Shown in pieces: positions 1 to 64,000 of a stretch of DNA of 64,000 nucleotides. The number at the start of each line of letters is the position of its first letter. Within the stretch, counting starts at the first letter, position 1. A program made the translations under genes and the position numbers. The notes under the pieces were generated by a model, which worked only from the letters and a program-made list of their open reading frames with translations, was not told the origin of the DNA and searched no databases. This DNA comes from Phaeodactylum tricornutum CCAP 1055/1 (lineage: Eukaryota > Bacillariophyta > Bacillariophyceae > Surirellales > Neidiaceae). The stretch covers positions 248,001 through 312,000 of the forward strand of contig NC_011679.1 of assembly GCF_000150955.2 (NCBI RefSeq), given 5' to 3'.

Positions 1-188
1 GTACCGGTCCCAAATAAAATACTGATATCCAGTGTCAGAACAATGTCTGCAGAACCCGGAGCAAAATTTCAACTGCGAGAACGCGTGACATCATTGACAC
101 GTATCGTTTGAATCCTTCGGTCCCGCTTTCCGCGACAAGCACCTGCTCCAGTAATCCCCACCGTCAAATCAAACTTTGACTCGTTCAT

Positions 189-3100
189 ATGTTGTCCACC
201 ACCAATGAATCAACGAAACAGCGATCATGGTGGTCCAGGTACACCTTTAAGATGCATCCAATACACCAGTTGGTACTGCTGGCGGTTGGAAGAATACTCG
301 TGCACCGTGACTCTGTCGTTCTAGGCGTGAACGCTTACGCTCGAGCCTCTGCCCCACCGACGTACCGATCCGGTCCACCGCCGGCACCGGTCTCGGCTTC
401 TTCTTTCACGTACACTCCTCAATCTACCAATCCACGGATAGAATTGTTACTGGATCGAACAGTCCTTTTGTACGATCGAGCTTCATCGCAACAACGGCAG
501 TCATACGAATGGATGATCGATCAGTTGACATCACTGATTGTGTATCTCGGTCAACTGTTGAGTACACAATCCATGGCGCAATCGGCTGGTCCCACAGCAC
601 AACAAATGGCTTTGCAAATAGAAAACGCCTTACTACGGGACATGGACGAAGAGCCCATTGAGTCGCTCGTAGAATCATTGGGAAGTTTGAGACAAACGTC
701 CAGGGATCTTCCGTACCGGGATATATCTTCCGAGCTGCAAGCCGTCGAGTTGCAAATTCAAGCCTTTCAACGAGTGCTTGTATCTACGCAGCCATTGCCG
801 GATACTGGTGACACCCCCTCGTGGTTCCGAGAATATTCTGGTCAGGGACGAGGGATGGCAGATATGGGCGGTACGCAAACTTTGGTCGACGGCAATGCAA
901 ACCGCGACAAGCAATGGTCGGACATCATTCGAGTGGGAATGCAAATTGAAGAAGCCTCGCAGAGAGGAGTTGACCCTTCCACAATAGAAAGTCTAGTGGA
1001 CGCGTATTGGCGAGGCGACGAAAAGCAGATTGACACTCTTTTTGAAACCATGGAACAAGAGGTGGAAGCGGCCGAACGACGGCGTCCTGCGAAATTCGTT
1101 GTTCCAGCGTCCGTTTCGGCTGTAGCCAAGCAGATCGAGGACGCACTTCTAATGGAAGGGGACAGTGATCCGATTGAAGCCTTGCTAAAAGCTAATCGGC
1201 AAAAGACAGCATCGGTATCGTCGCTATCTGAATCAGCCACAATAGAAGTTCCGGAATCTGATGTAGCGGCAGCACCAGCGACTACTCCAGGCAATTTGAC
1301 AGGAGCTCCCCAATTGACCACTGATATAAAAGCAAAGCCAGGCTTTTTGGTCGCAACAAAAGAAAACGCGAATACGCAATTCGATGCCCAATCCGATGAG
1401 TTAAATGTTTTTGTCGAAAAGTACTACGATAGCAAATATGACTTTACAAAGGCTGATCCGAAAGACTCTGTAAAAATGATTGGTTTGGCTTTGGAAGAAG
1501 CGATGGAAAAGGGTTATGATTACGATCAGATTCGAGCTTTGGTAGAAGCTTATGCTGTTGCCAAGCAACTCAATTGCCGCGAGGAAGAAAGAAAGGCGAC
1601 GACTCTCAAAGAATATGCGCCAACCTCGATCGCTCCCGGAACACTCTCACAACCTAAGGGTCAAGCAAAAAGAGCCATATATAGTCCCTTCGAAGATTTA
1701 ATACGGCAAACACAGCAATATTTGGGAGCAGGGGGGAATTCACAGTCAATTGTGAATAAAGCTACAGGCCAGGCTCCTGCGACGGTACGGTCGAAGTCGC
1801 TCTTCCCTTCATTTTTTGGATCGTCACAGGTCCCGAGTCGGAATTTCAAAGATCGCAAGGTCTCCGTCCCCAATGGCATAATATCGACATCTCTGTCGCC
1901 GAAGCCGAAAGAAGATGGTGCGTCAAGGACCACGATCCAAGCACCACGGGAAGGTAAAAAAGCCTCTTTTGATGCGCGTACCATGCTCGGCATAAAACCT
2001 GCCACGAATTCGCGAAGGGTAAAGCCGGTGTCTGAGGAATCCTATGCCGTGCAACAGTTTCGCATCGAAGTGGAGAAAGCAGAGAGGGCCATGCGAACTG
2101 CTCGAATTAATAAGCCACGAATGTCCAAAGAAGAAGAAGATCGACGCCGAGCCGCCGATCGGCGGAGAAGGCGGAGACAGCGAGCGTCTCCCTTCTATTT
2201 CGCTGAGGTATCCAGCACTGAGACTGCACCTCCCGGTCGGCGATCTGGGCCAGGCGTTCGAGGGCAAAAAAGTAATCGAAATAATCCCGAGGTGATTCAG
2301 TACGCACGTCGAATGAAAGAAATAATGCGAGCGCGCCAGAGAGATGCAAATCAGAGGGCGCAGCGCAAGTTAATGGAAAAGCGAGTCGAAGAAAGAAAGA
2401 AGGTACAATTTACAAAAAGGATAAGGCGAATACAAGATGAGGAACTTTCAAAAGCGAAAGAGCGCGTGGTGAAGGAAGCTCGGGGGCAAAAAAAAGCTAA
2501 AACGAAATGCGGCTCTGTATTCTCGACGAAGACGACGTGTTCAGCGCGATCGGGATAGCAGGGCTGTCCAGTTGTCTCGTAGACGGACTCTACGGCAGCA
2601 GCTAGAACAGATGCAACAATTTTCATCAGATATTTCTTGGACGGTCAAGCAGGGCATGGGGACGATCGAAGACTTTGTTGTATCTAGTGGGGCATTTATT
2701 CAGAAGGTAATGAATACTCCCAAGGAAGTTAATGCTCTTTTGGAGCAAAAGAGAGGCATCTCACAATCAATGCGGCCGCCAAAGTTCGCAACGACCATTG
2801 GGCCCTCTAATATACGGACCCAAGACCCATCTCCCTACTTTTTTGCTGAGGTTGTTGGCATAGAACGGTCTACGACTGAGCAGATTGCAGAAGCAGTTTT
2901 TCGCGCTATACGACTCAAAGATGCTGTAGTAGATGTTGCAGTGAAGAGCGGGCCAATTTTGAAGAATGGTGCTGAGCTGAACTTATGGGCTTGGAAACAG
3001 CTTTCAGAAGCCCTTGATAAAATAAATCAAGGCGAGCCAATCATTCCGAAACGAAGAAAAAATCTAGGCACCGACGAAAATATAGATCAGGCAGCTCCAA

Positions 3101-4185
3101 CAGAAGGTACGCAAGCAGTAAATCTGCACGGCGAACCATGGAGCAATCTTGCTCGAGAATGGGATGAACGGAATACTGATTCGGACGACCACTTTCCACT
3201 TGATCCAGCGCCGCCTGTGACACAGCCTCCACTACCGAAATTCGACGTCGCTCCAATGGAGAGCCAAGAGTGGGCAGCCAGTGAGAGCAATCGCGATCCA
3301 GTTCTAAGCAATGGGGTTCACAGTACTTCATATCGGGATGCCGCTACAGACACAGGGGAATGGGGATGGCTCGCTGGTCCCTGGGCGAACTCAGAATTAG
3401 CTGGAAATCAGGAAGGAGGTGGTCAGCAAGTAGACGTTACTTACAATGATTTGGCTAAGGAGTGGGCTGCGCGAAACAGTGATGAAAATTTTGATGCACC
3501 CTTTGGTCGATCTTCGTCGGTACTGGCGCCTGATTCTATGGGCAATCGAGATGCCAATGGCCGGAATGCGAAGTATTCAGACTCAAGGAAACCAAGCACT
3601 TCTTCTTATTTGGGAGACCTCATGGAATGCACAACCGAGGAAGAAATAGTACAGATGTGGGGACAAGTTTATAGAGGTGAGTCGGTGTCAACTCGACTTC
3701 CGAGTGCAGACCAGCTTTTGACTATATCATCTACAGTGGAGTATATTCAACGAAGAGCAAATTATGTGGCCGAAAAGTCGTTTCCCGAGTCGATAGATGA
3801 AAGCGACGATTTTTGCGCAGATGCAGTGTGTTCGCCGGAGTCGTTACGTGAGCTAGACTCTGCTACTAATGGGGATTCTTCTTGCCAAGCGGGAGCGGCT
3901 TCGGCAGAGGAGGTGGATTTCACCACAAATGCCTCTGTACGGGCTCCGCAACAGCCACTCTGGAAAAACTTGGCCAACGAATGGTTAACGATGAATCAGG
4001 ACTCGGCAGAAAAACAAATAGACGTGTATACGCAACGCGAGAAGGGTCGCAATGAAGAACTATCCCCCAGCGGGTCAAAAAGTGGATCAGGTCATCAAGG
4101 TTCAGCTCTAACATATATTGAAACACCATGGCAGGAGCTGGCTGAAGAATGGAACTCAATCAACAATGACTCTTCCTCTCTGTAA
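189..4185 (+). CDS. Repeat-family gene 1 (tandem cluster), frameshifted at an A8 tract
   Basis: No known function is recognised. Two reading frames make one gene: 189-2558, then an overlapping frame open from 2473 to 4185. In that second frame an Arg-rich stretch and 'LRQQLEQMQQ' continue the basic, coiled-coil-like character. The frame changes by one base, most simply in the A8 run near 2488-2495, by a real indel or an assembly error. A hydrophobic stretch at residues 27-48 followed by 'VNA^YARASAPP' may be a plastid import signal, but this is weaker than in the paralogues. Residues 83-121 (LLLDRTVLLYDRAS, YEWMIDQL) match the N-terminal domain of the next gene. Short helical repeats of the type 'QIENALL..PIESLV' follow. 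'SPFYFAEV' near 2190 recurs as 'SPYFFAEV' near 2830. The C-terminal third carries four copies of the family motif (NLAREW, DLAKEW, NLANEW, ELAEEW) at about 3140, 3445, 3960 and 4130. Confidence 0.7.
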
Positions 4186-5218
4186 ACATTCACATAAATT
4201 TAAGAGACTTCAAAGGCAAATAAATACTACAGAAGTATCGGGCTAGTAGGAAGCAAGTTTTGGCCACTGAAGTCCGACTTGATCAAGAATATTTCACGAA
4301 TTGTGTACTACAGGTTTTTTTAGCAGAATGGTCGCCCCACTCGCTTGACACAGGTCCTGCACAGCTTCGCTTTGGGTGGAATTCGTTGCAAAACAAAATT
4401 AAGCGTCGGTGACTGTGAGCAATGATATCCTCGTGGTGATCTGTTCTTCGGCACCACAACATCAGGATTACGATTCTATTCATTGTTGGCGTGTCGCTTG
4501 ACTTAAGGTTCCGCATCGGCAGAAACCATCCATTGCATGGCCATGGCGAAGTCAAACACAGCACACAAAAGTGCTAGAAGTAGAGCTTGCAAATTACTGA
4601 AGAATAAAAAAAGTGAGCATATCATCCGACATGTTCAGTATTAGACACTCCACTAATGTCATGCCCAAACATCTCTTCCTGAGATGTCCTCTTCTAGTCG
4701 ATTGTTTGTCTCAACCCTTGCATTATCCGGGTTAGCATGATTTCGATACCATACACTTTTTCATGAGTGTGAGCTCCTTTCAAATTAGCGAGAGAGCCAC
4801 CTTTTAAAACCTCATCATCAGACATAAATGATTTTAGATAAAAACCATCATTCTATAAAATTCGATTAATGAAAAATACTAACTTTCAATGAGCATTTTG
4901 AAAGCGTTCTATACTCCGTGCGGCCAAGAAAACTCGAGAATTACAATGAGCACGATTTGAAAGTGGACATGCGGGCGGCTATAATATCAAAGTCAGTCAG
5001 TACATCGCTTTCGACACAAATTTAGCCAATCAAATCATCTCGCTGTCAGCGAATGTTGATGAAGCTGTCACGAGGAAGATCCGTGTACGGTCTTCTTTTG
5101 GCGAGGCTTCTAAAAAGTACATACATTGACCATGACTCGCAGCATTAGCAACGGGCTTTATAGGATCCCTAGCAGCATTCTCCAGACCCTTTCCGAACCT
5201 AGAAGAGGAAAACGTGAC
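4186..5218. other. Intergenic, 1.0 kb, between repeat-family genes 1 and 2
   Basis: No supported gene. It is AT-rich around 4800-4880. A TGACTGTGA motif lies at 4410. A CCAATCA box at about 5026 precedes a leader that resembles the one upstream of gene 3. A 93-codon ORF on the minus strand (4283-4564) has no recognisable features. Confidence 0.6.
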
Positions 5219-7978
5219 ATGCTACGTTCTTTTAGGCTTTGCCTTTTCTTGCTTGTATTCGTTGCAACAACACAAAAGTTAAAGGCTTTTCAACCCTCGT
5301 ATAGAAGTTCCGTTTCACGTCGAGGAACCTCCTGCTGTCACATTCGTGAAAGCGTCTCATCATTGCTTCCGTCCCTCCTGCGATCAAATACTGAGCTCAA
5401 CGAATCTCGCGGTAACAGCAATAATGTTCCCTTTCCTGCTCCGCGACTAGAGTTCGAGTTGGATCGCGCGATTGCATTGTACGAGCAGGCGGTTTCGCTG
5501 TCTTCGCTGGAAGGCGAAAAAAACAAGGCGTCAGCTTCCTACGGTTGGATGGTGGAGCAACTGAGCGGTTTTGTGCAGTATCTGGTTCAAAACAGTAAAT
5601 TCAAAGAGTCTTTGAAGAAAAAGATAATGCAGGCGTTACAGCAAGAGCAAGTTTCGACACTTTTGGCTTTGCGTGGGGAGTACCGGACAAGCAGCAGTAA
5701 AGATGGCGCTGTTACTTCGTCGTCGCTTTCCCAAGAGGAACTAAAAACTGTACAAACGCAGCTCAATCAGATCGAAGTGCTTTTGAATAAATCTTCTGGC
5801 GATGACGAAGAGTCGCAAAAGATAATTGACATGGCGACACAGATTGTTGGGGAAGCATTGAAGGATGGTGATGATCCCGAGCAGTTCGGGCCCATCTGGG
5901 ACATCTATAAGCGAGCCAAGATGCGACGAGAGCAAATTGATATTACTGGAAAGCAGAACGATGTACCTTCTTTCTTTTCACCGAAAGCGCCGGTAGTGGG
6001 GTACAAGCCATCGTCTGCGACGAAATCAACGCAATCGTCACCTCCCTCGCCGGACAAGGCTACCAAGGCCTCTGCCGCTTCCTCAAAAGATCGCAAAGAC
6101 ACTTCTCGCATGAACAAGGTTGAGCAGACGCCGAAAAGTACATCGTCGTCCAAGGACCAGGACTCGCCTTGGGACGCCATTTCCCGAAGCTGGGAGTCTT
6201 TCACGACTTCGCTGACACGTGGCTTTTCCCCCGGCAATGAAAAGAAGGTGGAAGAGAGCCAACCGACTGCGAAAATGGCGGACAATGACTTCAAAAAAGC
6301 TGCCGATAGTATCAGCCAATCTCCCATAGAGTCCGAGAAACTTTACAAGCAGCGGAGTACCAAAGTGGCTGCAGCGGAAGCTGCCGGTAAACAATCTCGT
6401 TGGGGTAACGCCGAACTTGATCGTGTCCGTCCTGGTAGCTACGTGGGTTCGGCTACACGAGAGAGTGCCATTCCGGGCGACTCCGTTACCAGCGTATCGC
6501 GAGCATTTGTCGATCCGACACCGGATGGGGGTCCTAAGGTGGTGTCGCAGTCGCTGTACAAAGAAGACTCTTCAAAGAAAAAGCCTTCTACCAGTACACT
6601 CACGTCGCTTGGCGCAGGAAAAGATTCTGCAGATCTTTATCGACAACGAGAAGCTCGGGTGCAAGCCGAAGCTGCATCGGGAAAATCTCGTTGGGGAGAT
6701 ATGGAAATCAAACGCATGGAAACCAGAGGTATCAAAGCACCTGACAATTTTATGCAGACGGCCGGGGAATCCGGTGCCAGAGGATCGACGTTTGATGAAA
6801 ATTTGTACAAGCAGCGTGGTGCCCGGATTCTAGCGGGAGCGTCTGCGGGAAGAACAAGGTGGGGGCAGGATGAAATTCGTCGCGCCGCCCTTGGCGATTC
6901 AAAGAGTTTGGGAAGTCTGGACAGAAGCATATCATCCACAGGTAGAAGCATTTCCCAGTCGAATTCTTTGGACCCTATTCCTCCAAATGTACCGTTGAGA
7001 TTCGTTATGGACACACCTCATCGTTATCAGGGGCGGAATGATCTTGAAGGATCAGGTCAAGGCTCTACAATTCAAGAGAGACCAAATACAAATATTGCAC
7101 ACACCCCTGTGCCGATACCGCCAAATCCTCCTTTTTTCACCCCTGCGGCTCCCTTACCGGTTTCTTTTCAACAAGGATCGCCATCAGTGAACGACCTTAC
7201 TTCTGCGTACGCATCAATGTCGAAGGAAACTCCTGAAGGTGGCACCGGCTCGCTGTCCAATAGCATTCCACTCGTGTCGAACGCTGTTCCATCGCCGACA
7301 AGCGAAACGAAGACTCCTCGTTCTTGGAGTGGGATAGCAGAAGAGTATACTGCCACCAGTCGTGAAATAGCGGAAAGTAACGATGCGTCGTGGGATGTCC
7401 TACCACCAAACACTCAAGGCCCCAACAATCTTGCAAAGTATGCCCGATACAAGAACATAGCGGAAGGGTGGGCGCTTATGAGTAAGGGAGCTGATATTGG
7501 TCCAACATCGATTGATGGAAAGTCGTCGCATTCAAAATCTTCCTCGTCCATTGATGGGGCTAGACAAAACGGAGTTGATTTGGCGAAGGAATGGGCACAA
7601 ATGAATCAAGGTACAGATACTACATCTCCAACGCCAGAGACGAAGGCGTCCCAGCGTAAAGATGAATCCACGAGCTCGTCACTGGCGCCCCCAAAACCAA
7701 CAAACTTTCGGATTACCCGAGTTGTTGAGGATGGGACTGCGGGGAATTCAGCCTGGAAAAGCCTTGACATCAATTCGAGGCAGACTTCTGAGGAGGAAGA
7801 GCTTTCTGCATCATCAAAGGACTTTACAGGTCTTGCCCGAGAGTGGTCGGCAATGAATAAGAGTGGAGGCAGTGCTCCAAAGGGTACTCCGGTGGCTGGA
7901 TCGGCTTCCGATTACGGCAACCTTGAACGAGAGTGGTCTCGGATGAACAGGGGTAGCGGCAAGGATTGGAAAGATTAG
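5219..7978 (+). CDS. Repeat-family gene 2, plastid-targeted low-complexity protein
   Basis: The start is placed at the ATG at 5219, because it begins a clean signal peptide (MLRSFRLCLFLLVFVATT) ending in 'KA^FQPS', the Phe+1 signature for import into the complex plastid. The frame is open upstream to 5126 but the extra residues are not signal-like. An N-terminal helical domain (LDRAIALYEQAV, YGWMVEQLSGFVQYL) is shared with gene 1. Three 'RWG' modules follow (near 6398, 6690, 6856), each of the form LYxQRxxxVxAxxxxGxxRWGxxEIxR. The C-terminal half carries five tryptophan or tyrosine motifs (IAEEY, IAEGWALMSKG, LAKEWAQMNQG, LAREWSAMNKS, LEREWSRMNRG). The spacers are rich in Ser, Thr, Pro, Gly and Lys and look disordered. 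It bridges gene 1 (helical domain) and genes 3 and 4 (RWG module). Function unknown. Confidence 0.8.
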   Translation: MLRSFRLCLFLLVFVATTQKLKAFQPSYRSSVSRRGTSCCHIRESVSSLLPSLLRSNTELNESRGNSNNVPFPAPRLEFELDRAIALYEQAVSLSSLEGEKNKASASYGWMVEQLSGFVQYLVQNSKFKESLKKKIMQALQQEQVSTLLALRGEYRTSSSKDGAVTSSSLSQEELKTVQTQLNQIEVLLNKSSGDDEESQKIIDMATQIVGEALKDGDDPEQFGPIWDIYKRAKMRREQIDITGKQNDVPSFFSPKAPVVGYKPSSATKSTQSSPPSPDKATKASAASSKDRKDTSRMNKVEQTPKSTSSSKDQDSPWDAISRSWESFTTSLTRGFSPGNEKKVEESQPTAKMADNDFKKAADSISQSPIESEKLYKQRSTKVAAAEAAGKQSRWGNAELDRVRPGSYVGSATRESAIPGDSVTSVSRAFVDPTPDGGPKVVSQSLYKEDSSKKKPSTSTLTSLGAGKDSADLYRQREARVQAEAASGKSRWGDMEIKRMETRGIKAPDNFMQTAGESGARGSTFDENLYKQRGARILAGASAGRTRWGQDEIRRAALGDSKSLGSLDRSISSTGRSISQSNSLDPIPPNVPLRFVMDTPHRYQGRNDLEGSGQGSTIQERPNTNIAHTPVPIPPNPPFFTPAAPLPVSFQQGSPSVNDLTSAYASMSKETPEGGTGSLSNSIPLVSNAVPSPTSETKTPRSWSGIAEEYTATSREIAESNDASWDVLPPNTQGPNNLAKYARYKNIAEGWALMSKGADIGPTSIDGKSSHSKSSSSIDGARQNGVDLAKEWAQMNQGTDTTSPTPETKASQRKDESTSSSLAPPKPTNFRITRVVEDGTAGNSAWKSLDINSRQTSEEEELSASSKDFTGLAREWSAMNKSGGSAPKGTPVAGSASDYGNLEREWSRMNRGSGKDWKD

Positions 7979-9269
7979 TGGCAACATTTGGGTATATTTC
8001 GATCTGGACAATATTCACGTTGAGCCGACATGAGGATCGAAAATGGTAGTAGGTAGCCCATTCGCACCCACTTTGTAACTGTATGGGGCATGGAAATAAT
8101 ATATGTATTAAGATTAGCACCTTTTTGTTGGACTTTACGCCGCTTCCTCGGGATCGCGGCTTGTGCCACCATTTCCGACGCCGTATCTATAGCTTACTAG
8201 CCCATTCTACAGTCGATGTTAGGGTTGAAACGCTCGTTCTTGGCAGAGCTGATGGTGGCATCGCAATTGCAATTTTTCTCACTCATTCGCATCAGAATTC
8301 ACGCACCCATCCATACTTACAGCTACCAAAAGCGAATGAATAGCGTCAGCAAATCTTTCTTACATGTGATCCAGCAGAGCGGACAAAAAAACCTTTTTGG
8401 GAACCGCAAACCTGGGAATATAAAGATCAGATAATGTTCATCCGTCGCGAGTTTCGTAGTGTTGACGGTTCCCCGCGACCGCATTAGGCTCTACCATCTC
8501 ATTTCGGAATGAACTTAAATTGCAGCAAAACGAAACATAGCTAGGTCTCTAGCGTCGCAGCCTTGTTATCCGATCCCAAAATTTTCTTGTTTATAGGATC
8601 GTATCGTTTTACTGTTAGATACTGAAATATTCACAGTCAGATAATCAATTGGAGCATGTCAAGCAGCGATGCATCGGCTCCGAGCCCTAGAGTAGCATTG
8701 TTATTTCTGGAGTTCACAGAAGGCTTTTTGACTCTGTCGAGATAAAGAAGCATTTGTTATTTTCCTACTTACCTGACATTAACTATAATAACCGTAAGGT
8801 AGAGTCTGTTGGTCCGAAGTGCGGCAACTGAATAACAAAAAACCAAGTGCCCGGCACGGATTCCAAAACGTCTCACAGTCAAGTTCATACGACTCATGAC
8901 CTGTCATTTATTTTGAGCGCCCTTTTTCGTATTTGAATCTTGTACCCCAAACCCGGGGCAATGGTAGAAGGACGTTTTCAACGATTTCGTCCGTCAGTCT
9001 ATCGTCTCGAGCAGCAATTTCATCCAATCAAGTTGTTCGCCATTCGTCATTCGTCACCGGAGGTTGATGCAGCTGTCACCGGGAGGATACCGATACGCGT
9101 GCGTGTACGATCTCGAAATCTTTGGACACGGCAATTGCGCGGGGGGCGCCAAGGACGAATGGCTCCGGAACCGCCGTCGCGAGTCTACCGACCCCGCCGT
9201 CGCAACTCCTTCAATAGGACCGACTTTCATCCCGAGTCGGTAGTAACAAGACAAAGAATACGTTCTATC
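7979..9269. other. Intergenic, 1.3 kb, between repeat-family genes 2 and 3
   Basis: No supported gene. It holds two TCACAGTCA motifs (8631 and 8873). A leader from about 9023 (CCAATCA, then a 'gcagctgtcaccgggagga' stretch) parallels the leader of gene 2. The open frame 8940-9269 ahead of gene 3 lacks a targeting signal and is read here as 5' UTR. Confidence 0.6.
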
Positions 9270-10907
9270 ATGTGGTCTTATTCTCAGACCTCCCTGTTGC
9301 TACTTGTGGTACTCGCAACGACGACACCTCACGTGCGAGCGTTTCAAGCATTGGAAAGCTCGATTGTCCGTCGCGGAATCTCCTCGTCGACCTTACCCGT
9401 AACAGCGTCTCCCCCTCAGACTCTACTGCATGCGACTTCCAACAGCAATCCCCAGTTCGCTGCGGGTCCGGATGGAAAGACGTTCGTTCACGTAGCGGAC
9501 CCGACTTCGATTGACAATCGCGGTTCTCCTGCGGGGCAGCTTTTCCAAACGCGCAATGCCCCACCGAGGGCCGCGACCATGAGCAGCCGAGACGCTCGTT
9601 GGGGGCGCGTCGACGTCGATACCGGACGTCCCCTGTTCGCCATGAGTGTGGCTGCGGGCGCTTCTCCGGGTGATCTCGCGAGTGGTGTATCCTCAAGAAA
9701 CAGTGGGCAGCAAGGATCTACGGCGAACCTCGCCCAGGAGTGGTCTCAGATGAACAAGGGTAGCGAAGGTGCTTCGTCGTCGCAGTCCAACGTTCGCGGT
9801 GTTTCTCCCCCGGGGCAGTCTTCCATGTACGGGAACTACGCGCAGGACATGTCGCAGGTGAACACTTTTGGAGGCAATGTGAACGATAGTGGCGTATCTC
9901 CTGCCGGACAGCTTTTTAAAATGGGCAAGGCCAAGACGGCGGCATCGCTCGGTTCCGGTAGAGACTCTCGTTGGGGCCGCGTCGAAGTGGATACCGCCCG
10001 TCCCATGTTCGCCATGAGCGCGGCTGCCGGAGCTTCTCCCAATGATCTCGCGAGTGGGGTGACTGCCTCGTACCGCGGAGTCAGAGGATCAAGTCCGGCT
10101 TCTGCCGCTGACGGCAATCTAGCACAAGAATGGTCCAAGATGAGCGGGGGTCAAGACGGTGACGGATCTCCCGCAGGACGAATCTTCAAGAACAGAAACT
10201 CTCGGACACTTGCGCCGGCTCCTGAGACCAGAGACTCTCGCTGGGGACGTCTCGACGTTGACACTGCCCGGCCGCTTTTGTCCATGAGTGTGGCTGCCGG
10301 GGCGACTCCCAGCGACCTCGTGGTCCGCCGACCCTCAAGAGCCGATGGATACAGTCAAGCTTCCAACCTTGGATCCCCATCAGCCCGTAGCGCCAACACG
10401 GACAAGATGCTGGCCGAGTCTTCCTACAGCAGAGATTCTCGTTGGGGTCGTATCGACGTCGATACTGGCCGTCCCATGTTCGCCATGAGCGCGGCTGCCG
10501 GAGCTTCTCCCAACGATCTCGCGAGCGGTGTGTCCCCAAGAGGCCGCGGAGGTAGTCTCGCCCCCTATCAGAGTAACGAAAGCCAGAACAGTGGAGGATC
10601 TCCGGCGGGGCGATTGTTCCAAACGGGAAACGCCAATACGGCCGCACCTCGTGGGGGTAGCCGAGATTCTCGTTGGGGTCGCGTCGAAGTTGATACCGCC
10701 CGTCCCATGTTCGCCATGAGCGCAGCTGCAGGAGCCTCTCCCAACGATCTCGCGAGCGGTGTGTCGGCAACGTTCAGAGGAGATCAAGGATCGACCTTTA
10801 ATGGCAACCGAAACCAGCAAGGTCCCTCGAGTTCGACTGCTAGAACGTCGACAGCTTACGGCAACCTAGCGGAGGAATGGTCGCAAATCAACAAAGGTGG
10901 AGACTAA
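9270..10907 (+). CDS. Repeat-family gene 3, plastid-targeted RWG-repeat protein
   Basis: The frame is open from 8940, but the start is set at 9270, where MWSYSQTSLLLLVVLATT forms a signal peptide cleaved before 'FQALESS' (RA^F). That is the diatom plastid presequence pattern. The mature part is almost entirely repeats. Five modules run 'SPAG(Q/R)(L/I)F', a short linker, then 'DSRWGR(V/I/L)(D/E)VDT', 'RP.FAMS', and 'AAGASP.DLASGV'. Their RWG arginine codons are at 9597, 9969, 10239, 10440 and 10671. Family motifs NLAQEWSQMNKG, a degenerate YAQDMSQVN, NLAQEWSKM and NLAEEWSQINKG are interspersed. No catalytic domain is visible. Spacing between modules is irregular (67-124 residues), so the array is older or more shuffled than in gene 4. 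Confidence 0.82.
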   Translation: MWSYSQTSLLLLVVLATTTPHVRAFQALESSIVRRGISSSTLPVTASPPQTLLHATSNSNPQFAAGPDGKTFVHVADPTSIDNRGSPAGQLFQTRNAPPRAATMSSRDARWGRVDVDTGRPLFAMSVAAGASPGDLASGVSSRNSGQQGSTANLAQEWSQMNKGSEGASSSQSNVRGVSPPGQSSMYGNYAQDMSQVNTFGGNVNDSGVSPAGQLFKMGKAKTAASLGSGRDSRWGRVEVDTARPMFAMSAAAGASPNDLASGVTASYRGVRGSSPASAADGNLAQEWSKMSGGQDGDGSPAGRIFKNRNSRTLAPAPETRDSRWGRLDVDTARPLLSMSVAAGATPSDLVVRRPSRADGYSQASNLGSPSARSANTDKMLAESSYSRDSRWGRIDVDTGRPMFAMSAAAGASPNDLASGVSPRGRGGSLAPYQSNESQNSGGSPAGRLFQTGNANTAAPRGGSRDSRWGRVEVDTARPMFAMSAAAGASPNDLASGVSATFRGDQGSTFNGNRNQQGPSSSTARTSTAYGNLAEEWSQINKGGD

Positions 10908-11485
10908 CCTGACCTCTAGCGCAAGAGTGATCGCAGATTATTAAATAGTAAGCAAAGAATGGACGTCAAGGTTACTTATAACGACTAGTAAGGATGCTAA
11001 TTGGCCGTGGAACAATGACACAACCAACAGTGGATTCGTGAACCTGCGGAATCTGAAGGAACGTAGCCGACAACATGGCGGGTCTCGTGAATTCATGCGG
11101 TCACTGCTACTTGTCACAGTAGCGTGAAAATTCCGTTCTTTCGGTTTTCGCCAATTCACTGGCGATTGTGTGGTTCCTTCCCCATCCACTTCCCCATTCC
11201 CCAATGGTCGCCAACGTCAATTGTGTTGAGGGCAAAGTAGAAAACGAAAAATTGGACGGCCAATGAATTGATTGCCGGTTGTCCAATAGGCTGTTTAGGT
11301 AGAAACACTCGACTGTGGACTGATTGGCAATAAGGAGGAACAAATCACGAGCATGTTGCAACCCGCACAAATTTGATTTACAATGACTGCTATTAATGTA
11401 ACAGAACAGCTTACACTTAGTTTCCAGAATTTTCAGTCTTATTAGTCCAGATGGTTGCCGACGTTTCCACCTCACAGTCAGTGGC
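10908..11485. other. Intergenic before the LTR-like repeat
   Basis: No gene is seen. A TCACAGTCA motif (11472-11480) lies immediately before the LTR-like repeat. The 143-codon minus-strand ORF overlapping 11107-11538 runs into the repeat and shows no family similarity. Confidence 0.55.
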
Positions 11486-11838
11486 TGTTGAAATCTCGAC
11501 CCTCTCTGTTCACTCGACGTAGGAAAACAGTTAGTCAACTTCCTTCCAAACTCTTGTTCTTATTGTGACGTTGAAATCTATTTTCTAATGTGTTTTTTTC
11601 ACACGATCAACTTCGCTCATTTCAATTGCTCAATCTCGCTTACATTCGCTCTTGATCCAAATAATCATAATTGAACTTCATTTGCTTCATCGCACATAGT
11701 CTTGCTTTCCTAACCAGATAATTTCATCACATGACTAAACATAGTTTCTGCACCACGTCAGTTAGACGTTCGTCCGTTTGTTCCTTTATCACAGGCAGTC
11801 CGTAGTACGGACACATGACTGACGGTCATTTGACGACA
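11486..11838 (+). mobile_element. Solo-LTR-like repeat, copy A
   Basis: About 353 bp, beginning TGTTGAAATC and ending GACGACA, so it has TGT...ACA termini. It matches the reverse complement of 50332-50678 along its whole length. Near-identical 6-bp direct repeats flank it (AGTGGC at 11480, AGCGGC at 11839), consistent with a target-site duplication. It has no coding capacity. Near its 3' end it contains short inverted repeats (AACGTC/GACGTT, ATGAC/GTCAT, TCCG/CGGA). The best reading is a solo LTR of a diatom Ty1/copia-type (CoDi) element, left as a fossil after LTR-LTR recombination. The imperfect flanks and divergence from copy B suggest it is not very recent. A non-autonomous element of another class is the alternative. 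Its 3' end lies 152 bp before the start of repeat-family gene 4. Confidence 0.65.
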
Positions 11839-11989
11839 AGCGGCATCCGAGCAATGTAACGGCTGTCAACCGTCGTATTATCTCATTTGTTCCGTAAGGG
11901 GTTTGTGTCGCAGCTTCCAAAGACTGACCATGCCGAGGAGCAGTTCTGTGCTCAAAATAAAATCCACTGCATAACGAATAAGAACTATC

Positions 11990-13912
11990 ATGTGGACCTT
12001 TTGCCGGTTGTCCCTGTTCTTGGTAGCGGTGTTGTGGACGACGAGCCCCCATGTACAAGCTTTTCAAACCTCCGATCCATGGTCGAGATTCCGACACGGA
12101 AACTCGTTGGCGTTTCCTCCGCGTTCGTCTCCAAAAGTGAAGCTGCACGAGGCTTCGAACAACATCGATGCTTCGAATCCCAATTCCTTCACTGAGTCTG
12201 TTAACTCGTACACGGATACGAATCCCACTCGCGTATCTTCTGCGGATGCCAGGCTTTTCGAAACTCGCGAGGCCTTCGCAGTCGCAGCGACTGACTCACG
12301 GAAAGGAGCTCGTTGGGGTCGTCTCGACATCGATCACGCAAGTCCCAGTCTCGCCATGAGTGTGGCTGCGGGAAATACCTTATTGCCGAGAAATCCAGGG
12401 AACCAAGCTCGAAAGACTCAGAAAACCAAAGCAATCACGGCGACCGACTCACGGAAAGGGGCTCGTTGGGGACGTCTCGACATCGATCACGCAAGTCCCA
12501 GTCTCGCCATGAGTGTGGCTGCGGGAGCAACCCCAAAGACAACTAGTGCCGTAGTTGGAGTGCCGTCAAGAGTCCGTGGAGCTGGAGCGTCCAGTGCGTC
12601 GTCGGCGTACGAAAATTTGGCGCGGGAATGGTCGCAGATGAACAAAGGCAGAGACAGCGAAGTCCCACCAAGTGTGTCGCCTACAAGTGCCTCGAGCAAG
12701 GAAGCCGTATTCGCAGGAAATGATTCTCGGAACAGAGCTCGCTGGGGGCGTCTAGATATTGACCACGCAAGTCCAAGTCTCACCATGAGTGTGGCTGCAG
12801 GAGGCACCTCCATACAGAAAACTGATGTGAACCGAGCTCCAAAAACTCAGAAAAGCAAAACAGTCAAAGCGTCAGACTCCGGGAGAGGAACTCGTTGGGG
12901 TCGTCTTGACATTGATCATGCAAGTCCAAGCCTCACCATGAGTGTGGCCGCCGGAAACACGTTATTGAAGAAAAATCCTGCGGACCAAGTTCTAAAGACT
13001 CAGAAGAACAAAACAGTCAAAGCGACAGACCCACGGAAAGGGGCTCGATGGGGTCGGCTCGACATTGATCATGCGAGTCCAAGTCTCGCCATGAGTGAGG
13101 CTGCCGGAAACCTGTTGTTAAATAAAAATCCTGCGGATCAAGCTCTAAAGACTCAGAAAACCAATTCAATCACAGCGACAGACTCACGGAAGTTAGCTCG
13201 ATGGGGTCGGCTCGACATTGATCACGCAAGTCCAAGTCTCGCCATGAGTGTGGCTGCAGGATGCACCACTATGATCAATTTACCGTCAAACGCACGGGCA
13301 GCTATCAGATCGACTACCAATGACAAGTCACAACAGCTACTCCCATCAATTCCTGGTCGTAATGCGTCTTCTTCTTACGGCAACCTAGCCGAGGAGTGGT
13401 CGCAGATGAACAAGAGCCGAGACAGTGAAGTCGCGGCTCCGTCGCTACCTCCTCCGCGATCGCAATCGGTAGCTGGGGATACTGTGTCACAGGGAAAGGT
13501 GACTAGTCCTGCTCCTAGTGCGTCTTCTTCTTACGGCAACCTTGCTGAGGAGTGGTCGCAGATGAACAAGAGCCGAGACAGTGAAGTCGCGGCTCCGTCG
13601 CTACCTCCTCCGCGATCGCAATCGGTAGCTGGGGATACTGTGTCACAGGGAAAGGTGACTAGTCCTGCTCCTAGTGCGTCTTCTTCTTACGGCAACCTTG
13701 CTGAGGAGTGGTCGCAGATGAACAAGAGCCGAGACAGTGAAGTCGCGGCTCCGTCGCTACCTCCTCCGCGATCGCAATCGGTAGCTGGGGATACTGTGTC
13801 ACAGGGAAAGGTGACTAGTCCTGCTCCTAGTGCGTCTTCTTCTTACGGCAACCTTGCTGAGGAGTGGTCGCAGATGAACAAGAGCCGAGACAGTGAGGCA
13901 ATGGCTTCGTAG
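11990..13912 (+). CDS. Repeat-family gene 4, plastid-targeted, two tandem-repeat arrays
   Basis: The N-terminus MWTFCRLSLFLVAVLWTT is a signal peptide ending 'QA^FQTSDP', the plastid import signature. Array 1 has six copies of 'ARWGRLDIDHASPSLAMS' followed by 'VAAG'. Their RWG arginine codons lie at 12311, 12464, 12740, 12893, 13046 and 13199. All are spaced 153 bp (51 residues), except one 276-bp gap that contains a LAREWSQMNKG motif. Array 2 (13364-13905) has four copies of a 52-residue unit beginning SSSYGNLAEEWSQMNKS. The gene lies 152 bp after a solo-LTR-like repeat. A short upstream ORF (11930-11974) sits in the leader. No enzyme domain is visible. It resembles gene 3 most closely and is probably a disordered plastid scaffold or linker protein, which is an inference. 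Confidence 0.82.
   Translation: MWTFCRLSLFLVAVLWTTSPHVQAFQTSDPWSRFRHGNSLAFPPRSSPKVKLHEASNNIDASNPNSFTESVNSYTDTNPTRVSSADARLFETREAFAVAATDSRKGARWGRLDIDHASPSLAMSVAAGNTLLPRNPGNQARKTQKTKAITATDSRKGARWGRLDIDHASPSLAMSVAAGATPKTTSAVVGVPSRVRGAGASSASSAYENLAREWSQMNKGRDSEVPPSVSPTSASSKEAVFAGNDSRNRARWGRLDIDHASPSLTMSVAAGGTSIQKTDVNRAPKTQKSKTVKASDSGRGTRWGRLDIDHASPSLTMSVAAGNTLLKKNPADQVLKTQKNKTVKATDPRKGARWGRLDIDHASPSLAMSEAAGNLLLNKNPADQALKTQKTNSITATDSRKLARWGRLDIDHASPSLAMSVAAGCTTMINLPSNARAAIRSTTNDKSQQLLPSIPGRNASSSYGNLAEEWSQMNKSRDSEVAAPSLPPPRSQSVAGDTVSQGKVTSPAPSASSSYGNLAEEWSQMNKSRDSEVAAPSLPPPRSQSVAGDTVSQGKVTSPAPSASSSYGNLAEEWSQMNKSRDSEVAAPSLPPPRSQSVAGDTVSQGKVTSPAPSASSSYGNLAEEWSQMNKSRDSEAMAS
13364..13905 (+). repeat. 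156-bp tandem repeat array inside repeat-family gene 4
   Basis: Four copies of a 156-bp unit begin at 13364, 13520, 13676 and 13832; the last is cut short by the gene's C-terminus. By eye the second to fourth copies are identical and the first differs at only a few bases. Each unit encodes 52 residues with one NLAEEWSQMNKS motif and a Pro-rich linker. Such uniformity implies very recent expansion or gene conversion. Copy number is likely to vary between strains. Confidence 0.9.
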
Positions 13913-14616
13913 CTGACTCGCAAAAAGGTCAATCACTGACTATCGCTGACGGGGAAGAATCGCTTGTTCAGCTGGTTATTTCTGTGACTGAAGATCAGAT
14001 CCTTTAGAAAAATTTCAATTCGCTGTACCTTTTTTTGTTGGCAGCTCGGACTGGAAATACGGAGTGTACAGTTTCGACGACGAAGCGGGCTGTCTTTTGT
14101 ACACAAGTTTTCTTGTATCCCATTAGAAATTGCATGTAGATAGTGTTTTGCGGTCTACCTCAGTCGACGAGGGGGGAGCATGAACCGCAATATGGGTATA
14201 GTGGCTTGAGTTTGACGCAATTAATGTACGGGACAGATGGTAACGTTAGGATTTGTTTGATCACTCCGCAACTCTTGTAGAATGATAGTTTCACGTTACG
14301 TAGTTGACTGAAAGAAATGAGTTAGCGAACTGTAAATGAAATGATCTGCTTTCACGTCAATGCATAGAGAGAGATATACTTCTTCGTGACCGACGCCTGT
14401 CAATGCGATGTCTTTTTCTTTTTTTGGTTGACTCGTATGAAACTTGGTCGAATGTGACATTAAACTCACACCATTCCCGCCCCCCTACCCCCCCCTTGAA
14501 ATCTTACCGGTGAAGCGACAGAGACCCTCCATTTTTACGTTGTTGCCGACCGTCACAATTTACATTGCATCAATCTTGTGTTGAACCCAATTATAACAAG
14601 ATTCTGATAGTGTGGG
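13913..14616. other. Intergenic, 0.7 kb
   Basis: 3' flank of repeat-family gene 4 and promoter region of the tRNA methyltransferase gene. It contains a C-rich tract (14476-14497). No ORF or RNA gene is supported. Confidence 0.55.
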
Positions 14617-15447
14617 ATGACGACTGAGACACGAGTAGCTACTATTGCAACTGAGTCGAAAGGGAAAGATGGCACAAAGCGCAAGGCCGCTCCCATCACG
14701 TTGGACGGTGAAAAGCCACAGAAAAAGTTTTATCGTCAACGCGCACACTGCAACCCGTTGTCCCACAACGATTCATTCGACTATCCAGTCAAGCCTCTTG
14801 ACATTGATTGGACCGAAGATCATTTTCCTGGTCTGGAGAAAGGAAGCGTTCCCACCGTACTTGATATCGGATGTGGATTTGGTGGCTTGACAATGGCTCT
14901 CGCCCCACTTCTACCAAGCCAAATTGTTCTTGGCATGGAAATTCGTGCTAAGGTAACTGAATATGTGCGCTTACGCATTGTAGCTGCTCGGAAGGAGCAA
15001 GAAGGAAGGTACAAGAATGCCAGCGTGTTGCGGACAAACTCGATGAAATTTCTGCCCAATTTCTTTGGTAGGTCCTCTCTCGAGAAGCTCTTTTTCTGCT
15101 TCCCGGATCCGCACTTCAAGCGGAAAAATCACCCGCGTCGTATCGTTTCGGAGCGGCTTCTGTCCGAATATGCATACGTACTCAAGCCATCCGTAGGGCG
15201 TTTGTATTGTATCACTGACGTTAAGGAACTGCACGAATGGCATGTGGAAAAATGCGAAAGACACCCGTTGTTTCGACGTGTTGAAGACGAGATTGCGGAA
15301 ATTGACCCGTGTGTACAAGCCATGAAAATCGAAACGGAAGAAAGTAAGAAAGTGGCCAGGGCCGGGGGCGAGAAGTATTACGCGGTCTTTGAACGAATCA
15401 GTATCGACCAGGCGACGGAAATTACCTCTACCAATTTCTTTCATTGA
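14617..15447 (+). CDS. METTL1: tRNA (guanine-N7-)-methyltransferase (Trm8/METTL1/TrmB family)
   Basis: A 276-residue single-exon protein that transfers methyl from SAM to N7 of G46 in tRNA, as the catalytic partner of a Trm82/WDR4-type subunit in eukaryotes (family knowledge). The Rossmann SAM motif 'LDIGCGFGGLT' lies near residue 80. The family motif 'FCFPDPHFKRKNHPRRI' near residue 160 and 'YVLKPSVGRLYCITDV' near residue 190 follow in the right order. The N-terminal 'KKFYRQRAHCNPLS' is typical of eukaryotic METTL1. No organelle targeting signal, so cytosolic or nuclear. It converges on the RlmN gene with 178 bp between stop codons. Confidence 0.95.
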   Translation: MTTETRVATIATESKGKDGTKRKAAPITLDGEKPQKKFYRQRAHCNPLSHNDSFDYPVKPLDIDWTEDHFPGLEKGSVPTVLDIGCGFGGLTMALAPLLPSQIVLGMEIRAKVTEYVRLRIVAARKEQEGRYKNASVLRTNSMKFLPNFFGRSSLEKLFFCFPDPHFKRKNHPRRIVSERLLSEYAYVLKPSVGRLYCITDVKELHEWHVEKCERHPLFRRVEDEIAEIDPCVQAMKIETEESKKVARAGGEKYYAVFERISIDQATEITSTNFFH

Positions 15448-15625
15448 TAATGAAGGATGCAAACAATCACATACTCTGCCGGTTTTACAGTAAGTAGGTC
15501 GACCTCGATACGTGCACTTGCCGTGTCGATTAGATGCTGACGATGGACACGTATGGCATATGCACCATCCAACTAGAAATTGTTTGCAATACTGCTGGTT
15601 GATACAACAGCTTTTAGTTACTGAT

Positions 15626-17059
15626 TTAGAATACTCTCTGTTTTTGCTTGTTTGTGGCGAGTTGGCCACACGCTGCAGATTCGTCGTCTCCCCTAGTGGT
15701 TCGGATATGAGCAACGAGACCGAACTCGCGCAAACGCTTTTGGAACACGGACACGGCTTCCATGCTAGGTTTCGTGTATCTGTTTTGGCCAATGTCGTTG
15801 AAAGGAATCAAATTGACAACCAGCTTACATCCAGGAACCTCGTCGATGATGACCTGGGCAAAATCGACCAACTCGTCAGCCTCTTTTTCCGAATCGTTGA
15901 TCCCCGAAATAAGCGCCACTTCAAGCATTGTTGTTCGAAAATTGTGTGGTCGAATGAGCAGCGTATCTATTAGACCTTGCCGCAATTCTGTCATGGCATG
16001 TTTTGTGGTGGGTACTAATTGGCGTCGCAACTCATCATTGGCCGCGTGTACGGACCAGGCTAAAACGCAATGCGCATGGGCGAATTGAAGGAAAGAATCG
16101 GGCGTGGGAGCCACAGTGGAAACCGTGACTTTAGATGCAGACAATTGAAATAGTTCCCGAGTGGTCATTATGTCGGTAGCCCGTATCACAGCATCTTTGT
16201 TATCGGCAGGTTCACCCATCCCCATGAAGACGACGTTCGTGACTGGTGGTAGATTCTTTTGTCGACAGATCTTCCGAGCAAAGAATAGCTGTGCCAAAAT
16301 CTCATCCGCATTTAGCGACCTTAGCTTTCCCATTCGACCCGTTGCGCAAAAAGTGCATCCTGGAACGAAAAAGTAGTTATAAAACCGGAATTGAGGACGA
16401 CGCCATACGCAACGATGAACGATGAAGAGCGGTGGGACCGTGTCATCTACTTTACCTTGTCGACATCCTACTTGGGAACTCACGCAGAGGGTACTACGCC
16501 CCCCAGTCCATGGGATTATCACTGTCTCCACTTCTAGTCCATCAGACAATCGAAGCAAGAGTTTTGTCGTGGAATCCCGACTCTGCGATATGTGCGACAG
16601 CGTCGCGACGCCTCCTTCGACTCTGCTTGGAGTATAGCTGTTGTAGAGCGAGGAGAGCCTTTCCAGAGCACCTTTGCCAAGTCTTTGTCCTCTTCGGGAA
16701 GACGCAAATAAACCTTTCAAAGTTTCAACAGTATCTTCTCCGAGATCTACGGGATCCGCAAAGAATAAAGCCGGGTCAATACCGTTGGCATAGCAATCCC
16801 AAGCCAAAAGGGCGCGTCCTCGTCCACCCATAACTTCCGCAAGCTCGCTGATTGTCAAAGACATTGCCCCTGCGGTGGAAGTCAGTCGTACCCCATTCAG
16901 CTCCTGTTTCTGTTCAATATTTTCCGAGGCAGCAGGCGGGGAGATGCTATACAGCGGCAAGCCGATCACATCGGACCTAATGAGTCCAACTGTCGACGAA
17001 GAAGTTGTGAAAGCAGTTGTGCTACTGGAACAAAGCAGCGATATCAAAAGCCCCTTCAT
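15626..17059 (-). CDS. rlmN: RlmN-type radical SAM rRNA/tRNA adenine-C2 methyltransferase, probably plastid
   Basis: Exons on the minus strand are 17059-16456 and 16359-15626. The 96-bp intron (GTAAAG...TTCCAG) interrupts the radical-SAM motif. Splicing restores '[19 protein letters not shown]', the CX3CX2C 4Fe-4S site. Downstream are '[13 protein letters not shown]', '[18 protein letters not shown]' and the C-terminal '[12 protein letters not shown]', which carries the methyl-carrier cysteine of RlmN. The family makes m2A2503 in 23S rRNA and m2A37 in some tRNAs. The N-terminus [20 protein letters not shown] looks like a signal peptide with A^F cleavage, which indicates plastid import. The intron has no in-frame stop, so unspliced mRNA would encode a protein with the cluster split by 32 extra residues. 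Confidence 0.93.
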
Positions 17060-17482
17060 TTAAACGATCCTTCCGAATGGCAGCTGTTGCAAGTCCTGCT
17101 TCACTCGAAGTATCCGTGTACTACCGAAGGACGACTTCTTGAAATTCACATCATTGCCTGATTTCACATTTTCGAACGAAGATGGCCATCAGAACCGTCG
17201 CCGAATGGAGCTCTGATGTGGAGCATTTTCGGAATCTGGAGTATGGAGCTGCTCGTACAATCGTTAAAATCGTCAAGAGTTTCTGGTCATAATCACTGTC
17301 CGAGATTATTCAGGGTAAACGTGACTGCAAAAGTTTCCGACTCACACTACTGCAAGCTCGGAAAAAGAGGACTGGGTCAAGCTTCGATTCGCTTTATGTT
17401 AATAATCAGCCTTCATGCAGCCGTTCTGGCGCTCTTTACAATATTTCTTTTCTTTCTTCTCTTACCGTTCGTCAGCACAAGT
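17060..17482. other. Intergenic between RlmN start and DUF1415 stop
   Basis: Upstream region of the minus-strand rlmN gene. A plus-strand ORF (17216-17491) with a hydrophobic C-terminus overlaps the DUF1415 3' end and has no family similarity, so it is not called. Confidence 0.5.
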
Positions 17483-18421
17483 CTACGTTGAACTCGGGTC
17501 GCTACTAACTTTGACTCGAAACCGACGAAGCAGGCTTTGAAGCTTGCTCTGGCTTGCATCGTCGGCCTTTCCAGTCATTAATTCTTCGACAGTAACAGTG
17601 CCGAGTTCCTCTTCCATAGCAGTCAACAGATTAACATTACGTCGCCATACTTTCCCGGCATCTCCTTGGAGCAAGTCAACCGCCTTGGAAACTTCGTCCT
17701 CTCGAAGTATGTGAAACATTGGATATGGTGATCGATTTGTCCAGTTGTCAACTGCATCGTTATCGGAGCCTTCAAATTGAAACAGTGGATGAAAAGGCGC
17801 GACCTGAACAGTGTCTACCAGTTCTTGATGATCTGGTATCAACCCGTTGTCAATCATGCTAACGACCTCCAGAAAAGATTCGAAACTGGTGGGATGCAAG
17901 TCGGGGCATACCACCAACGTGGTACCAGGCTCAGCGACTCGTTCCAGAAGCTCTTGGAGAACCACGGACACTATCACTTGCTCGTCCCTCCCTCTGACTA
18001 CTTCAATTTTTAGCTTGCCTTCCTTCATGGGACGCTCCGCAAAGGGGCAGAGATTCATCCCAATCACTACCCGTTGGAGCCACACCCTGGTCTGCGCATC
18101 GATTTCTCGACTCTTTGCTTCCAATTCCCTTATGAACACTTCAGAAACGTTCAGGTCATAGGACTCGATATCCTCGTCAGAACTCGAGGGCATTGACCGA
18201 TAAAGACTTGTAGAATACGCTTGTGAATGATGCTGGCAAGAAGGTATCGGAAACTGTAAACGGCTAGAATCGTACATTGGAACAAGAAAGGCAAAGGCTC
18301 CGCGTGACCTTCGTGCGGAAGTCGTACCAAATCGAACGCCGGTCGACATGAGCCATAATAATGTATGATGCTTCCACATACGCATCCGGGGATGAACAAG
18401 GGGATTGACTGTGATTCTCAT
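17483..18421 (-). CDS. DUF1415 family protein, organelle-targeted
   Basis: 312 residues. The DUF1415 core runs from about residue 100: 'VVIGMNLCPFAERP', then 'VVCPDLHPTSFESFL', 'VQVAPFHPLFQFEG' and 'RSPYPMFHILREDEV'. The family is widespread in bacteria and algae; its biochemical role is not established. The first 80 residues are basic and Ser-rich with 'RGAFAFLVPM', suggesting an organelle presequence; a clear signal peptide before it is not obvious, so mitochondrion or plastid cannot be decided. The gene lies in tandem with rlmN on the minus strand. Confidence 0.85.
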   Translation of the reverse strand: MRITVNPLVHPRMRMWKHHTLLWLMSTGVRFGTTSARRSRGAFAFLVPMYDSSRLQFPIPSCQHHSQAYSTSLYRSMPSSSDEDIESYDLNVSEVFIRELEAKSREIDAQTRVWLQRVVIGMNLCPFAERPMKEGKLKIEVVRGRDEQVIVSVVLQELLERVAEPGTTLVVCPDLHPTSFESFLEVVSMIDNGLIPDHQELVDTVQVAPFHPLFQFEGSDNDAVDNWTNRSPYPMFHILREDEVSKAVDLLQGDAGKVWRRNVNLLTAMEEELGTVTVEELMTGKADDASQSKLQSLLRRFRVKVSSDPSST

Positions 18422-19030
18422 GAGATATTTTGCAAACGACGTTACATCAAATAGTTTTCGTCCTTCTCCATGAAATTACGAAACGATCGAGCTATTTAGC
18501 AGCGAACGAGCAAATGTTGCCGCTATTTGTGCCATACGCGAGATTTCGGGCAGAGAGCTCACGAACAGGCTGGCAATTTTGTAAGGGGAGGGTTCAGTAT
18601 GTATATGATAATGCTAGAAATGAGGAAAACCGATATTTGGAAAAAAAAGTCGCAAATGAATATGTCAAGTGTATTTGGGTGAGATCTGAAAATTACTACA
18701 TATCTTCACTGTCAGTTTGACTGTGAGCGCCACACGGCCTATTGACATGCATACAATTATAGATATGTCTAACGCTGGATAGACGCCTCCACAATATCTC
18801 AGTGCTATATTATACAGAGTGTTAGAAATATGTTTTTCAATCAGTTGAACGATGCTGGCTTCACATCTCGATTGCTTAGAGAACGAAAAAATGACGACGA
18901 CCTGCTCGACACGAACTACATACTACAAATGTGGGCTTTCGTTTCACTACCAGGAGGTTCATGTAAATGTTTCCATTATTTTATCGTTTCACCTAACAAG
19001 AAGCAGCTGTCTTCTTATGTTTGCCCTTTT
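18422..19030. other. Intergenic, with an inverted TCACTGTCA pair
   Basis: Upstream of the DUF1415 gene. It contains the inverted pair at 18706-18726 (listed separately). Plus-strand ORFs here are short and unrecognised. Confidence 0.45.
18706..18726. promoter_or_regulatory. Inverted pair of the TCACTGTCA motif
   Basis: TCACTGTCA at 18706-18714 and its near-complement TGACTGTGA at 18718-18726 are separated by three bases. The same 9-bp motif recurs in other gaps of this window, so this looks like a paired factor-binding site, about 285 bp upstream of the DUF1415 start. Inference only. Confidence 0.35.
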
Positions 19031-19240
19031 CTAAGACACGGTTTTCACCGACAGAACTCGTGTGCTCCCAGGTTCGAGTTGCTCCGCGCTGCTTGCATCT
19101 TTAAAGGCTTCTCGTTCCGCTTTCTTTCGTCGCTGTCGTTTCGCAATTCTCTTGAACAGTGTTACCAAGGGGCCGTCAACGAATTTTATACTGGATCTGG
19201 TAGACCTTGTTTCCATTTTCTTGGCCTCTTCTTGTGGCAT
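19031..19240 (-). CDS. Possible small basic protein (69 aa)
   Basis: An unrecognised minus-strand ORF with protein-like composition: 'IKFVDGPLVTLFKRIAKRQ' followed by a Lys/Arg/Glu helix. The frame stays open and sensible upstream (LRFNQYDSSN before the Met), so a 5' exon may exist. The opposite strand has an unremarkable ORF. No family assigned; transcript support would decide. Confidence 0.3.
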   Translation of the reverse strand: MPQEEAKKMETRSTRSSIKFVDGPLVTLFKRIAKRQRRKKAEREAFKDASSAEQLEPGSTRVLSVKTVS

Positions 19241-19655
19241 ATTGGACGAATCGTATTGATTGAAGCGTAACGATATAGTTTAGTTTCCAATCTCAGGAAA
19301 TGCTCTACTCCTCGTCGAGGAATTGAAGGTCTCCGTTTGTTTTTTGGGGAATTTCATGAAATGCCTGCCCAAATCAATGTCTTGTGCATAGATGATGACC
19401 AGAATTTTCCACCTTGCGCGCAGAAAAGGCCCAAAGAGAAAAGCACAGGCGACAAGTAGCCTCGGACAATTAATATCAAGATATGGAAGACACATGGTCC
19501 GGGTGCTTTTCTGCTCTGCTCTAAGCCACTCGTCTTTTCTTGGCATTCCTGCTTTCGCGTCGCCCAGACCAGACTGTTAATCCAGGGACAACCAAACGCC
19601 GATAGCACTTACGAACGGCTGGAATAATCTGCACACACAGATATCTGCCTGTGTC
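19241..19655. other. Intergenic upstream of NHP2
   Basis: Promoter and leader of the NHP2 gene. Minus-strand ORFs at 19280-19608 have no convincing features. Confidence 0.4.
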
Positions 19656-20105
19656 ATGACGGAAGACGAGAGCAAGAAAGAATCGAAAACGTACGAAGAG
19701 CGATGCGAAGCCGTGAATGTGATCTCGCATCCACTTGCGTCCAAAAAGAGCACAAAGAAAGCACACAAACTGGTCAAGAAGGCTGCGGCTGCCAAACATA
19801 TCCGACGAGGCGTCAAGGAAGTCGTCAAAGGGTTGCGTAAAGGAGAGACCGGGGTCGCTATTCTTGCGGGCGATATTTATCCCGTTGACGTTATCTCGCA
19901 TCTTCCGGTGCTCTTGGAAGAAAAGAATATTCCGTATGTGTTCGTTCCTTCAAAGCAAGATCTTGGGGCAGCGGCTTCTACCAAGCGCCCAACGTCATGT
20001 GTTTTGATTCGGGTGCCAAAGAAAGACTTCGATGGACAGGATCTTTACGATGCTTTGGTAAAGGAGGGGAAGGAATATGACCCTACTTCGGTAGCAGTCC
20101 GGTAG
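19656..20105 (+). CDS. NHP2: H/ACA ribonucleoprotein subunit NHP2 (L7Ae family)
   Basis: 149 residues, the usual NHP2 size. The L7Ae/L30e fold is clear: 'RRGVKEVVKGLRKGETGVAI', 'AGDIYPVDVISHLPVLLEE', 'IPYVFVPSKQDLGAAASTKR', then 'SCVLI'. NHP2 binds H/ACA guide RNAs with dyskerin/Cbf5, Nop10 and Gar1 for pseudouridylation of rRNA and snRNA in the nucleolus. The 'VISHPLASKK' N-terminus and 'KLVKKAAAAKHIRRGVKEV' favour NHP2 over its paralogue Snu13 and over ribosomal L7Ae. It converges on the next gene (118 bp between stops). Confidence 0.93.
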   Translation: MTEDESKKESKTYEERCEAVNVISHPLASKKSTKKAHKLVKKAAAAKHIRRGVKEVVKGLRKGETGVAILAGDIYPVDVISHLPVLLEEKNIPYVFVPSKQDLGAAASTKRPTSCVLIRVPKKDFDGQDLYDALVKEGKEYDPTSVAVR

Positions 20106-20223
20106 TGAAATCAACCAATTAATAAGTATGTAACTTTTAAATTCACGCACATTGCTTCGACACACCAAGTCGTACCTATACGAACCGCGCAGACTGGTTG
20201 CTTTGCCGTGGTTGGCGTGTACA

Positions 20224-20925
20224 CTACGCGTTAAGGCCAATTGCAGAAAAATGATCACCTGAAATTCCTTCAATAACCAGTCCCAAAGATTTGTGCATAG
20301 CGTTGGGTACAGCCTTAGCACATGCAGGAGACGACTGGCCACCCGATTCCGCGTAAATCTCTTCCTCGAGAATTTTAAAAGCGTCCATCATTTCGCGGTT
20401 CTGAAAGCCGCTGAATAGCAAAACAGGAATTGGAGCAGGTTTGGATACAGCATCATTCCTCTGCGGAGGAGAAGGTATGCTATGTAATGCCTTGTCTAGA
20501 AATTCACTAAGTGGTTTCTTCAGATGCTCTGTATCATGCTCTTCGAGACGAAAGAGGCGGCAGCCACTCTGGAATGCTTGTGGAGCGCCGTCTGAGAGCA
20601 TGTCTTGGATCTCGTCGTCCTCTATTCCAACCGGTATTTGGTAAAGTACGAGCAGGGGACCTGGACCATATGCGTCATCGCTAGTTTCTAATTTGACGAA
20701 TTCACCGTCTCGCTCACTCAAAAAATTTGATACGGAGTCCCACAGTCCCATTTGAAGGGAGGTGCCCGAAGCGGGACGGTAGAAACTGTCTGGTCCAATC
20801 TCTCGCAATTCTTCCCATATTTTTGCGCGGTGCGCATGGCGACTTGTCCATGCGCAACAACTATGCCATTGGAAGAGAATGAGGAGTAGCAATTGAATAG
20901 CTTTTTTTAAGCCAGGATTTACCAT
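20224..20925 (-). CDS. Plastid-targeted protein of unknown function (possible DUF3783-like segment)
   Basis: 233 residues. The N-terminus MVNPGLKKAIQLLLLILFQWHS ends in 'CCA^WTSRHA', a signal peptide with Trp+1, an accepted variant of the diatom plastid import motif. Mid-region residues (GPGPLLVLYQIPVGIEDDEI, LFRLEEHDTEHLKKPLSEFL) and 'IPVLLFSGFQNREMMDAFKI' suggest a small alpha/beta protein. The last segment is reminiscent of DUF3783 ('LLFSGF...'), but I cannot confirm this. It diverges from the dioxygenase gene at 21278; the 352-bp gap has a TCACTGTCA-type motif on each side. Confidence 0.75.
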   Translation of the reverse strand: MVNPGLKKAIQLLLLILFQWHSCCAWTSRHAHRAKIWEELREIGPDSFYRPASGTSLQMGLWDSVSNFLSERDGEFVKLETSDDAYGPGPLLVLYQIPVGIEDDEIQDMLSDGAPQAFQSGCRLFRLEEHDTEHLKKPLSEFLDKALHSIPSPPQRNDAVSKPAPIPVLLFSGFQNREMMDAFKILEEEIYAESGGQSSPACAKAVPNAMHKSLGLVIEGISGDHFSAIGLNA

Positions 20926-21008
20926 CTTCTATCTTGGCCTCTGTGTCGAGGGGTTTGTTGATTTTCCTAGTTTCCAATCCTGCGCATCGTTTTGATTTTC
21001 CTGTGAAT

Positions 21009-21017
21009 TGACAGTGA
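21009..21017 (-). promoter_or_regulatory. TCACTGTCA-type motif upstream of the 20925 gene
   Basis: TGACAGTGA on the plus strand, which reads TCACTGTCA toward the minus-strand gene, 84 bp before its start codon. A second copy at 21128-21136 faces the divergent dioxygenase gene. Position close to both starts suggests a core promoter or factor site. Confidence 0.4.
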
Positions 21018-21127
21018 TTGTTCGACCACCAAATTACGTGGGGTTAGGGGTATCGTCAAAGAGCCGAATTTGGAAATTGTTGTGACGCGCGTTTCGGAGC
21101 AAACGAACGATAGTGTTTCATATCGCT

Positions 21128-21136
21128 TGACAGTGA
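21128..21136. promoter_or_regulatory. TCACTGTCA-type motif upstream of the dioxygenase gene
   Basis: TGACAGTGA about 142 bp before the ATG at 21278, second of two copies in the 352-bp divergent promoter. Confidence 0.38.
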
Positions 21137-21277
21137 ATGTGAATCCAATACTCGTCTAACCTGTAATTTGTTCTGGGATCCACTGCGATTCACAGATAGT
21201 GATCCTGGACCTTCGGTTTCTGTGTTTTGCTTTGACTAGTAAGGAAAAGTGGGGATGAACTTGAATCTGAACATAGA

Positions 21278-22126
21278 ATGGCTGGATCAGTAGGTAAGGA
21301 TGGCAATATTGCCCAAAAAACAATGCCATATCAAGACGTCAAGGATCGCTTTGCTCGAGACGGCTTTGTCTCCATCAGAGGCATACTTCCGACGGATATC
21401 GTAGAGGAATGGGAGGATTTTGGAATCGAGTTTTTCAGAAAAACCTTCGAGCACCTTCATGAATACGGTCATACGGCTTATCCAGAGCACTGCCGAATGC
21501 GAAACGGAGAAAAGGAATTCGCCCTTGGCCTTGGCGTAAAAAGTGGCTTTCGAGAAATCGTTATGAGGAGCCCAGGACGCTACGAGATTTCAATACTTAA
21601 CAGCGTCAAAGCTGGCCAAGGTATGCCGTCATTGGTTCGAATAAAGGATCTGCTGGCGGAAACCGTGCCTATACTTTTGGAGGAAAGGTCTTGGGAGTCG
21701 CTTTCCGTTTGCAACTTGTCATTTGTTGTATCAACTCCTGGCTCAAAAGAGCAAGCATGGCATGCCGATGGTGGACACGTCAGCCTACGAGAGCATCTCC
21801 CTTGCCATGTATTTAATATTTTTGTTCCGCTGAGAAATGTTTCCTTGCAAATGGGGCCAACTGAGTTCCGTCCTGGTTCCCACATTTATACTCGCAACCT
21901 TGCGCCGATGATGCTGGCAGCCAAAGCTCGAAAGACGTTGAGGGCTCCTGCTGCTCCCTTGCTTAACAGAGGGGACATATTGGTATTTGACTACCGTGTA
22001 CTCCATCGAGGACTCGCCAATCGATCCGGCTGCAATCGCTCATTCCTCGTCCTGACCGTCTCTAAGCCATGGTTCAAAGATATTTTGAACTTCCCGGCAA
22101 GGTCTATGCATAGTACGGTATCGTAG
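21278..22126 (+). CDS. Phytanoyl-CoA dioxygenase (PhyH) family oxygenase
   Basis: 282 residues, single exon. The Fe(II) site is visible: 'WHADGGH' (HxD, about residue 163) and the distal His in 'YRVLHRGLANRSG' (about residue 243). The Arg of 'NRSGCNRSFLVLT' is placed to bind 2-oxoglutarate. The N-terminal 'DRFARDGFVSIRGIL' and 'MGPTEFRPGSH' are typical of PhyH proteins. The family hydroxylates diverse substrates (fatty acyl-CoA, lipids, secondary metabolites), so the substrate here is unknown. There is no obvious targeting peptide or C-terminal SKL; the end is 'HSTVS'. Confidence 0.88.
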   Translation: MAGSVGKDGNIAQKTMPYQDVKDRFARDGFVSIRGILPTDIVEEWEDFGIEFFRKTFEHLHEYGHTAYPEHCRMRNGEKEFALGLGVKSGFREIVMRSPGRYEISILNSVKAGQGMPSLVRIKDLLAETVPILLEERSWESLSVCNLSFVVSTPGSKEQAWHADGGHVSLREHLPCHVFNIFVPLRNVSLQMGPTEFRPGSHIYTRNLAPMMLAAKARKTLRAPAAPLLNRGDILVFDYRVLHRGLANRSGCNRSFLVLTVSKPWFKDILNFPARSMHSTVS

Positions 22127-22656
22127 GAAACATAATATGCAAGCGTGATGACACAGAAGTCCATTCTGTTGATCCTCGTACATCTATCCTTCTGTGATCA
22201 AGGTTGGACCTCAGTTTCAACGGATCTCTTTTGAGCCATTAGTGCAGAAAAACCCTTATCGTCTTTTTCACCAAATTTCTGTACATGCCTTTAGGATACA
22301 GCATTGGGCAAAGTTGCAGTGCAGCTAGGGCATACTGTTTGTCGTCTATCCTTTTGACTAGGAGCAAAATAGTCTATCTAGTTTCTCTTGTTTCGTATAT
22401 TTGGGCATATACGTGGCATGTCGCCGATATACCAACATAAAGGCCCAATCCTCTGTATATTTATCGTTCTTGACGATGACTATGACCTTTTGCAATCTGT
22501 CGTGCCTGTAATCTAGGGACATACATACTGAAAGGTCGCCCATCACGTTTTTCGGTTGTAAGCTGGATAGACTTTTGACAGAAGCTCTTTTGCACCAATT
22601 TCGTCTCGTTGGAACTTTTGTTTTCTTCACAGTACAAAGGTCATACGACGTGAAAG
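22127..22656. other. Intergenic, 0.5 kb
   Basis: No supported gene. It contains the 3' flank of the dioxygenase gene and the leader of the four-TM protein. No repeat or RNA gene seen. Confidence 0.45.
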
Positions 22657-24115
22657 ATGAAGTGCTGCCGGGACTACTGTAGAGGTTGTTTGGTTCCAAC
22701 ATGCAATTTTCAAGGTTGCTGTAGCTTCCCTCACGGCATCTGCTATACGATCATGGGCATATTGCTCGCCTTTGGTGGCGTCGTTATGAACATGTACGTA
22801 GTGCTTTCCTGTTTCTTTCAACGGATCGCACTGATTAATCCGGTGACGGGCGAACCCATTCCAGGCAGTGAACGTGGGTATGGTTTTCTAGGCCGCGAGG
22901 TGGACTATGGGCTTCAACCCGATTACCAGCAGTGCATTTACTACCCTGCTGAGGAGGAAGCAGAGATTTTCGATAGCTGGGTCAAGGCCGGAAAGGCATT
23001 TGCCTACATGGTACGTGACAGCGTTTGATTGAACACAGCCAATCTATTGTATACATCTGATCCTGACAGGTTTCCTGTTCGACTTTCATTAGAGTGGCAT
23101 CTTGGGATTAGTTTGTTTCTGCGTGCTCCTATTGTCGTGCTGCGTAGCCTTTTCGCCTAGCATGTACGAGCGATGGCTCTTTTGGTTCTACATTTTTGCA
23201 TCTCTTTGCATCGCGTTCAGTTTTCTCATGTTTGGATCCGAGTTTTGCAGCGAAAACAACTGCAAGATAGCCCAGGGTGGAGGCTGGGCGATTTCCACTT
23301 TTTTCTTTTGGCTGTGCTGTGCCAATACGGTCAAAAGTATGGCCCAGGCTCGACCCCCACGATCGAGGAACAACGATAATGACGATGACGATGATGCGAA
23401 TAGTCTCTGGTACGATCACGAAGAAGACAAGTATCGCAAACGCCCGGGGGAGTACTACGATGACGATGGTGGCGATGAGAACGGTGACGAGGATTCGTGG
23501 GAATCCTACTACGAAGAGGATGAGGAAGAGGAAAACGTAACCACCCGACGAAAGGCAAACACCCGTGACGACCAAAGCCCCGCCAGCCAACTCCAATCAC
23601 AGATACCAACTCCCCAATCGAACGTGGATCTCCTGGATGACGACTTTCATCCGGACAGTCATGCCACGGACCACAACAGTTATACTGGAAGTGCGCATCT
23701 CAACAATGATGGCGCCTCCCTGGACCAGGGCAGTTATCCAGGAGGACCGTACAAGGACGGTGAATCTACGGCTCGCAACAGTCTTTACAATGGTGGCAAT
23801 TCCGTTGTCGACGCGGTCTCGATTGGTCCAAACAGCGACAACGGCGGCTCGATTCGGGATGCTTCTTCCGTACGTGAAGGCAACTACCATGGTGCTAACT
23901 CGACGGACCGGCATAGCGTCCACGGGTCTGCGGAGGATTTTAATGTCCCAGTTGACGTAGACCACAATGACGTCCACGGCCAAAACGACAGCCGTGTTCC
24001 CGTCGTCCATGCCGAAAATGGCTACTTTGACGACTCCTTCGGTAACGTGAATGCTATCGACTCCAATCGGCCAATCCCTCGAGTCGGTGACGTTGATGGT
24101 CCCACAATCACATAG
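22657..24115 (+). CDS. Four-transmembrane protein with long acidic, Asn/Ser/Gly-rich tail
   Basis: Exons 22657-23010 and 23093-24115. The 82-bp intron (GTACGTG...CATTAG) splits the codon run 'FAYM|SGILGL'. The 458-residue product has a Cys-rich N-terminus (CCRDYCRGCLVPTCNFQGCC), a first membrane helix (GICYTIMGILLAFGGVVM), a loop, then three more helices (LVCFCVLLLSCCVAF; WLFWFYIFASLCIAFSF; ISTFFFWLCC). The layout resembles tetraspanin or stomatin-like 4-TM proteins, but no signature is met. The cytosolic tail is Asp/Glu-rich, then carries loose repeats of 'D..S.(H/Y).G.(N/S)'. Tandem genes on both sides are unrelated. A diatom membrane protein of unknown role. Confidence 0.8.
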
Positions 24116-24343
24116 GGCTTTTCCCCGGCTTATCAACAATGGCACAGCGTATCTACCCTAACTGTGGTTGAATTGTAGGACGTGCGACGGCCGTGCATTG
24201 CGCTGCATACAGAATTCTCTTTTAATCATTATTTGTGGATTGGAACCTAGGAGATTTGGTCGTGCTACGAATTAGGGCGATAGACCAATCATGTACGAGG
24301 CTGCCTACCGCCGGAAAGCGCTCGGGATGGACAGTAGTCACCT

Positions 24344-24928
24344 CTAGGGACTGAGCCCACTTTCGTACTCGTAAAAGGCGTCCGGGATGTCACACGGTTC
24401 TTCCCCTTCGGACAAAACGCAATCATTGCAAAACTCCAAGACTTCTTGGGGTGAATAGGAAAAGCTACCGTACCGAGAGCGGGAAAACGGAGATCGGTGA
24501 GTGACTTCTATTAGCTGCCGGCAATGCAACGGATGGCAATCGCGACACGTTGGTACGTACATGTCTTCGTACACGTCGCAGTTCCCGGTAGCGAGGCAGC
24601 GATCCGCGCAGTAGCGTGCGGGATCATCCTTGGCCAGTTTCTGATCCTTGCGGACCTGTCGGAGGTCGTCAGTCGGCTCCATCATGACGGCTTGATCGTC
24701 GCGGAGTCGGGAGAGCACGGCACCGCGGTTCTTTTCCATCCATTCACGCTCAAAGTCCTTCCGATGCTGTTCGCGATACAGTTCGTGGTCGATGAGGTCG
24801 GCAATGTGATCTTCTAAAAAGATGCGTGTGGAAGAGACGGAAGGGCGTGCGGTAGGGACTCCGACGGTAAAGGCTGCGACGGCGGTGAAGAGCACGGGCA
24901 ACGAGAGCAGAACGGAAACGGTTCGCAT
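24344..24928 (-). CDS. Plastid-targeted Cys-rich protein of unknown function
   Basis: 194 residues. MRTVSVLLSLPVLFTAVA is a signal peptide followed by 'A^FTVGVP', the plastid import motif. The mature protein has a charged helical part (HRKDFEREWMEKNRG) and then a Cys-rich domain: 'YCADRCLATGNCDVYEDM', 'CRDCHPLHC', and 'FCNDCVLSEGEEPCDIP'. The paired cysteines (CxxC, CxxxC) suggest metal binding or disulphides. I do not recognise the family. It converges with the four-TM gene (228 bp). Confidence 0.8.
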   Translation of the reverse strand: MRTVSVLLSLPVLFTAVAAFTVGVPTARPSVSSTRIFLEDHIADLIDHELYREQHRKDFEREWMEKNRGAVLSRLRDDQAVMMEPTDDLRQVRKDQKLAKDDPARYCADRCLATGNCDVYEDMYVPTCRDCHPLHCRQLIEVTHRSPFSRSRYGSFSYSPQEVLEFCNDCVLSEGEEPCDIPDAFYEYESGLSP

Positions 24929-25555
24929 GGTGCAGTGTAGGTTGTTGTTTTTTTAATTCTGTCTGTGAGTAGTGAGGGCTTGTGGATCCAAAAGAAAAGG
25001 AGTCGCTGCAATATCGACCACGAGTTTGTGTTCACGAAATGAAGATGATGGATTGACGATGGATTGGCACCGTTCCGTGACGCGATCGGGTAGTATTCGT
25101 AAGCGTGATGGATTTGTTCTTTCCATGTTACAGTTCGTGCGACCAATTTGGGATTGTTTCAGAATCGTATCGTGTCTGTGGAAGGCCAGATTGTTGGAAC
25201 AGCTGATTCGATACCGCGACCAATCGGAACATGTAATTGGCCTACTAGAACTGTCCTGTCACTGTCCTTCCGGGCATATGGTAATGTCCGGGTATCTTGG
25301 AATTTCCGGGTTGTTCACAAACTAGAGTATGCAATGTAAAAATGTCCGTCTACGACGCCTGTCCCGCCGAGCGGGCTCTGGCGTTCCCGCCCGATTTCGG
25401 TGCGCCAACCCGTCCCCCGTCCCTCGTCGTGACGACCATGACGCCAAGCCGCGTAATCCCCCTATCAAAGACACTTTGTTGCCCAGACCGTCGAGTCCAT
25501 CCGTGGCACACACACTAGAGACCCTATACATTCACGCACTTTCTACACACTTACC
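24929..25555. other. Divergent promoter region, 0.6 kb
   Basis: Lies between the Cys-rich plastid protein (minus) and POLD3 (plus). Several short overlapping ORFs have no protein-like features. No strong motif seen. Confidence 0.5.
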
Positions 25556-27133
25556 ATGCCTGCGGTAGACACGGCAGTGTTGTCGGTATCGTCCGTAACG
25601 GACGAACAAGTACGGGAGGTAGCCTCCCTGATTCACGACGAGCTGCAGTGTGTGAGCATTGGTGGAGTCGCGCAAACGTTGGGTCTTTCGCGTACTCTCG
25701 CATCGCAGTTGCTTACCAAGGTTGCGCAAGACGAAGCCTCCGTCCATGACGACGGTAGCACGCGTGTGGAACCACGGTCCTACCGGGCGACGTACTGTGT
25801 CAGTAGCAACGAGACAGACCCCACCGCTCCGGATGTCTCCTGTACCGGTACGTCTTGCGCAATCCGTTGGCTCTAGTGGGAGTTTAAGTAGCTATTGTTA
25901 CGGTGACGCTATTGCTGCTCTGTTGCTGCAATTGTTGTTGTTGTTGTTGTTGTTGTTGTGACACTGTTGCATACAAAAGGTGTATCGGTAATCTGGAAAA
26001 CATCTACGACCCTCACTCTCCTGCCTGTTGTCGTCTCCTCGTCAGTCTTCAGTCTCGTGACCCGCCACGAAACGGCGGATGCCGTAGTTCGCCACAGCGT
26101 CGCACCGCGACTGCCGGAACAACCGCTCCCACTGCTCTACGCACTCTCTTTGGAAAACGAAGCCCTGTCGACGGCACACGAACGAGAAATGGCTGCGTAT
26201 CGGGACATGCTCCAACAGACACGGCAACCCGACCAGGAACATGCCGGTGCCGCGTCACTCGAACGTCTCCTGCAACCGGAAGCACTGTGGGACGACGTGA
26301 CTCCGGCCGAGACGGTGCGGGAGGCGTGTTACGCCACCGCGGCAACGGCCAGTCCCCATCAAGCGGACAAACACAACCAACTCAACAGTCGTAACAGCAG
26401 CAGCGTGACGGATCGCGGCAGTCGCCGTCCGCTTCCCAAAAAAGCCGTCACCGCCGCTTCGTTTTTCGGGAACCAGCCTCCGGGGAACACTCGTAGTGCA
26501 CGCACCGCCACAGCCACCCCGCCGGCATCCCGGACCCTGGTGTCCACCACAAAACCAGTCAAGTCCGCTGCGAAACCAAACGTGGCGGCGTTGGACGAAA
26601 AGGAAAACAACCGGGATGACCTTGTGGGTAACGCCGACGACTTTGTGGGAGACTTGGACGACAATGACGATGACAGCGTGCCGGGAGACGCCGCACCCGC
26701 CGTTCCCGCGGAACACGTACCCCGACGTCCGTCCAAGCGGGTCCTGATTCCGGACAGCAGCGACGACGAAGCCGACACTCCCGAGGAATCCGCCGCCACC
26801 GGGAAGACCACCCACGAAACTTTGCTGGTCGATGCAGCACCGCCCGTCAAAGGTGCCATGGACGACTTTGCCCAGAAAGCGGCCCCCCTACCAGGCAATC
26901 TACCGTCTCGGCGACGCCGACGCAAGGTCACCAAGGAAAAGACGACGGTCGATCCCAACGGATTTTTGCATACCGAGATACAGGAAGTCTGGGAAGATAT
27001 CCCTTCGGATGAAGAAGAAACCCAACTTGTAGGATCGCCAATTGCCAAGGCCGCCCCGCCCGCCAAAAAAACGTCGACGGTCAAAGCAGGAATGAAACAA
27101 AAGAGTTTGGCCAATTTCTTTCAGAAAAAATAG
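25556..27133 (+). CDS. POLD3: DNA polymerase delta subunit 3 (POLD3/Cdc27-like)
   Basis: Exons 25556-25847 and 25980-27133 (481 residues); the intron is 132 bp and ends in a (TTG)9 tract and CAAAAG. The N-terminal winged-helix region (CVSIGGVAQTLGLSRTLASQ) and the following 'VSVIWKTSTTLTLLP', with 'PLPLLYALS', match the order in POLD3, which binds the delta B-subunit. The middle is long, acidic and disordered. The C-terminus 'MKQKSLANFFQKK' is a canonical PCNA-binding PIP box (QxxLxxFF). It acts in replicative lagging-strand synthesis and break-induced replication in the nucleus. The size is close to human POLD3 (466). Sequence conservation in the middle is low, as usual for this subunit. Confidence 0.85.
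25932..25958 (+). repeat. (TTG)9 microsatellite in the POLD3 intron
   Basis: Nine TTG units just upstream of the 3' splice site of the POLD3 intron. T-rich repeats here may serve as the polypyrimidine tract; length variation is likely. Confidence 0.9.
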
Positions 27134-27248
27134 GTGCGGGATAGAGGTACACACGAATACCGCTGCCAAACACTGCATGCGGGCTACTTTCTTAAAAACT
27201 CGCACAAGTGTTTTGCTATCTCTATGTTTTGTAAAAGGCCATATACCG

Positions 27249-29701
27249 CTATACGATAGCGTCGGCCGAAAGCTGGCCAAACTTACTCGCCATGTCTTCG
27301 TCTTTGCTGCTACTCTTCTGCCCCTTTTTCTTGCCCATGTAGAAGCTCTTGTTCAGAGCATTGGGGTCCAACAGTGCGCTCACACAAACCCGAGCCACGT
27401 CGTCGCGTGAAACAGCCGACAAGTCGTTCGTGGAGGATTGCAAATCAATCGTACTAGCTTCGCCCGAAGGAGACTCGTTAAAGCCGCATACCCGGACGAT
27501 GGAATAACTCAAACCACTCTGCTTCAGGATTTCTTCGCCGCGGTATTTGTAGTACGTCTCTTCCGGACTCCGACTCGTCTTATCTCGAGTCGACGACCAC
27601 AAAGCCGAGTCACTCAAGATTTGATAGCTCCCCGTGGACGACTCGTTCCCGTTCGCTGCAAGTAGTTGCCGGGCTTCGTGACGCACCATCCCGTTCGGGA
27701 CAACTGGTGGAATCCGCGCGTCGCTCAAGTAGACAAACTCGGGCTCGGGTTGAGCTCGATACAGCTTGATGTAGGAAAAGGCCAAGTAAAAGCTGTTTCG
27801 TTCCGATTGCTCCAGCTTGTTCTTGAGTTCGTTGCCGGAACTACGGTACCGAAAACCAATGTTCCGAACATCACCGCCGCGGAACTGGGGAATACTCTCG
27901 TCTTGACCGACCAGTTTGCTGGAAGCAGTTCGGACCGGTGTAAAATTCTCAAACGGTAATCTGACGGTGACGAACTTGTTTTTCGATTTATTGCGCCCGA
28001 TTGGCTTTGTACTAGTGGAGAACTGGCAAACGTACTCGATACCGTCCGTATAAAAAGCCCTCGTTCGAACAAATGCTTCGTACGTGCCACCATCAGAACA
28101 AACGCGACAGATAAATCCAGCAAAGCCGTTGCTGAGATCAATCCCGTTGTCGGGATCTTCGCGAGCACGCAAACGGCTACTGGTAATGGCTGCTTCTCCG
28201 CCTGCGTTGCCACTGGTAGCCTTAGGGACACGACCGACAAAAACGGCGTGGCGGAACTTGTTTCGGATCCACTGCACCTGTGTTTTTACCGACGAGTCCT
28301 GGCGCTTTTCGAGACCAACAATGTCGTATTCCTCGTCGTAGTCGGCGTATTCGTCTTCGTATTCCCCCTCGTCCATGTCGTCGTCTTCATCATAATCTTC
28401 TTCGTTGTATGAATAATTAGATGTGTAATCCTTTCTTTCGCCTTCAGCTGTTTCCGAAAAATCGTCCCCTACATCATCCAAAGCGAACAGATTAAAGTCG
28501 TCGGGTCTGCTTTGGAACTTGAACAAGGATCGCTTCGCCGCTTGTGACGTTCCATAATCGGCGTGTCTAACGTGCTGGTAGGCCCGTACTAAGTTTTGCA
28601 TGCCAAGACAGTCTACCTGTTCGGCTAATCGCGCTCGCAATTCTAACACCGATTCCAGCTGCTCCCATTCCACATCGTTCGCTTTGCTATCGAAAATGTC
28701 CTTTATCGAGTCGTCCCGACTTTCCAGGGTCTCTTTCATGAAATCTTGAAACCTTTGCTGAAACTGGTCTTCATCGGGTCGTGGCGCACTGGCACAAAAG
28801 ACAATCTTGTCGAAAAATGCATGTAAGACGTCGGAGTTATGGGGAATGGAATGTTTCAAAATCAACGTACCTTGTCTACATCCGTCAAAGCATATTCCAG
28901 ACTGTCCATGTTACCTAAATCTCCCTGACAGTATGTGACACCCGTTCCTAGCATATTCAGCGTCTTGGTGTACAAGTCGCGCACCAGCACACGGACACGG
29001 AAACGACCATCAAGCAAAAGTCGGCGGACGACGAGACGACCAACTTCGCCAGTCGCCCCAACCACCAAAACCTCCGGCACAAAATCATCCTGATCCAGTC
29101 GTTCCAGTGTTCGTTCCGAAAAAACATTTGTACCATCAACCAATCTATCATCCAAGTAGTACATAGTTCGCTTTTCTGTCTTCGCTACCGAAGAAATCGA
29201 GGTGATAGCCGTATCGAGTTGTTTGCGGAGATTCTGACCAGCCTTGAATGGATTCAGTTTGTCCAGTAGACTGTTGCTATTATCGTGAGTTTCGCCAATT
29301 GGCTTTTTATTCTTGTCTCTCATACGTTCCCCAATTTCCTTGACTAGTTCCTCTTTGTTTTTCTTTCGGTCGTCGAGACTAGGTTCGCCAGCACGACTAC
29401 CTGGCTTTTTCTTTTTCTTCCTTTTCGGAAGGTTTTTCGATGCCTCCTCGTTTTGGGGAGCTTTGTCCTCGTCGCCACTATTTGATGCCCAGAGATACGT
29501 TCGGGCATGCTCTTTTGCGAAAGTGTGTAGCGATTCATGATCAAGATTCCATCGTGAAGTTCGTGGTATTATGTTTTGGCTCTGCGGAGAGAAGCTCAAG
29601 ACAAAAAACCTTTTTTGGATTGTACTGCAAGACCCAATAAGCAGTACGAGAACAATTCCGGCAACTCTCCAAGCCGATTTTCGATCCGCCGACGTCGTCA
29701 T
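27249..29701 (-). CDS. HCF173: HCF173-like atypical SDR with inserted CIA30 domain
   Basis: Exons 29701-28871 and 28805-27249, intron 65 bp (GTACGTTG...GACAAG), giving 795 residues. The start at 29701 is chosen because a hydrophobic segment (VAGIVLVLLIGSCSTI) and 'VLSFSPQ' follow at once; an upstream in-frame ATG at 29734 exists. The NAD(P)-binding motif 'VLVVGATGEVGRLVVRRLL' is near residue 212. The SDR fold is interrupted by a CIA30 domain ('GFAGFICRVCSDGGTYEAF', 'VRLPFENFTP', 'FYLAFSYIKLY'), then resumes ('SGLSYSIVRVCGFNESPSG'). This SDR-CIA30-SDR order is that of HCF173, which binds the psbA 5' UTR and starts D1 translation in chloroplasts. An acidic insert (Asp/Glu/Tyr) near 28330-28450 is extra. 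Plastid location is inferred. Confidence 0.88.
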
Positions 29702-30166
29702 AATGAAACGGTCGGTCGGTCGGTTGGTCAACACGCGATCTGGGTCAGTTTTGGAGGCAGAGGCTAAACAGGTGAATCAAAACTGCAATGAAGAAAAGAA
29801 AGATAGATTTCTTTGAACGTTCCCGGGCATCACGACGACAGTGATGTGAACAGATTTGTCGATGAAGGAAGCTACGGTAACTAATCAGGGAGATTGGTTT
29901 CACTGTCACGGTCAACCGAAACATTCAACCCTAGCCCTAAATTTCACTCGACAAAAAGTTGTAAATTTGTGTCAGTCAACAGTCGCTCTTCGTTTTTGAC
30001 CGATTCGACATTCCAGATTCCATCCGCGGAGAAATAATAGGTTATTCTCCGCGAGACGTCCCCTTTTGATTCGATGTAGTTCTGCGCTGTTCACGTCTCA
30101 ATCGAAACAGATTTTTTGTTTCGTCAGCCAAAGTCTCTCTTACAATCTCCTTTTACAGTACCAACA
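29702..30166. other. Divergent promoter of HCF173-like and NmrA-like genes
   Basis: 465 bp between two head-to-head NAD(P)-binding proteins. It includes a TCACTGTCA motif at 29900-29908 and a pyrimidine-rich stretch ending TTTTACAG just before the plus-strand ATG, which may be a 5'-UTR splice site. Confidence 0.5.
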
Positions 30167-31144
30167 ATGGAAGACCTCTCGACTGCATCCCCCATCCTGG
30201 TGGCTTCGGCTACCGCAACAACGGGTACTGCTACCGTTAAGGCCTTGTCGGACATGGGAGCGTCGGTGCGTGCAATGGTCCGCAAGGTCGATGATCCGCG
30301 TGCCGTCGAGCTCGCTAAACTGCCCGGCGTGTCGCTGATCGAAGCCGACTTTGACGATCACGACAGCGTCAAGGCCATGTTGAAAGGTATCCAGCGTGCG
30401 TTACTCGTGACTGGTGCCTTTGCGTACGAGCAGTTCGAACGGGAGGCGTTCTTTATTGAGGCTGCCCACGCCGAAGGCGTCGAATGCGTGGTGCGGATTT
30501 CCACGGGGAGCTTCCTGATCAAACCCGGAACCAAAGGCGCCTACGGCCGCACTCACCATGGACTCCAGGCATTTTGTGACGTGGGTGGATATCCCGTCGT
30601 ACATCTTAATCCCAATTGGTTCTTTACCAACTGGATGGGATCTGCCGCCGAAGCCCGAACTACCGGGACCATTACCCAGCCAGTCAAAGGCGACGGTCCT
30701 CCGATGGCCATGATTGACCCCCGGGATATTGGCACCGCCGCAGCGACTATTCTCACGCAAACAACGGAAGGTCTCCAGCCTTTTCTCACCAAGAAATACA
30801 TTGAAATCCACGGCCCAGCAATGGTCAATTTTGCCGACAAGGCCGCGGCTTTGAGCAAAGCTCTCGGTTACCCGATTACGATCAATACGGTTCCCCGTGA
30901 AGGCTTTCTCCAGGCACTCATGGGTATGGGTCTCCCCCGTGTCTTTGCCAACAGTTTTTTGGAAACAATCGAACAAGTGGATGGTGTGGTGCCCCCTGGA
31001 TACGAAGGCTACGGACCGGACTTGGGTCGCGATGCCTGGCCCGTCGAGTCCAGCCCCGAGCTCTTGGCCGTCTGGAAACCGCAGTACGATGTCAACGCGT
31101 GGGCTGCTTCGGATGCCGTGCAAGCCGCGTTCAAGCGCACCTAG
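30167..31144 (+). CDS. NmrA-like NAD(P)-binding protein (atypical SDR)
   Basis: 325 residues from the ATG at 30167; the frame is open upstream but without conserved sequence. The dinucleotide motif is an altered glycine loop ('VASATATTGTATVKALSDMG'). It is followed by 'RAMVRKVDDPRA', 'LIEADFDDHDSVKAML' and 'VVRISTGSF', all typical of NmrA/YtfB-type proteins. Members act as redox sensors or quinone and isoflavone-type reductases; the substrate cannot be inferred. 'HLNPNWFFTNWM' and 'AMIDPRDIGTAAA' are family positions. No targeting peptide is evident. It shares a promoter region with the HCF173-like gene. Confidence 0.85.
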   Translation: MEDLSTASPILVASATATTGTATVKALSDMGASVRAMVRKVDDPRAVELAKLPGVSLIEADFDDHDSVKAMLKGIQRALLVTGAFAYEQFEREAFFIEAAHAEGVECVVRISTGSFLIKPGTKGAYGRTHHGLQAFCDVGGYPVVHLNPNWFFTNWMGSAAEARTTGTITQPVKGDGPPMAMIDPRDIGTAAATILTQTTEGLQPFLTKKYIEIHGPAMVNFADKAAALSKALGYPITINTVPREGFLQALMGMGLPRVFANSFLETIEQVDGVVPPGYEGYGPDLGRDAWPVESSPELLAVWKPQYDVNAWAASDAVQAAFKRT

Positions 31145-31818
31145 GAGGAGCAGAAACGTAGATAAATTGACTTAAGGGCCAGTATCCCCATAACCTCAGT
31201 AGGGGTTTTGCTTTGCCATGACTGTACAGACTCACCCGGCGGTCATTCCGGAACACAAATCAAGTTTTTAAAAACTTGATATTGACTGTGAGAATATGCA
31301 GCTTCGATTCTCCAATGGATAATTTTGATAAACTGGTCCGTGGGGAGTGATGAGGTTAGACGCTTAAGGCACAAAAGCTATCTTCATCCTCCACAAATGA
31401 CCTGGAAAGCTGTCTCTCCAATTTTGCAGCCACCAACAAACAAATGCAATGCCTGACTGCTTGATGAGATGTATTAGATTAAGCGGCCGATGCCGTATAA
31501 ACGATTCCAACCCCAAACTTAACGAACACCTTCCAATCCAGTCCTCTCCCTCTTAAATCACCACATACCTTGTGATTCTATCTCACTAAATGTATGCAGC
31601 ATTCGTTGGTAGTGCTTCCCAACCGTCGGTTGTTGTGAGGAGCGAACGGTAGAGGGAGGGTTTATCTACATTATGGTACCAGTATAGCGACAAAAACAAT
31701 AAAACATGACACAACAGCAACTGTAATGTAACTACTTTTTGAAAATCCGGGTTTTTATAATAAAACATCCAACATTTTCGAAACACGACACACAAAAAGA
31801 TCCCTCTGTAAAAGTACC
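31145..31818. other. Intergenic, 0.7 kb
   Basis: Holds a 22-bp perfect palindrome (31259-31280), a TGACTGTGA motif (31283-31291), and AT-rich sequence ahead of the mannosidase gene. No gene seen. Confidence 0.5.
31259..31280. repeat. 22-bp perfect palindrome
   Basis: Centred on AAGTTTTTAAAAACTT, about 115 bp after the NmrA-like stop codon. It can form a strong hairpin in RNA and overlaps a region where a 3' end would be expected. The role is unknown. Confidence 0.6.
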
Positions 31819-34800
31819 ATGGCGAAGCAGCTCGTCTGGGGAGCCGTTCTTTCGGCGGTGCTTTTGTTATTGTGCTGGCGCTTCAAAAGATCATTAGATG
31901 ATCGTTTGATTGCATCGTTAGGTGAGCCTTCGAGGCTGGTTGTCCAAAGTTCCTCGCCAAAGAGTTCAAGCAAACCAACACCTACGCTGGACCAGAGCCC
32001 CCACCACTCTTTTCTACGCAAACTAGGAGTAGACGATCACGATGGCGATGGAGGCGATGTTCATAACGGCAAAGTCCTTTACGTTCACATTGTTCCACAT
32101 ACGCACGACGATGTGGGATGGCGTAAAACCGTTGAGCAATATTACTACGGCCTCAACAATTCCATCGATACTAGAGGTAGCGTACACTCCATCATCACGA
32201 CCGCCGTGGAATCACTTTTGGACGATCCAGCGCGTACCTTTACGTACGTGGAAATGAAATTTCTCTCCATATGGTGGAAGTCTCAAAGTGACCAAATGAA
32301 AGACAACGTTCGCTACCTAATTGCCAACAAGCAGCTATCGATTGTCAACGGAGGTTGGTGTATGCATGACGAAGCGGCGCCCCACTATATCGGGATGATT
32401 GATCAGACAAGCTTGGGACATGAATTCCTTACTCGTGAGTTAGGAGTGATACCTAAGGTTGGCTGGCAACTCGATCCTTTCGGTCACTCCGCGACGCAGG
32501 CATCCTTGATGTCGCGTGGTATGGGATTCGATGCACTATACTTCGGTAGGATTGATTATCAGGATTTACGGCTGAGGCAGTTAACACGTCAGTGCGAGGG
32601 TTTGTGGAACGCATCAAGAGAGTCGTCAGACATCGCATTACCAATCTTTTGGGGGCTGACGGGAAGCTATGGAGGAAACTATGGTGCCCCGCGAGGTTAT
32701 TGTTTCGACGTATTGTGTCAAGATGAACCTCTGGTCGGTGCCAACGAAACGAGACTACGGGAACGGCTTCGTACGTTTTTGGAAGATGTGCGTATACAGA
32801 GTGATCGTACCCAGGGTGATCACGTTATGGTGACAATGGGTGAGGACTTTAACGTAAGTGGTGGGGGTGAAAAGATCGATGCAAGGATGCTGCCAAATTG
32901 TCAGTAGGATTCCTGACCTGCATTTTTATCTCCAAATTCCAGTACATACAAGCGCATTTAAATTTTGCAAATATGGATCTATTGATAAACTCGATTATGA
33001 GCTACCAGCATTGGAAGATTCTGGATATACCGTCTATCTTTGGTCCCCAGTACGATCGAGTCGACATCTTCTATTCAACACCGGACTACTACACAGAGAT
33101 GAAGTACAAAGAGACGGTCCGTGTTCGCAATAGACCGCGGACTATGCAACGCGGGACATCCAATTCAGCTGTAGGACAACAAGGACAACACGTGTCGGAG
33201 AGTCCAGTCTGGGTAGTCAAAACGGACGACTTCTTCCCGTATTCTGATTGTGAGCATTGTTTCTGGACAGGTTATTTTACCTCTCGTGCATCTTTCAAAC
33301 GGTTTGAACGTGTTTCGTCTTCTTTTCTTCTGGCTGCCCGACAAATTGAGGCATTGTGGAGTGGACAGAGTAACAGCACGGGTCAAGGTATGGAAAGTCG
33401 TCCCCTGTTTGCACTCGAGGATGCTTTGGGTATTGCGCAGCATCATGATGCCGTGTCTGGTACGGCAAAGCAACACGTAGCGGATGATTACAGTTTCAAA
33501 TTACAAACTGGTTTGGATCTTGCTTCCAAGTTTGTGGCAAAGACATTAAAGAATACGCTGATATCGGACTCAGGGCTGCTGGAAAACTTGACTTTCTGTC
33601 ACCAGTTGAATGAATCTATTTGCGATCTTTCACAGGATGCCACGAAGTCTCTTGGCAAGGATCTTTATGTTGTTGTTTACAATGCAAAAGCCTCGGAGGT
33701 ATCCAGCATTATCCGACTACCGGTCTCTACTAACCAAACGTACCTTGTTGAGCGTGTGGAGCGTAACGCAACGGTCGCGAGGTCGAGACTTGTGGAGACT
33801 GTACAAGCCGTCAACCTCCGGACTACTGACAAACCGAGGTATACCGTTATGTTTGACACTGGTCCCCTTCCTCCCATTGGTGTTGCTTTATTCCGCGTAT
33901 CTATGACAAATAAAGTCTTCTCTAGTTCTTTGAGATCGAATGATTTGACGGAAACTCGACGTCTCTTTCGAGCTGCCGACGGCAAAGATGTTGTAGTATC
34001 GAATGAACTTCTCTCAGTAACCTTTGACAGCTCTACTGGAATGATGAAACAGGTATTCTCTCAGAATGTGAGCCTTCTGCTTACGCAGGAATGGGGGTAC
34101 TACACGTCTTTCGACTCGGACTATGATAGAACGGAAGTGCCCTCTTCACGTGCCGATCAAAATTCAGGAGCCTATGTGTTTAGACCAAGCACTCCTGAAG
34201 AAAAGCTTAAGTTGATGAATGCGTCGCCTAGCGGTGCAAAGTTCGTCGATACGTCGGTGGGAACTGAAGTACACGTAGCATTTGATGCGCCCTGGATTAG
34301 GCAAGTGACTCGCATACTGAAAGGTCAGCCATACGTGGAAATCGAGTATACCATCGGTCCAATTCCGATCGATGATGGGCGCGGAAGGGAGATTGTGAAT
34401 CGATACATAACTCCAATTAAATCCGAAGGCAAGGTGTACACAGACTCGAACGGTCGCGAGTTTCTGGAGCGACGCCGCAATTACCGTCCAAGTTGGTCTT
34501 TGGAGGTTTACGAACAAGTGGCCGGGAACTACTACCCGATCAACGCAGCCGCTTATATTGAAGACAGCGACGCGGCTTTGTCAGTGGTCGTGGATCGGTC
34601 CCAAGGTGGTGGCTCTATTATAGATGGAACGTTGGAGTTCATGGTGCAGCGTCGGACTGTGGCGGACGACTTTCGGGGAGTAGACGAACCGTTGAACGAG
34701 ACGTGTGGCGGTATGGAGCCGTATCCTCCGTACGGGGACGCAAAACGCGTGGGTGACGGCGTGGTGATTCGTGGCGTCCATCGGCTATTGGTGGGAGCAA

Positions 34801-35285
34801 AAGGGGCTGGGTTGGCTAGATCCCAGATGGACGCCACGTTTGCGGAGCCATTAATCTTTGTGGCATCGTCGCCCAAACCGTCTACACCAGTAGGCGCACT
34901 AGTCGCTACGCAATCATCTCTTTCCGCTCTGCAATTATCGTTGCCATCAAATGTAATGTTGATAACGTTGATGCGTCTTCAGGATCGGGAGCGACCGACT
35001 TGGCTCCTGCGATTGGGTCATCAGTACGCTGCGGGTGAACACGAGGTTCTTTCTCAGCCGGCCAAGGTAAATCTCGCCACGTTTCTAGTGGATTGGGATG
35101 TGTCCAAGATCGAGGAAAAGACCCTGTCGGGCAATCGGGATTGGGACGTTTACACGAAAGAACGCTACGACTGGACGGGAGAGCTAGACGCGAGTGAGAC
35201 CACTGATGCTCCCATAGACTCTATAGTTGTCCTCCAACCTATGCAGATTCGCACCTTTGAAATTACCGTGACGGCCAAGACATAA
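31819..35285 (+). CDS. MAN2B1: Lysosomal/vacuolar-type alpha-mannosidase (GH38)
   Basis: Exons 31819-32853 and 32943-35285, intron 89 bp (GTAAGTGG...TTCCAG), giving 1125 residues. A single N-terminal hydrophobic segment (LVWGAVLSAVLLLLCW) is a signal anchor or signal peptide. GH38 motifs are 'HIVPHTHDDVGWRKT' (zinc ligands His and Asp, about residue 92) and 'GWQLDPFGHSATQASLM' (catalytic nucleophile Asp, about residue 217). 'LYFGRIDYQD' and 'LEDALGIAQHHDAVSGT' are also present. The 'DPFGHSATQ' and 'GRIDYQD' forms and the late 'RPTWLLRLGHQYAAGEHE' fit the lysosomal group more than Golgi mannosidase II. It removes mannose from N-glycans in the lytic compartment or secretory path. Confidence 0.93.
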
Positions 35286-35366
35286 TGGAATCCGACCAAA
35301 CGCTACTTTCTTTATAACTAAAGGTGTTTTTATAGTGTATAGATATTGAAGGGAGACGGAATATGA

Positions 35367-36413
35367 CTACTCGCCTCGCTGCCTTCGCGACCGTTTCAAG
35401 GGAGGTTCGTCGGAACGATCGTTCTCAGTGGGATGATTATGCAGCAATGCGAATGAAAATCCCGAGCGCTCTGGAGGTGGGCCCCCGTCGTCCCATCCTT
35501 GCACGGCCCACCCCATCGCGCCAAAGGCCTTGCTGCCGTAGCCCGCTTTCCATCCATTTCGTCCGTAAGCGACGGCCAAGCCAGCGTATTTCCCACCCGC
35601 ACTACTGGACGATACAATCCCAGCCCGTAATCCAACGTGATTCGATACGGCCGGAACGTGCTGATTCGGTTTTCGTGGTTGTTCGGCGCGGGGAGTGGCG
35701 AGTTTGACTTCTACGCGGCGGCCCTGTACCTGAAGCGGTTGGGCGTCAACGGCTTTCTGGGCGCCGTTGGATCCGTCTTCGAAAGTAACGAAACCGAAAC
35801 AGCGCGAGCGCATCGTTGTCTGGTCCATCATGACGATGGCATCCGTGACGGCGCCGAAGGGTTCGAACAAGTCTCGGAGTCCGTCCCGATCAATGTGCGG
35901 AGGAATTCCCCCCACGAATACCTTGTTGCCCATTTGTTCGGGAGTAAGATCCTCGCCCCCCACACTGTTTCCTCCAAGCGGATTCGGGCGTTCCGAGGCG
36001 TTGGGCACGGGATGCGCGGAAGGGTCGGCACCGTGGCTGGCGTCGCGTCCGTGAATCGAGGGCGGTGCCACGCCTCGGGCTTGTGCGCGCTTGACGTCCA
36101 CAATTTTGTGATTAATTTCGTGCGAGTCTTCGTCCATGACGAGATCGACCGTGGCGTGATCGGCAAAGACGACAAAGGCGAATCCGCGGGGATCTCCCGT
36201 GTGTCGATCCCGCATGACTTCGACGGACACGACGGAACCGTACTGCTCAAAGTGCCAACGCAGACTCTCTTCGGTGGTTTGCCAGGAAAGACCCCCGACG
36301 AAGATCTTCCCGGCGTCCGTGTTGACGGGAATGTTCGGCGGTCTGCTGCTGGAGTCATTCACCGTCGCCGGACCGCTGCCGCTGTTGCTCACCGGGCCGT
36401 AGTAGTCGCTCAT
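35367..36413 (-). CDS. Two-RRM RNA-binding protein (hnRNP A/B, DAZAP1/Musashi type)
   Basis: 348 residues, single exon. RRM1 (about 35-110) has RNP2 'KIFVGGLSW' and RNP1 'RGFAFVVF'. RRM2 (about 165-240) has 'KVFVGGIPP' and 'RCFGFVTF'. The linker is Pro/Ser/Asn-rich, and the tail is Gly/Ala-rich, ending in a basic 'PPLKRSRRQRGE', possibly a nuclear signal. Tandem RRMs of this spacing bind single-stranded UAG-type motifs in hnRNP A/B relatives. It probably acts in nuclear or cytoplasmic mRNA regulation. The stop is 81 bp from the convergent mannosidase stop. Confidence 0.9.
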   Translation of the reverse strand: MSDYYGPVSNSGSGPATVNDSSSRPPNIPVNTDAGKIFVGGLSWQTTEESLRWHFEQYGSVVSVEVMRDRHTGDPRGFAFVVFADHATVDLVMDEDSHEINHKIVDVKRAQARGVAPPSIHGRDASHGADPSAHPVPNASERPNPLGGNSVGGEDLTPEQMGNKVFVGGIPPHIDRDGLRDLFEPFGAVTDAIVMMDQTTMRSRCFGFVTFEDGSNGAQKAVDAQPLQVQGRRVEVKLATPRAEQPRKPNQHVPAVSNHVGLRAGIVSSSSAGGKYAGLAVAYGRNGWKAGYGSKAFGAMGWAVQGWDDGGPPPERSGFSFALLHNHPTENDRSDEPPLKRSRRQRGE

Positions 36414-36990
36414 GGAGAGTTAGTGCCGCGCTGTTCTTCGGGCTGGTTGGGTCTGTCTGGGTGCCGTGCGTTCGCAATTTTGACTGTGCCAACGAAACCT
36501 ACGGGGAGAAGAGACACTACAAGAATAGAACACTGGCAGATACCGACTGTGAACAGAAACGCCGTCCACCGATCATGCAGAGATGATTTTGACAGGAAAT
36601 AGTCCACACCTCCCGCAGGTCGTAAAATCCCGGAATGGGATTTCAATCGTTTCGACGTTTCGGTGCAAGGCTCCATGTTGCTTGAAAGGGGTGGGATGAC
36701 ATACAGACATCTTAACGACAGCAAAATTATAAATTATAATGTCGAACAGTCTAATTTATTTGAATCAAATAGTGTCTCAAGATACAACATGTGTAAAGAA
36801 TAATAATTGACTCTGAACGCTGCTGTTTTACGTATATATCATAAATTGTCATACGCATAACATGATCAATAAATCACACAGACTGCCAGACACGGAAGAG
36901 GATTTTCACAATCCGCATACTCTATGAGCACCTCACTGTCAATTCGTCTACCGTAGGGTATTTTTCTCTGCGTTCCACTTTTTCTCGACC
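36414..36990. other. Divergent promoter of RRM and sterol cyclase genes
   Basis: 577 bp with no gene. An AT-rich stretch (36720-36880) occupies the middle. TCACTGTCA at 36933-36941 lies 50 bp before the cyclase ATG. Confidence 0.5.
36933..36941 (+). promoter_or_regulatory. TCACTGTCA motif 50 bp before the OSC start codon
   Basis: Closest of the recurrent motif copies to a start codon, in forward orientation. It is followed by CTACCGTAGGGTATTTTT and then the ATG at 36991. This position suggests an initiator or 5'-UTR element. Confidence 0.42.
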
Positions 36991-39900
36991 ATGGCGACAA
37001 CTACGGAGTACGCAGACAACAGCGAAGAGACTTGCTGGTCTCTAGCCCGGTCTTCCGGGACTATACTAGCCGCTAGCCTTGTTTTGCTAGTCACTACCCT
37101 CCTGGAAGCTTCGGTAGCGGAAGGCAGTCCCTTGGAACATCTCGGTACGTGCGCTTCCGTTGTCTCTTTCCCTGAACCATTGCTGTCATTGAGGGAATTG
37201 GAGTCGCTCATCAGTTACACTGCTATCTTGCGTCGCTCCAGGTAGACGTCCCATGGGACGTGATCTCGGATCCTGGCTCCTCCACTACGTGACACAAAAT
37301 GTTGGGGTGCAGGGTTACGACCCGGTCCTCGGGGCGTTCTCACCACCTTTGCGTTTGCGCGTACACCTGGCCGCCGTTGCCTTTTTGTGGGCAATGCTCC
37401 TCTACGTCTGGCCCGTCTTTGGAATTCCTGACGTTTGCGGGCCCTGGCGTCTCACAATCAGTGTCTGGCAAGCCGCACTGGTCACCATAGCCACCTATCG
37501 ATTTGGTCTCTACGTGATCCACACCGTGATGCCCGGGGTTTCCGACCCTGGTGGACCCCGTCCGCACAAAATTCAACGCCAGCCCGTCTGGAAGGATTGT
37601 CTACACCACTTACCGTCCGAAACCACGTGGACCTACCTGACGGCGCAAGATTCGCATCGGCGGAGCGCCGAACGCTTTGCAGGAACGGGAGCCGCCTTGA
37701 CCGGTGAACCATCTGGACGAGACGTGTGGAGCGAGCAACCTCTCTCGAAGTCGCAAGTAGGGGCGAATACGAAGAATCGAATAGACGAATCGGCAGTGCA
37801 AGGAATGGCGTGGGGAGGACGCCAACCTGGATTCAATCCAGCTGTGAATCCCAACAGGTCCGTTTTTTCGATTGCTTGTTATTGGTGTTGTTCTATTGCG
37901 ATAGTTGGCGTGGTTAGTATAATACTCTTTTGTCCCCAACTGATACTCACGCGTTTATTACTTTTTTGTGGATTCTCAATTCTATCCGTCACTTCTGCCG
38001 TGGCCAGCTGTGACGCACCGCACCGGGCCCAACTCATTCGCGAATACATTGCTTCGGGCAAGTCACCCCCTTCCAACCAACCCGCCAAGGATTTGGACGA
38101 GGCTATTCGCAAGGCTACCCATTTCTACTCCATGTTGCAAACGAGCGACGGACATTTTTCGGGTGATTACGGTGGCCCGCACTTTCTCATGCCCGGGTTA
38201 ATTGTTGTGTGGTACGTCATGGGACAGCCTTCTCTCATGCTTAATCCGGCACAAACTGCTTTGATGAAGCACTACTTGATTGTCCATCAACAAGCCGATG
38301 GCGGTTGGGGTACACACGTCGAATCACCCTCGACTATGTTTGGCACGACCTTATCTTACGTAGCTTTGCGGCTCCTGGGTATGGACGCCGAAGAACCGGT
38401 ATGCCAAAGGGGTCGCGCCTTTATTCGTGAGCAGGGTGGAGCAGTCATGACTTCTTCGTGGGCCAAGCTGTACCTGTGCATCTTGGGATGCATGGAATGG
38501 GATGGTCATAATTCGGTCCCACCCGAGTTGTGGCTGCTCCCCAACTGGTTTCCTTTTCATCCCAGCCGCATGTGGTGTCACGCACGCATGGTTTATTTGC
38601 CGATGGGCTACGTCTACGGGGCGCGGCTCAAGTACGACAAGGCCGAGGAGGATCCCTTGGTGCAGGCTCTCCGCCGAGAGCTATACTGCGAACCTTACAA
38701 TTCGATTGAATGGATGCAAACGCGGCACATGGTGGCGCCAATGGACAACTACTCCCCGGTGGCATGGATGATGAAGACGGTCCAGAACGGGTTGGCTCGG
38801 TACGAGACGTGGCCCATGCTCCAGCCGTTCAAAAACGACGTCCGCAAACTCGGGCTGGCCTTCTGTGTCGATTACATGGCAGCGGAAGATCTGCAAACCA
38901 ACTTTATCGATATAGGGCCCGTCAATAAAGTGCTCAATATGCTCTCGGCCTTTCATCACGCAGGAAATGATTTGCATCATTCAACAGTGATGAACCACAT
39001 GATTCGAGTTCAGGACTATTTATGGGTTGCCGAAGATGGCATGAAAATGAAGGGCTATAACGGCAGCCAATGCTGGGACACATCTTTTGCAATCCAGGCT
39101 GTATTTGAGGCTGGTTTACTGGATGACTTTCCGGAGCTTTCCAATAAAGTTTGGACGTACCTGGAGCGATGTCAGATTCTATCCACGGAGGTTTCACAGG
39201 CTTCTCCAGCTTTCAAGTACGAAGCGGCCTTGTATCGGCGAAAGTTTTACCGCCACATCTCGGAAGGCGGCTGGCCGTTTAGCACGAGTGCACACGGTTG
39301 GCCTATTTCGGATTGCACAGGGGAGGGACTAAAAGGAGTTTTGTGTATGCTCAAAGCAAAGTCTGTCAGGGAAGGGTTGGAGGATGGCAGTCTTCGCGAG
39401 ATCAGTGAAGTTCGATTACAAAAAGCAGCCAACATACTTTTGTCGTATCAAAATGAAGATGGAGGCTTTCCTACCTACGAAAACAACCGTGGCTTTGGGT
39501 TTTACGAAAGCCTGAATCCTAGCGAAGTTTTTGGCGACATTATGATCGACTACTCCTATGTCGAGTGTAGTATGGCAAGCTTGACAGCTTTGGCCGATTT
39601 TCACGAAGATTATCCGGATCATCGTACTGAAGAGATTGTGCATGCTATTGAAAAAGGCCGTGATTTCCTGAAGGATTTGCAACGTGAGGACGGTTCGTGG
39701 TATGGCTCCTGGGCTTGTTGTTTGTAAGTGCACAGTAGAATGCATTATTTTGATTCGTTTATGATCGATCTGATGCTGACATATTTATTCGTTCCGTTTC
39801 CAGCTGCTACGGAAGTTGGTTTGGTATTGAAGGTCTTGTTAAGTGTGGTGAGCCTGTGTCTTCCGAGTTTATTGCTAAGGCTTGCAAATTCCTCTTGCAG

Positions 39901-40248
39901 CATCAACGTTCCAACGGAGGTTGGGGTGAAGACTTCACATCTTGCTATGACAAAGAGTACGCCGCTAATGGAATGGAAGCTTACGGAGACGATGGGAGTG
40001 GGGTCGTAAACACATCGTGGGCTTTGATGGCATTGTCTACAGCGAAATGCAACGATATTGAAGCCATCAAGCGAGGTGTCCAGTATTTAATGAAGCGGCA
40101 GTTACCGTGCGGAGACTGGCCCCAGGAAGGAGTCGCCGGTGTTTTCAACCGTGCGTGTGGAATAACATACACGGCATACCGAAATATATTTCCAATTTGG
40201 GCACTCGGACGATGCCGCGCTGTTTATGGAAGCGATCTGGATAAGTAG
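36991..40248 (+). CDS. OSC: Oxidosqualene cyclase (sterol cyclase, probably cycloartenol synthase)
   Basis: Four exons: 36991-37144, 37242-37857, 38008-39723, 39804-40248 (976 residues; usual length is about 730-760). Introns are 97, 150 and 80 bp. The enzyme cyclises 2,3-oxidosqualene, the first sterol ring-forming step, on the ER membrane. Conserved blocks are 'GDYGGPHFLMPGL', 'IGPVNKVLNML', 'AEDGMKMKGYNGSQCWDT', 'WPISDCTGEGLKG' (catalytic Asp; the usual DCTAE is DCTGE here), and QW repeats such as 'DGSWYGSW'. The plant-like 'GYNGSQ' and 'PVNKVLNML' favour cycloartenol synthase. About 200 extra N-terminal residues contain three hydrophobic segments (TILAASLVLLV; LAAVAFLWAMLLYVW; ALVTIATYRFGLYVI). 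Intron 2 is in frame and free of stops. Confidence 0.93.
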
Positions 40249-40320
40249 GCTACTAGCTAGACGACTTAATTTAACTGGTGTTGCCATCTGTGAGATGTTT
40301 CACGGTTGTTCTTTCTTTCT

Positions 40321-43300
40321 TTACGTACACAACTGACCGCGACAGCGAAGTATGATCGTTTCTAATCGCTCCGATGCGGCAGCCTTCCGTGCGTTCAGAT
40401 TTCGTAGTTGCATTCGTGGGGGCACTCCTTGTTTCGTCAAGTCCACAAGCGAAACCGATGCCTTTTCGAGACGGAAAGCGGAGAGAGCCAAAGACAAATG
40501 GGAAATCTCATTCAATTCTTGAAACCGAGAACTGCTCAGATTTGTTTGAAACTGATTCGATGAAAGCGCTGGCAGAGGCGGCAGGCTTGAAAGCATTGTC
40601 AAAGTTGATGACGTCTTCCAGCGCGCGGCTTCACGAATGGCTTGTTGCAAAGCGGGTCTAAAAAGAGCGGCCTCTAGCACATACGCACTGCCTTGGCTAT
40701 CATCTCCAAGGTTACGTTGAGAAGAACTCATGTCATTTACTGATGTTAAAGACCGTCGTGGTGTTCTGTTATTCACAGCTCCCCTCTTTGGTGATTTGAA
40801 ATCTTTCAGAGCACGTATTTCATTCTCATATTCGTCGACCTGACGCTGTAAAACGTCCATCGCTTCCATTAACTGCAAGCAAACAAAAATTTGATTGCGT
40901 CAGAATGGCTTGGCCTACAAAACTTTCACCAACACCTCGAACACGTACCACTCTGTTTTCTTCTTTCATGCTACTGTACTCATCTACAGAGTTTAGGTCA
41001 GCTGTTTTCGCTTTTGACGGGCTGACATTCGACTTTGCTAAAAGTCTTTCCAATTCCGATAAGCGGGCGTTGAGCATTGCAACCTCCTTGGATCTTACGG
41101 AAATACTCTATTGAAAAAAGAAAAAAACAGATGAGTCGGTCTATGGAAGCGAAGTCTCTGTTGATAGCGCATTGACTGACCTTTTCCAAGTTCGCAGCTT
41201 TCGCGCTAGCGAGGGAGAGTTTGGGAACATCTGCCACAGCTTCGTCGAACTGAGTTTCGATGGCGCGTGTACGCAGCAAGAAGTTCACATCTTCATCGTC
41301 TCCGTCTTTACTTCGAACAGATCGGATAAGCGTCGTGAGACGGAACCAAGAGTCCTCCACCTCTGGTGACAATGCATGGAAACTTTCGTCGTCGTTTGGG
41401 TTAAGATTGGCCGACCGAAGGGATGATGAAATTTTAGTCAAATGACCTAGAGTACTGTCGCAAGCAGCCTGGCATTCTTCTAAGTGGCTGCCCTCTGAAG
41501 TAATCAAGCTCTGAACTTCTTTGATAATTTTGTCCGATGACTCGACCCAGTGGGACATGGAAGCAGATAAATCCGTCACCACTTCCGTATTGGTCACATC
41601 GACATTCGCAAGGCGAAGGCAAACGCTTCGCGCTTGGATTGAGACTTGTTCGAGTTTATTGTACAGTGAAGCGAGTGCCTGAGGAAGCACAATTGTATCA
41701 CTCTGGTTGACGACGGTTGATAAAGCTGCGGCAGCCCCAATGCACGAGTATTTGGCGGTGGTCGCTTCTGTCAAAAGCTTCCATGCCGGCGGCATCCAGC
41801 CAACCGGAACGAGTGGGGTATCTTCTCGATCCATCTCGGTCTGGATGCTTTGTATTACCATATCCGCAGACTGGCGGAAGCCGGCTACATCTGACTGGTC
41901 CGGCGCCAGGGTGCCTTCTTCTTTGAGGGTTTTCAAGACAACTCCAAGTGAATTGTCAAGGTCAGCGACGCAATTTCCTAGAACAGAACCAAGCTCTACC
42001 GATGCGTTCTGCGACAGCAAGTCTGGCCATTGGCCAGCGGCTAGTAGACGCAACAAATAGGATGAAGCGTTCACAATCGAGTGAGCGAAATCAGTCTGGT
42101 GGATCATCGTAGCCACGTCTTGCTTCACCTCATCGGACAACTGCAACATGCCAGGAACGTAACCAGCGCGCACTTCATCTAATTCTCCCAATGCAGGTTT
42201 GATTACCTTCCTAAAAGAAGCGTCAATTCCTTCAAGCGTCCGGGATCCCTTGCCAATAACCTTAGATGTTAGCAGCTCGCCTTTCATAGCCGATAGTTCG
42301 GGTGCGACGACAGACGGAGGCAGTAATGACTCCAAACGACTTGATAGATTAAAATACAGCTGTCGATCAATCTTTTCAAAAACGGCCTGCGCCTCGCGTT
42401 TGCGCATCTCTGCGGCATCCGAAACCAACTGCGCTGCACGAGACAATGCCCTTTGGGACGAAACCATTAAATCGCTCTTCTCGCCTTCTCCACCCTGCTG
42501 CAGTTCTAGCAGCGCCTGTTTTTCCTGTTTGAGGGTATCCACAGTCGTACGATAGTTTGCAACCGATCGTCGAGAATCTTCTTCTCGACGTCGCTGCCTG
42601 TTGGGGAAAACAGTGGCGATGAAAAAAGAGTCAGAGTCTCATTTCCGACAGCGAAGGGATAGGGGACATTCACTCACATTTTGATGGCTTCCTCCAAGTT
42701 GCGAATAATGGTGTCGCGGCCTTCCAAATCGCGGTATAGGGCTTTAAGCTCGTCGTTCTGTACTTCTTCCATCTCAGCCGTCAATTCCGACGCTTCTTCC
42801 AGCTCCCGGATCGTTCCCTGCATGGCAATGTTGTCTTCTTCCAGCGCCAAAATACGGTCGCTCAAATCTTCCACCATGCTTTCAAAGGCGGCTCCTTCTT
42901 CTACCATGTCTTTCAAGTCATTAATTTCCTCATCGTTCTTTGACTTGGTCGCGCGCAAAGCTTCGATTTCTTCCATCAAAGATTTTCCTTCGAGTGCTTG
43001 CTTTTCCGCCGCGCGGAGGGTTTTGGTAATTTCCATCTTTTCCATGGTTGTCTGTTCGCGTAAACGGATCAAGGCCTCCCGAAGACGAGCATTTTGTGTT
43101 GCCAGAGCGTGCGCCTTGCGTTCGGCTTGCTCGTTGGCGTCAGCTTCCGCAGAGGTCTCGGCAGTTGCGACGGGGATACTGTCACCTTGCACGGCTCGTT
43201 CAGTGGCCGTCTGGGCATCTTCCAATTCCATCTTGAGTTCTTCGACTTCCATTTGGGCTGTTTCCGTATCCAACCTGTATTCTTCCAACTTGTCCTGCAA

Positions 43301-44533
43301 GGCTTCCTTTTCTTCCAACAATCCTTCCTTATCCAGCGTCAAGTCTTCAATCGTATTGTCTAATTCCTGTTTTTCCAATTCGAGTTGGGCCACTTTCCGT
43401 TTCCAGCCACTCACTTCCGTTTGCAGTTTGGCGCGTTCCTTAAAATGTGTGGCATCGGATGTATTACGCTGTGTGGTTTGTGCCGATTGAGTCTGTAGTG
43501 TGTGTTCCAGCGCCGTGGCTTGGGACCGGACTGCCGTCAACTGATCCACCGCGGTGGCGTGGGCGGACTTTTCCCGATCCAAGTCCGTCCGAATATTAGA
43601 GAGTTCCCGCAATGCGTTGTCTACCTGATCCTGTAAAGTATCCTTGTCGCGCTGTAAATGCAGAATTTGCTCCTGTACGGCGGGAGTTACCACTTCTCGA
43701 ACGACGGGGTTAGTATTGGTGTCGGTCTGTGGAGCGGAGGCGGTCGCTTCGGCCGCTGCCGCGTTGGCGTTGGCCACGGCGATTTCCAGTTGCTCAATTT
43801 TGACTTGCGATGCTTGCGCTTGGTTTCGCATTGCATCGATTGTTTGTTGCAACCGCGTAGCTTCCGTCGTCTTTTGATCCAATTGAGCCTGAATCTGAGC
43901 AATTTGCGCCGTCCCGGCGTCCGACGCAATAGACCTATCCATCGGTCCGGTGGTGGAACTGGTCATCGCGGCGGGAGTGGCGTCCTCGTTCTTCTTTTCC
44001 TGCAGAGCGGCACGCCGCTGTCGCAATTCTTCCAATTTGCTCCGGGTCGATGCAGCGGTAGTCGGAGTCCGGTCGCGACGTGGAAGCGCGGACGCCCGCG
44101 GAGACGGTACCGAGTCGTTGTTTGCGGTAGGACTGCCGGTAGTGCTCGTGCTAGTAGGGCTAGTCGTTGGAGCGGTAGCGGAACGACGCGTGGGGGTCCG
44201 ACGGAGGGGCGGGGTCGATGGATGCGGAGCGGGGGGTTTGGCGACACCGGCGAGTTCGCGCTTGAGACGCAATCGCTCCAATGCCGACAAGGGGCGCTTG
44301 GTGAGTGCTGCGTGTCGGACAAAGACACCGCACTGCGGCGGACAGACAAAGTAGGATCGACCCTGGACGGTTCCGTCGTTCTTGCCGAGACCGACGGCCG
44401 CTCCCGTCAAACGGACACCGACCCAATCGTCGCCGTCGCCAAAGTCGACGGGACCGAGGTAGGCGACGACACCTTCCAGTTGACGCGACTCGCGTGAGAC
44501 GTGGACGGCATCGTCCAATTGGAAAGATGTCAT
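40321..44533 (-). CDS. DCTN1: Dynactin subunit 1 (p150-glued)
   Basis: Four exons on the minus strand: 44533-42678, 42597-41181, 41107-40949, 40872-40321. This gives 1327 residues (human p150 is about 1280). The start is 'MTSFQLDDAVHVS', 21 codons inside a longer open frame. The N-terminal CAP-Gly domain has 'GLGKNDGTVQGRSYF', the microtubule and EB-binding signature. A Ser/Thr/Pro-rich basic region follows, then long coiled coils (QLELEKQELDNTIEDL and others). A dynactin-type region (SYLLRLLAAGQWPDLLSQN) lies in exon 2, and further coiled coil closes the protein. It links cytoplasmic dynein to cargo. Introns are 80, 73 and 76 bp. Its stop is 72 bp from the OSC stop, tail to tail. Confidence 0.9.
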
Positions 44534-45818
44534 GGATTGGAGCGGGACGATGAAATGGTCTCTATAGAACAACAGGAAGTGTCGAAAAAATAGCAACTCC
44601 GTCTTTCAGCAAGCACTCTACAGTTATCCAGGGTTGTACAACAATAGATAGGTAGATGGATGGATGGATGGATGGATCGATGGATCGATCGACAAACAGT
44701 ATCTACCGCTCTCTCCTAAGGGATCGGTCGGTTTGGGTCGAGACCGTCTTGGTAGTGCGACGGCTCTCCCTGTCAACAGACCCCGACACTGTCCCGTTAG
44801 TAGGGCTGATATGATAGCCAAGGACAAGACCACGTCGATTCGAGGTCTGCTGGGATCGTCCGTTCGGTTGGATTGTTTCAAGTATTCTTTTAGGCAAAAC
44901 GGTTGGGTGAACGAACGCCGGCAAGACAATGTCATTGCTACTTACAGTGTATGCCCAATAATGATCTACTCTCCACCCTAAGTGTTACTGCGTCTCACTC
45001 ACCGGTGGATCGACTCGTCTACCGTGAATGTCGTGGTAGGGCTGTCGTTTCCAAGATCCATATGAACCTTTCTGTCTCGTCATGGTATTCTACGTTATAG
45101 TCTCGTTGCCTGCGGAATTTTGGAATGGAGCGCGCGTGCACGTTGCGCGCGCTGGGAATGTCTCTACTACTAGAGCATTCGCACTCGCACGGTCAACGGT
45201 CGACCGCTTTCGTGACTCGGTGCTCGGTTGCGCGTGTTGCGAAACTTGACGGGAACCACCGGCCGTGTCTTATCCAGTCATTGCCATATAAAGTCCCGGA
45301 CATGGACTGTCAGTACAGCCGGCTAGAGAGTACAGCGGTTAGCTCTACCAGCTAGAGAGAAAGCTGTTTTCCTGGATTCTCTCCCGGGTACGAAGCGCGC
45401 GGGGGACAATGGGGCGAGACGTCGCCTTTCACTCCCGAGTGCTGTGCCGCTAGAGGAAGCCTCGTTCACTGTCAACGACTGGCAATTTCGGTACGAGTCG
45501 CCAAGAGTTGTTCTCACGAGACATTGTGAGTTCGAAGCAGTCTCTCGTCTCGTCTTGAATAGAGACAGAGACACCCATTGACACACAGGTAGAGAGGGGG
45601 AGGAATCTCAATCTCTCGTCCTTGCGGTTCGGTTCTTAGAGAAAGAGCCGTTGAAGCTGGGCATTGACTAAGTGCAAACGTATACGTATACGTGACGACA
45701 CACCCGACGGGGTCATTGCGTGACAAACATCGACACCGGAAGGATTTCCTTTCCTTTCTAATACAGTCACGCCCCCTACTCACTCATACCACCGTCACCA
45801 AAGTAGCTTGCACGAAAA
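44534..45818. other. Divergent intergenic region, 1.3 kb
   Basis: Upstream of both dynactin (minus) and the pseudo-epimerase gene (plus). It holds a GATG tetranucleotide repeat (44645-44692), a TCACTGTCA motif at 45466-45474, and GC-rich patches. No gene is supported. Confidence 0.55.
44645..44692 (+). repeat. (GATG)n / GATC tetranucleotide microsatellite
   Basis: A run of GATA, then GATG repeats, then GATC units, about 110 bp upstream of the dynactin start codon. Likely length-polymorphic. Confidence 0.85.
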
Positions 45819-48800
45819 ATGAACATTCATCGCCGTCGCGTCACGGACGGGCATTCCTTGATGAGCTCGGCCGACGAAGACAACAACGTTCACGACGACG
45901 ACGACGATACTACTGGATATACGGACGATCCGGGCGACGAAGACTCCGTGTCACCGCGTGCGACACAGCGACGGAATCACGGAGGACACATCCAACGCAC
46001 GTTCTCGTCCGACGACGCCGAAGGCTTCGACATGGGTGTCCAGCGTTCCCGCAGTCGACTAGGACTCACGTTGCGGGCCCGCAATCGCGGGCGCAGCAAC
46101 AGCAACGAAAGTATCGATCGCCTTTCGCGTATCGACGGTACCGAACGCCGCGGCGGTTCCCGACGTCTCAAGAAGAAAAATTCGGGATCGGCGGGCACGG
46201 GATTGGGCGCGTCCTTTCATACGGGAGTGCCTTCTCCCCGACACGGAGGAGCCTCCTGGATCAAGTCGGCTTGGGTACGGACGACAGCCGTGACCGTGGT
46301 GGTCGTTTACTTGGCGGTGGTGGCGTACATGATGAAGACGGCCACTGACGGAAATTCGGCGGCCTCCAGTTACGGCGGACCCTCCTCTCCAGACTTTCTT
46401 CCCCTGTTGTCCATTACCGCACTGGAGCGTCACGTGACCGATCAGGATGAAACCAAAGCACGCCAAGCCTTTCGTTTGGAGCAACGCGACGCTCGCTTTG
46501 GCCGAAAGTACCGCACTACCCCCGCCAAGGACGGACCAGCCTCCGCGTCGATTGCCTCGCACGCCGTATACCACACCGTCGATCGACACGCACGGGATCC
46601 CCACCCCCGAGCCATCGGCAAGGAACCACGCGACGCCATGCGACCAGCCCGAATGGACGAATTGTGCGGCTTCTTCGCACAGAACGCTTCCGCAACGCAT
46701 CCCGAGCAGTACGTCTTTCGCGACGCCCTCAACGAACATTCACGTGTCATCATTACCGGCATACTCAACCCGATTGGCTTCCATTTGGCCCTGGCACTCG
46801 AACAACGCTGCGGCGCCAACGTAATTACGGGATTTGACGCCGCCTTTCCCAATTCCGTCAAGAACCGACTCGCCATTCAGGACGAGATTGGTATTCTCAC
46901 CTCCAAGGTTACCTCAATGGAACGTCCCATTATTAATTCCTTCCTCGGTTTGGATCCCAAAGTTAAGAATCCCGTCTGGCCTAGTCTGGCCGTCACGGGA
47001 GAATTGGACATTGCCAAATGGCGACCAACCCACATTGTGCATTTGAGTTCCTACGCACCCGAAGTTTTCCGCAACCAGGATGCCGAATGGCGCAACGATC
47101 AATCGCCGTACGTGCGGGACGACTACGACCCGCGATTGTACGCACTCCGGAACAATCTCGTACCGATGGAACAGCTCATGGCAACCACGGCCCTCGTGGC
47201 CAACAAACCATTACAACCGCACCTGACCTACGCCTCGTCCAACCTGATACACCGCAACACGGTAACGAAATCGCGCGACGACACTTGGCAAGCGCACGTG
47301 GCGCTTATGAATGAAGTATTGGCCGATACCTACTACCAGACACACGGTACCTTTTCGGTGGCCCTGCGACTACCCAACGCCGTGTACGGACCCCGCGGTC
47401 ACACCGAATCCGACATCCACCGCATGGTGAATCGGGCCTTGCGCCACGAAACGCACGACGTTAACGCCACGGTGACCTGGACGTCCAACGATCTCGATAT
47501 GGTGCACATGGACGACGTCGTGGATTCCATTATTGCAGCCATGCAATTCCGCGAAAGCAAACCCGTGGCCTTCGAGATCACGTCCGGACAATCAATACCA
47601 CGCGAATCGGTCGAAGAAGCGATCGAGGGCATTCTGGCGGGGAATACCAAGGTGAAACTGGCCAAGTCGGCGCAGCCCGTCGATGATCCGGCACGAGATT
47701 TAACAAGGACCTTGTTGGGTTGGAAGCCAAAAGTTTCTCCGGAAAAGGGCTTGGTACGAACGGTGGCGTGGCACATGGATAAGGCCACTCCGTACGGACC
47801 ACCTCCCCATAAGTCTCGCCGCGGTACGACGGGAGACGATTTACTCAAGTCTCATTCCATTGATACCTGTCGCGCAGCGGACACGGTTTGCAACTCCAAC
47901 CGCGATACACTTCTCTGTGCATCGGAATGCAACATCAAAGATAAATGCGTTCCGTCCATTTTTGACAAGATTGTCTCGTTGGCGAGGGAGGTTACCGAAG
48001 ACTGCGAGATTGTTTTGTACACACAAATGCTTGGGCGCAACGTTGACGATATTCGTTTGCAGGCTCACTATAACGAGAACGACGAGCCATCCATCTGCAA
48101 TTTTGCCTTTGTTTCCAGCGGTAGCAACCTAGTAGATTCGGTAATCCGCAAGGTGCCGAGCACGGAACTAGTGCGGCTCGGGGTCGTGCCGAATCCCGAT
48201 GATGCCGACAAACCGGGTGGCACGCGCGCCTTGGAACTTCGCAAACTCAACGGACGCCTCTTGTACCGTGGATGGATCTTGCTTTGGGTGGAAGATGCGC
48301 CATTTCCGCTGCCCAACTCGGACTCGTTTTTATTGAAACTAGCACCGGGGCGTTTCTTTTCCAGGGACGTGAAGTTTGCCATGTATTTGGATCCCAGCTT
48401 TCCAGCCATGCCGACCGCGGAAGACGTTGGTTTTCTGGTAAGTCAAATGCACCGCCGTTCGTGGGAACAGCGCACTGTCAAACGAAAAACCCGCCCCAAA
48501 GCCAAATTCCGATTACCTCCTGAGCCGGAACGAAAAGCAGTTATGTTGGTTCCACAACTCAAGTATCAAGCTTCCAAAGATGACGAACCATTCTCTTCAG
48601 ATACGGTGGTTCCCCTCACGCAAGCAGTCAAGTTCATGCGCTTTGAAAAGGGAGAGAATCCGGACTCTGCGGAGTCCGAAATGCTGCAGATTTATCGCGA
48701 ATTTTTACTGCGCGTGCAGACGTTTACTAATCGCGGAGATTTTTTGAAGTCGCCAAACGAACCGGTTTACTTTTTCGAAATGCATCACTGGGCTCGAACG

Positions 48801-49292
48801 CAATGGATCATGCACGATCTGCATTTGGGAGAAGCGAAGGATCTGCGTTGCGATTGGTATCAAGAAACGGTGCAGTGGGAGATGAATTTAGACCAACTCT
48901 CTTTTGCTCATGTGATGGAAAGGCGAGAACTTGAAAGGCGCATGGCACATAAAGAAGTTGACGATATACAGATGCGCATCTATAACGAGAAACGGGACAT
49001 GTTGAGATTGCTCTCGGACGCACACGAATGGCATCCGCTACAGACGGAGCAAAACAAACTGTGTCCAACCAATTTTGATTTGGAAGCAATGCCGTATGAT
49101 AAATCCCATTCCATTGCCCGCCTACCGACGCAAACGTTGCCCCCCGAGCTGGATCATGTACCTACTCCCCTTTTCGCTCGCATCATTTCGGATCGGATCA
49201 TGGCGCTCTCGCGAAAAGGCTGGAACAAGGAAAGAAAAGCCCACCGAGCCGCAGCAGCAGCAGCACATCACCATGGGAATAAGAAAATTTAA
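45819..49292 (+). CDS. Type II membrane protein with degenerate sugar-nucleotide epimerase domain
   Basis: 1157 residues, single exon. The N-terminus is basic and acidic, disordered, with a Ser/Arg-rich part; one membrane helix lies at about 152-172 (VRTTAVTVVVVYLAVVAYM). That gives a Golgi type II layout. Residues about 305-660 align by pattern with extended-SDR epimerases of the UDP-glucuronate 4-epimerase type ('VIITGILNPIGFHLALALE', 'THIVHLSSYAPEVF', 'ALRLPNAVYGPRG'). The glycine loop is GxxxxxG instead of GxxGxxG, and the Tyr-x-x-x-Lys site is replaced by 'WQAHV'. Catalysis is therefore doubtful. The C-terminal 450 residues include a Cys-rich part (CRAADTVC, LLCASECNIKDKC) and a charged helical tail ending in an Ala/His run. 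I do not recognise them. Possibly a sugar-binding or scaffolding Golgi protein. Confidence 0.8.
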   Translation: MNIHRRRVTDGHSLMSSADEDNNVHDDDDDTTGYTDDPGDEDSVSPRATQRRNHGGHIQRTFSSDDAEGFDMGVQRSRSRLGLTLRARNRGRSNSNESIDRLSRIDGTERRGGSRRLKKKNSGSAGTGLGASFHTGVPSPRHGGASWIKSAWVRTTAVTVVVVYLAVVAYMMKTATDGNSAASSYGGPSSPDFLPLLSITALERHVTDQDETKARQAFRLEQRDARFGRKYRTTPAKDGPASASIASHAVYHTVDRHARDPHPRAIGKEPRDAMRPARMDELCGFFAQNASATHPEQYVFRDALNEHSRVIITGILNPIGFHLALALEQRCGANVITGFDAAFPNSVKNRLAIQDEIGILTSKVTSMERPIINSFLGLDPKVKNPVWPSLAVTGELDIAKWRPTHIVHLSSYAPEVFRNQDAEWRNDQSPYVRDDYDPRLYALRNNLVPMEQLMATTALVANKPLQPHLTYASSNLIHRNTVTKSRDDTWQAHVALMNEVLADTYYQTHGTFSVALRLPNAVYGPRGHTESDIHRMVNRALRHETHDVNATVTWTSNDLDMVHMDDVVDSIIAAMQFRESKPVAFEITSGQSIPRESVEEAIEGILAGNTKVKLAKSAQPVDDPARDLTRTLLGWKPKVSPEKGLVRTVAWHMDKATPYGPPPHKSRRGTTGDDLLKSHSIDTCRAADTVCNSNRDTLLCASECNIKDKCVPSIFDKIVSLAREVTEDCEIVLYTQMLGRNVDDIRLQAHYNENDEPSICNFAFVSSGSNLVDSVIRKVPSTELVRLGVVPNPDDADKPGGTRALELRKLNGRLLYRGWILLWVEDAPFPLPNSDSFLLKLAPGRFFSRDVKFAMYLDPSFPAMPTAEDVGFLVSQMHRRSWEQRTVKRKTRPKAKFRLPPEPERKAVMLVPQLKYQASKDDEPFSSDTVVPLTQAVKFMRFEKGENPDSAESEMLQIYREFLLRVQTFTNRGDFLKSPNEPVYFFEMHHWARTQWIMHDLHLGEAKDLRCDWYQETVQWEMNLDQLSFAHVMERRELERRMAHKEVDDIQMRIYNEKRDMLRLLSDAHEWHPLQTEQNKLCPTNFDLEAMPYDKSHSIARLPTQTLPPELDHVPTPLFARIISDRIMALSRKGWNKERKAHRAAAAAAHHHGNKKI

Positions 49293-49606
49293 TGGAAAAT
49301 TTATCATACGTGTCGCTATGGCTGCATTTGCACAACTCCTATTATCTTCTTCCATCTCTAACGAAGAAAATATTTGCCCCAAACCAGAATATTAAGAATC
49401 TAGGCAAAGGCTTCATTTTTGAAGAACGTTCCCGATAGCTCCGACAACACATATAAGTTCATCTACACAATGAGCACCATCGATAGACGGCGACGTTTGC
49501 CGTGCGATTCTCTAACAAAAATATACAATACAAGTGGTACTTGCTTGTATATTGTGAGCATTGTTGTCTTTCCTTAAGATATGTCGAAGCGGTTTTCACC
49601 GGCATT
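49293..49606. other. 3' intergenic between convergent genes
   Basis: 314 bp between the pseudo-epimerase and glyoxalase-fold stop codons. No feature seen. Confidence 0.5.
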
Positions 49607-50245
49607 TTAAGACGATTCGCCGTAGTCTTGAATGGCATGGATGACTCTATCGGGCGCTTGGACAAGTTCAATCAAAACGCCATTACCGGAAATGGGGGCT
49701 GCGTCATTGCCCTTGGGGTGAATGAAGGCCACGTCGTGACCGGCAGCTCCTCGTCGGATGCCGCCTGGTGTAAAGCGGACACCCTCGCTCGTCATCCATT
49801 CTACGGCTTTTGGCAAATGGTCTACCCATAAGCCAATATGATTTAGAGGAGGAATATGAACCTTTATTGTTCAGCAAGATAAGAAAACGAAATACAGAGA
49901 CAGTGTTCCACAATAGAGGAGAAGACTACGTGGGCCTACCTTTGGCGACTTCTCAGGATCAATCGGTGTCATCAAGTCAACTTCGACCGCAAAGGGCGCT
50001 GGTCCAACTTGAACGATATCTTCTTCAACATTCTCGCTTTCGATGCGAACGGAAGACTCTGCTTTTAAGCCAAAGATACCTTTCCACAATGCGTGCAGCG
50101 GCTCTCTGTCCACGGCCCCGATAGCAACCTGTTGGACGCCGAGAATACGAAAAGGTCTTTCTTTCTGCGCCGCAAAAAAGCGAATGCTAGGCTGTACCGG
50201 TAAGCGGCGTATAAATGGAAGAGCGGAGCGAGAGGCTGCAAACAT
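49607..50245 (-). CDS. MCEE: Glyoxalase/VOC-fold protein, methylmalonyl-CoA epimerase-like, mitochondrial
   Basis: Exons 50245-49940 and 49861-49607, intron 78 bp (GTAGGCC...AATAAAG), 186 residues. The N-terminus [20 protein letters not shown] is an Arg/Ser-rich amphipathic presequence, which points to mitochondria. Two VOC half-sites are seen: '[13 protein letters not shown]' and '[20 protein letters not shown]'. Then come '[12 protein letters not shown]' and '[10 protein letters not shown]', which match methylmalonyl-CoA epimerase best. That enzyme interconverts (R)- and (S)-methylmalonyl-CoA in propionate breakdown. The first metal-ligand His of the family is Gln here (VQQVAIG), so activity is uncertain and another VOC enzyme is possible. 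A solo-LTR-like repeat lies 86 bp upstream. Confidence 0.8.
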
Positions 50246-50331
50246 GACACCAGTTTTAGTCCTGTTGAAACTTTGGATTGTGACCAGCGAGAGAGAACTT
50301 CGAGATGGGCGGCGTTTAACAAGTTAGGGGG

Positions 50332-50678
50332 TGTCGTGAAATGACCGTCAGTCATGTGTCCGTACTTCGGACTGATAAAGGAACAAACGGACGAAACGTC
50401 TAACTGACGTTGGGTGGAAAATATATGTATTCATGTGATGAGAATTATCTGTTTAGGAAAGCAAGACTATGTGCGATGAAGCAAGCGAAGTTCAAATATG
50501 ATTAATTGGAACAAGAGCAAATGTTGGCGAGAATGAGCGGTTGAAATGAGCGAAGTCAATCGTGTGAAAAACACATTAGAAAATAGGTTTAAACCCCACA
50601 ATAAGAACAAGAGTTTGGAAGGAAGTTGACTAACTGTTATCCTACGTAGAGTGAGCAGAGAGGGTCGAGATTTCAACA
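50332..50678 (-). mobile_element. Solo-LTR-like repeat, copy B
   Basis: About 347 bp. Read on the minus strand it begins TGTTGAAATC and ends CACGACA. It is homologous to copy A (11486-11838) over its full length. It is flanked by a perfect 6-bp direct repeat AGGGGG (50326-50331 and 50679-50684), a clear target-site duplication next to a G-rich tract. It has no coding capacity and no second LTR within the window. On the minus strand its 3' end lies 86 bp before the start codon of the glyoxalase-fold gene. Likely a solo LTR of the same copia-like family, and apparently the younger insertion given the perfect flanks. Confidence 0.68.
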
Positions 50679-51291
50679 AGGGGGAGGGGGGGCGGGCCGG
50701 CCGGCCGTTCAAGGGCCAGAGTTCGGATCTGTTTCTCAGGTCACACCTTAACTGTCGGCTTGGAGGCTTCTTTTTTCCCAAACTCACAGTGAATCATGTA
50801 AAACAATTTTGAAATAGTTAGGTAATTCCCACTGAGGAGACTTCACCATTCAGGTTTTCACAGTCATCTGTTATTACTTCCAGTATTCGTCTCTGCTCCT
50901 ACAGACAAGCACCACAACATGCGTGTACCAAAGACACTTCGATTCCTATGGAATATTAAATCCGGAGGACCAGTGGACGATACTGTAAGAAGCTACTATT
51001 TACAAGGGAAGTCCAGGTTTAGGCTATCGTAGTTTTCGCGGGCAAATATTCTTATTACATCACACTCATAGAGTCCCTCTAGTAGCGGAATGCACCCCTC
51101 AATGTTGTTATACTTTGGTGTTGACAAATGTGTCAGATTGGCTCAGTAAATAGTTCTGCAATAGATTTGCCTGCTGCGGAGATAAACTTCAAAGATGTCC
51201 CAAAAAAAGAAATGTTGAGAAGCAGGTTCACTTACCTCGGCCGTTTTCATCAAAACCTTGCAGCTTGCAACAATTCTCCGGGGCGACAAAA
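50679..51291. other. Intergenic, 0.6 kb, G-rich then AT-rich
   Basis: Starts with a G-rich tract (50679-50695, possible G-quadruplex) and a GGCCGGCCGGCC palindrome near 50696. A TCACAGTCA motif lies at 50858. No gene is supported. Confidence 0.5.
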
Positions 51292-53160
51292 TCATTCTTG
51301 CGTCATAAACTCTTTGTCAGGCGTGAGCCTGGCTCGTTTTTGCCTACGTTCAGCCTCCAACTCTTCCACCGAAAACCCGCTGCGACCCGCTTTGAGACCC
51401 CCGCTGAGCAATCCGAGAGGATTGGGCTCGTCATTTTCCGGCAGAAAGCAGTCGTTGCGTAGCGACAGTCGTTCGCGCTTGCCTTTCTTGGGACGCACGT
51501 TGCTGCCGGGTCCAAGCACGCGCTTCGTGGTAAACCCGGGTGGTGGTTTCGGCCAAGATTGTGGGCGTTCGAGCAAAATATCCATCGAAGTGGCGGTGCG
51601 CATCAAAAGTCGCGCCGTTGTACCCTTGCGCCCGAAGCGATCGTTTGATACTTTGCGCAAAAGACTTTTCCCAAAACGCCAATTCATGTTGCCTAAATCA
51701 GGCGGTGTCCCGCCCGATTGTATTGTTTCCGGAGCCGGTGTTGGTAGCTCTTGCGACATGTTTTCTAGAGCCCGAGTAGCCGAGTAGGCATCCTCGAAGC
51801 AAACGTTGCAGGAAAGGTCTCCCAGCCATTCAATGTAGGAGGGACCGTAAATGGAAAAGTGAGCCATAATATCGTTCGTACGAATTTGCTTGAACGCGGC
51901 CCAATCGATGCTGAAAATGTGAATCTTTGCCGAAATTAGCGTGACTGGATCTTCATCCATAGAGAACTCGTTCTTAGGTTCGTCGAAACTAGAATCCGGT
52001 GGAGGATTCTTCCAGAACAACGTCGGCGGGTCGGTCCGCTGGCTTCGCACGAATCCTTCATTATCCCAGGCTTGTATAATTGGCAAAACTTGAGTCTCAA
52101 TAATTGACGATATTTCACCCTCTCCCGTGGCACTACCGGTGGAGACCTCTCCGGCTACAGTACCAAATCGCTTCTGACGGGCTTCTTGTTTAGCCTTTTC
52201 CACCGGATCCGACAAATCCATGCCGGTAATGAAGCCTTGCTTAGGATTGGCACGTAAACGACGGGCTTGGGACCAAGGAACAAAAGCGTCCGGGGCCGGC
52301 TCCTGATAGGGGATTCCAAATTTGCTAGCTCGGGCCCGGGCCTTGGTACACTCTTGCTGATATTCGTCCATTAAAGCTTTGGTTTCGGCATCCATTTCGT
52401 CCCGCCCAAGCTGTATCATGGAAACGTCCTTGGCAGTGATTAAGGATGCTAGGCGCGTGCGGAGCGAGTCGGGGATGGTGGTCACACAGAGACCACGTAG
52501 TTTCAATGGACTCGGCGCTTGTCGATCGCCAGTGGAGGCATTGCCGAATCCAACGTAGTGCACCGCGTGTTCCTCCGAAGAGGGCGCATCTTGCCGGGCG
52601 AGATCGTCCAAAATAGCAACAAGCTGCTGCCCGGGTACACTACCCACTCCAACATATAGCTTTTCTTCAGACAAACAGATCCAGTACGAAGTCCAAGCCT
52701 TTTCTTGGCACACACGTCCGGGAAGGGTGACGGACAGCGATTCGTCCCGTGACGATTTGCGTTGTACGGTTGTGACAGTGTTGCCCTGATGACCGAAAAA
52801 GACTTCGTAGCTGTGTTTCATAACAAAGGACGGCTTCGGCGATAACACCACGGCTAGACTTTCTCGAGCCATTCCCTGAAAGAGCACGAGAGCGTTGTCC
52901 GGTGTTGGCGAGCGCAAGGTTTCGTGAAAGGCTTCCGCATTCCAGCGCGGACCTGCTTTGTTCGATCGACCCATCATACGCATGGGCTGTATCCGAATCG
53001 TAGCAAGCTCTGGAGACGACACACACGGCAAGTGACTCTCGTCATGCTCGGAGCCTTCTGCCGATACCCACTTTTCGTGGGGATCGTCGGGAACGATCAG
53101 CGTACGGTTGCTGGCAAACGGACAAGCGCTTACGCCGGGATACTCTTGTTCACGAACCAT
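51292..53160 (-). CDS. NCBP3: Nuclear RNA-binding fusion: Methyltransf_FA-like + Tho1-like + NCBP3 domain
   Basis: 622 residues from the Met of 'MVREQEYPGVSACPF'; an in-frame ATG 17 codons upstream (53211) is also possible. Residues about 80-210 form a Methyltransf_FA-type beta domain (YEVFFGHQGNTVTTVQR, YWICLSEEKLYVGVGSVPG, VHYVGFGN). Next is a Tho1/CIP29-like helix-turn region (KARARASKFGIPYQEP, 'ARRLRANPKQGFITGMDL', 'RQKRFG'). About 405-460 is the NCBP3 RRM-like domain (IFSIDWAAFKQIRTNDIM, 'IYGPSYIEWLGDLSCNVCF'), whose 'IEW...SCNV' signature is specific. The tail has Arg/Lys clusters. NCBP3 works with NCBP1 at the mRNA cap and in export, which fits a Tho1-like segment. The front domain is unusual for NCBP3. 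Confidence 0.82.
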   Translation of the reverse strand: MVREQEYPGVSACPFASNRTLIVPDDPHEKWVSAEGSEHDESHLPCVSSPELATIRIQPMRMMGRSNKAGPRWNAEAFHETLRSPTPDNALVLFQGMARESLAVVLSPKPSFVMKHSYEVFFGHQGNTVTTVQRKSSRDESLSVTLPGRVCQEKAWTSYWICLSEEKLYVGVGSVPGQQLVAILDDLARQDAPSSEEHAVHYVGFGNASTGDRQAPSPLKLRGLCVTTIPDSLRTRLASLITAKDVSMIQLGRDEMDAETKALMDEYQQECTKARARASKFGIPYQEPAPDAFVPWSQARRLRANPKQGFITGMDLSDPVEKAKQEARQKRFGTVAGEVSTGSATGEGEISSIIETQVLPIIQAWDNEGFVRSQRTDPPTLFWKNPPPDSSFDEPKNEFSMDEDPVTLISAKIHIFSIDWAAFKQIRTNDIMAHFSIYGPSYIEWLGDLSCNVCFEDAYSATRALENMSQELPTPAPETIQSGGTPPDLGNMNWRFGKSLLRKVSNDRFGRKGTTARLLMRTATSMDILLERPQSWPKPPPGFTTKRVLGPGSNVRPKKGKRERLSLRNDCFLPENDEPNPLGLLSGGLKAGRSGFSVEELEAERRQKRARLTPDKEFMTQE

Positions 53161-53700
53161 TGCTGTCTTTCCACACGTAGCCCTGAAAACCGTTAACAAA
53201 AGTCTAGACAAGTTCTACGAATGTGATGAACTTGAAGAATGGAGAGTGAAAGCCCAACCGTACTCACAGAAGTAAAGACTATCTTTCAGGCATTGCTTAT
53301 CCTGTAAACAAAGTGTAGTATCCTCTCACAGTCAGAAGATTTTGGAAAACAAAGCTCACAGTCATTCACGTCCGGCGAGAAAATCACAATCAGCGACCCG
53401 GCGCAATGGAACGAGGATGTACAGACAGACAAGAGTAGGATGTCAGATTTTCGGACATGTCACGTCCTTAGGTAAAATAGCAGACGCATAGCAGACGCCA
53501 ATGTACGACACCATCAAAGGAAAGACAGAATGGAGAAAAAGAACACAGGTTCATTCACTTTTATTCTTTCATTCCAGACCTTGCGGAGTTTATCGTGAGT
53601 ATCTATCAGGGGTCCGTGCCTACTACATCAGCATGAATGCAAGATCTTGGACAGGATAAATTTGTGCAGGGCATCCGCGATATAGGTACGGAATTTTGCC
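53161..53700. other. Divergent promoter of NCBP3-like and TSC2 genes
   Basis: About 0.5 kb with two TCACAGTCA motifs 30 bp apart (53326-53334, 53356-53364). No gene is supported. Confidence 0.5.
53326..53364 (+). promoter_or_regulatory. Direct pair of TCACAGTCA motifs
   Basis: Copies at 53326-53334 and 53356-53364, a 30-bp period of about three helical turns, between divergent genes. Such phasing fits two factors on one DNA face. Inference. Confidence 0.4.
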
Positions 53701-56700
53701 ATGAGCGGCTCCGTGGCTAGGAGCAAAAATGCTCGAACCGGGATGCTGCCCGCGTCGAGACTCGTCGCCCCCGTACTGTCGGCCTGCGAAGCAGTCTGGC
53801 AGTGCCAGAACGTCGACGCCGCTCAACATTGGATAGGGATACTGCACAAGGCAATCCTGAAAGATAAGATTGATTCCTTTGATCCGTCGGAAGCCTTTTT
53901 GGCCTTGCAAGGTGCCGCCTTGCGTTTCAAACCCCACTCGGGCCATCACGAACACGAGGGACAAGATTCGTCCTCGCACGAATATGACGTGGACGACACC
54001 AAACTTGGTGACTTTCAATCTCGGATACTCGCAGCGACAGCTTCTTTGGCTCGCCGCGTGGTCGGACCCGCATGGTGGCACCAATTTTACACACGTCGGA
54101 ATCGTCTGCGTCAGGCGGATTGGCGTCCGGCTGAAGAAGATGCGCAACTGGAGCGATCGAATTCCACCCAAACGTCCGCGGCGTCTCATCCAGCACGCGA
54201 CCAGTCTCTTTCACAATATTATCCGAGTATTCCGGTGGATTTTGTGGTGGGATCGTTGAACGTCGAAAATTCGTCGGTACGATCGTCTTCTCCCATGACA
54301 GAACACGACATGCCAATAGTGAGCGACGGACAATTAAAGATGGATAGTATCTCATCGTATCCAGGCATACCAGAGGTATTGCCGGCAGCCATGCTACGAT
54401 TCGCTGCATCCTTTGAGCAAGATGACTACGGATGGAGCGTGTCTCGTGCCCAGTCTCAAATGATTATAGTCACAGCGCTTTGTTGTCGTCCCGAACTGGC
54501 AGACGACGAATGGACCATGGCGGCCGAGTGGAGTATCGTTGGAGTCCAGCATGAGGTGACAAAAATGGCAGAGTCTTGGCTGGTCTGGCTATGGCCGTTG
54601 TCTGCTAACCAGTCGGAGTCATGGAATCTACGACTCCAGATTGCTCGGACTGTTGCGGATTTGCTATCATCCGGATGGCATCCACCGCTTAAATCAAGCG
54701 AGACGGTTGTTGATGCATTGCTGCATTTATCCAAGGATACCGTCGAGGAGATGGACATTAAGAGTGTGGATGGGTCAGCTCACGGTTCCAGATTGACACT
54801 GGCGGTCTCGTCTACGCTGGCCGAAACGGTTTCCGCTCTGGCAGCCATGGCATCGCGAGATCTAGTCCCTGATACACACATTTCCAAGATGGTGGACATG
54901 CTGTGCTTTCTTTACGTCATGGTGGCTCGCCGACAGAATAACGAGGCATCCGGAACGGTTGCCGTTTCCAGTACACTATCGTTGGAGGAGCGACAAGAAT
55001 TCAAGATAGTCTGGGATTCGATAAAAGGCCAGTACGAAGCGGCCTTCGCGGACATTTCTACACTAATTTGGGTACTGCTCGCCCGACCTTCAACCTCATC
55101 AAAAGCAATGGAGTCTCTGCTGCATCTAGTGGAGGAGGCAACAACCGCTACGTGGACGCAGGATGAACTGACTGATGTCGGCCAGGAATGGAGTTTTGTG
55201 GAAACCTTGCGCTGCATGAAAGCTGGTGCGGCGCTTCGCGTTTTGGGTAGCGCACTGTGGGGCAAGCCTCCCGACATCAGCAGTATTGCGCTTCTACGGA
55301 TCTTTTGGAAACCTTTGTTGGAAACGGTTCTTTGCTTGCTGTCAAATCTGCACGAAAGGATAGCGGACACTATAGAATACCTGCTACAACCCGAGCCGTT
55401 TCGGGACCTTACTGCGCTCGCCATCGAAGGAGCTATCTTGCTGGGTAGAGCGATCGAGAAAGAGATTCGAGGCGGACCCGCTATTCTGGCAAACACAGAG
55501 TGGGACACTATAGCTTTATGTCTTTCGGACGGTGTTCTGCCCATACTGCTTACCGTTGTAGAAAATCGCTGCAACGAAGACACTGCTCGGTTTGAATCAA
55601 CCGTTCAGTCTCTTCTTTTGCTTTTGGGTGATTTTTTTGGAAAGTGTATTGAAGAGGATAGTACGCCGTTCGTTGAATATGAGAGACAAAGGCGCTTGTA
55701 TTTGCTACTTCTTCAAGTGGGCTTACCGTCGTCGCTCGGTGAAGATGCTGCCCTGATGTCGATCGTAGTCTTTCAATGCTGGAGTAAATTTGGGTTTTCC
55801 CCTTATCGCATAGAGGGCTGCACGAAGACTGGAGTCGAGTTGTTAAAAGAAGCATTTCGTCAAGATGAGCGCGGAGAGTACGCGCATGCACCAGAGGTCA
55901 GGCTTGCTGCATTTGAAGCCCTAACTTTTGCCAGTGAGGCGGACACGATGTCGAGAAAAAAGAAAGTCATTCCGCGACGATCAGTCCTTACATCGACTCA
56001 GAATATGCGGGAGCTGCATCTGGAATTGATAAATGCAGCTATCATTCCATCTCTGAAAAAGATCTTTGAAAGCAGTTTCATCCGCATCGATGAAAGTAGC
56101 TGGTTGGCGCCGAATGTTGTTCCAGCCTCGACAAATGACTCTGTCCCTTCCAATGAATCAGTCGCGATTCTTTTGGAGACAGCTGCCTTATCAGCACATC
56201 AAGAGCACAGATCCACGGAAGCGTTAACAAATTATGCAATAAACGTTACAGGAAGGCTTTTCAGAGACATCACTGGGGATCGCGAAACTCGGCTACTCTA
56301 TATCAACTTGCTGCGCACTTTGGCAGTGAACGAAAAGGGCCGAGTACCGTATTCCGTTCGAATTTTTGCCACAATCGAACTTCACAGGTGCCTTGCCGCT
56401 CTCTTTGGAGAATTGCCTCATGCTCATGCGAAGGTACCCGTACTTATTGATGCTCTTACAGATGTTTTGAACATGTGTTCATGCGAATTTTCAAAGTGCA
56501 TTGCCTCGTCAGACTATTTTCTAATAGTTTCTGCGCAAGCAATCGCGGCACTTTACCCAATAGCCAGTCTCCGCGTTGCGATCGATCAACATGTCTCTCT
56601 GAAGGCCAGCTATGTTCCAACCGAATTGCGCGATTTGTTTTTCGTCTTTCTCACGAGCGTGACATCTTTTAGCCCGGAAGATCGGTCTCCAGTCGTCGAT

Positions 56701-59124
56701 ACTTACGGGGCCCCGTTTTTGATTGCACTCGACGCGCGCAGTAACCACACTACCTCAGAAATTACAGAGATTTCTTTTTCATCTGTGTTATCATCCTTGG
56801 TAGGCTTTCTTTCTGGTATGAAAATTCATACGAGCCCGCTTGCGGCCTACATGCAACAGTGTATTCGAATTTCTTGCTATGACATGCTGCTCGCCTTGGC
56901 CATGGCTAAAACTGATTGTCTTATTTCGAATGAGAGCTTTGATTGTATTTTTCGTACGTCAATGGCAAAACGAGAGTGTCGGAGTCCGGATGAAATTGAA
57001 TGTTTAACGCGAAGCCAGGTACTCGGTCAGATTTTCCACAACAGACTTATTTTGATCAACGACTTCGGACACGATGAGCCCATCAAAAGCTTTCTTGAGC
57101 CAATGCAGGAGATACTCGGTATCCTGGCCGAAGCTTGTCTCTCAACACATTGGTTGGACTACGAGCCCGCATATGGCGTATTTTGCTCCGTTGTCCCGGC
57201 ACTACAAAAGCTCTGCCAAAGAATTGGCTTACCTGAAGTGCTGACCAATTGGAGCGAAATAATAGAGAGAGGATGTCTACTCGAAGAAAAATCGTGTTTG
57301 ATGTTGATGAGCCAATGCTCCACTTCTAGTCGCCCACGACTTTACGTCGCGCTTTTGGCATTGGTCCACGACTTCCTTCTGTGTAATTCCTTCGTCGATA
57401 TGAATATATCAACTCGTAATGCTGTTTCCCGGCTATGTTGTCGAATCATTCAGAGCCCACCGGAAGGATCTGATCATCTTGTTCATCATCTTGCTCTTAG
57501 ATGCATGATGATACTGCTTGGAAGCACCAAACAATTGGATGAAAATCCATTACAATCGTCCGGGAAATCGGACAAGATTGAATCAAGCTTACATGGCGAC
57601 AATGACTTTTCCTTTGTTACCAGAGAGATTTCTCGCCGTCATCTACTTTGTAAAGATCGAAGCATTTCCTCCCTTGCTTTTCATGATCGCCCACTGTCGA
57701 AGCATGAAATGCTTGCAAAGGAGCTTGCAGACTTAGAGAGGTTTATTGTGAACGAGGAGAACGGGCGGAAACTTTCTGCATCTTGGATCTTGTCCGAAGC
57801 TATCCTGTTAACTTGTCGCATCGGATCAGACAACTCAAGGTATCGCGGATGGTGCGAGGTTGTGCTGCGAACAATTACGTTGAGGAGACGAATCCTAGTG
57901 CGCCTGCCTGGCTATATTTCACTGGAGAGCCCAGATTTTCCCCCTTCTCTCTGGCTCGATCGGGACATTACCAACTTGGAGTGTCAAAATCAAGACACCA
58001 TGATTGATCAAAAAAATTCGCTCTTTACACAAAACGATACTTTGAAACGGGCAAGAGCAGCAATTTCCCGATTTGATTTGCTTGTAACAAGCCTCAAAGA
58101 GACAGATAAAATCTCCGCCGAGAAAGTCACGGGAACCATGGAGAAATCGGTACAAATTTTCCCTCGTTCATATCAAGCCGGAGACAAATGTTCGGAAATT
58201 GGTGATATTTCTGAGTGGCTAAGCAGCGTCTTGGAGGGGAATGGTATTGCGGTGCGTGCGGTGTTCGCCGAGATCGACCCCTTTTTTGGATACGTTGAAG
58301 ATATAAATGCTTCCCCAAAGGAGACTACATGCAATAGTCAACCTCGTCGGCTGGAGAACGGCGCTCGTCTTGATCGCGCGATTTCAGTATTGGATCGTAC
58401 TTCTTTATTGAGCACTTACAAGTTTGGCTTGTTGTACGATTGCTCTGCCGATTCCCGGCAAAACCAATCGACGTTTGAGACGAGTTTGTTGTTTTCAACA
58501 GCATGCTCGCCGTCTTTCTACAAGTTTTTAAATAACCTGGGGAAAGTTGTTCCCACCAAACAATTGAAACACTTCTCGGGCGGGCTCGATGCCTCTCCAT
58601 ACTCCTCGGACGGAATTTATGCTTTGATGTGGATGGACGACGATCCACACAAAACTTTGGTGGCCACTTCTATGGCTGTGTTTCACGCCTGCCCTATGAT
58701 GCCAGATGACAAACTACAGAGTCGAAAAAGGCATGTTGGAAATGACAATGTATTGATTCTCTTTTCTGACCGCGGCTCGGACATCCTGGTAGATCTGGAT
58801 TCTTCTGGTCGAGATCTGAATCGCTCCGTGGTGGGAGGTGCGTTTGGTTTCGTGACGATCTTTGTTACTGCTCCGCGCTCTGGTCTTCTGCGCATTGCTG
58901 TACGTCTACGAACAGGCCTCTCCACCAGATTGAACAGCCGACTTTCAAGCCTCGTTGGACATACCATCATGGAAGAAACAGTCGCACCAACTTACGTCCG
59001 AAACCTGGCTATGCGAGCTGATCTAATATGTCGCTCTGCCGTGGATACGATCGATCCTCCATCGAACTGCATTGATCGATATCATCAACTCAGAGACATG
59101 AAACGATTTGCACTGAAGCCATAG
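53701..59124 (+). CDS. TSC2: Tuberin (TSC2) orthologue, RapGAP-domain protein
   Basis: 1807 residues, single exon. The first 1500 residues are helical, HEAT-like, with no catalytic motif. Near the C-terminus is a Rap/Ran-GAP domain: 'SPSFYKFLNNLG', 'LKHFSGGLDASPYSSDGIYA', then 'SRKRHVGNDNVLILFSDRG' with the catalytic Asn thumb. 'FGFVTIFVTAP' and 'TYVRNLAMRADLICR' follow, and resemble tuberin more than RalGAP or Rap1GAP. TSC2 with TSC1 turns off Rheb and so restrains TORC1 under low nutrients. A TSC1 partner is not in the window. The last 100 bp with the stop codon are duplicated just downstream. Confidence 0.85.
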   Translation: MSGSVARSKNARTGMLPASRLVAPVLSACEAVWQCQNVDAAQHWIGILHKAILKDKIDSFDPSEAFLALQGAALRFKPHSGHHEHEGQDSSSHEYDVDDTKLGDFQSRILAATASLARRVVGPAWWHQFYTRRNRLRQADWRPAEEDAQLERSNSTQTSAASHPARDQSLSQYYPSIPVDFVVGSLNVENSSVRSSSPMTEHDMPIVSDGQLKMDSISSYPGIPEVLPAAMLRFAASFEQDDYGWSVSRAQSQMIIVTALCCRPELADDEWTMAAEWSIVGVQHEVTKMAESWLVWLWPLSANQSESWNLRLQIARTVADLLSSGWHPPLKSSETVVDALLHLSKDTVEEMDIKSVDGSAHGSRLTLAVSSTLAETVSALAAMASRDLVPDTHISKMVDMLCFLYVMVARRQNNEASGTVAVSSTLSLEERQEFKIVWDSIKGQYEAAFADISTLIWVLLARPSTSSKAMESLLHLVEEATTATWTQDELTDVGQEWSFVETLRCMKAGAALRVLGSALWGKPPDISSIALLRIFWKPLLETVLCLLSNLHERIADTIEYLLQPEPFRDLTALAIEGAILLGRAIEKEIRGGPAILANTEWDTIALCLSDGVLPILLTVVENRCNEDTARFESTVQSLLLLLGDFFGKCIEEDSTPFVEYERQRRLYLLLLQVGLPSSLGEDAALMSIVVFQCWSKFGFSPYRIEGCTKTGVELLKEAFRQDERGEYAHAPEVRLAAFEALTFASEADTMSRKKKVIPRRSVLTSTQNMRELHLELINAAIIPSLKKIFESSFIRIDESSWLAPNVVPASTNDSVPSNESVAILLETAALSAHQEHRSTEALTNYAINVTGRLFRDITGDRETRLLYINLLRTLAVNEKGRVPYSVRIFATIELHRCLAALFGELPHAHAKVPVLIDALTDVLNMCSCEFSKCIASSDYFLIVSAQAIAALYPIASLRVAIDQHVSLKASYVPTELRDLFFVFLTSVTSFSPEDRSPVVDTYGAPFLIALDARSNHTTSEITEISFSSVLSSLVGFLSGMKIHTSPLAAYMQQCIRISCYDMLLALAMAKTDCLISNESFDCIFRTSMAKRECRSPDEIECLTRSQVLGQIFHNRLILINDFGHDEPIKSFLEPMQEILGILAEACLSTHWLDYEPAYGVFCSVVPALQKLCQRIGLPEVLTNWSEIIERGCLLEEKSCLMLMSQCSTSSRPRLYVALLALVHDFLLCNSFVDMNISTRNAVSRLCCRIIQSPPEGSDHLVHHLALRCMMILLGSTKQLDENPLQSSGKSDKIESSLHGDNDFSFVTREISRRHLLCKDRSISSLAFHDRPLSKHEMLAKELADLERFIVNEENGRKLSASWILSEAILLTCRIGSDNSRYRGWCEVVLRTITLRRRILVRLPGYISLESPDFPPSLWLDRDITNLECQNQDTMIDQKNSLFTQNDTLKRARAAISRFDLLVTSLKETDKISAEKVTGTMEKSVQIFPRSYQAGDKCSEIGDISEWLSSVLEGNGIAVRAVFAEIDPFFGYVEDINASPKETTCNSQPRRLENGARLDRAISVLDRTSLLSTYKFGLLYDCSADSRQNQSTFETSLLFSTACSPSFYKFLNNLGKVVPTKQLKHFSGGLDASPYSSDGIYALMWMDDDPHKTLVATSMAVFHACPMMPDDKLQSRKRHVGNDNVLILFSDRGSDILVDLDSSGRDLNRSVVGGAFGFVTIFVTAPRSGLLRIAVRLRTGLSTRLNSRLSSLVGHTIMEETVAPTYVRNLAMRADLICRSAVDTIDPPSNCIDRYHQLRDMKRFALKP

Positions 59125-59230
59125 ATTGTGCTGTCGCTCCGTCGTGGATACGATGATCCTCCGTCGAATTGCATTGCTCGATATCATCAACTCAGAGATA
59201 CGAAACGATATGCGTCGAGCCGTAGATTGT
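59029..59230 (+). repeat. 103-bp imperfect tandem duplication over the TSC2 stop codon
   Basis: Unit 1 (59029-59131) covers the last 32 codons and stop of TSC2. Unit 2 (59132-59230) repeats it with substitutions and one missing base in GATACGATCGATCC. Both units end in TAGATTGTG. The second copy is outside the reading frame. Confidence 0.85.
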
Positions 59231-59292
59231 GCGGACTCGCGCATTTGTCACTTTTTGATGTAATGGCACCGTGTTTTATTGAAATGTTATTT

Positions 59293-61416
59293 CTATTTGT
59301 GCCCTCGTCGAAAAAATCTTCGATATGACTTTGCTTCTGCTTTTTCTCTTGCACCAGTCGGGACAGAATCGTCTACATTCTTGCTAGCCTTGTTGTCCTT
59401 GTGTAGCTCCTGGTCGGGGCCGTCCTTGGAGTCTTGATCTTCCTCGTCTTCATCTTCCTCAAGCTTTTCAACAAGCATTTCACCCAAGTCGTCGCCAATC
59501 ACAGCAGTCGCAATGTGCTCTTTTGCTGCCGTAGCGATTGCCGATAGACCGCCCGCCACGAATCCGAAACGATTCTTTTTCTTCGGAGTATTATCCTCAT
59601 CTTCGTCTTGCTCGTCGGCGGACGTGGAACGGTCTTTGACAACTTCGGTACCTGCCATTCCGCCGCCCACAACAGCTCCTCCAGCAGCAGCATTCCCAGC
59701 CGCAGCTCGAGCACTATCTCGCTCCACTGCCGCGTCGTGTTTGTCTTCCAAGGTGTCCATTCCGTCTTCGAGATTATCGAAATTGTCGCTCTCCAGAAGC
59801 ACATCTGCTGTTGAAGCTAAACCAGCTGCGTTTTCTGCGGTGCTCGCGCCACTTTCCGCTGCGTCTGCAATGCCATCAACAGGTACCTCTTCTGTTGGTG
59901 CTGCGTCTTCCAAGTCTTGGAAATTCTCCATGTCGCCGATTTCATCGCCATCTCCGAACAACTCACCCATACCGGTACCAACCAGTTCACCCGCGACATA
60001 GTCAGTAATACCCGCGCCCAGGTTGGCAAAGAATCCGCCCACACCACCACCACTACCTTCTGGCTTATCTGGCTGTTTCTTCTTTTGAGCTTGCGCTTTC
60101 TTGTTTCCGGCACTTCGAGACTTGTTGGCGGCGTTATCATTGCCTTCGGCTTCTCCCATTTCAAAGTCTTCCACGAGACCACCTTCTTCGTCTCCTTCCA
60201 CGTCAGCTTCTTCCAACTCAAGTTCTTGTTGTTGCAATTCATTTTCTTCAATTTCCGGGTCCAATTCAGACGGCGACGACACATGCTGACTTTCTTGGTC
60301 CACTTCTAATTCATGGTCTTTAGCATCGTCCACGTCGTATTCACCTCCGTCATCCACATCCCATTCTTCAGGGACGGTTTCCATCGCACCCCGTGCCTCC
60401 ACATCATCCGGAGCGACCCAGTCAGGATTAGCAAAGTCTTGCTCGATGAGATCGGGAGCATCTCCGAGTGCCCTTAAATTATCAGGATCTGTCAAAATTT
60501 TCATTGTTTCTGGATCGCTCATGAGCTCCGCACAGAGTGGATTACTATCCCGCAGAGCTTTAAGCTCTTTGTCGTTTTCAATGGCTTCTTCGAGGGCGTC
60601 TGGATCTGTCTCACCGAGAATGGCTTGCATCCTTTCCTGTACTTCAGGATCCTCCATGTGATCGGCGGCCTTGTTCAGGGCTTGTCGGTTGGCTTGATTC
60701 TGGGGAGATCCCTCCCCCGGAGAATCAGCACCGTCCACATCTCCTGCAGCGTCCAGGCAATCTAGGGATTCTCCACAGCACCACCCACCCAACAAGCCTC
60801 TCAAAAGGCCCATTAGAAGCGAAACTCCTCCACTGAGAATAAAACCCACCACTTTCTTGATAAGCATCAAGAACTTGACGACTTTGAACAAAGGATGATT
60901 GACAATTTTCGTGATAACTTTAGTCACAGCTGTTCTGAGCCTTCCGGGCTTTTTCGGAGGGGGGTCTTCTGGCAAGACGCCCCCAGCATCTCGGTAAACT
61001 TGTTCAAAATTGATGCGCACCAAATGCGGGTCTTGAAAGATCGGTCTCAAGTCGGGGTGCTCTGACAAGAGGTGTTGCAATCTCGGACAATCCTCATAAA
61101 TAGAACTCGCAAAGCTCTCGTCTTCGCGAATCTGCATGACTACTTCCAACATTAGATCTAAATTGCTTTTCATTACAGCCTGTGCTTGTTCGTCGAGATC
61201 GGCATCTTTCGAATCGTCAGCACTTTCCAACGAATTACCAAAGGCTAAACTACTCGATTGTTTTTCCGACATTTGGACGGACGGCTTGTCGTACGATGAT
61301 GGTGAATCTGTACTGCTGTCGCCATCGAGTGATGAATTACTACTTGCTGCTGGTTGCGAACCAGCAACGAGTCTTTTCCTATGGCCCATCTTCATCGTTG
61401 TGAGACCTTTCTTCAA
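59293..61416 (-). CDS. Acidic membrane-associated protein with STI1-like segments, unknown function
   Basis: 707 residues, single exon. Two short helical segments with Asp-Pro and Asn-Pro caps resemble STI1/DP modules of co-chaperones and ubiquilins: about 105-135 (YEDCPRLQHLLSEHPDLRPI) and about 287-328 (LRDSNPLCAELMSDPETMKI). Between them a basic-hydrophobic stretch (residues 165-215; KFLMLIKKVVGFILSGGVSL) may enter a membrane and ends in 'GGWCCGES'. The rest is very acidic (Glu/Asp runs) with a Gly-rich part (GGGVGGFFANLGAGITDYV) and an Ala/Gly-rich hydrophobic stretch near residue 600. The C-terminus is basic. I do not recognise a family. Confidence 0.75.
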   Translation of the reverse strand: MKKGLTTMKMGHRKRLVAGSQPAASSNSSLDGDSSTDSPSSYDKPSVQMSEKQSSSLAFGNSLESADDSKDADLDEQAQAVMKSNLDLMLEVVMQIREDESFASSIYEDCPRLQHLLSEHPDLRPIFQDPHLVRINFEQVYRDAGGVLPEDPPPKKPGRLRTAVTKVITKIVNHPLFKVVKFLMLIKKVVGFILSGGVSLLMGLLRGLLGGWCCGESLDCLDAAGDVDGADSPGEGSPQNQANRQALNKAADHMEDPEVQERMQAILGETDPDALEEAIENDKELKALRDSNPLCAELMSDPETMKILTDPDNLRALGDAPDLIEQDFANPDWVAPDDVEARGAMETVPEEWDVDDGGEYDVDDAKDHELEVDQESQHVSSPSELDPEIEENELQQQELELEEADVEGDEEGGLVEDFEMGEAEGNDNAANKSRSAGNKKAQAQKKKQPDKPEGSGGGVGGFFANLGAGITDYVAGELVGTGMGELFGDGDEIGDMENFQDLEDAAPTEEVPVDGIADAAESGASTAENAAGLASTADVLLESDNFDNLEDGMDTLEDKHDAAVERDSARAAAGNAAAGGAVVGGGMAGTEVVKDRSTSADEQDEDEDNTPKKKNRFGFVAGGLSAIATAAKEHIATAVIGDDLGEMLVEKLEEDEDEEDQDSKDGPDQELHKDNKASKNVDDSVPTGAREKAEAKSYRRFFRRGHK

Positions 61417-64000
61417 TTAAATTGCCAAAGCAGAACTACAAGAGAGTTTTCACCAGGTTTTTTTTTCGACTCCTCATGGACGCACGATACATAATCGAGA
61501 TAACCATACTGAACGGCTACCAGTATGCCATCACACATGTGCATGGAACCATCCAGTAGTGATCTCTTTGCTACTTTCCGTAGAAAAGGTACTGCAGTCA
61601 TCTTTTAAAATGGAATTAAGTCATTAAACTTTCGGTTGGTCATTGTGCCTACATGGCCATTGTAGTGTTTTATCAAAAGAGTGACCTATTATGGTTTCCA
61701 CGAGTAGCTCATAATATTGAAAACCTGAGGGACTCTCGTTTAACAATATCGTGAGAGGCAATTATATACTCAAATATTTGCGGTTGCTTCTCACCGACCT
61801 AATTGTACGTGACGGTGAAACTGGAATTTTTATTCTGTAGAATTCGAAACGCAAACTGCTATGAACGATTAACTGACAATTTGAGATACCCGGAAGCTGT
61901 ATAAAATTTCACTCCTGACTCTGAGGCGAAAGGGAAAGGGAGTCGAACATAACTAGAGAGCTAAAACTGGGTACGCTACAATGGGGAGATTTCCGGGGAA
62001 AACATTTACCTATACTGTTGCTCGATGGTCTGGTTTGAGAATTTCCCATGAGAATTGCTAAGTTGGAAAACAGAAAAGCCGTCACTGTCAACTACTTCCA
62101 AACACGAAAATTCGGTCTGTTTTGGTGAGAGGACGACGCATCCATCATACTCGAATAATCCTTGTGAAAGGAAATTCATTTGGTCTAACAGTATGTTACA
62201 AACTTACGAAGTGCGGCTGCTTCCTTGGATTTAGCGGAGCTGCATCTTGACCATCATTTATTTCTCGTATACACGCTTCAATGTCATCGGATAGTATGCA
62301 GTACCCTTACCATGGTATCGCAAAGGAACATTTTGACAGTGTATCCATCTCACACCGACTTTTCCACGGACAACTCATTTCTTGCGGCTTTGTGTCATGG
62401 AATCGACAGATTGCTGATTCGCTACTAACAGCGCGAGCTGTTGGCAAATGACTACTTACTACTTGGAAAGATGAGCAGCGTCGAATTGTATAGCCAGCGC
62501 ATCTTGATCACCACGCAAACGTTGTCATCCCAAAGCTCTCCTAGCAATGGAATTGCGAGGGAAAGCTTAGGATATTTGTCGGTACTTTAGGATACGGCGC
62601 CTGAATCTGTAGAGGCTCACTATAGAGAGAAAATGGTAGACTGTTGTCGTTCTGTGGCCGAAACAACGAGGGTTTTTTGCAGGGTCAGGACCTGTCTCTA
62701 GTACCCGATCAGAATCCAGAATTTTTTCACGCTCAGAAGAGATCACCAGATGTAGGGACTGCTTGTTCCGAATGCTTGAAGACGATCAGCCATGGAGAGC
62801 GGACATTGTCTTTCAAATGTTTCATCCGGAATACATGCAAGGGGGTGCCGGGGATGGGACTGCAGCAGCCCACCAGTTTTGGTGTTCAGTGCAGGTACAT
62901 GCGATAGCATCAACGCTCGCTGCGGGAGGGGAGCATTGGAGGGAACTGTGATATGGTAAATCGCACCCGTTAAGGACTCAGCGATTGATGCAAATAGTTG
63001 AGCTCGTCGATGAAGCTCCACTGCGATAGCTGCCACAATTTGAGTTAGATAGGTTTCGTCCATCCGATTTTGCGTTGCAATGATGGAGATTGGACAAGAG
63101 AAGAGCATTGGATAGCGTCTGTCATGTTTGGAATTGCGATACCAATCTCAAGAAGAGCTGGTAATTTTCACACGTCGGATTTGTCAATTCTCGGCAGCAC
63201 CAGCCATTGCCTCCGACAGCAACCAGGCTGCAGTTTTGTCCGGAACATTGCTGGGTTGCTGGATCTGTTGTTAAATCAACAGTTGTATTTGGCTACCATC
63301 AGCTGCATTGTATATTGTAGCAGTAGTGACTGCTGCCGCTGCAAAAGTCGACTTTCCTCCCTTGTGAATTACACTGGCAGACGCGGATCAGCTCATTGGG
63401 AAAGGAAAGCTGTAAGCGCCTTGGACATGTCTTGCCTGTGGCTAAATTCATCAGGCATGCTGTACTACTAGACTGCTTGTTTAGACGCCCAGATATAAGC
63501 AATAATTGAGAACATCTATGAGAAAGACCGCGGGATTAGGAGAGCGTCCTAGCCACCAAAATTTGGTAAATTTTAAACGCTCAGCAGTCTTACTGACAAT
63601 CGGACTGCACGTTTCAGCATTTCGTGCATGATTGGTTTTGCCCGCTTTTAACGACCGCGGTCAGATGTGGGTCAGCATCGGCAAGCTGGCTCACCAGCAC
63701 CAACCGCATCATCTCTGTTACTTCTTTCCTGACAGTCTGAATATATCGAAGACAGATATGGATTGATGGACAATTTGTAGACGGTATATGCTAAAACCAC
63801 GAAGTGATTAAAAGTAAAGCAGCTTTGGTGTTATTTTCTTCTATAGGCAGTTATTAGATCAAGGCTGTCTTGCCTGATTGCTCCTGTTTCTAAAACAATT
63901 CATGCAACAAGCACATGTAAGTGAATGTCTTCGAGAAGGCTATAAATATTCATGATACTTCTGATGTGAACGGGGCATAAACATTTAGGGTGAGGAGATT
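61417..64000. other. Gene-poor 2.6 kb at the window edge
   Basis: No confident gene. A TCACTGTCA motif lies at 62082-62090. A minus-strand ORF at 62743-63108 has a helical segment (IVAAIAVELHRRAQLFASIA), and another minus-strand stretch at about 63300-63380 reads as an amphipathic helix (TREESRLLQRQQSLLLQYT). These may be remains of a decayed gene or exons of one whose limits I cannot see. Confidence 0.45.

Follow-up and report, generated by a model that had tools for sequence, protein, structure and literature searches.

The question raised by this locus is what four neighbouring genes with recurring tryptophan motifs do in a diatom. The genes lie on the plus strand and occupy positions 189-13912 of the window, the whole 64,000-nucleotide stretch of Phaeodactylum tricornutum DNA that was analysed (Table 1). 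The initial annotation took them for plastid-targeted proteins of an undescribed family. Our analysis suggested that the four are probably multivalent binders of Rubisco in the pyrenoid, the site of CO2 fixation in diatoms, acting as linkers or as clients and perhaps helping to pack the enzyme there.

Table 1. Features of the four-gene cluster in window positions; gene bounds are approximate.
Feature	Position	Strand	Description
Gene 1	189-4185	+	N-terminal region partly common with gene 2, basic middle, four C-terminal LAxEWxxMN-type copies
Repeat SPFYFAEV	2187-2210	+	Gene 1, first frame
Repeat SPYFFAEV	2830-2853	+	Gene 1, second frame
Candidate sticker LAREWDERN	3148-3174	+	Gene 1; motif matrix
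Candidate sticker LAKEWAARN	3451-3477	+	Gene 1; motif matrix
Candidate sticker LANEWLTMN	3970-3996	+	Gene 1; DNA core match and matrix
Candidate sticker LAEEWNSIN	4138-4164	+	Gene 1, C-terminal; matrix; 10 residues beyond W
Upstream block	5045-5080	+	Ahead of gene 2; 36 bp, 81%; counterpart 9053-9088 at gene 3 (blastn E 3.6e-5)
Gene 2	5219-7978	+	Leader with A^F, N-terminal stretch common with gene 1, three RWG modules, four candidate stickers
Gene 2 RWG modules	6398-6865	+	RWG at 6398, 6689, 6857; LY[KR]QR ahead of each
Candidate sticker IAEGWALMS	7457-7483	+	Gene 2, variant; matrix
Candidate sticker LAKEWAQMN	7580-7606	+	Gene 2; DNA core match and matrix
Candidate sticker LAREWSAMN	7832-7858	+	Gene 2; DNA core match and matrix
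Candidate sticker LEREWSRMN	7922-7948	+	Gene 2, C-terminal; DNA core match and matrix; 13 residues beyond W
Gene 3	9270-10907	+	Leader with A^F, five RWG modules, three candidate W stickers, one degenerate copy
Gene 3 RWG modules	9597-10727	+	RWG at 9597, 9969, 10239, 10440, 10671
Candidate sticker LAQEWSQMN	9729-9755	+	Gene 3; DNA core match and matrix
Degenerate copy YAQDMSQVN	9837-9863	+	Gene 3; without W
Candidate sticker LAQEWSKMS	10119-10145	+	Gene 3; matrix
Candidate sticker LAEEWSQIN	10866-10892	+	Gene 3, C-terminal; matrix; 8 residues beyond W
Gene 4	11990-13912	+	Leader with A^F, six RWG modules, five candidate stickers
Gene 4 RWG modules	12311-13255	+	RWG at 12311, 12464, 12740, 12893, 13046, 13199; partly a 153-bp tandem array
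Candidate sticker LAREWSQMN	12617-12643	+	Gene 4; DNA core match and matrix
Gene 4 156-bp tandem array	13351-13896	+	3.5 copies, 98%; LAEEWSQMN at 13385, 13541, 13697, 13853, 52 residues apart

The motif LAxEWxxMN was indeed present in all four adjacent same-strand genes, with 16 tryptophan-bearing copies (4, 4, 3 and 5 in genes 1 to 4). The pattern [LI]AxEWxx[MIR]N fitted 13 of these, and nine matched AxEWxxMN exactly. The remaining seven comprised three in gene 1 (Met to Arg twice, Met to Ile once), IAEGWALMS and LEREWSRMN in gene 2, and LAQEWSKMS and LAEEWSQIN in gene 3. The DNA form of the core, GARTGGNNNNNNATGAAY, matched ten times in the 64 kb, always within the cluster, and never in 100 dinucleotide shuffles. 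Each protein carried three to five copies with poorly conserved spacers between them, and each chain ended on such a motif, 8 to 14 residues beyond its tryptophan. The copies were 56-173 residues apart in gene 1, 30-84 in gene 2 and 52 in the gene 4 array, with gaps of 249 and 256 residues in genes 3 and 4. Among 13 copies compared across genes, 60% of residue pairs were identical at positions -4 to +4, and 8-9% in the flanks. Where two copies shared the residue at the L, A, E or N position, the codons differed in 169 of 254 pairs, so that the protein has been conserved and not merely the DNA. The motifs were not strikingly amphipathic, and their hydrophobic moments ranked between the 51st and 96th percentiles for the cluster proteins.

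A counterpart of this motif is found in PYCO1 (Phatr3_J49957), the pyrenoid linker of P. tricornutum, which carries a transit peptide. In the cryo-EM structure its C-terminal helix AAEWGSMNQ (residues 577-585) sits in a cleft on the large subunit of Rubisco. W580, near the C-terminus at residue 592, occupies a pocket formed by F102, F104, L361, F366 and F482 and is also bonded to D92, while N584 is bonded to Y89. A second, similar motif of PYCO1 reads ASEWASMNT. A, E, W, M and N recur in the window motif at the spacing of this helix, all five being present in 9 of the 16 copies, and the window motif reaches further, with an aromatic residue at -7 and a Leu at -4. A matrix built from 14 window copies, with PYCO1 left out, gave AAEWGSMNQ 17.0 bits and ASEWASMNT 18.7 bits. 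Among 2,000,000 random 9-mers with the composition of the cluster genes, one reached the first score and none the second. Shuffles of the PYCO1 strings with the tryptophan held fixed reached their scores at frequencies of 0.0027 and 0.00076. Besides the 16 copies, the best of the 96,228 stop-free six-frame 9-mers in the window scored 11.1 bits. The hydrophobic moments of the PYCO1 9-mers were low (0.13 and 0.16). This comparison was post hoc, prompted by a hunch on tryptophan-repeat linkers. The window, read in six frames, contained neither KWSP, the small-subunit sticker of PYCO1, nor GTGYNP, its self-association motif. Of the two motifs, LAxEWxxMN matches the large-subunit-binding helix of a characterised protein, and for this one the description of the family as undescribed had to be given up.

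At the level of domain families the same description stood: neither Pfam nor NCBIfam gave a match above the cut-off to any of five pieces translated from the four genes. The Pfam scores of DUF6229, Proteasome_A_N, DUF4357 and YQBQ in genes 3 and 4 were all under the cut-off. A PDB search with a 20-residue profile of 13 motif copies found no match; PYCO1's own strings were likewise unmatched, so this search was blind to PYCO1. Sequence searches of the PDB with a single window motif and with gene 4 also found none. Gene 2 gave two PDB matches, a heat shock 70 protein at E 0.059 and another at E 1.9, which we took as chance, and the N-terminal profile of genes 1 and 2 gave weak matches only (E 0.41 and 1.2). 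The 23 pattern matches to gene 3 in genomes of prokaryote species, and the matches in viral contigs to the RWG alignment (8), gene 2 (1) and gene 3 (8), yielded no confirmed case.

The second motif, the RWG module, was borne out in genes 2-4 with 14 copies (3, 5 and 6). Eleven columns were invariant across the 11 copies of genes 3 and 4, and the modules of gene 2 resembled these solely in RWG and an upstream element. This element, L[FY][KREQ]x[RKG], occurred seven times in the three proteins, each time ahead of an RWG and hence at 7 of the 14 modules; in 2000 shuffles the mean was 0.0135 and the maximum 1. The module had no convincing family match. Its profile aligned with six neocarzinostatin sequences over 27 residues at E 0.02-0.035, which we read as a chance likeness of β-strands. 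The module may be a second sticker. LAxEW and RWG motifs took up all eight tryptophans of mature gene 3 and 11 of the 12 in mature gene 4, and only 7 of the 15 in gene 2.

All four annotated genes were present, except that gene 1 is not a single open frame. It consists of two overlapping frames, 180-2558 and 2473-4185, which need either a frame shift or an intron to be joined. Between about 2300 and 2755 open GT-AG introns are possible, and the SPFYFAEV/SPYFFAEV repeat, being in both frames, suggests that they form one gene. The likely starts of genes 2 and 3, M5219 and M9270, sit within longer open frames. Sequence comparison supported common descent of genes 3 and 4 (E 5e-53), of genes 2 and 3 (E 1e-6, together with the 36-bp upstream block at 81%) and, along 50 residues, of genes 1 and 2 (E 3e-7). 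This 50-residue stretch, at 38% identity, corresponds to the annotated common N-terminal region of genes 1 and 2, the remainder of which aligned weakly. Gene 2 carries this stretch as well as the RWG element that genes 3 and 4 have, in keeping with its proposed place as an intermediate. For gene 2's N-terminal domain, taken with gene 1, AlphaFold predicted helices at a mean pLDDT of 45, too poor for a fold search. The prediction for gene 4 with gene 3 was uninformative (mean pLDDT 31), with two of the five gene 4 motifs helical. The charge-hydropathy values, an estimate of disorder, fell near the boundary, and gene 3 came out on its ordered side.

The annotated signal peptides of genes 2-4 were seen by eye and by hydropathy as hydrophobic leaders followed by A^F. 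A diatom plastid presequence has A^F and then a basic, Ser-rich stretch. From leader and A^F, genes 2-4 are putatively plastid-targeted; gene 1 is without a clear A^F leader. Among the 12 most hydrophobic of 82 open GT-AG combinations, no alternative 5' exon gave gene 1 a convincing, clean plastid leader. CO2-responsive promoter elements were counted in the 188 bases upstream of gene 1 and in 500 bases upstream of each other gene. They numbered 0, 0, 0 and 2 for genes 1-4 against a window mean of 0.42 per 500, and there was no overall enrichment.

By analogy with PYCO1, each motif would fold in the stroma as a helix on Rubisco. Its tryptophan would go into the hydrophobic cleft close to the dimer-dimer interface, while its Asn would bond the large subunit. 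Several such weak stickers on each chain could retain Rubisco or cross-link it. In their layout genes 3 and 4 resemble stickers-and-spacers linkers and would serve mainly in this way, with the RWG module as a putative second sticker that would contact Rubisco or serve self-association. Genes 1 and 2, with their further N-terminal domain, may act as tethers, bringing that domain into the matrix and possibly tethering the matrix to another pyrenoid part. More tentatively, the cluster might represent a second diatom Rubisco-linker system besides PYCO1. It would combine two kinds of tryptophan sticker, the large-subunit helix and a β-hairpin-like RWG module, added to a more ancient tether that had an N-terminal domain of its own, and A-x-E-W-x-x-M-N would be a general Rubisco address of red-type pyrenoids.

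A narrower form of the main reading, which we regard as a real possibility short of an even chance, is that the proteins are clients or tethers rather than linkers. The motif would then be an address tag into a pre-formed PYCO1-Rubisco matrix, and the proteins would have another job there, for instance in attaching the shell, tethering thylakoids or recruiting enzymes. The large-subunit helix is weak by itself: the PYCO1 authors rated the interaction as relatively weak, a C-terminal fragment bearing both helix motifs caused no Rubisco shift, and recruitment of Rubisco depended on the KWSP tryptophans. The same authors stated that variants of the helix exist in other proteins, none of which is named in the main-text passages concerned, and suggested that these may take the role that the common EPYC1-type motif has in Chlamydomonas. 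Dataset S1 of their paper lists 89 potential Rubisco-interacting proteins. The large N-terminal regions of genes 1 and 2 would also suit clients or tethers. However, genes 3 and 4 hold little beyond the two tryptophan motifs and spacers, as their tryptophan counts indicate, and this repetition gives them the look of a scaffold.

The resemblance to PYCO1 could also be a convergence of short tryptophan motifs that bind some other partner in the plastid, perhaps a light-harvesting protein or one of the shell. Short linear motifs readily converge, the -7 aromatic and -4 Leu fall outside the published PYCO1 9-mers, and 7 of the 16 copies depart from the core. We consider this improbable, because A, E, W, M and N match in register, do so twice in PYCO1, and the C-terminal placing is alike. 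Much the same match to a solved Rubisco-binding helix argues against secreted, silica-associated cell-wall proteins of the cingulin type, for which the leader would be merely a secretion signal. Cingulins carry tryptophan-rich domains, and the hydrophobic leaders of genes 2-4, the repeats and the Ser, Gly, Ala and Pro content (37-47% of the mature chain in these genes) would fit such a role. A^F with a basic, Ser-rich stretch behind it marks a diatom plastid presequence, and we find a cell-wall role very unlikely. Hardly credible at all is a minisatellite expansion in which the motifs repeat because the DNA does and the repeats have no function. The arrays of gene 4, the 156-bp one at 98% identity and the 153-bp one at 81%, speak for it, but the core keeps its identity across genes through codon turnover while the flanks do not. 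The reading as Rubisco-binding proteins of the pyrenoid is the one we prefer. In its favour are the likeness to the PYCO1 helix, the C-terminal placing, the conserved core with its codon turnover, the tryptophan counts and pI of genes 3 and 4, and the spacing in the gene 4 array. Counting against it are the weakness of the PYCO1 helix and the absence of KWSP, the seven departing copies, the tryptophan count of gene 2, the uneven spacing, the modest amphipathicity, the AlphaFold and charge-hydropathy results, the unclear leader of gene 1, the unenriched promoter elements and the post hoc nature of the comparison.

Diatoms have been proposed to account for about a fifth of global primary productivity. 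Four candidate proteins sharing the PYCO1-type large-subunit helix provide named genes for testing, and their many-copy candidate stickers could be of use in building pyrenoids elsewhere. The cluster would suggest that the red-type pyrenoid, like the green one, has a common Rubisco address motif.

The closest known system is PYCO1, likewise repeat-rich, with A-x-E-W-x-x-M-N-type helices, one of them C-terminal, and a tryptophan-centred large-subunit contact seen in its structure. PYCO1 is basic and mostly disordered, with prion-like domains; its pI of 10.03 compares with 10.15 and 9.95 for mature genes 3 and 4; mature gene 2 is at 8.8 and the gene 1 frames are at 9.55 and 4.95. The cluster differs in being without the KWSPR/Q small-subunit sticker and GTGYNP, and in having three to five tryptophan-bearing candidate stickers of the large-subunit type per protein, whereas PYCO1 has two. 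It adds the RWG module, a string absent from the PYCO1 main text, and the extra N-terminal domain of genes 1 and 2. Linkers show little conservation between species, and the BLAST search reported by the PYCO1 authors found homologs in no other sequenced algal species. The FLIPPer rule for linkers expects structured elements repeated every 20-120 residues; the gene 4 array (52) lies inside this range, and gaps of 173, 249 and 256 lie above it. Compared by description, the proposed plan of a disordered chain with repeated short Rubisco-binding helices is that of EPYC1 from Chlamydomonas and CsLinker from Chlorella. CsLinker also targets the large subunit, whereas EPYC1 targets the small subunit. 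Genes 1 and 2 recall Rubisco-binding-motif proteins of Chlamydomonas such as BST4/RBMP1, in which motif copies on a disordered C-terminus are joined to another domain. BST4, however, is predicted to be a membrane protein of the bestrophin type, and its motifs contact the small subunit; the Pfam search gave no domain in genes 1 and 2.

The proteins of genes 1 to 4, four adjacent + strand genes that take up the initial 14 kb of the window, carry an LAxEWxxMN-type motif like the Rubisco-binding helix of PYCO1, the Phaeodactylum pyrenoid linker. The initial annotation had placed the motif in all four genes, and this was upheld, with 4, 4, 3 and 5 tryptophan-bearing copies in genes 1 to 4 (n=16). 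The pattern [LI]AxEWxx[MIR]N fitted 13 of them; nine were exact for A-x-E-W-x-x-M-N and seven deviated. The DNA form GARTGGNNNNNNATGAAY had 10 matches in 64 kb, every one within the cluster, and 0 over 100 shuffles. A degenerate copy in gene 3, YAQDMSQVN, is a natural variant in which M replaces the key W. Gene 4 contains two tandem arrays within its coding sequence; their copy number, and with it the number of motif copies, may differ among strains.

Coordinates of genes and repeats in the window
Feature	Position	Strand	Observation
Gene 1	180-2558 and 2473-4185	+	two overlapping frames
Gene 1 frame overlap	2473-2558	+	eight-A run at 2488-2495
Gene 2	5219-7978	+	single open frame
Gene 3	9270-10907	+	single open frame
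Gene 3 degenerate motif	9837-9863	+	YAQDMSQVN
Gene 4	11990-13912	+	single open frame
Gene 4 tandem array	12735-13261	+	coding, 153 bp, 81%
Gene 4 tandem array	13351-13896	+	coding, 156 bp, 98%
Gene after cluster	14611-15447		ordinary methyltransferase (Methyltransf_4, E 2.7e-45)
Alpha-mannosidase (glycosyl hydrolase 38)	31732-35282		two overlapping frames, implying another intron or frame shift
Squalene-hopene cyclase-type gene	37193-40245		~300 open-frame codons ahead of domain; final part in second frame, 39754-40245
Tandem repeat	59029-59232		102 bp, two copies, 86%, spanning end of Rap/ran-GAP frame

The motif is under selection as protein, not as DNA alone. Among 13 copies, leaving out three from the gene 4 array, the residue was identical in 60% of 702 codon pairs in the core (-4 to +4, with W as position 0), and in 9% of 1326 and 8% of 612 pairs in the flanks. 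Of 254 pairs with an identical residue at the L, A, E or N position, 169 had differing codons. Per-column information over 14 copies peaked from about -7 to +8, and positions -7, -5 and -4 tended toward a common aromatic, N and L, respectively. Hydrophobic moments of 13 motifs were middling (51st to 96th percentile).

In the cryo-EM passages of the PYCO1 paper (PMC10288592), AAEWGSMNQ (residues 577-585, near the C-terminus) is a helix that docks onto the Rubisco large subunit, in a cleft that is mostly hydrophobic, with W580 in a pocket and bonded to D92, and N584 bonded to Y89. The same passages state that a second string, ASEWASMNT, may bind similarly, and that helix variants, unnamed there, are present in further proteins. 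Array copies identical over -8 to +11 were collapsed, and a matrix built from the resulting 14 window copies scored the two strings at 17.0 and 18.7 bits, reached by 1 and 0 of 2,000,000 random 9-mers; W-fixed shuffles gave 0.0027 and 0.00076, respectively. The top non-motif 9-mer among 96,228 in six frames scored 11.1 bits. The poorest window copy scored 18.2 bits, so one PYCO1 string falls slightly below the window range. A literature search with the motif strings matched the PYCO1 paper alone. Among the matches listed for diatom pyrenoids, titles and abstract starts described no other such proteins, and an earlier mention in a protein list may exist. Passages of PMC11570498, PMC11638005 and PMC13159521 were also drawn on.

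Among other features noted initially, the RWG modules and A^F leaders of genes 2 to 4 also held, and a place for gene 2 as an intermediate fits. RWG, the second repeat type, has three copies in gene 2, five in gene 3 and six in gene 4. The 11 copies of genes 3 and 4 aligned over ~39 residues with 11 invariant columns, and AlphaFold gave two strands, at very low confidence, for the alternating R-L-D-I-D ... L-A-M-S-V in five of six gene 4 copies. An upstream L[FY] element preceded 7 of 14 modules (shuffle maximum 1); gene 2 has this element and RWG in common with genes 3 and 4, but without the module's second half. Outside matches to the module were sought and none was convincing. The two motifs held 8/8 tryptophans of mature gene 3 and 11/12 of gene 4, but only 7/15 of gene 2. 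As a rule, F follows the signal-peptide cut in diatom plastid leaders. After a hydrophobic core, genes 2, 3 and 4 have KLKA^FQ, HVRA^FQ and HVQA^FQ (peak 10-residue hydropathy 3.35, 2.78 and 2.65); the stretch in gene 1 is weaker (2.54), and A^F is missing. Together with a G+C of 0.50, the A^F leaders point to a diatom, perhaps Phaeodactylum tricornutum.

Gene 2 was related to gene 1 over 50 residues (38%, E 3e-7) and to gene 3 at E 1e-6, and genes 3 and 4 matched at E 5e-53. Genes 2 and 3 also have a common 36-bp upstream block (81%), which the same search found between no other pair. The second frame of gene 1 had the motif alone in common with gene 2 (best E 0.15). The two overlapping frames of gene 1 require an intron or frame shift to join them, and a repeat present in both, as SPFYFAEV in frame one and SPYFFAEV in frame two, suggests a single gene. 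Many GT-AG introns from ~2300 to 2755 are compatible; in the overlap with its A run, intron, frame shift and sequence error are all candidates.

From these motif likenesses, the four proteins probably bind Rubisco in the pyrenoid. That genes 3 and 4 encode genuine linkers is more tentative, and we put it slightly below an even chance. Unlike PYCO1, the window proteins are without KWSP and GTGYNP, its other motifs, which were absent from all six frames of the window. According to passages of PMC10288592, the KWSP tryptophans are required for Rubisco recruitment, and a C-terminal fragment with both helices gave no Rubisco shift alone. A scaffold role would need added strength from extra helix copies or the RWG module; otherwise the proteins would be clients. 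As in PYCO1, in which W580 lies close to the chain end at 592 (PMC10288592), the motif closes all four chains: W is followed by 10, 13, 8 and 14 residues in genes 1, 2, 3 and 4, respectively.
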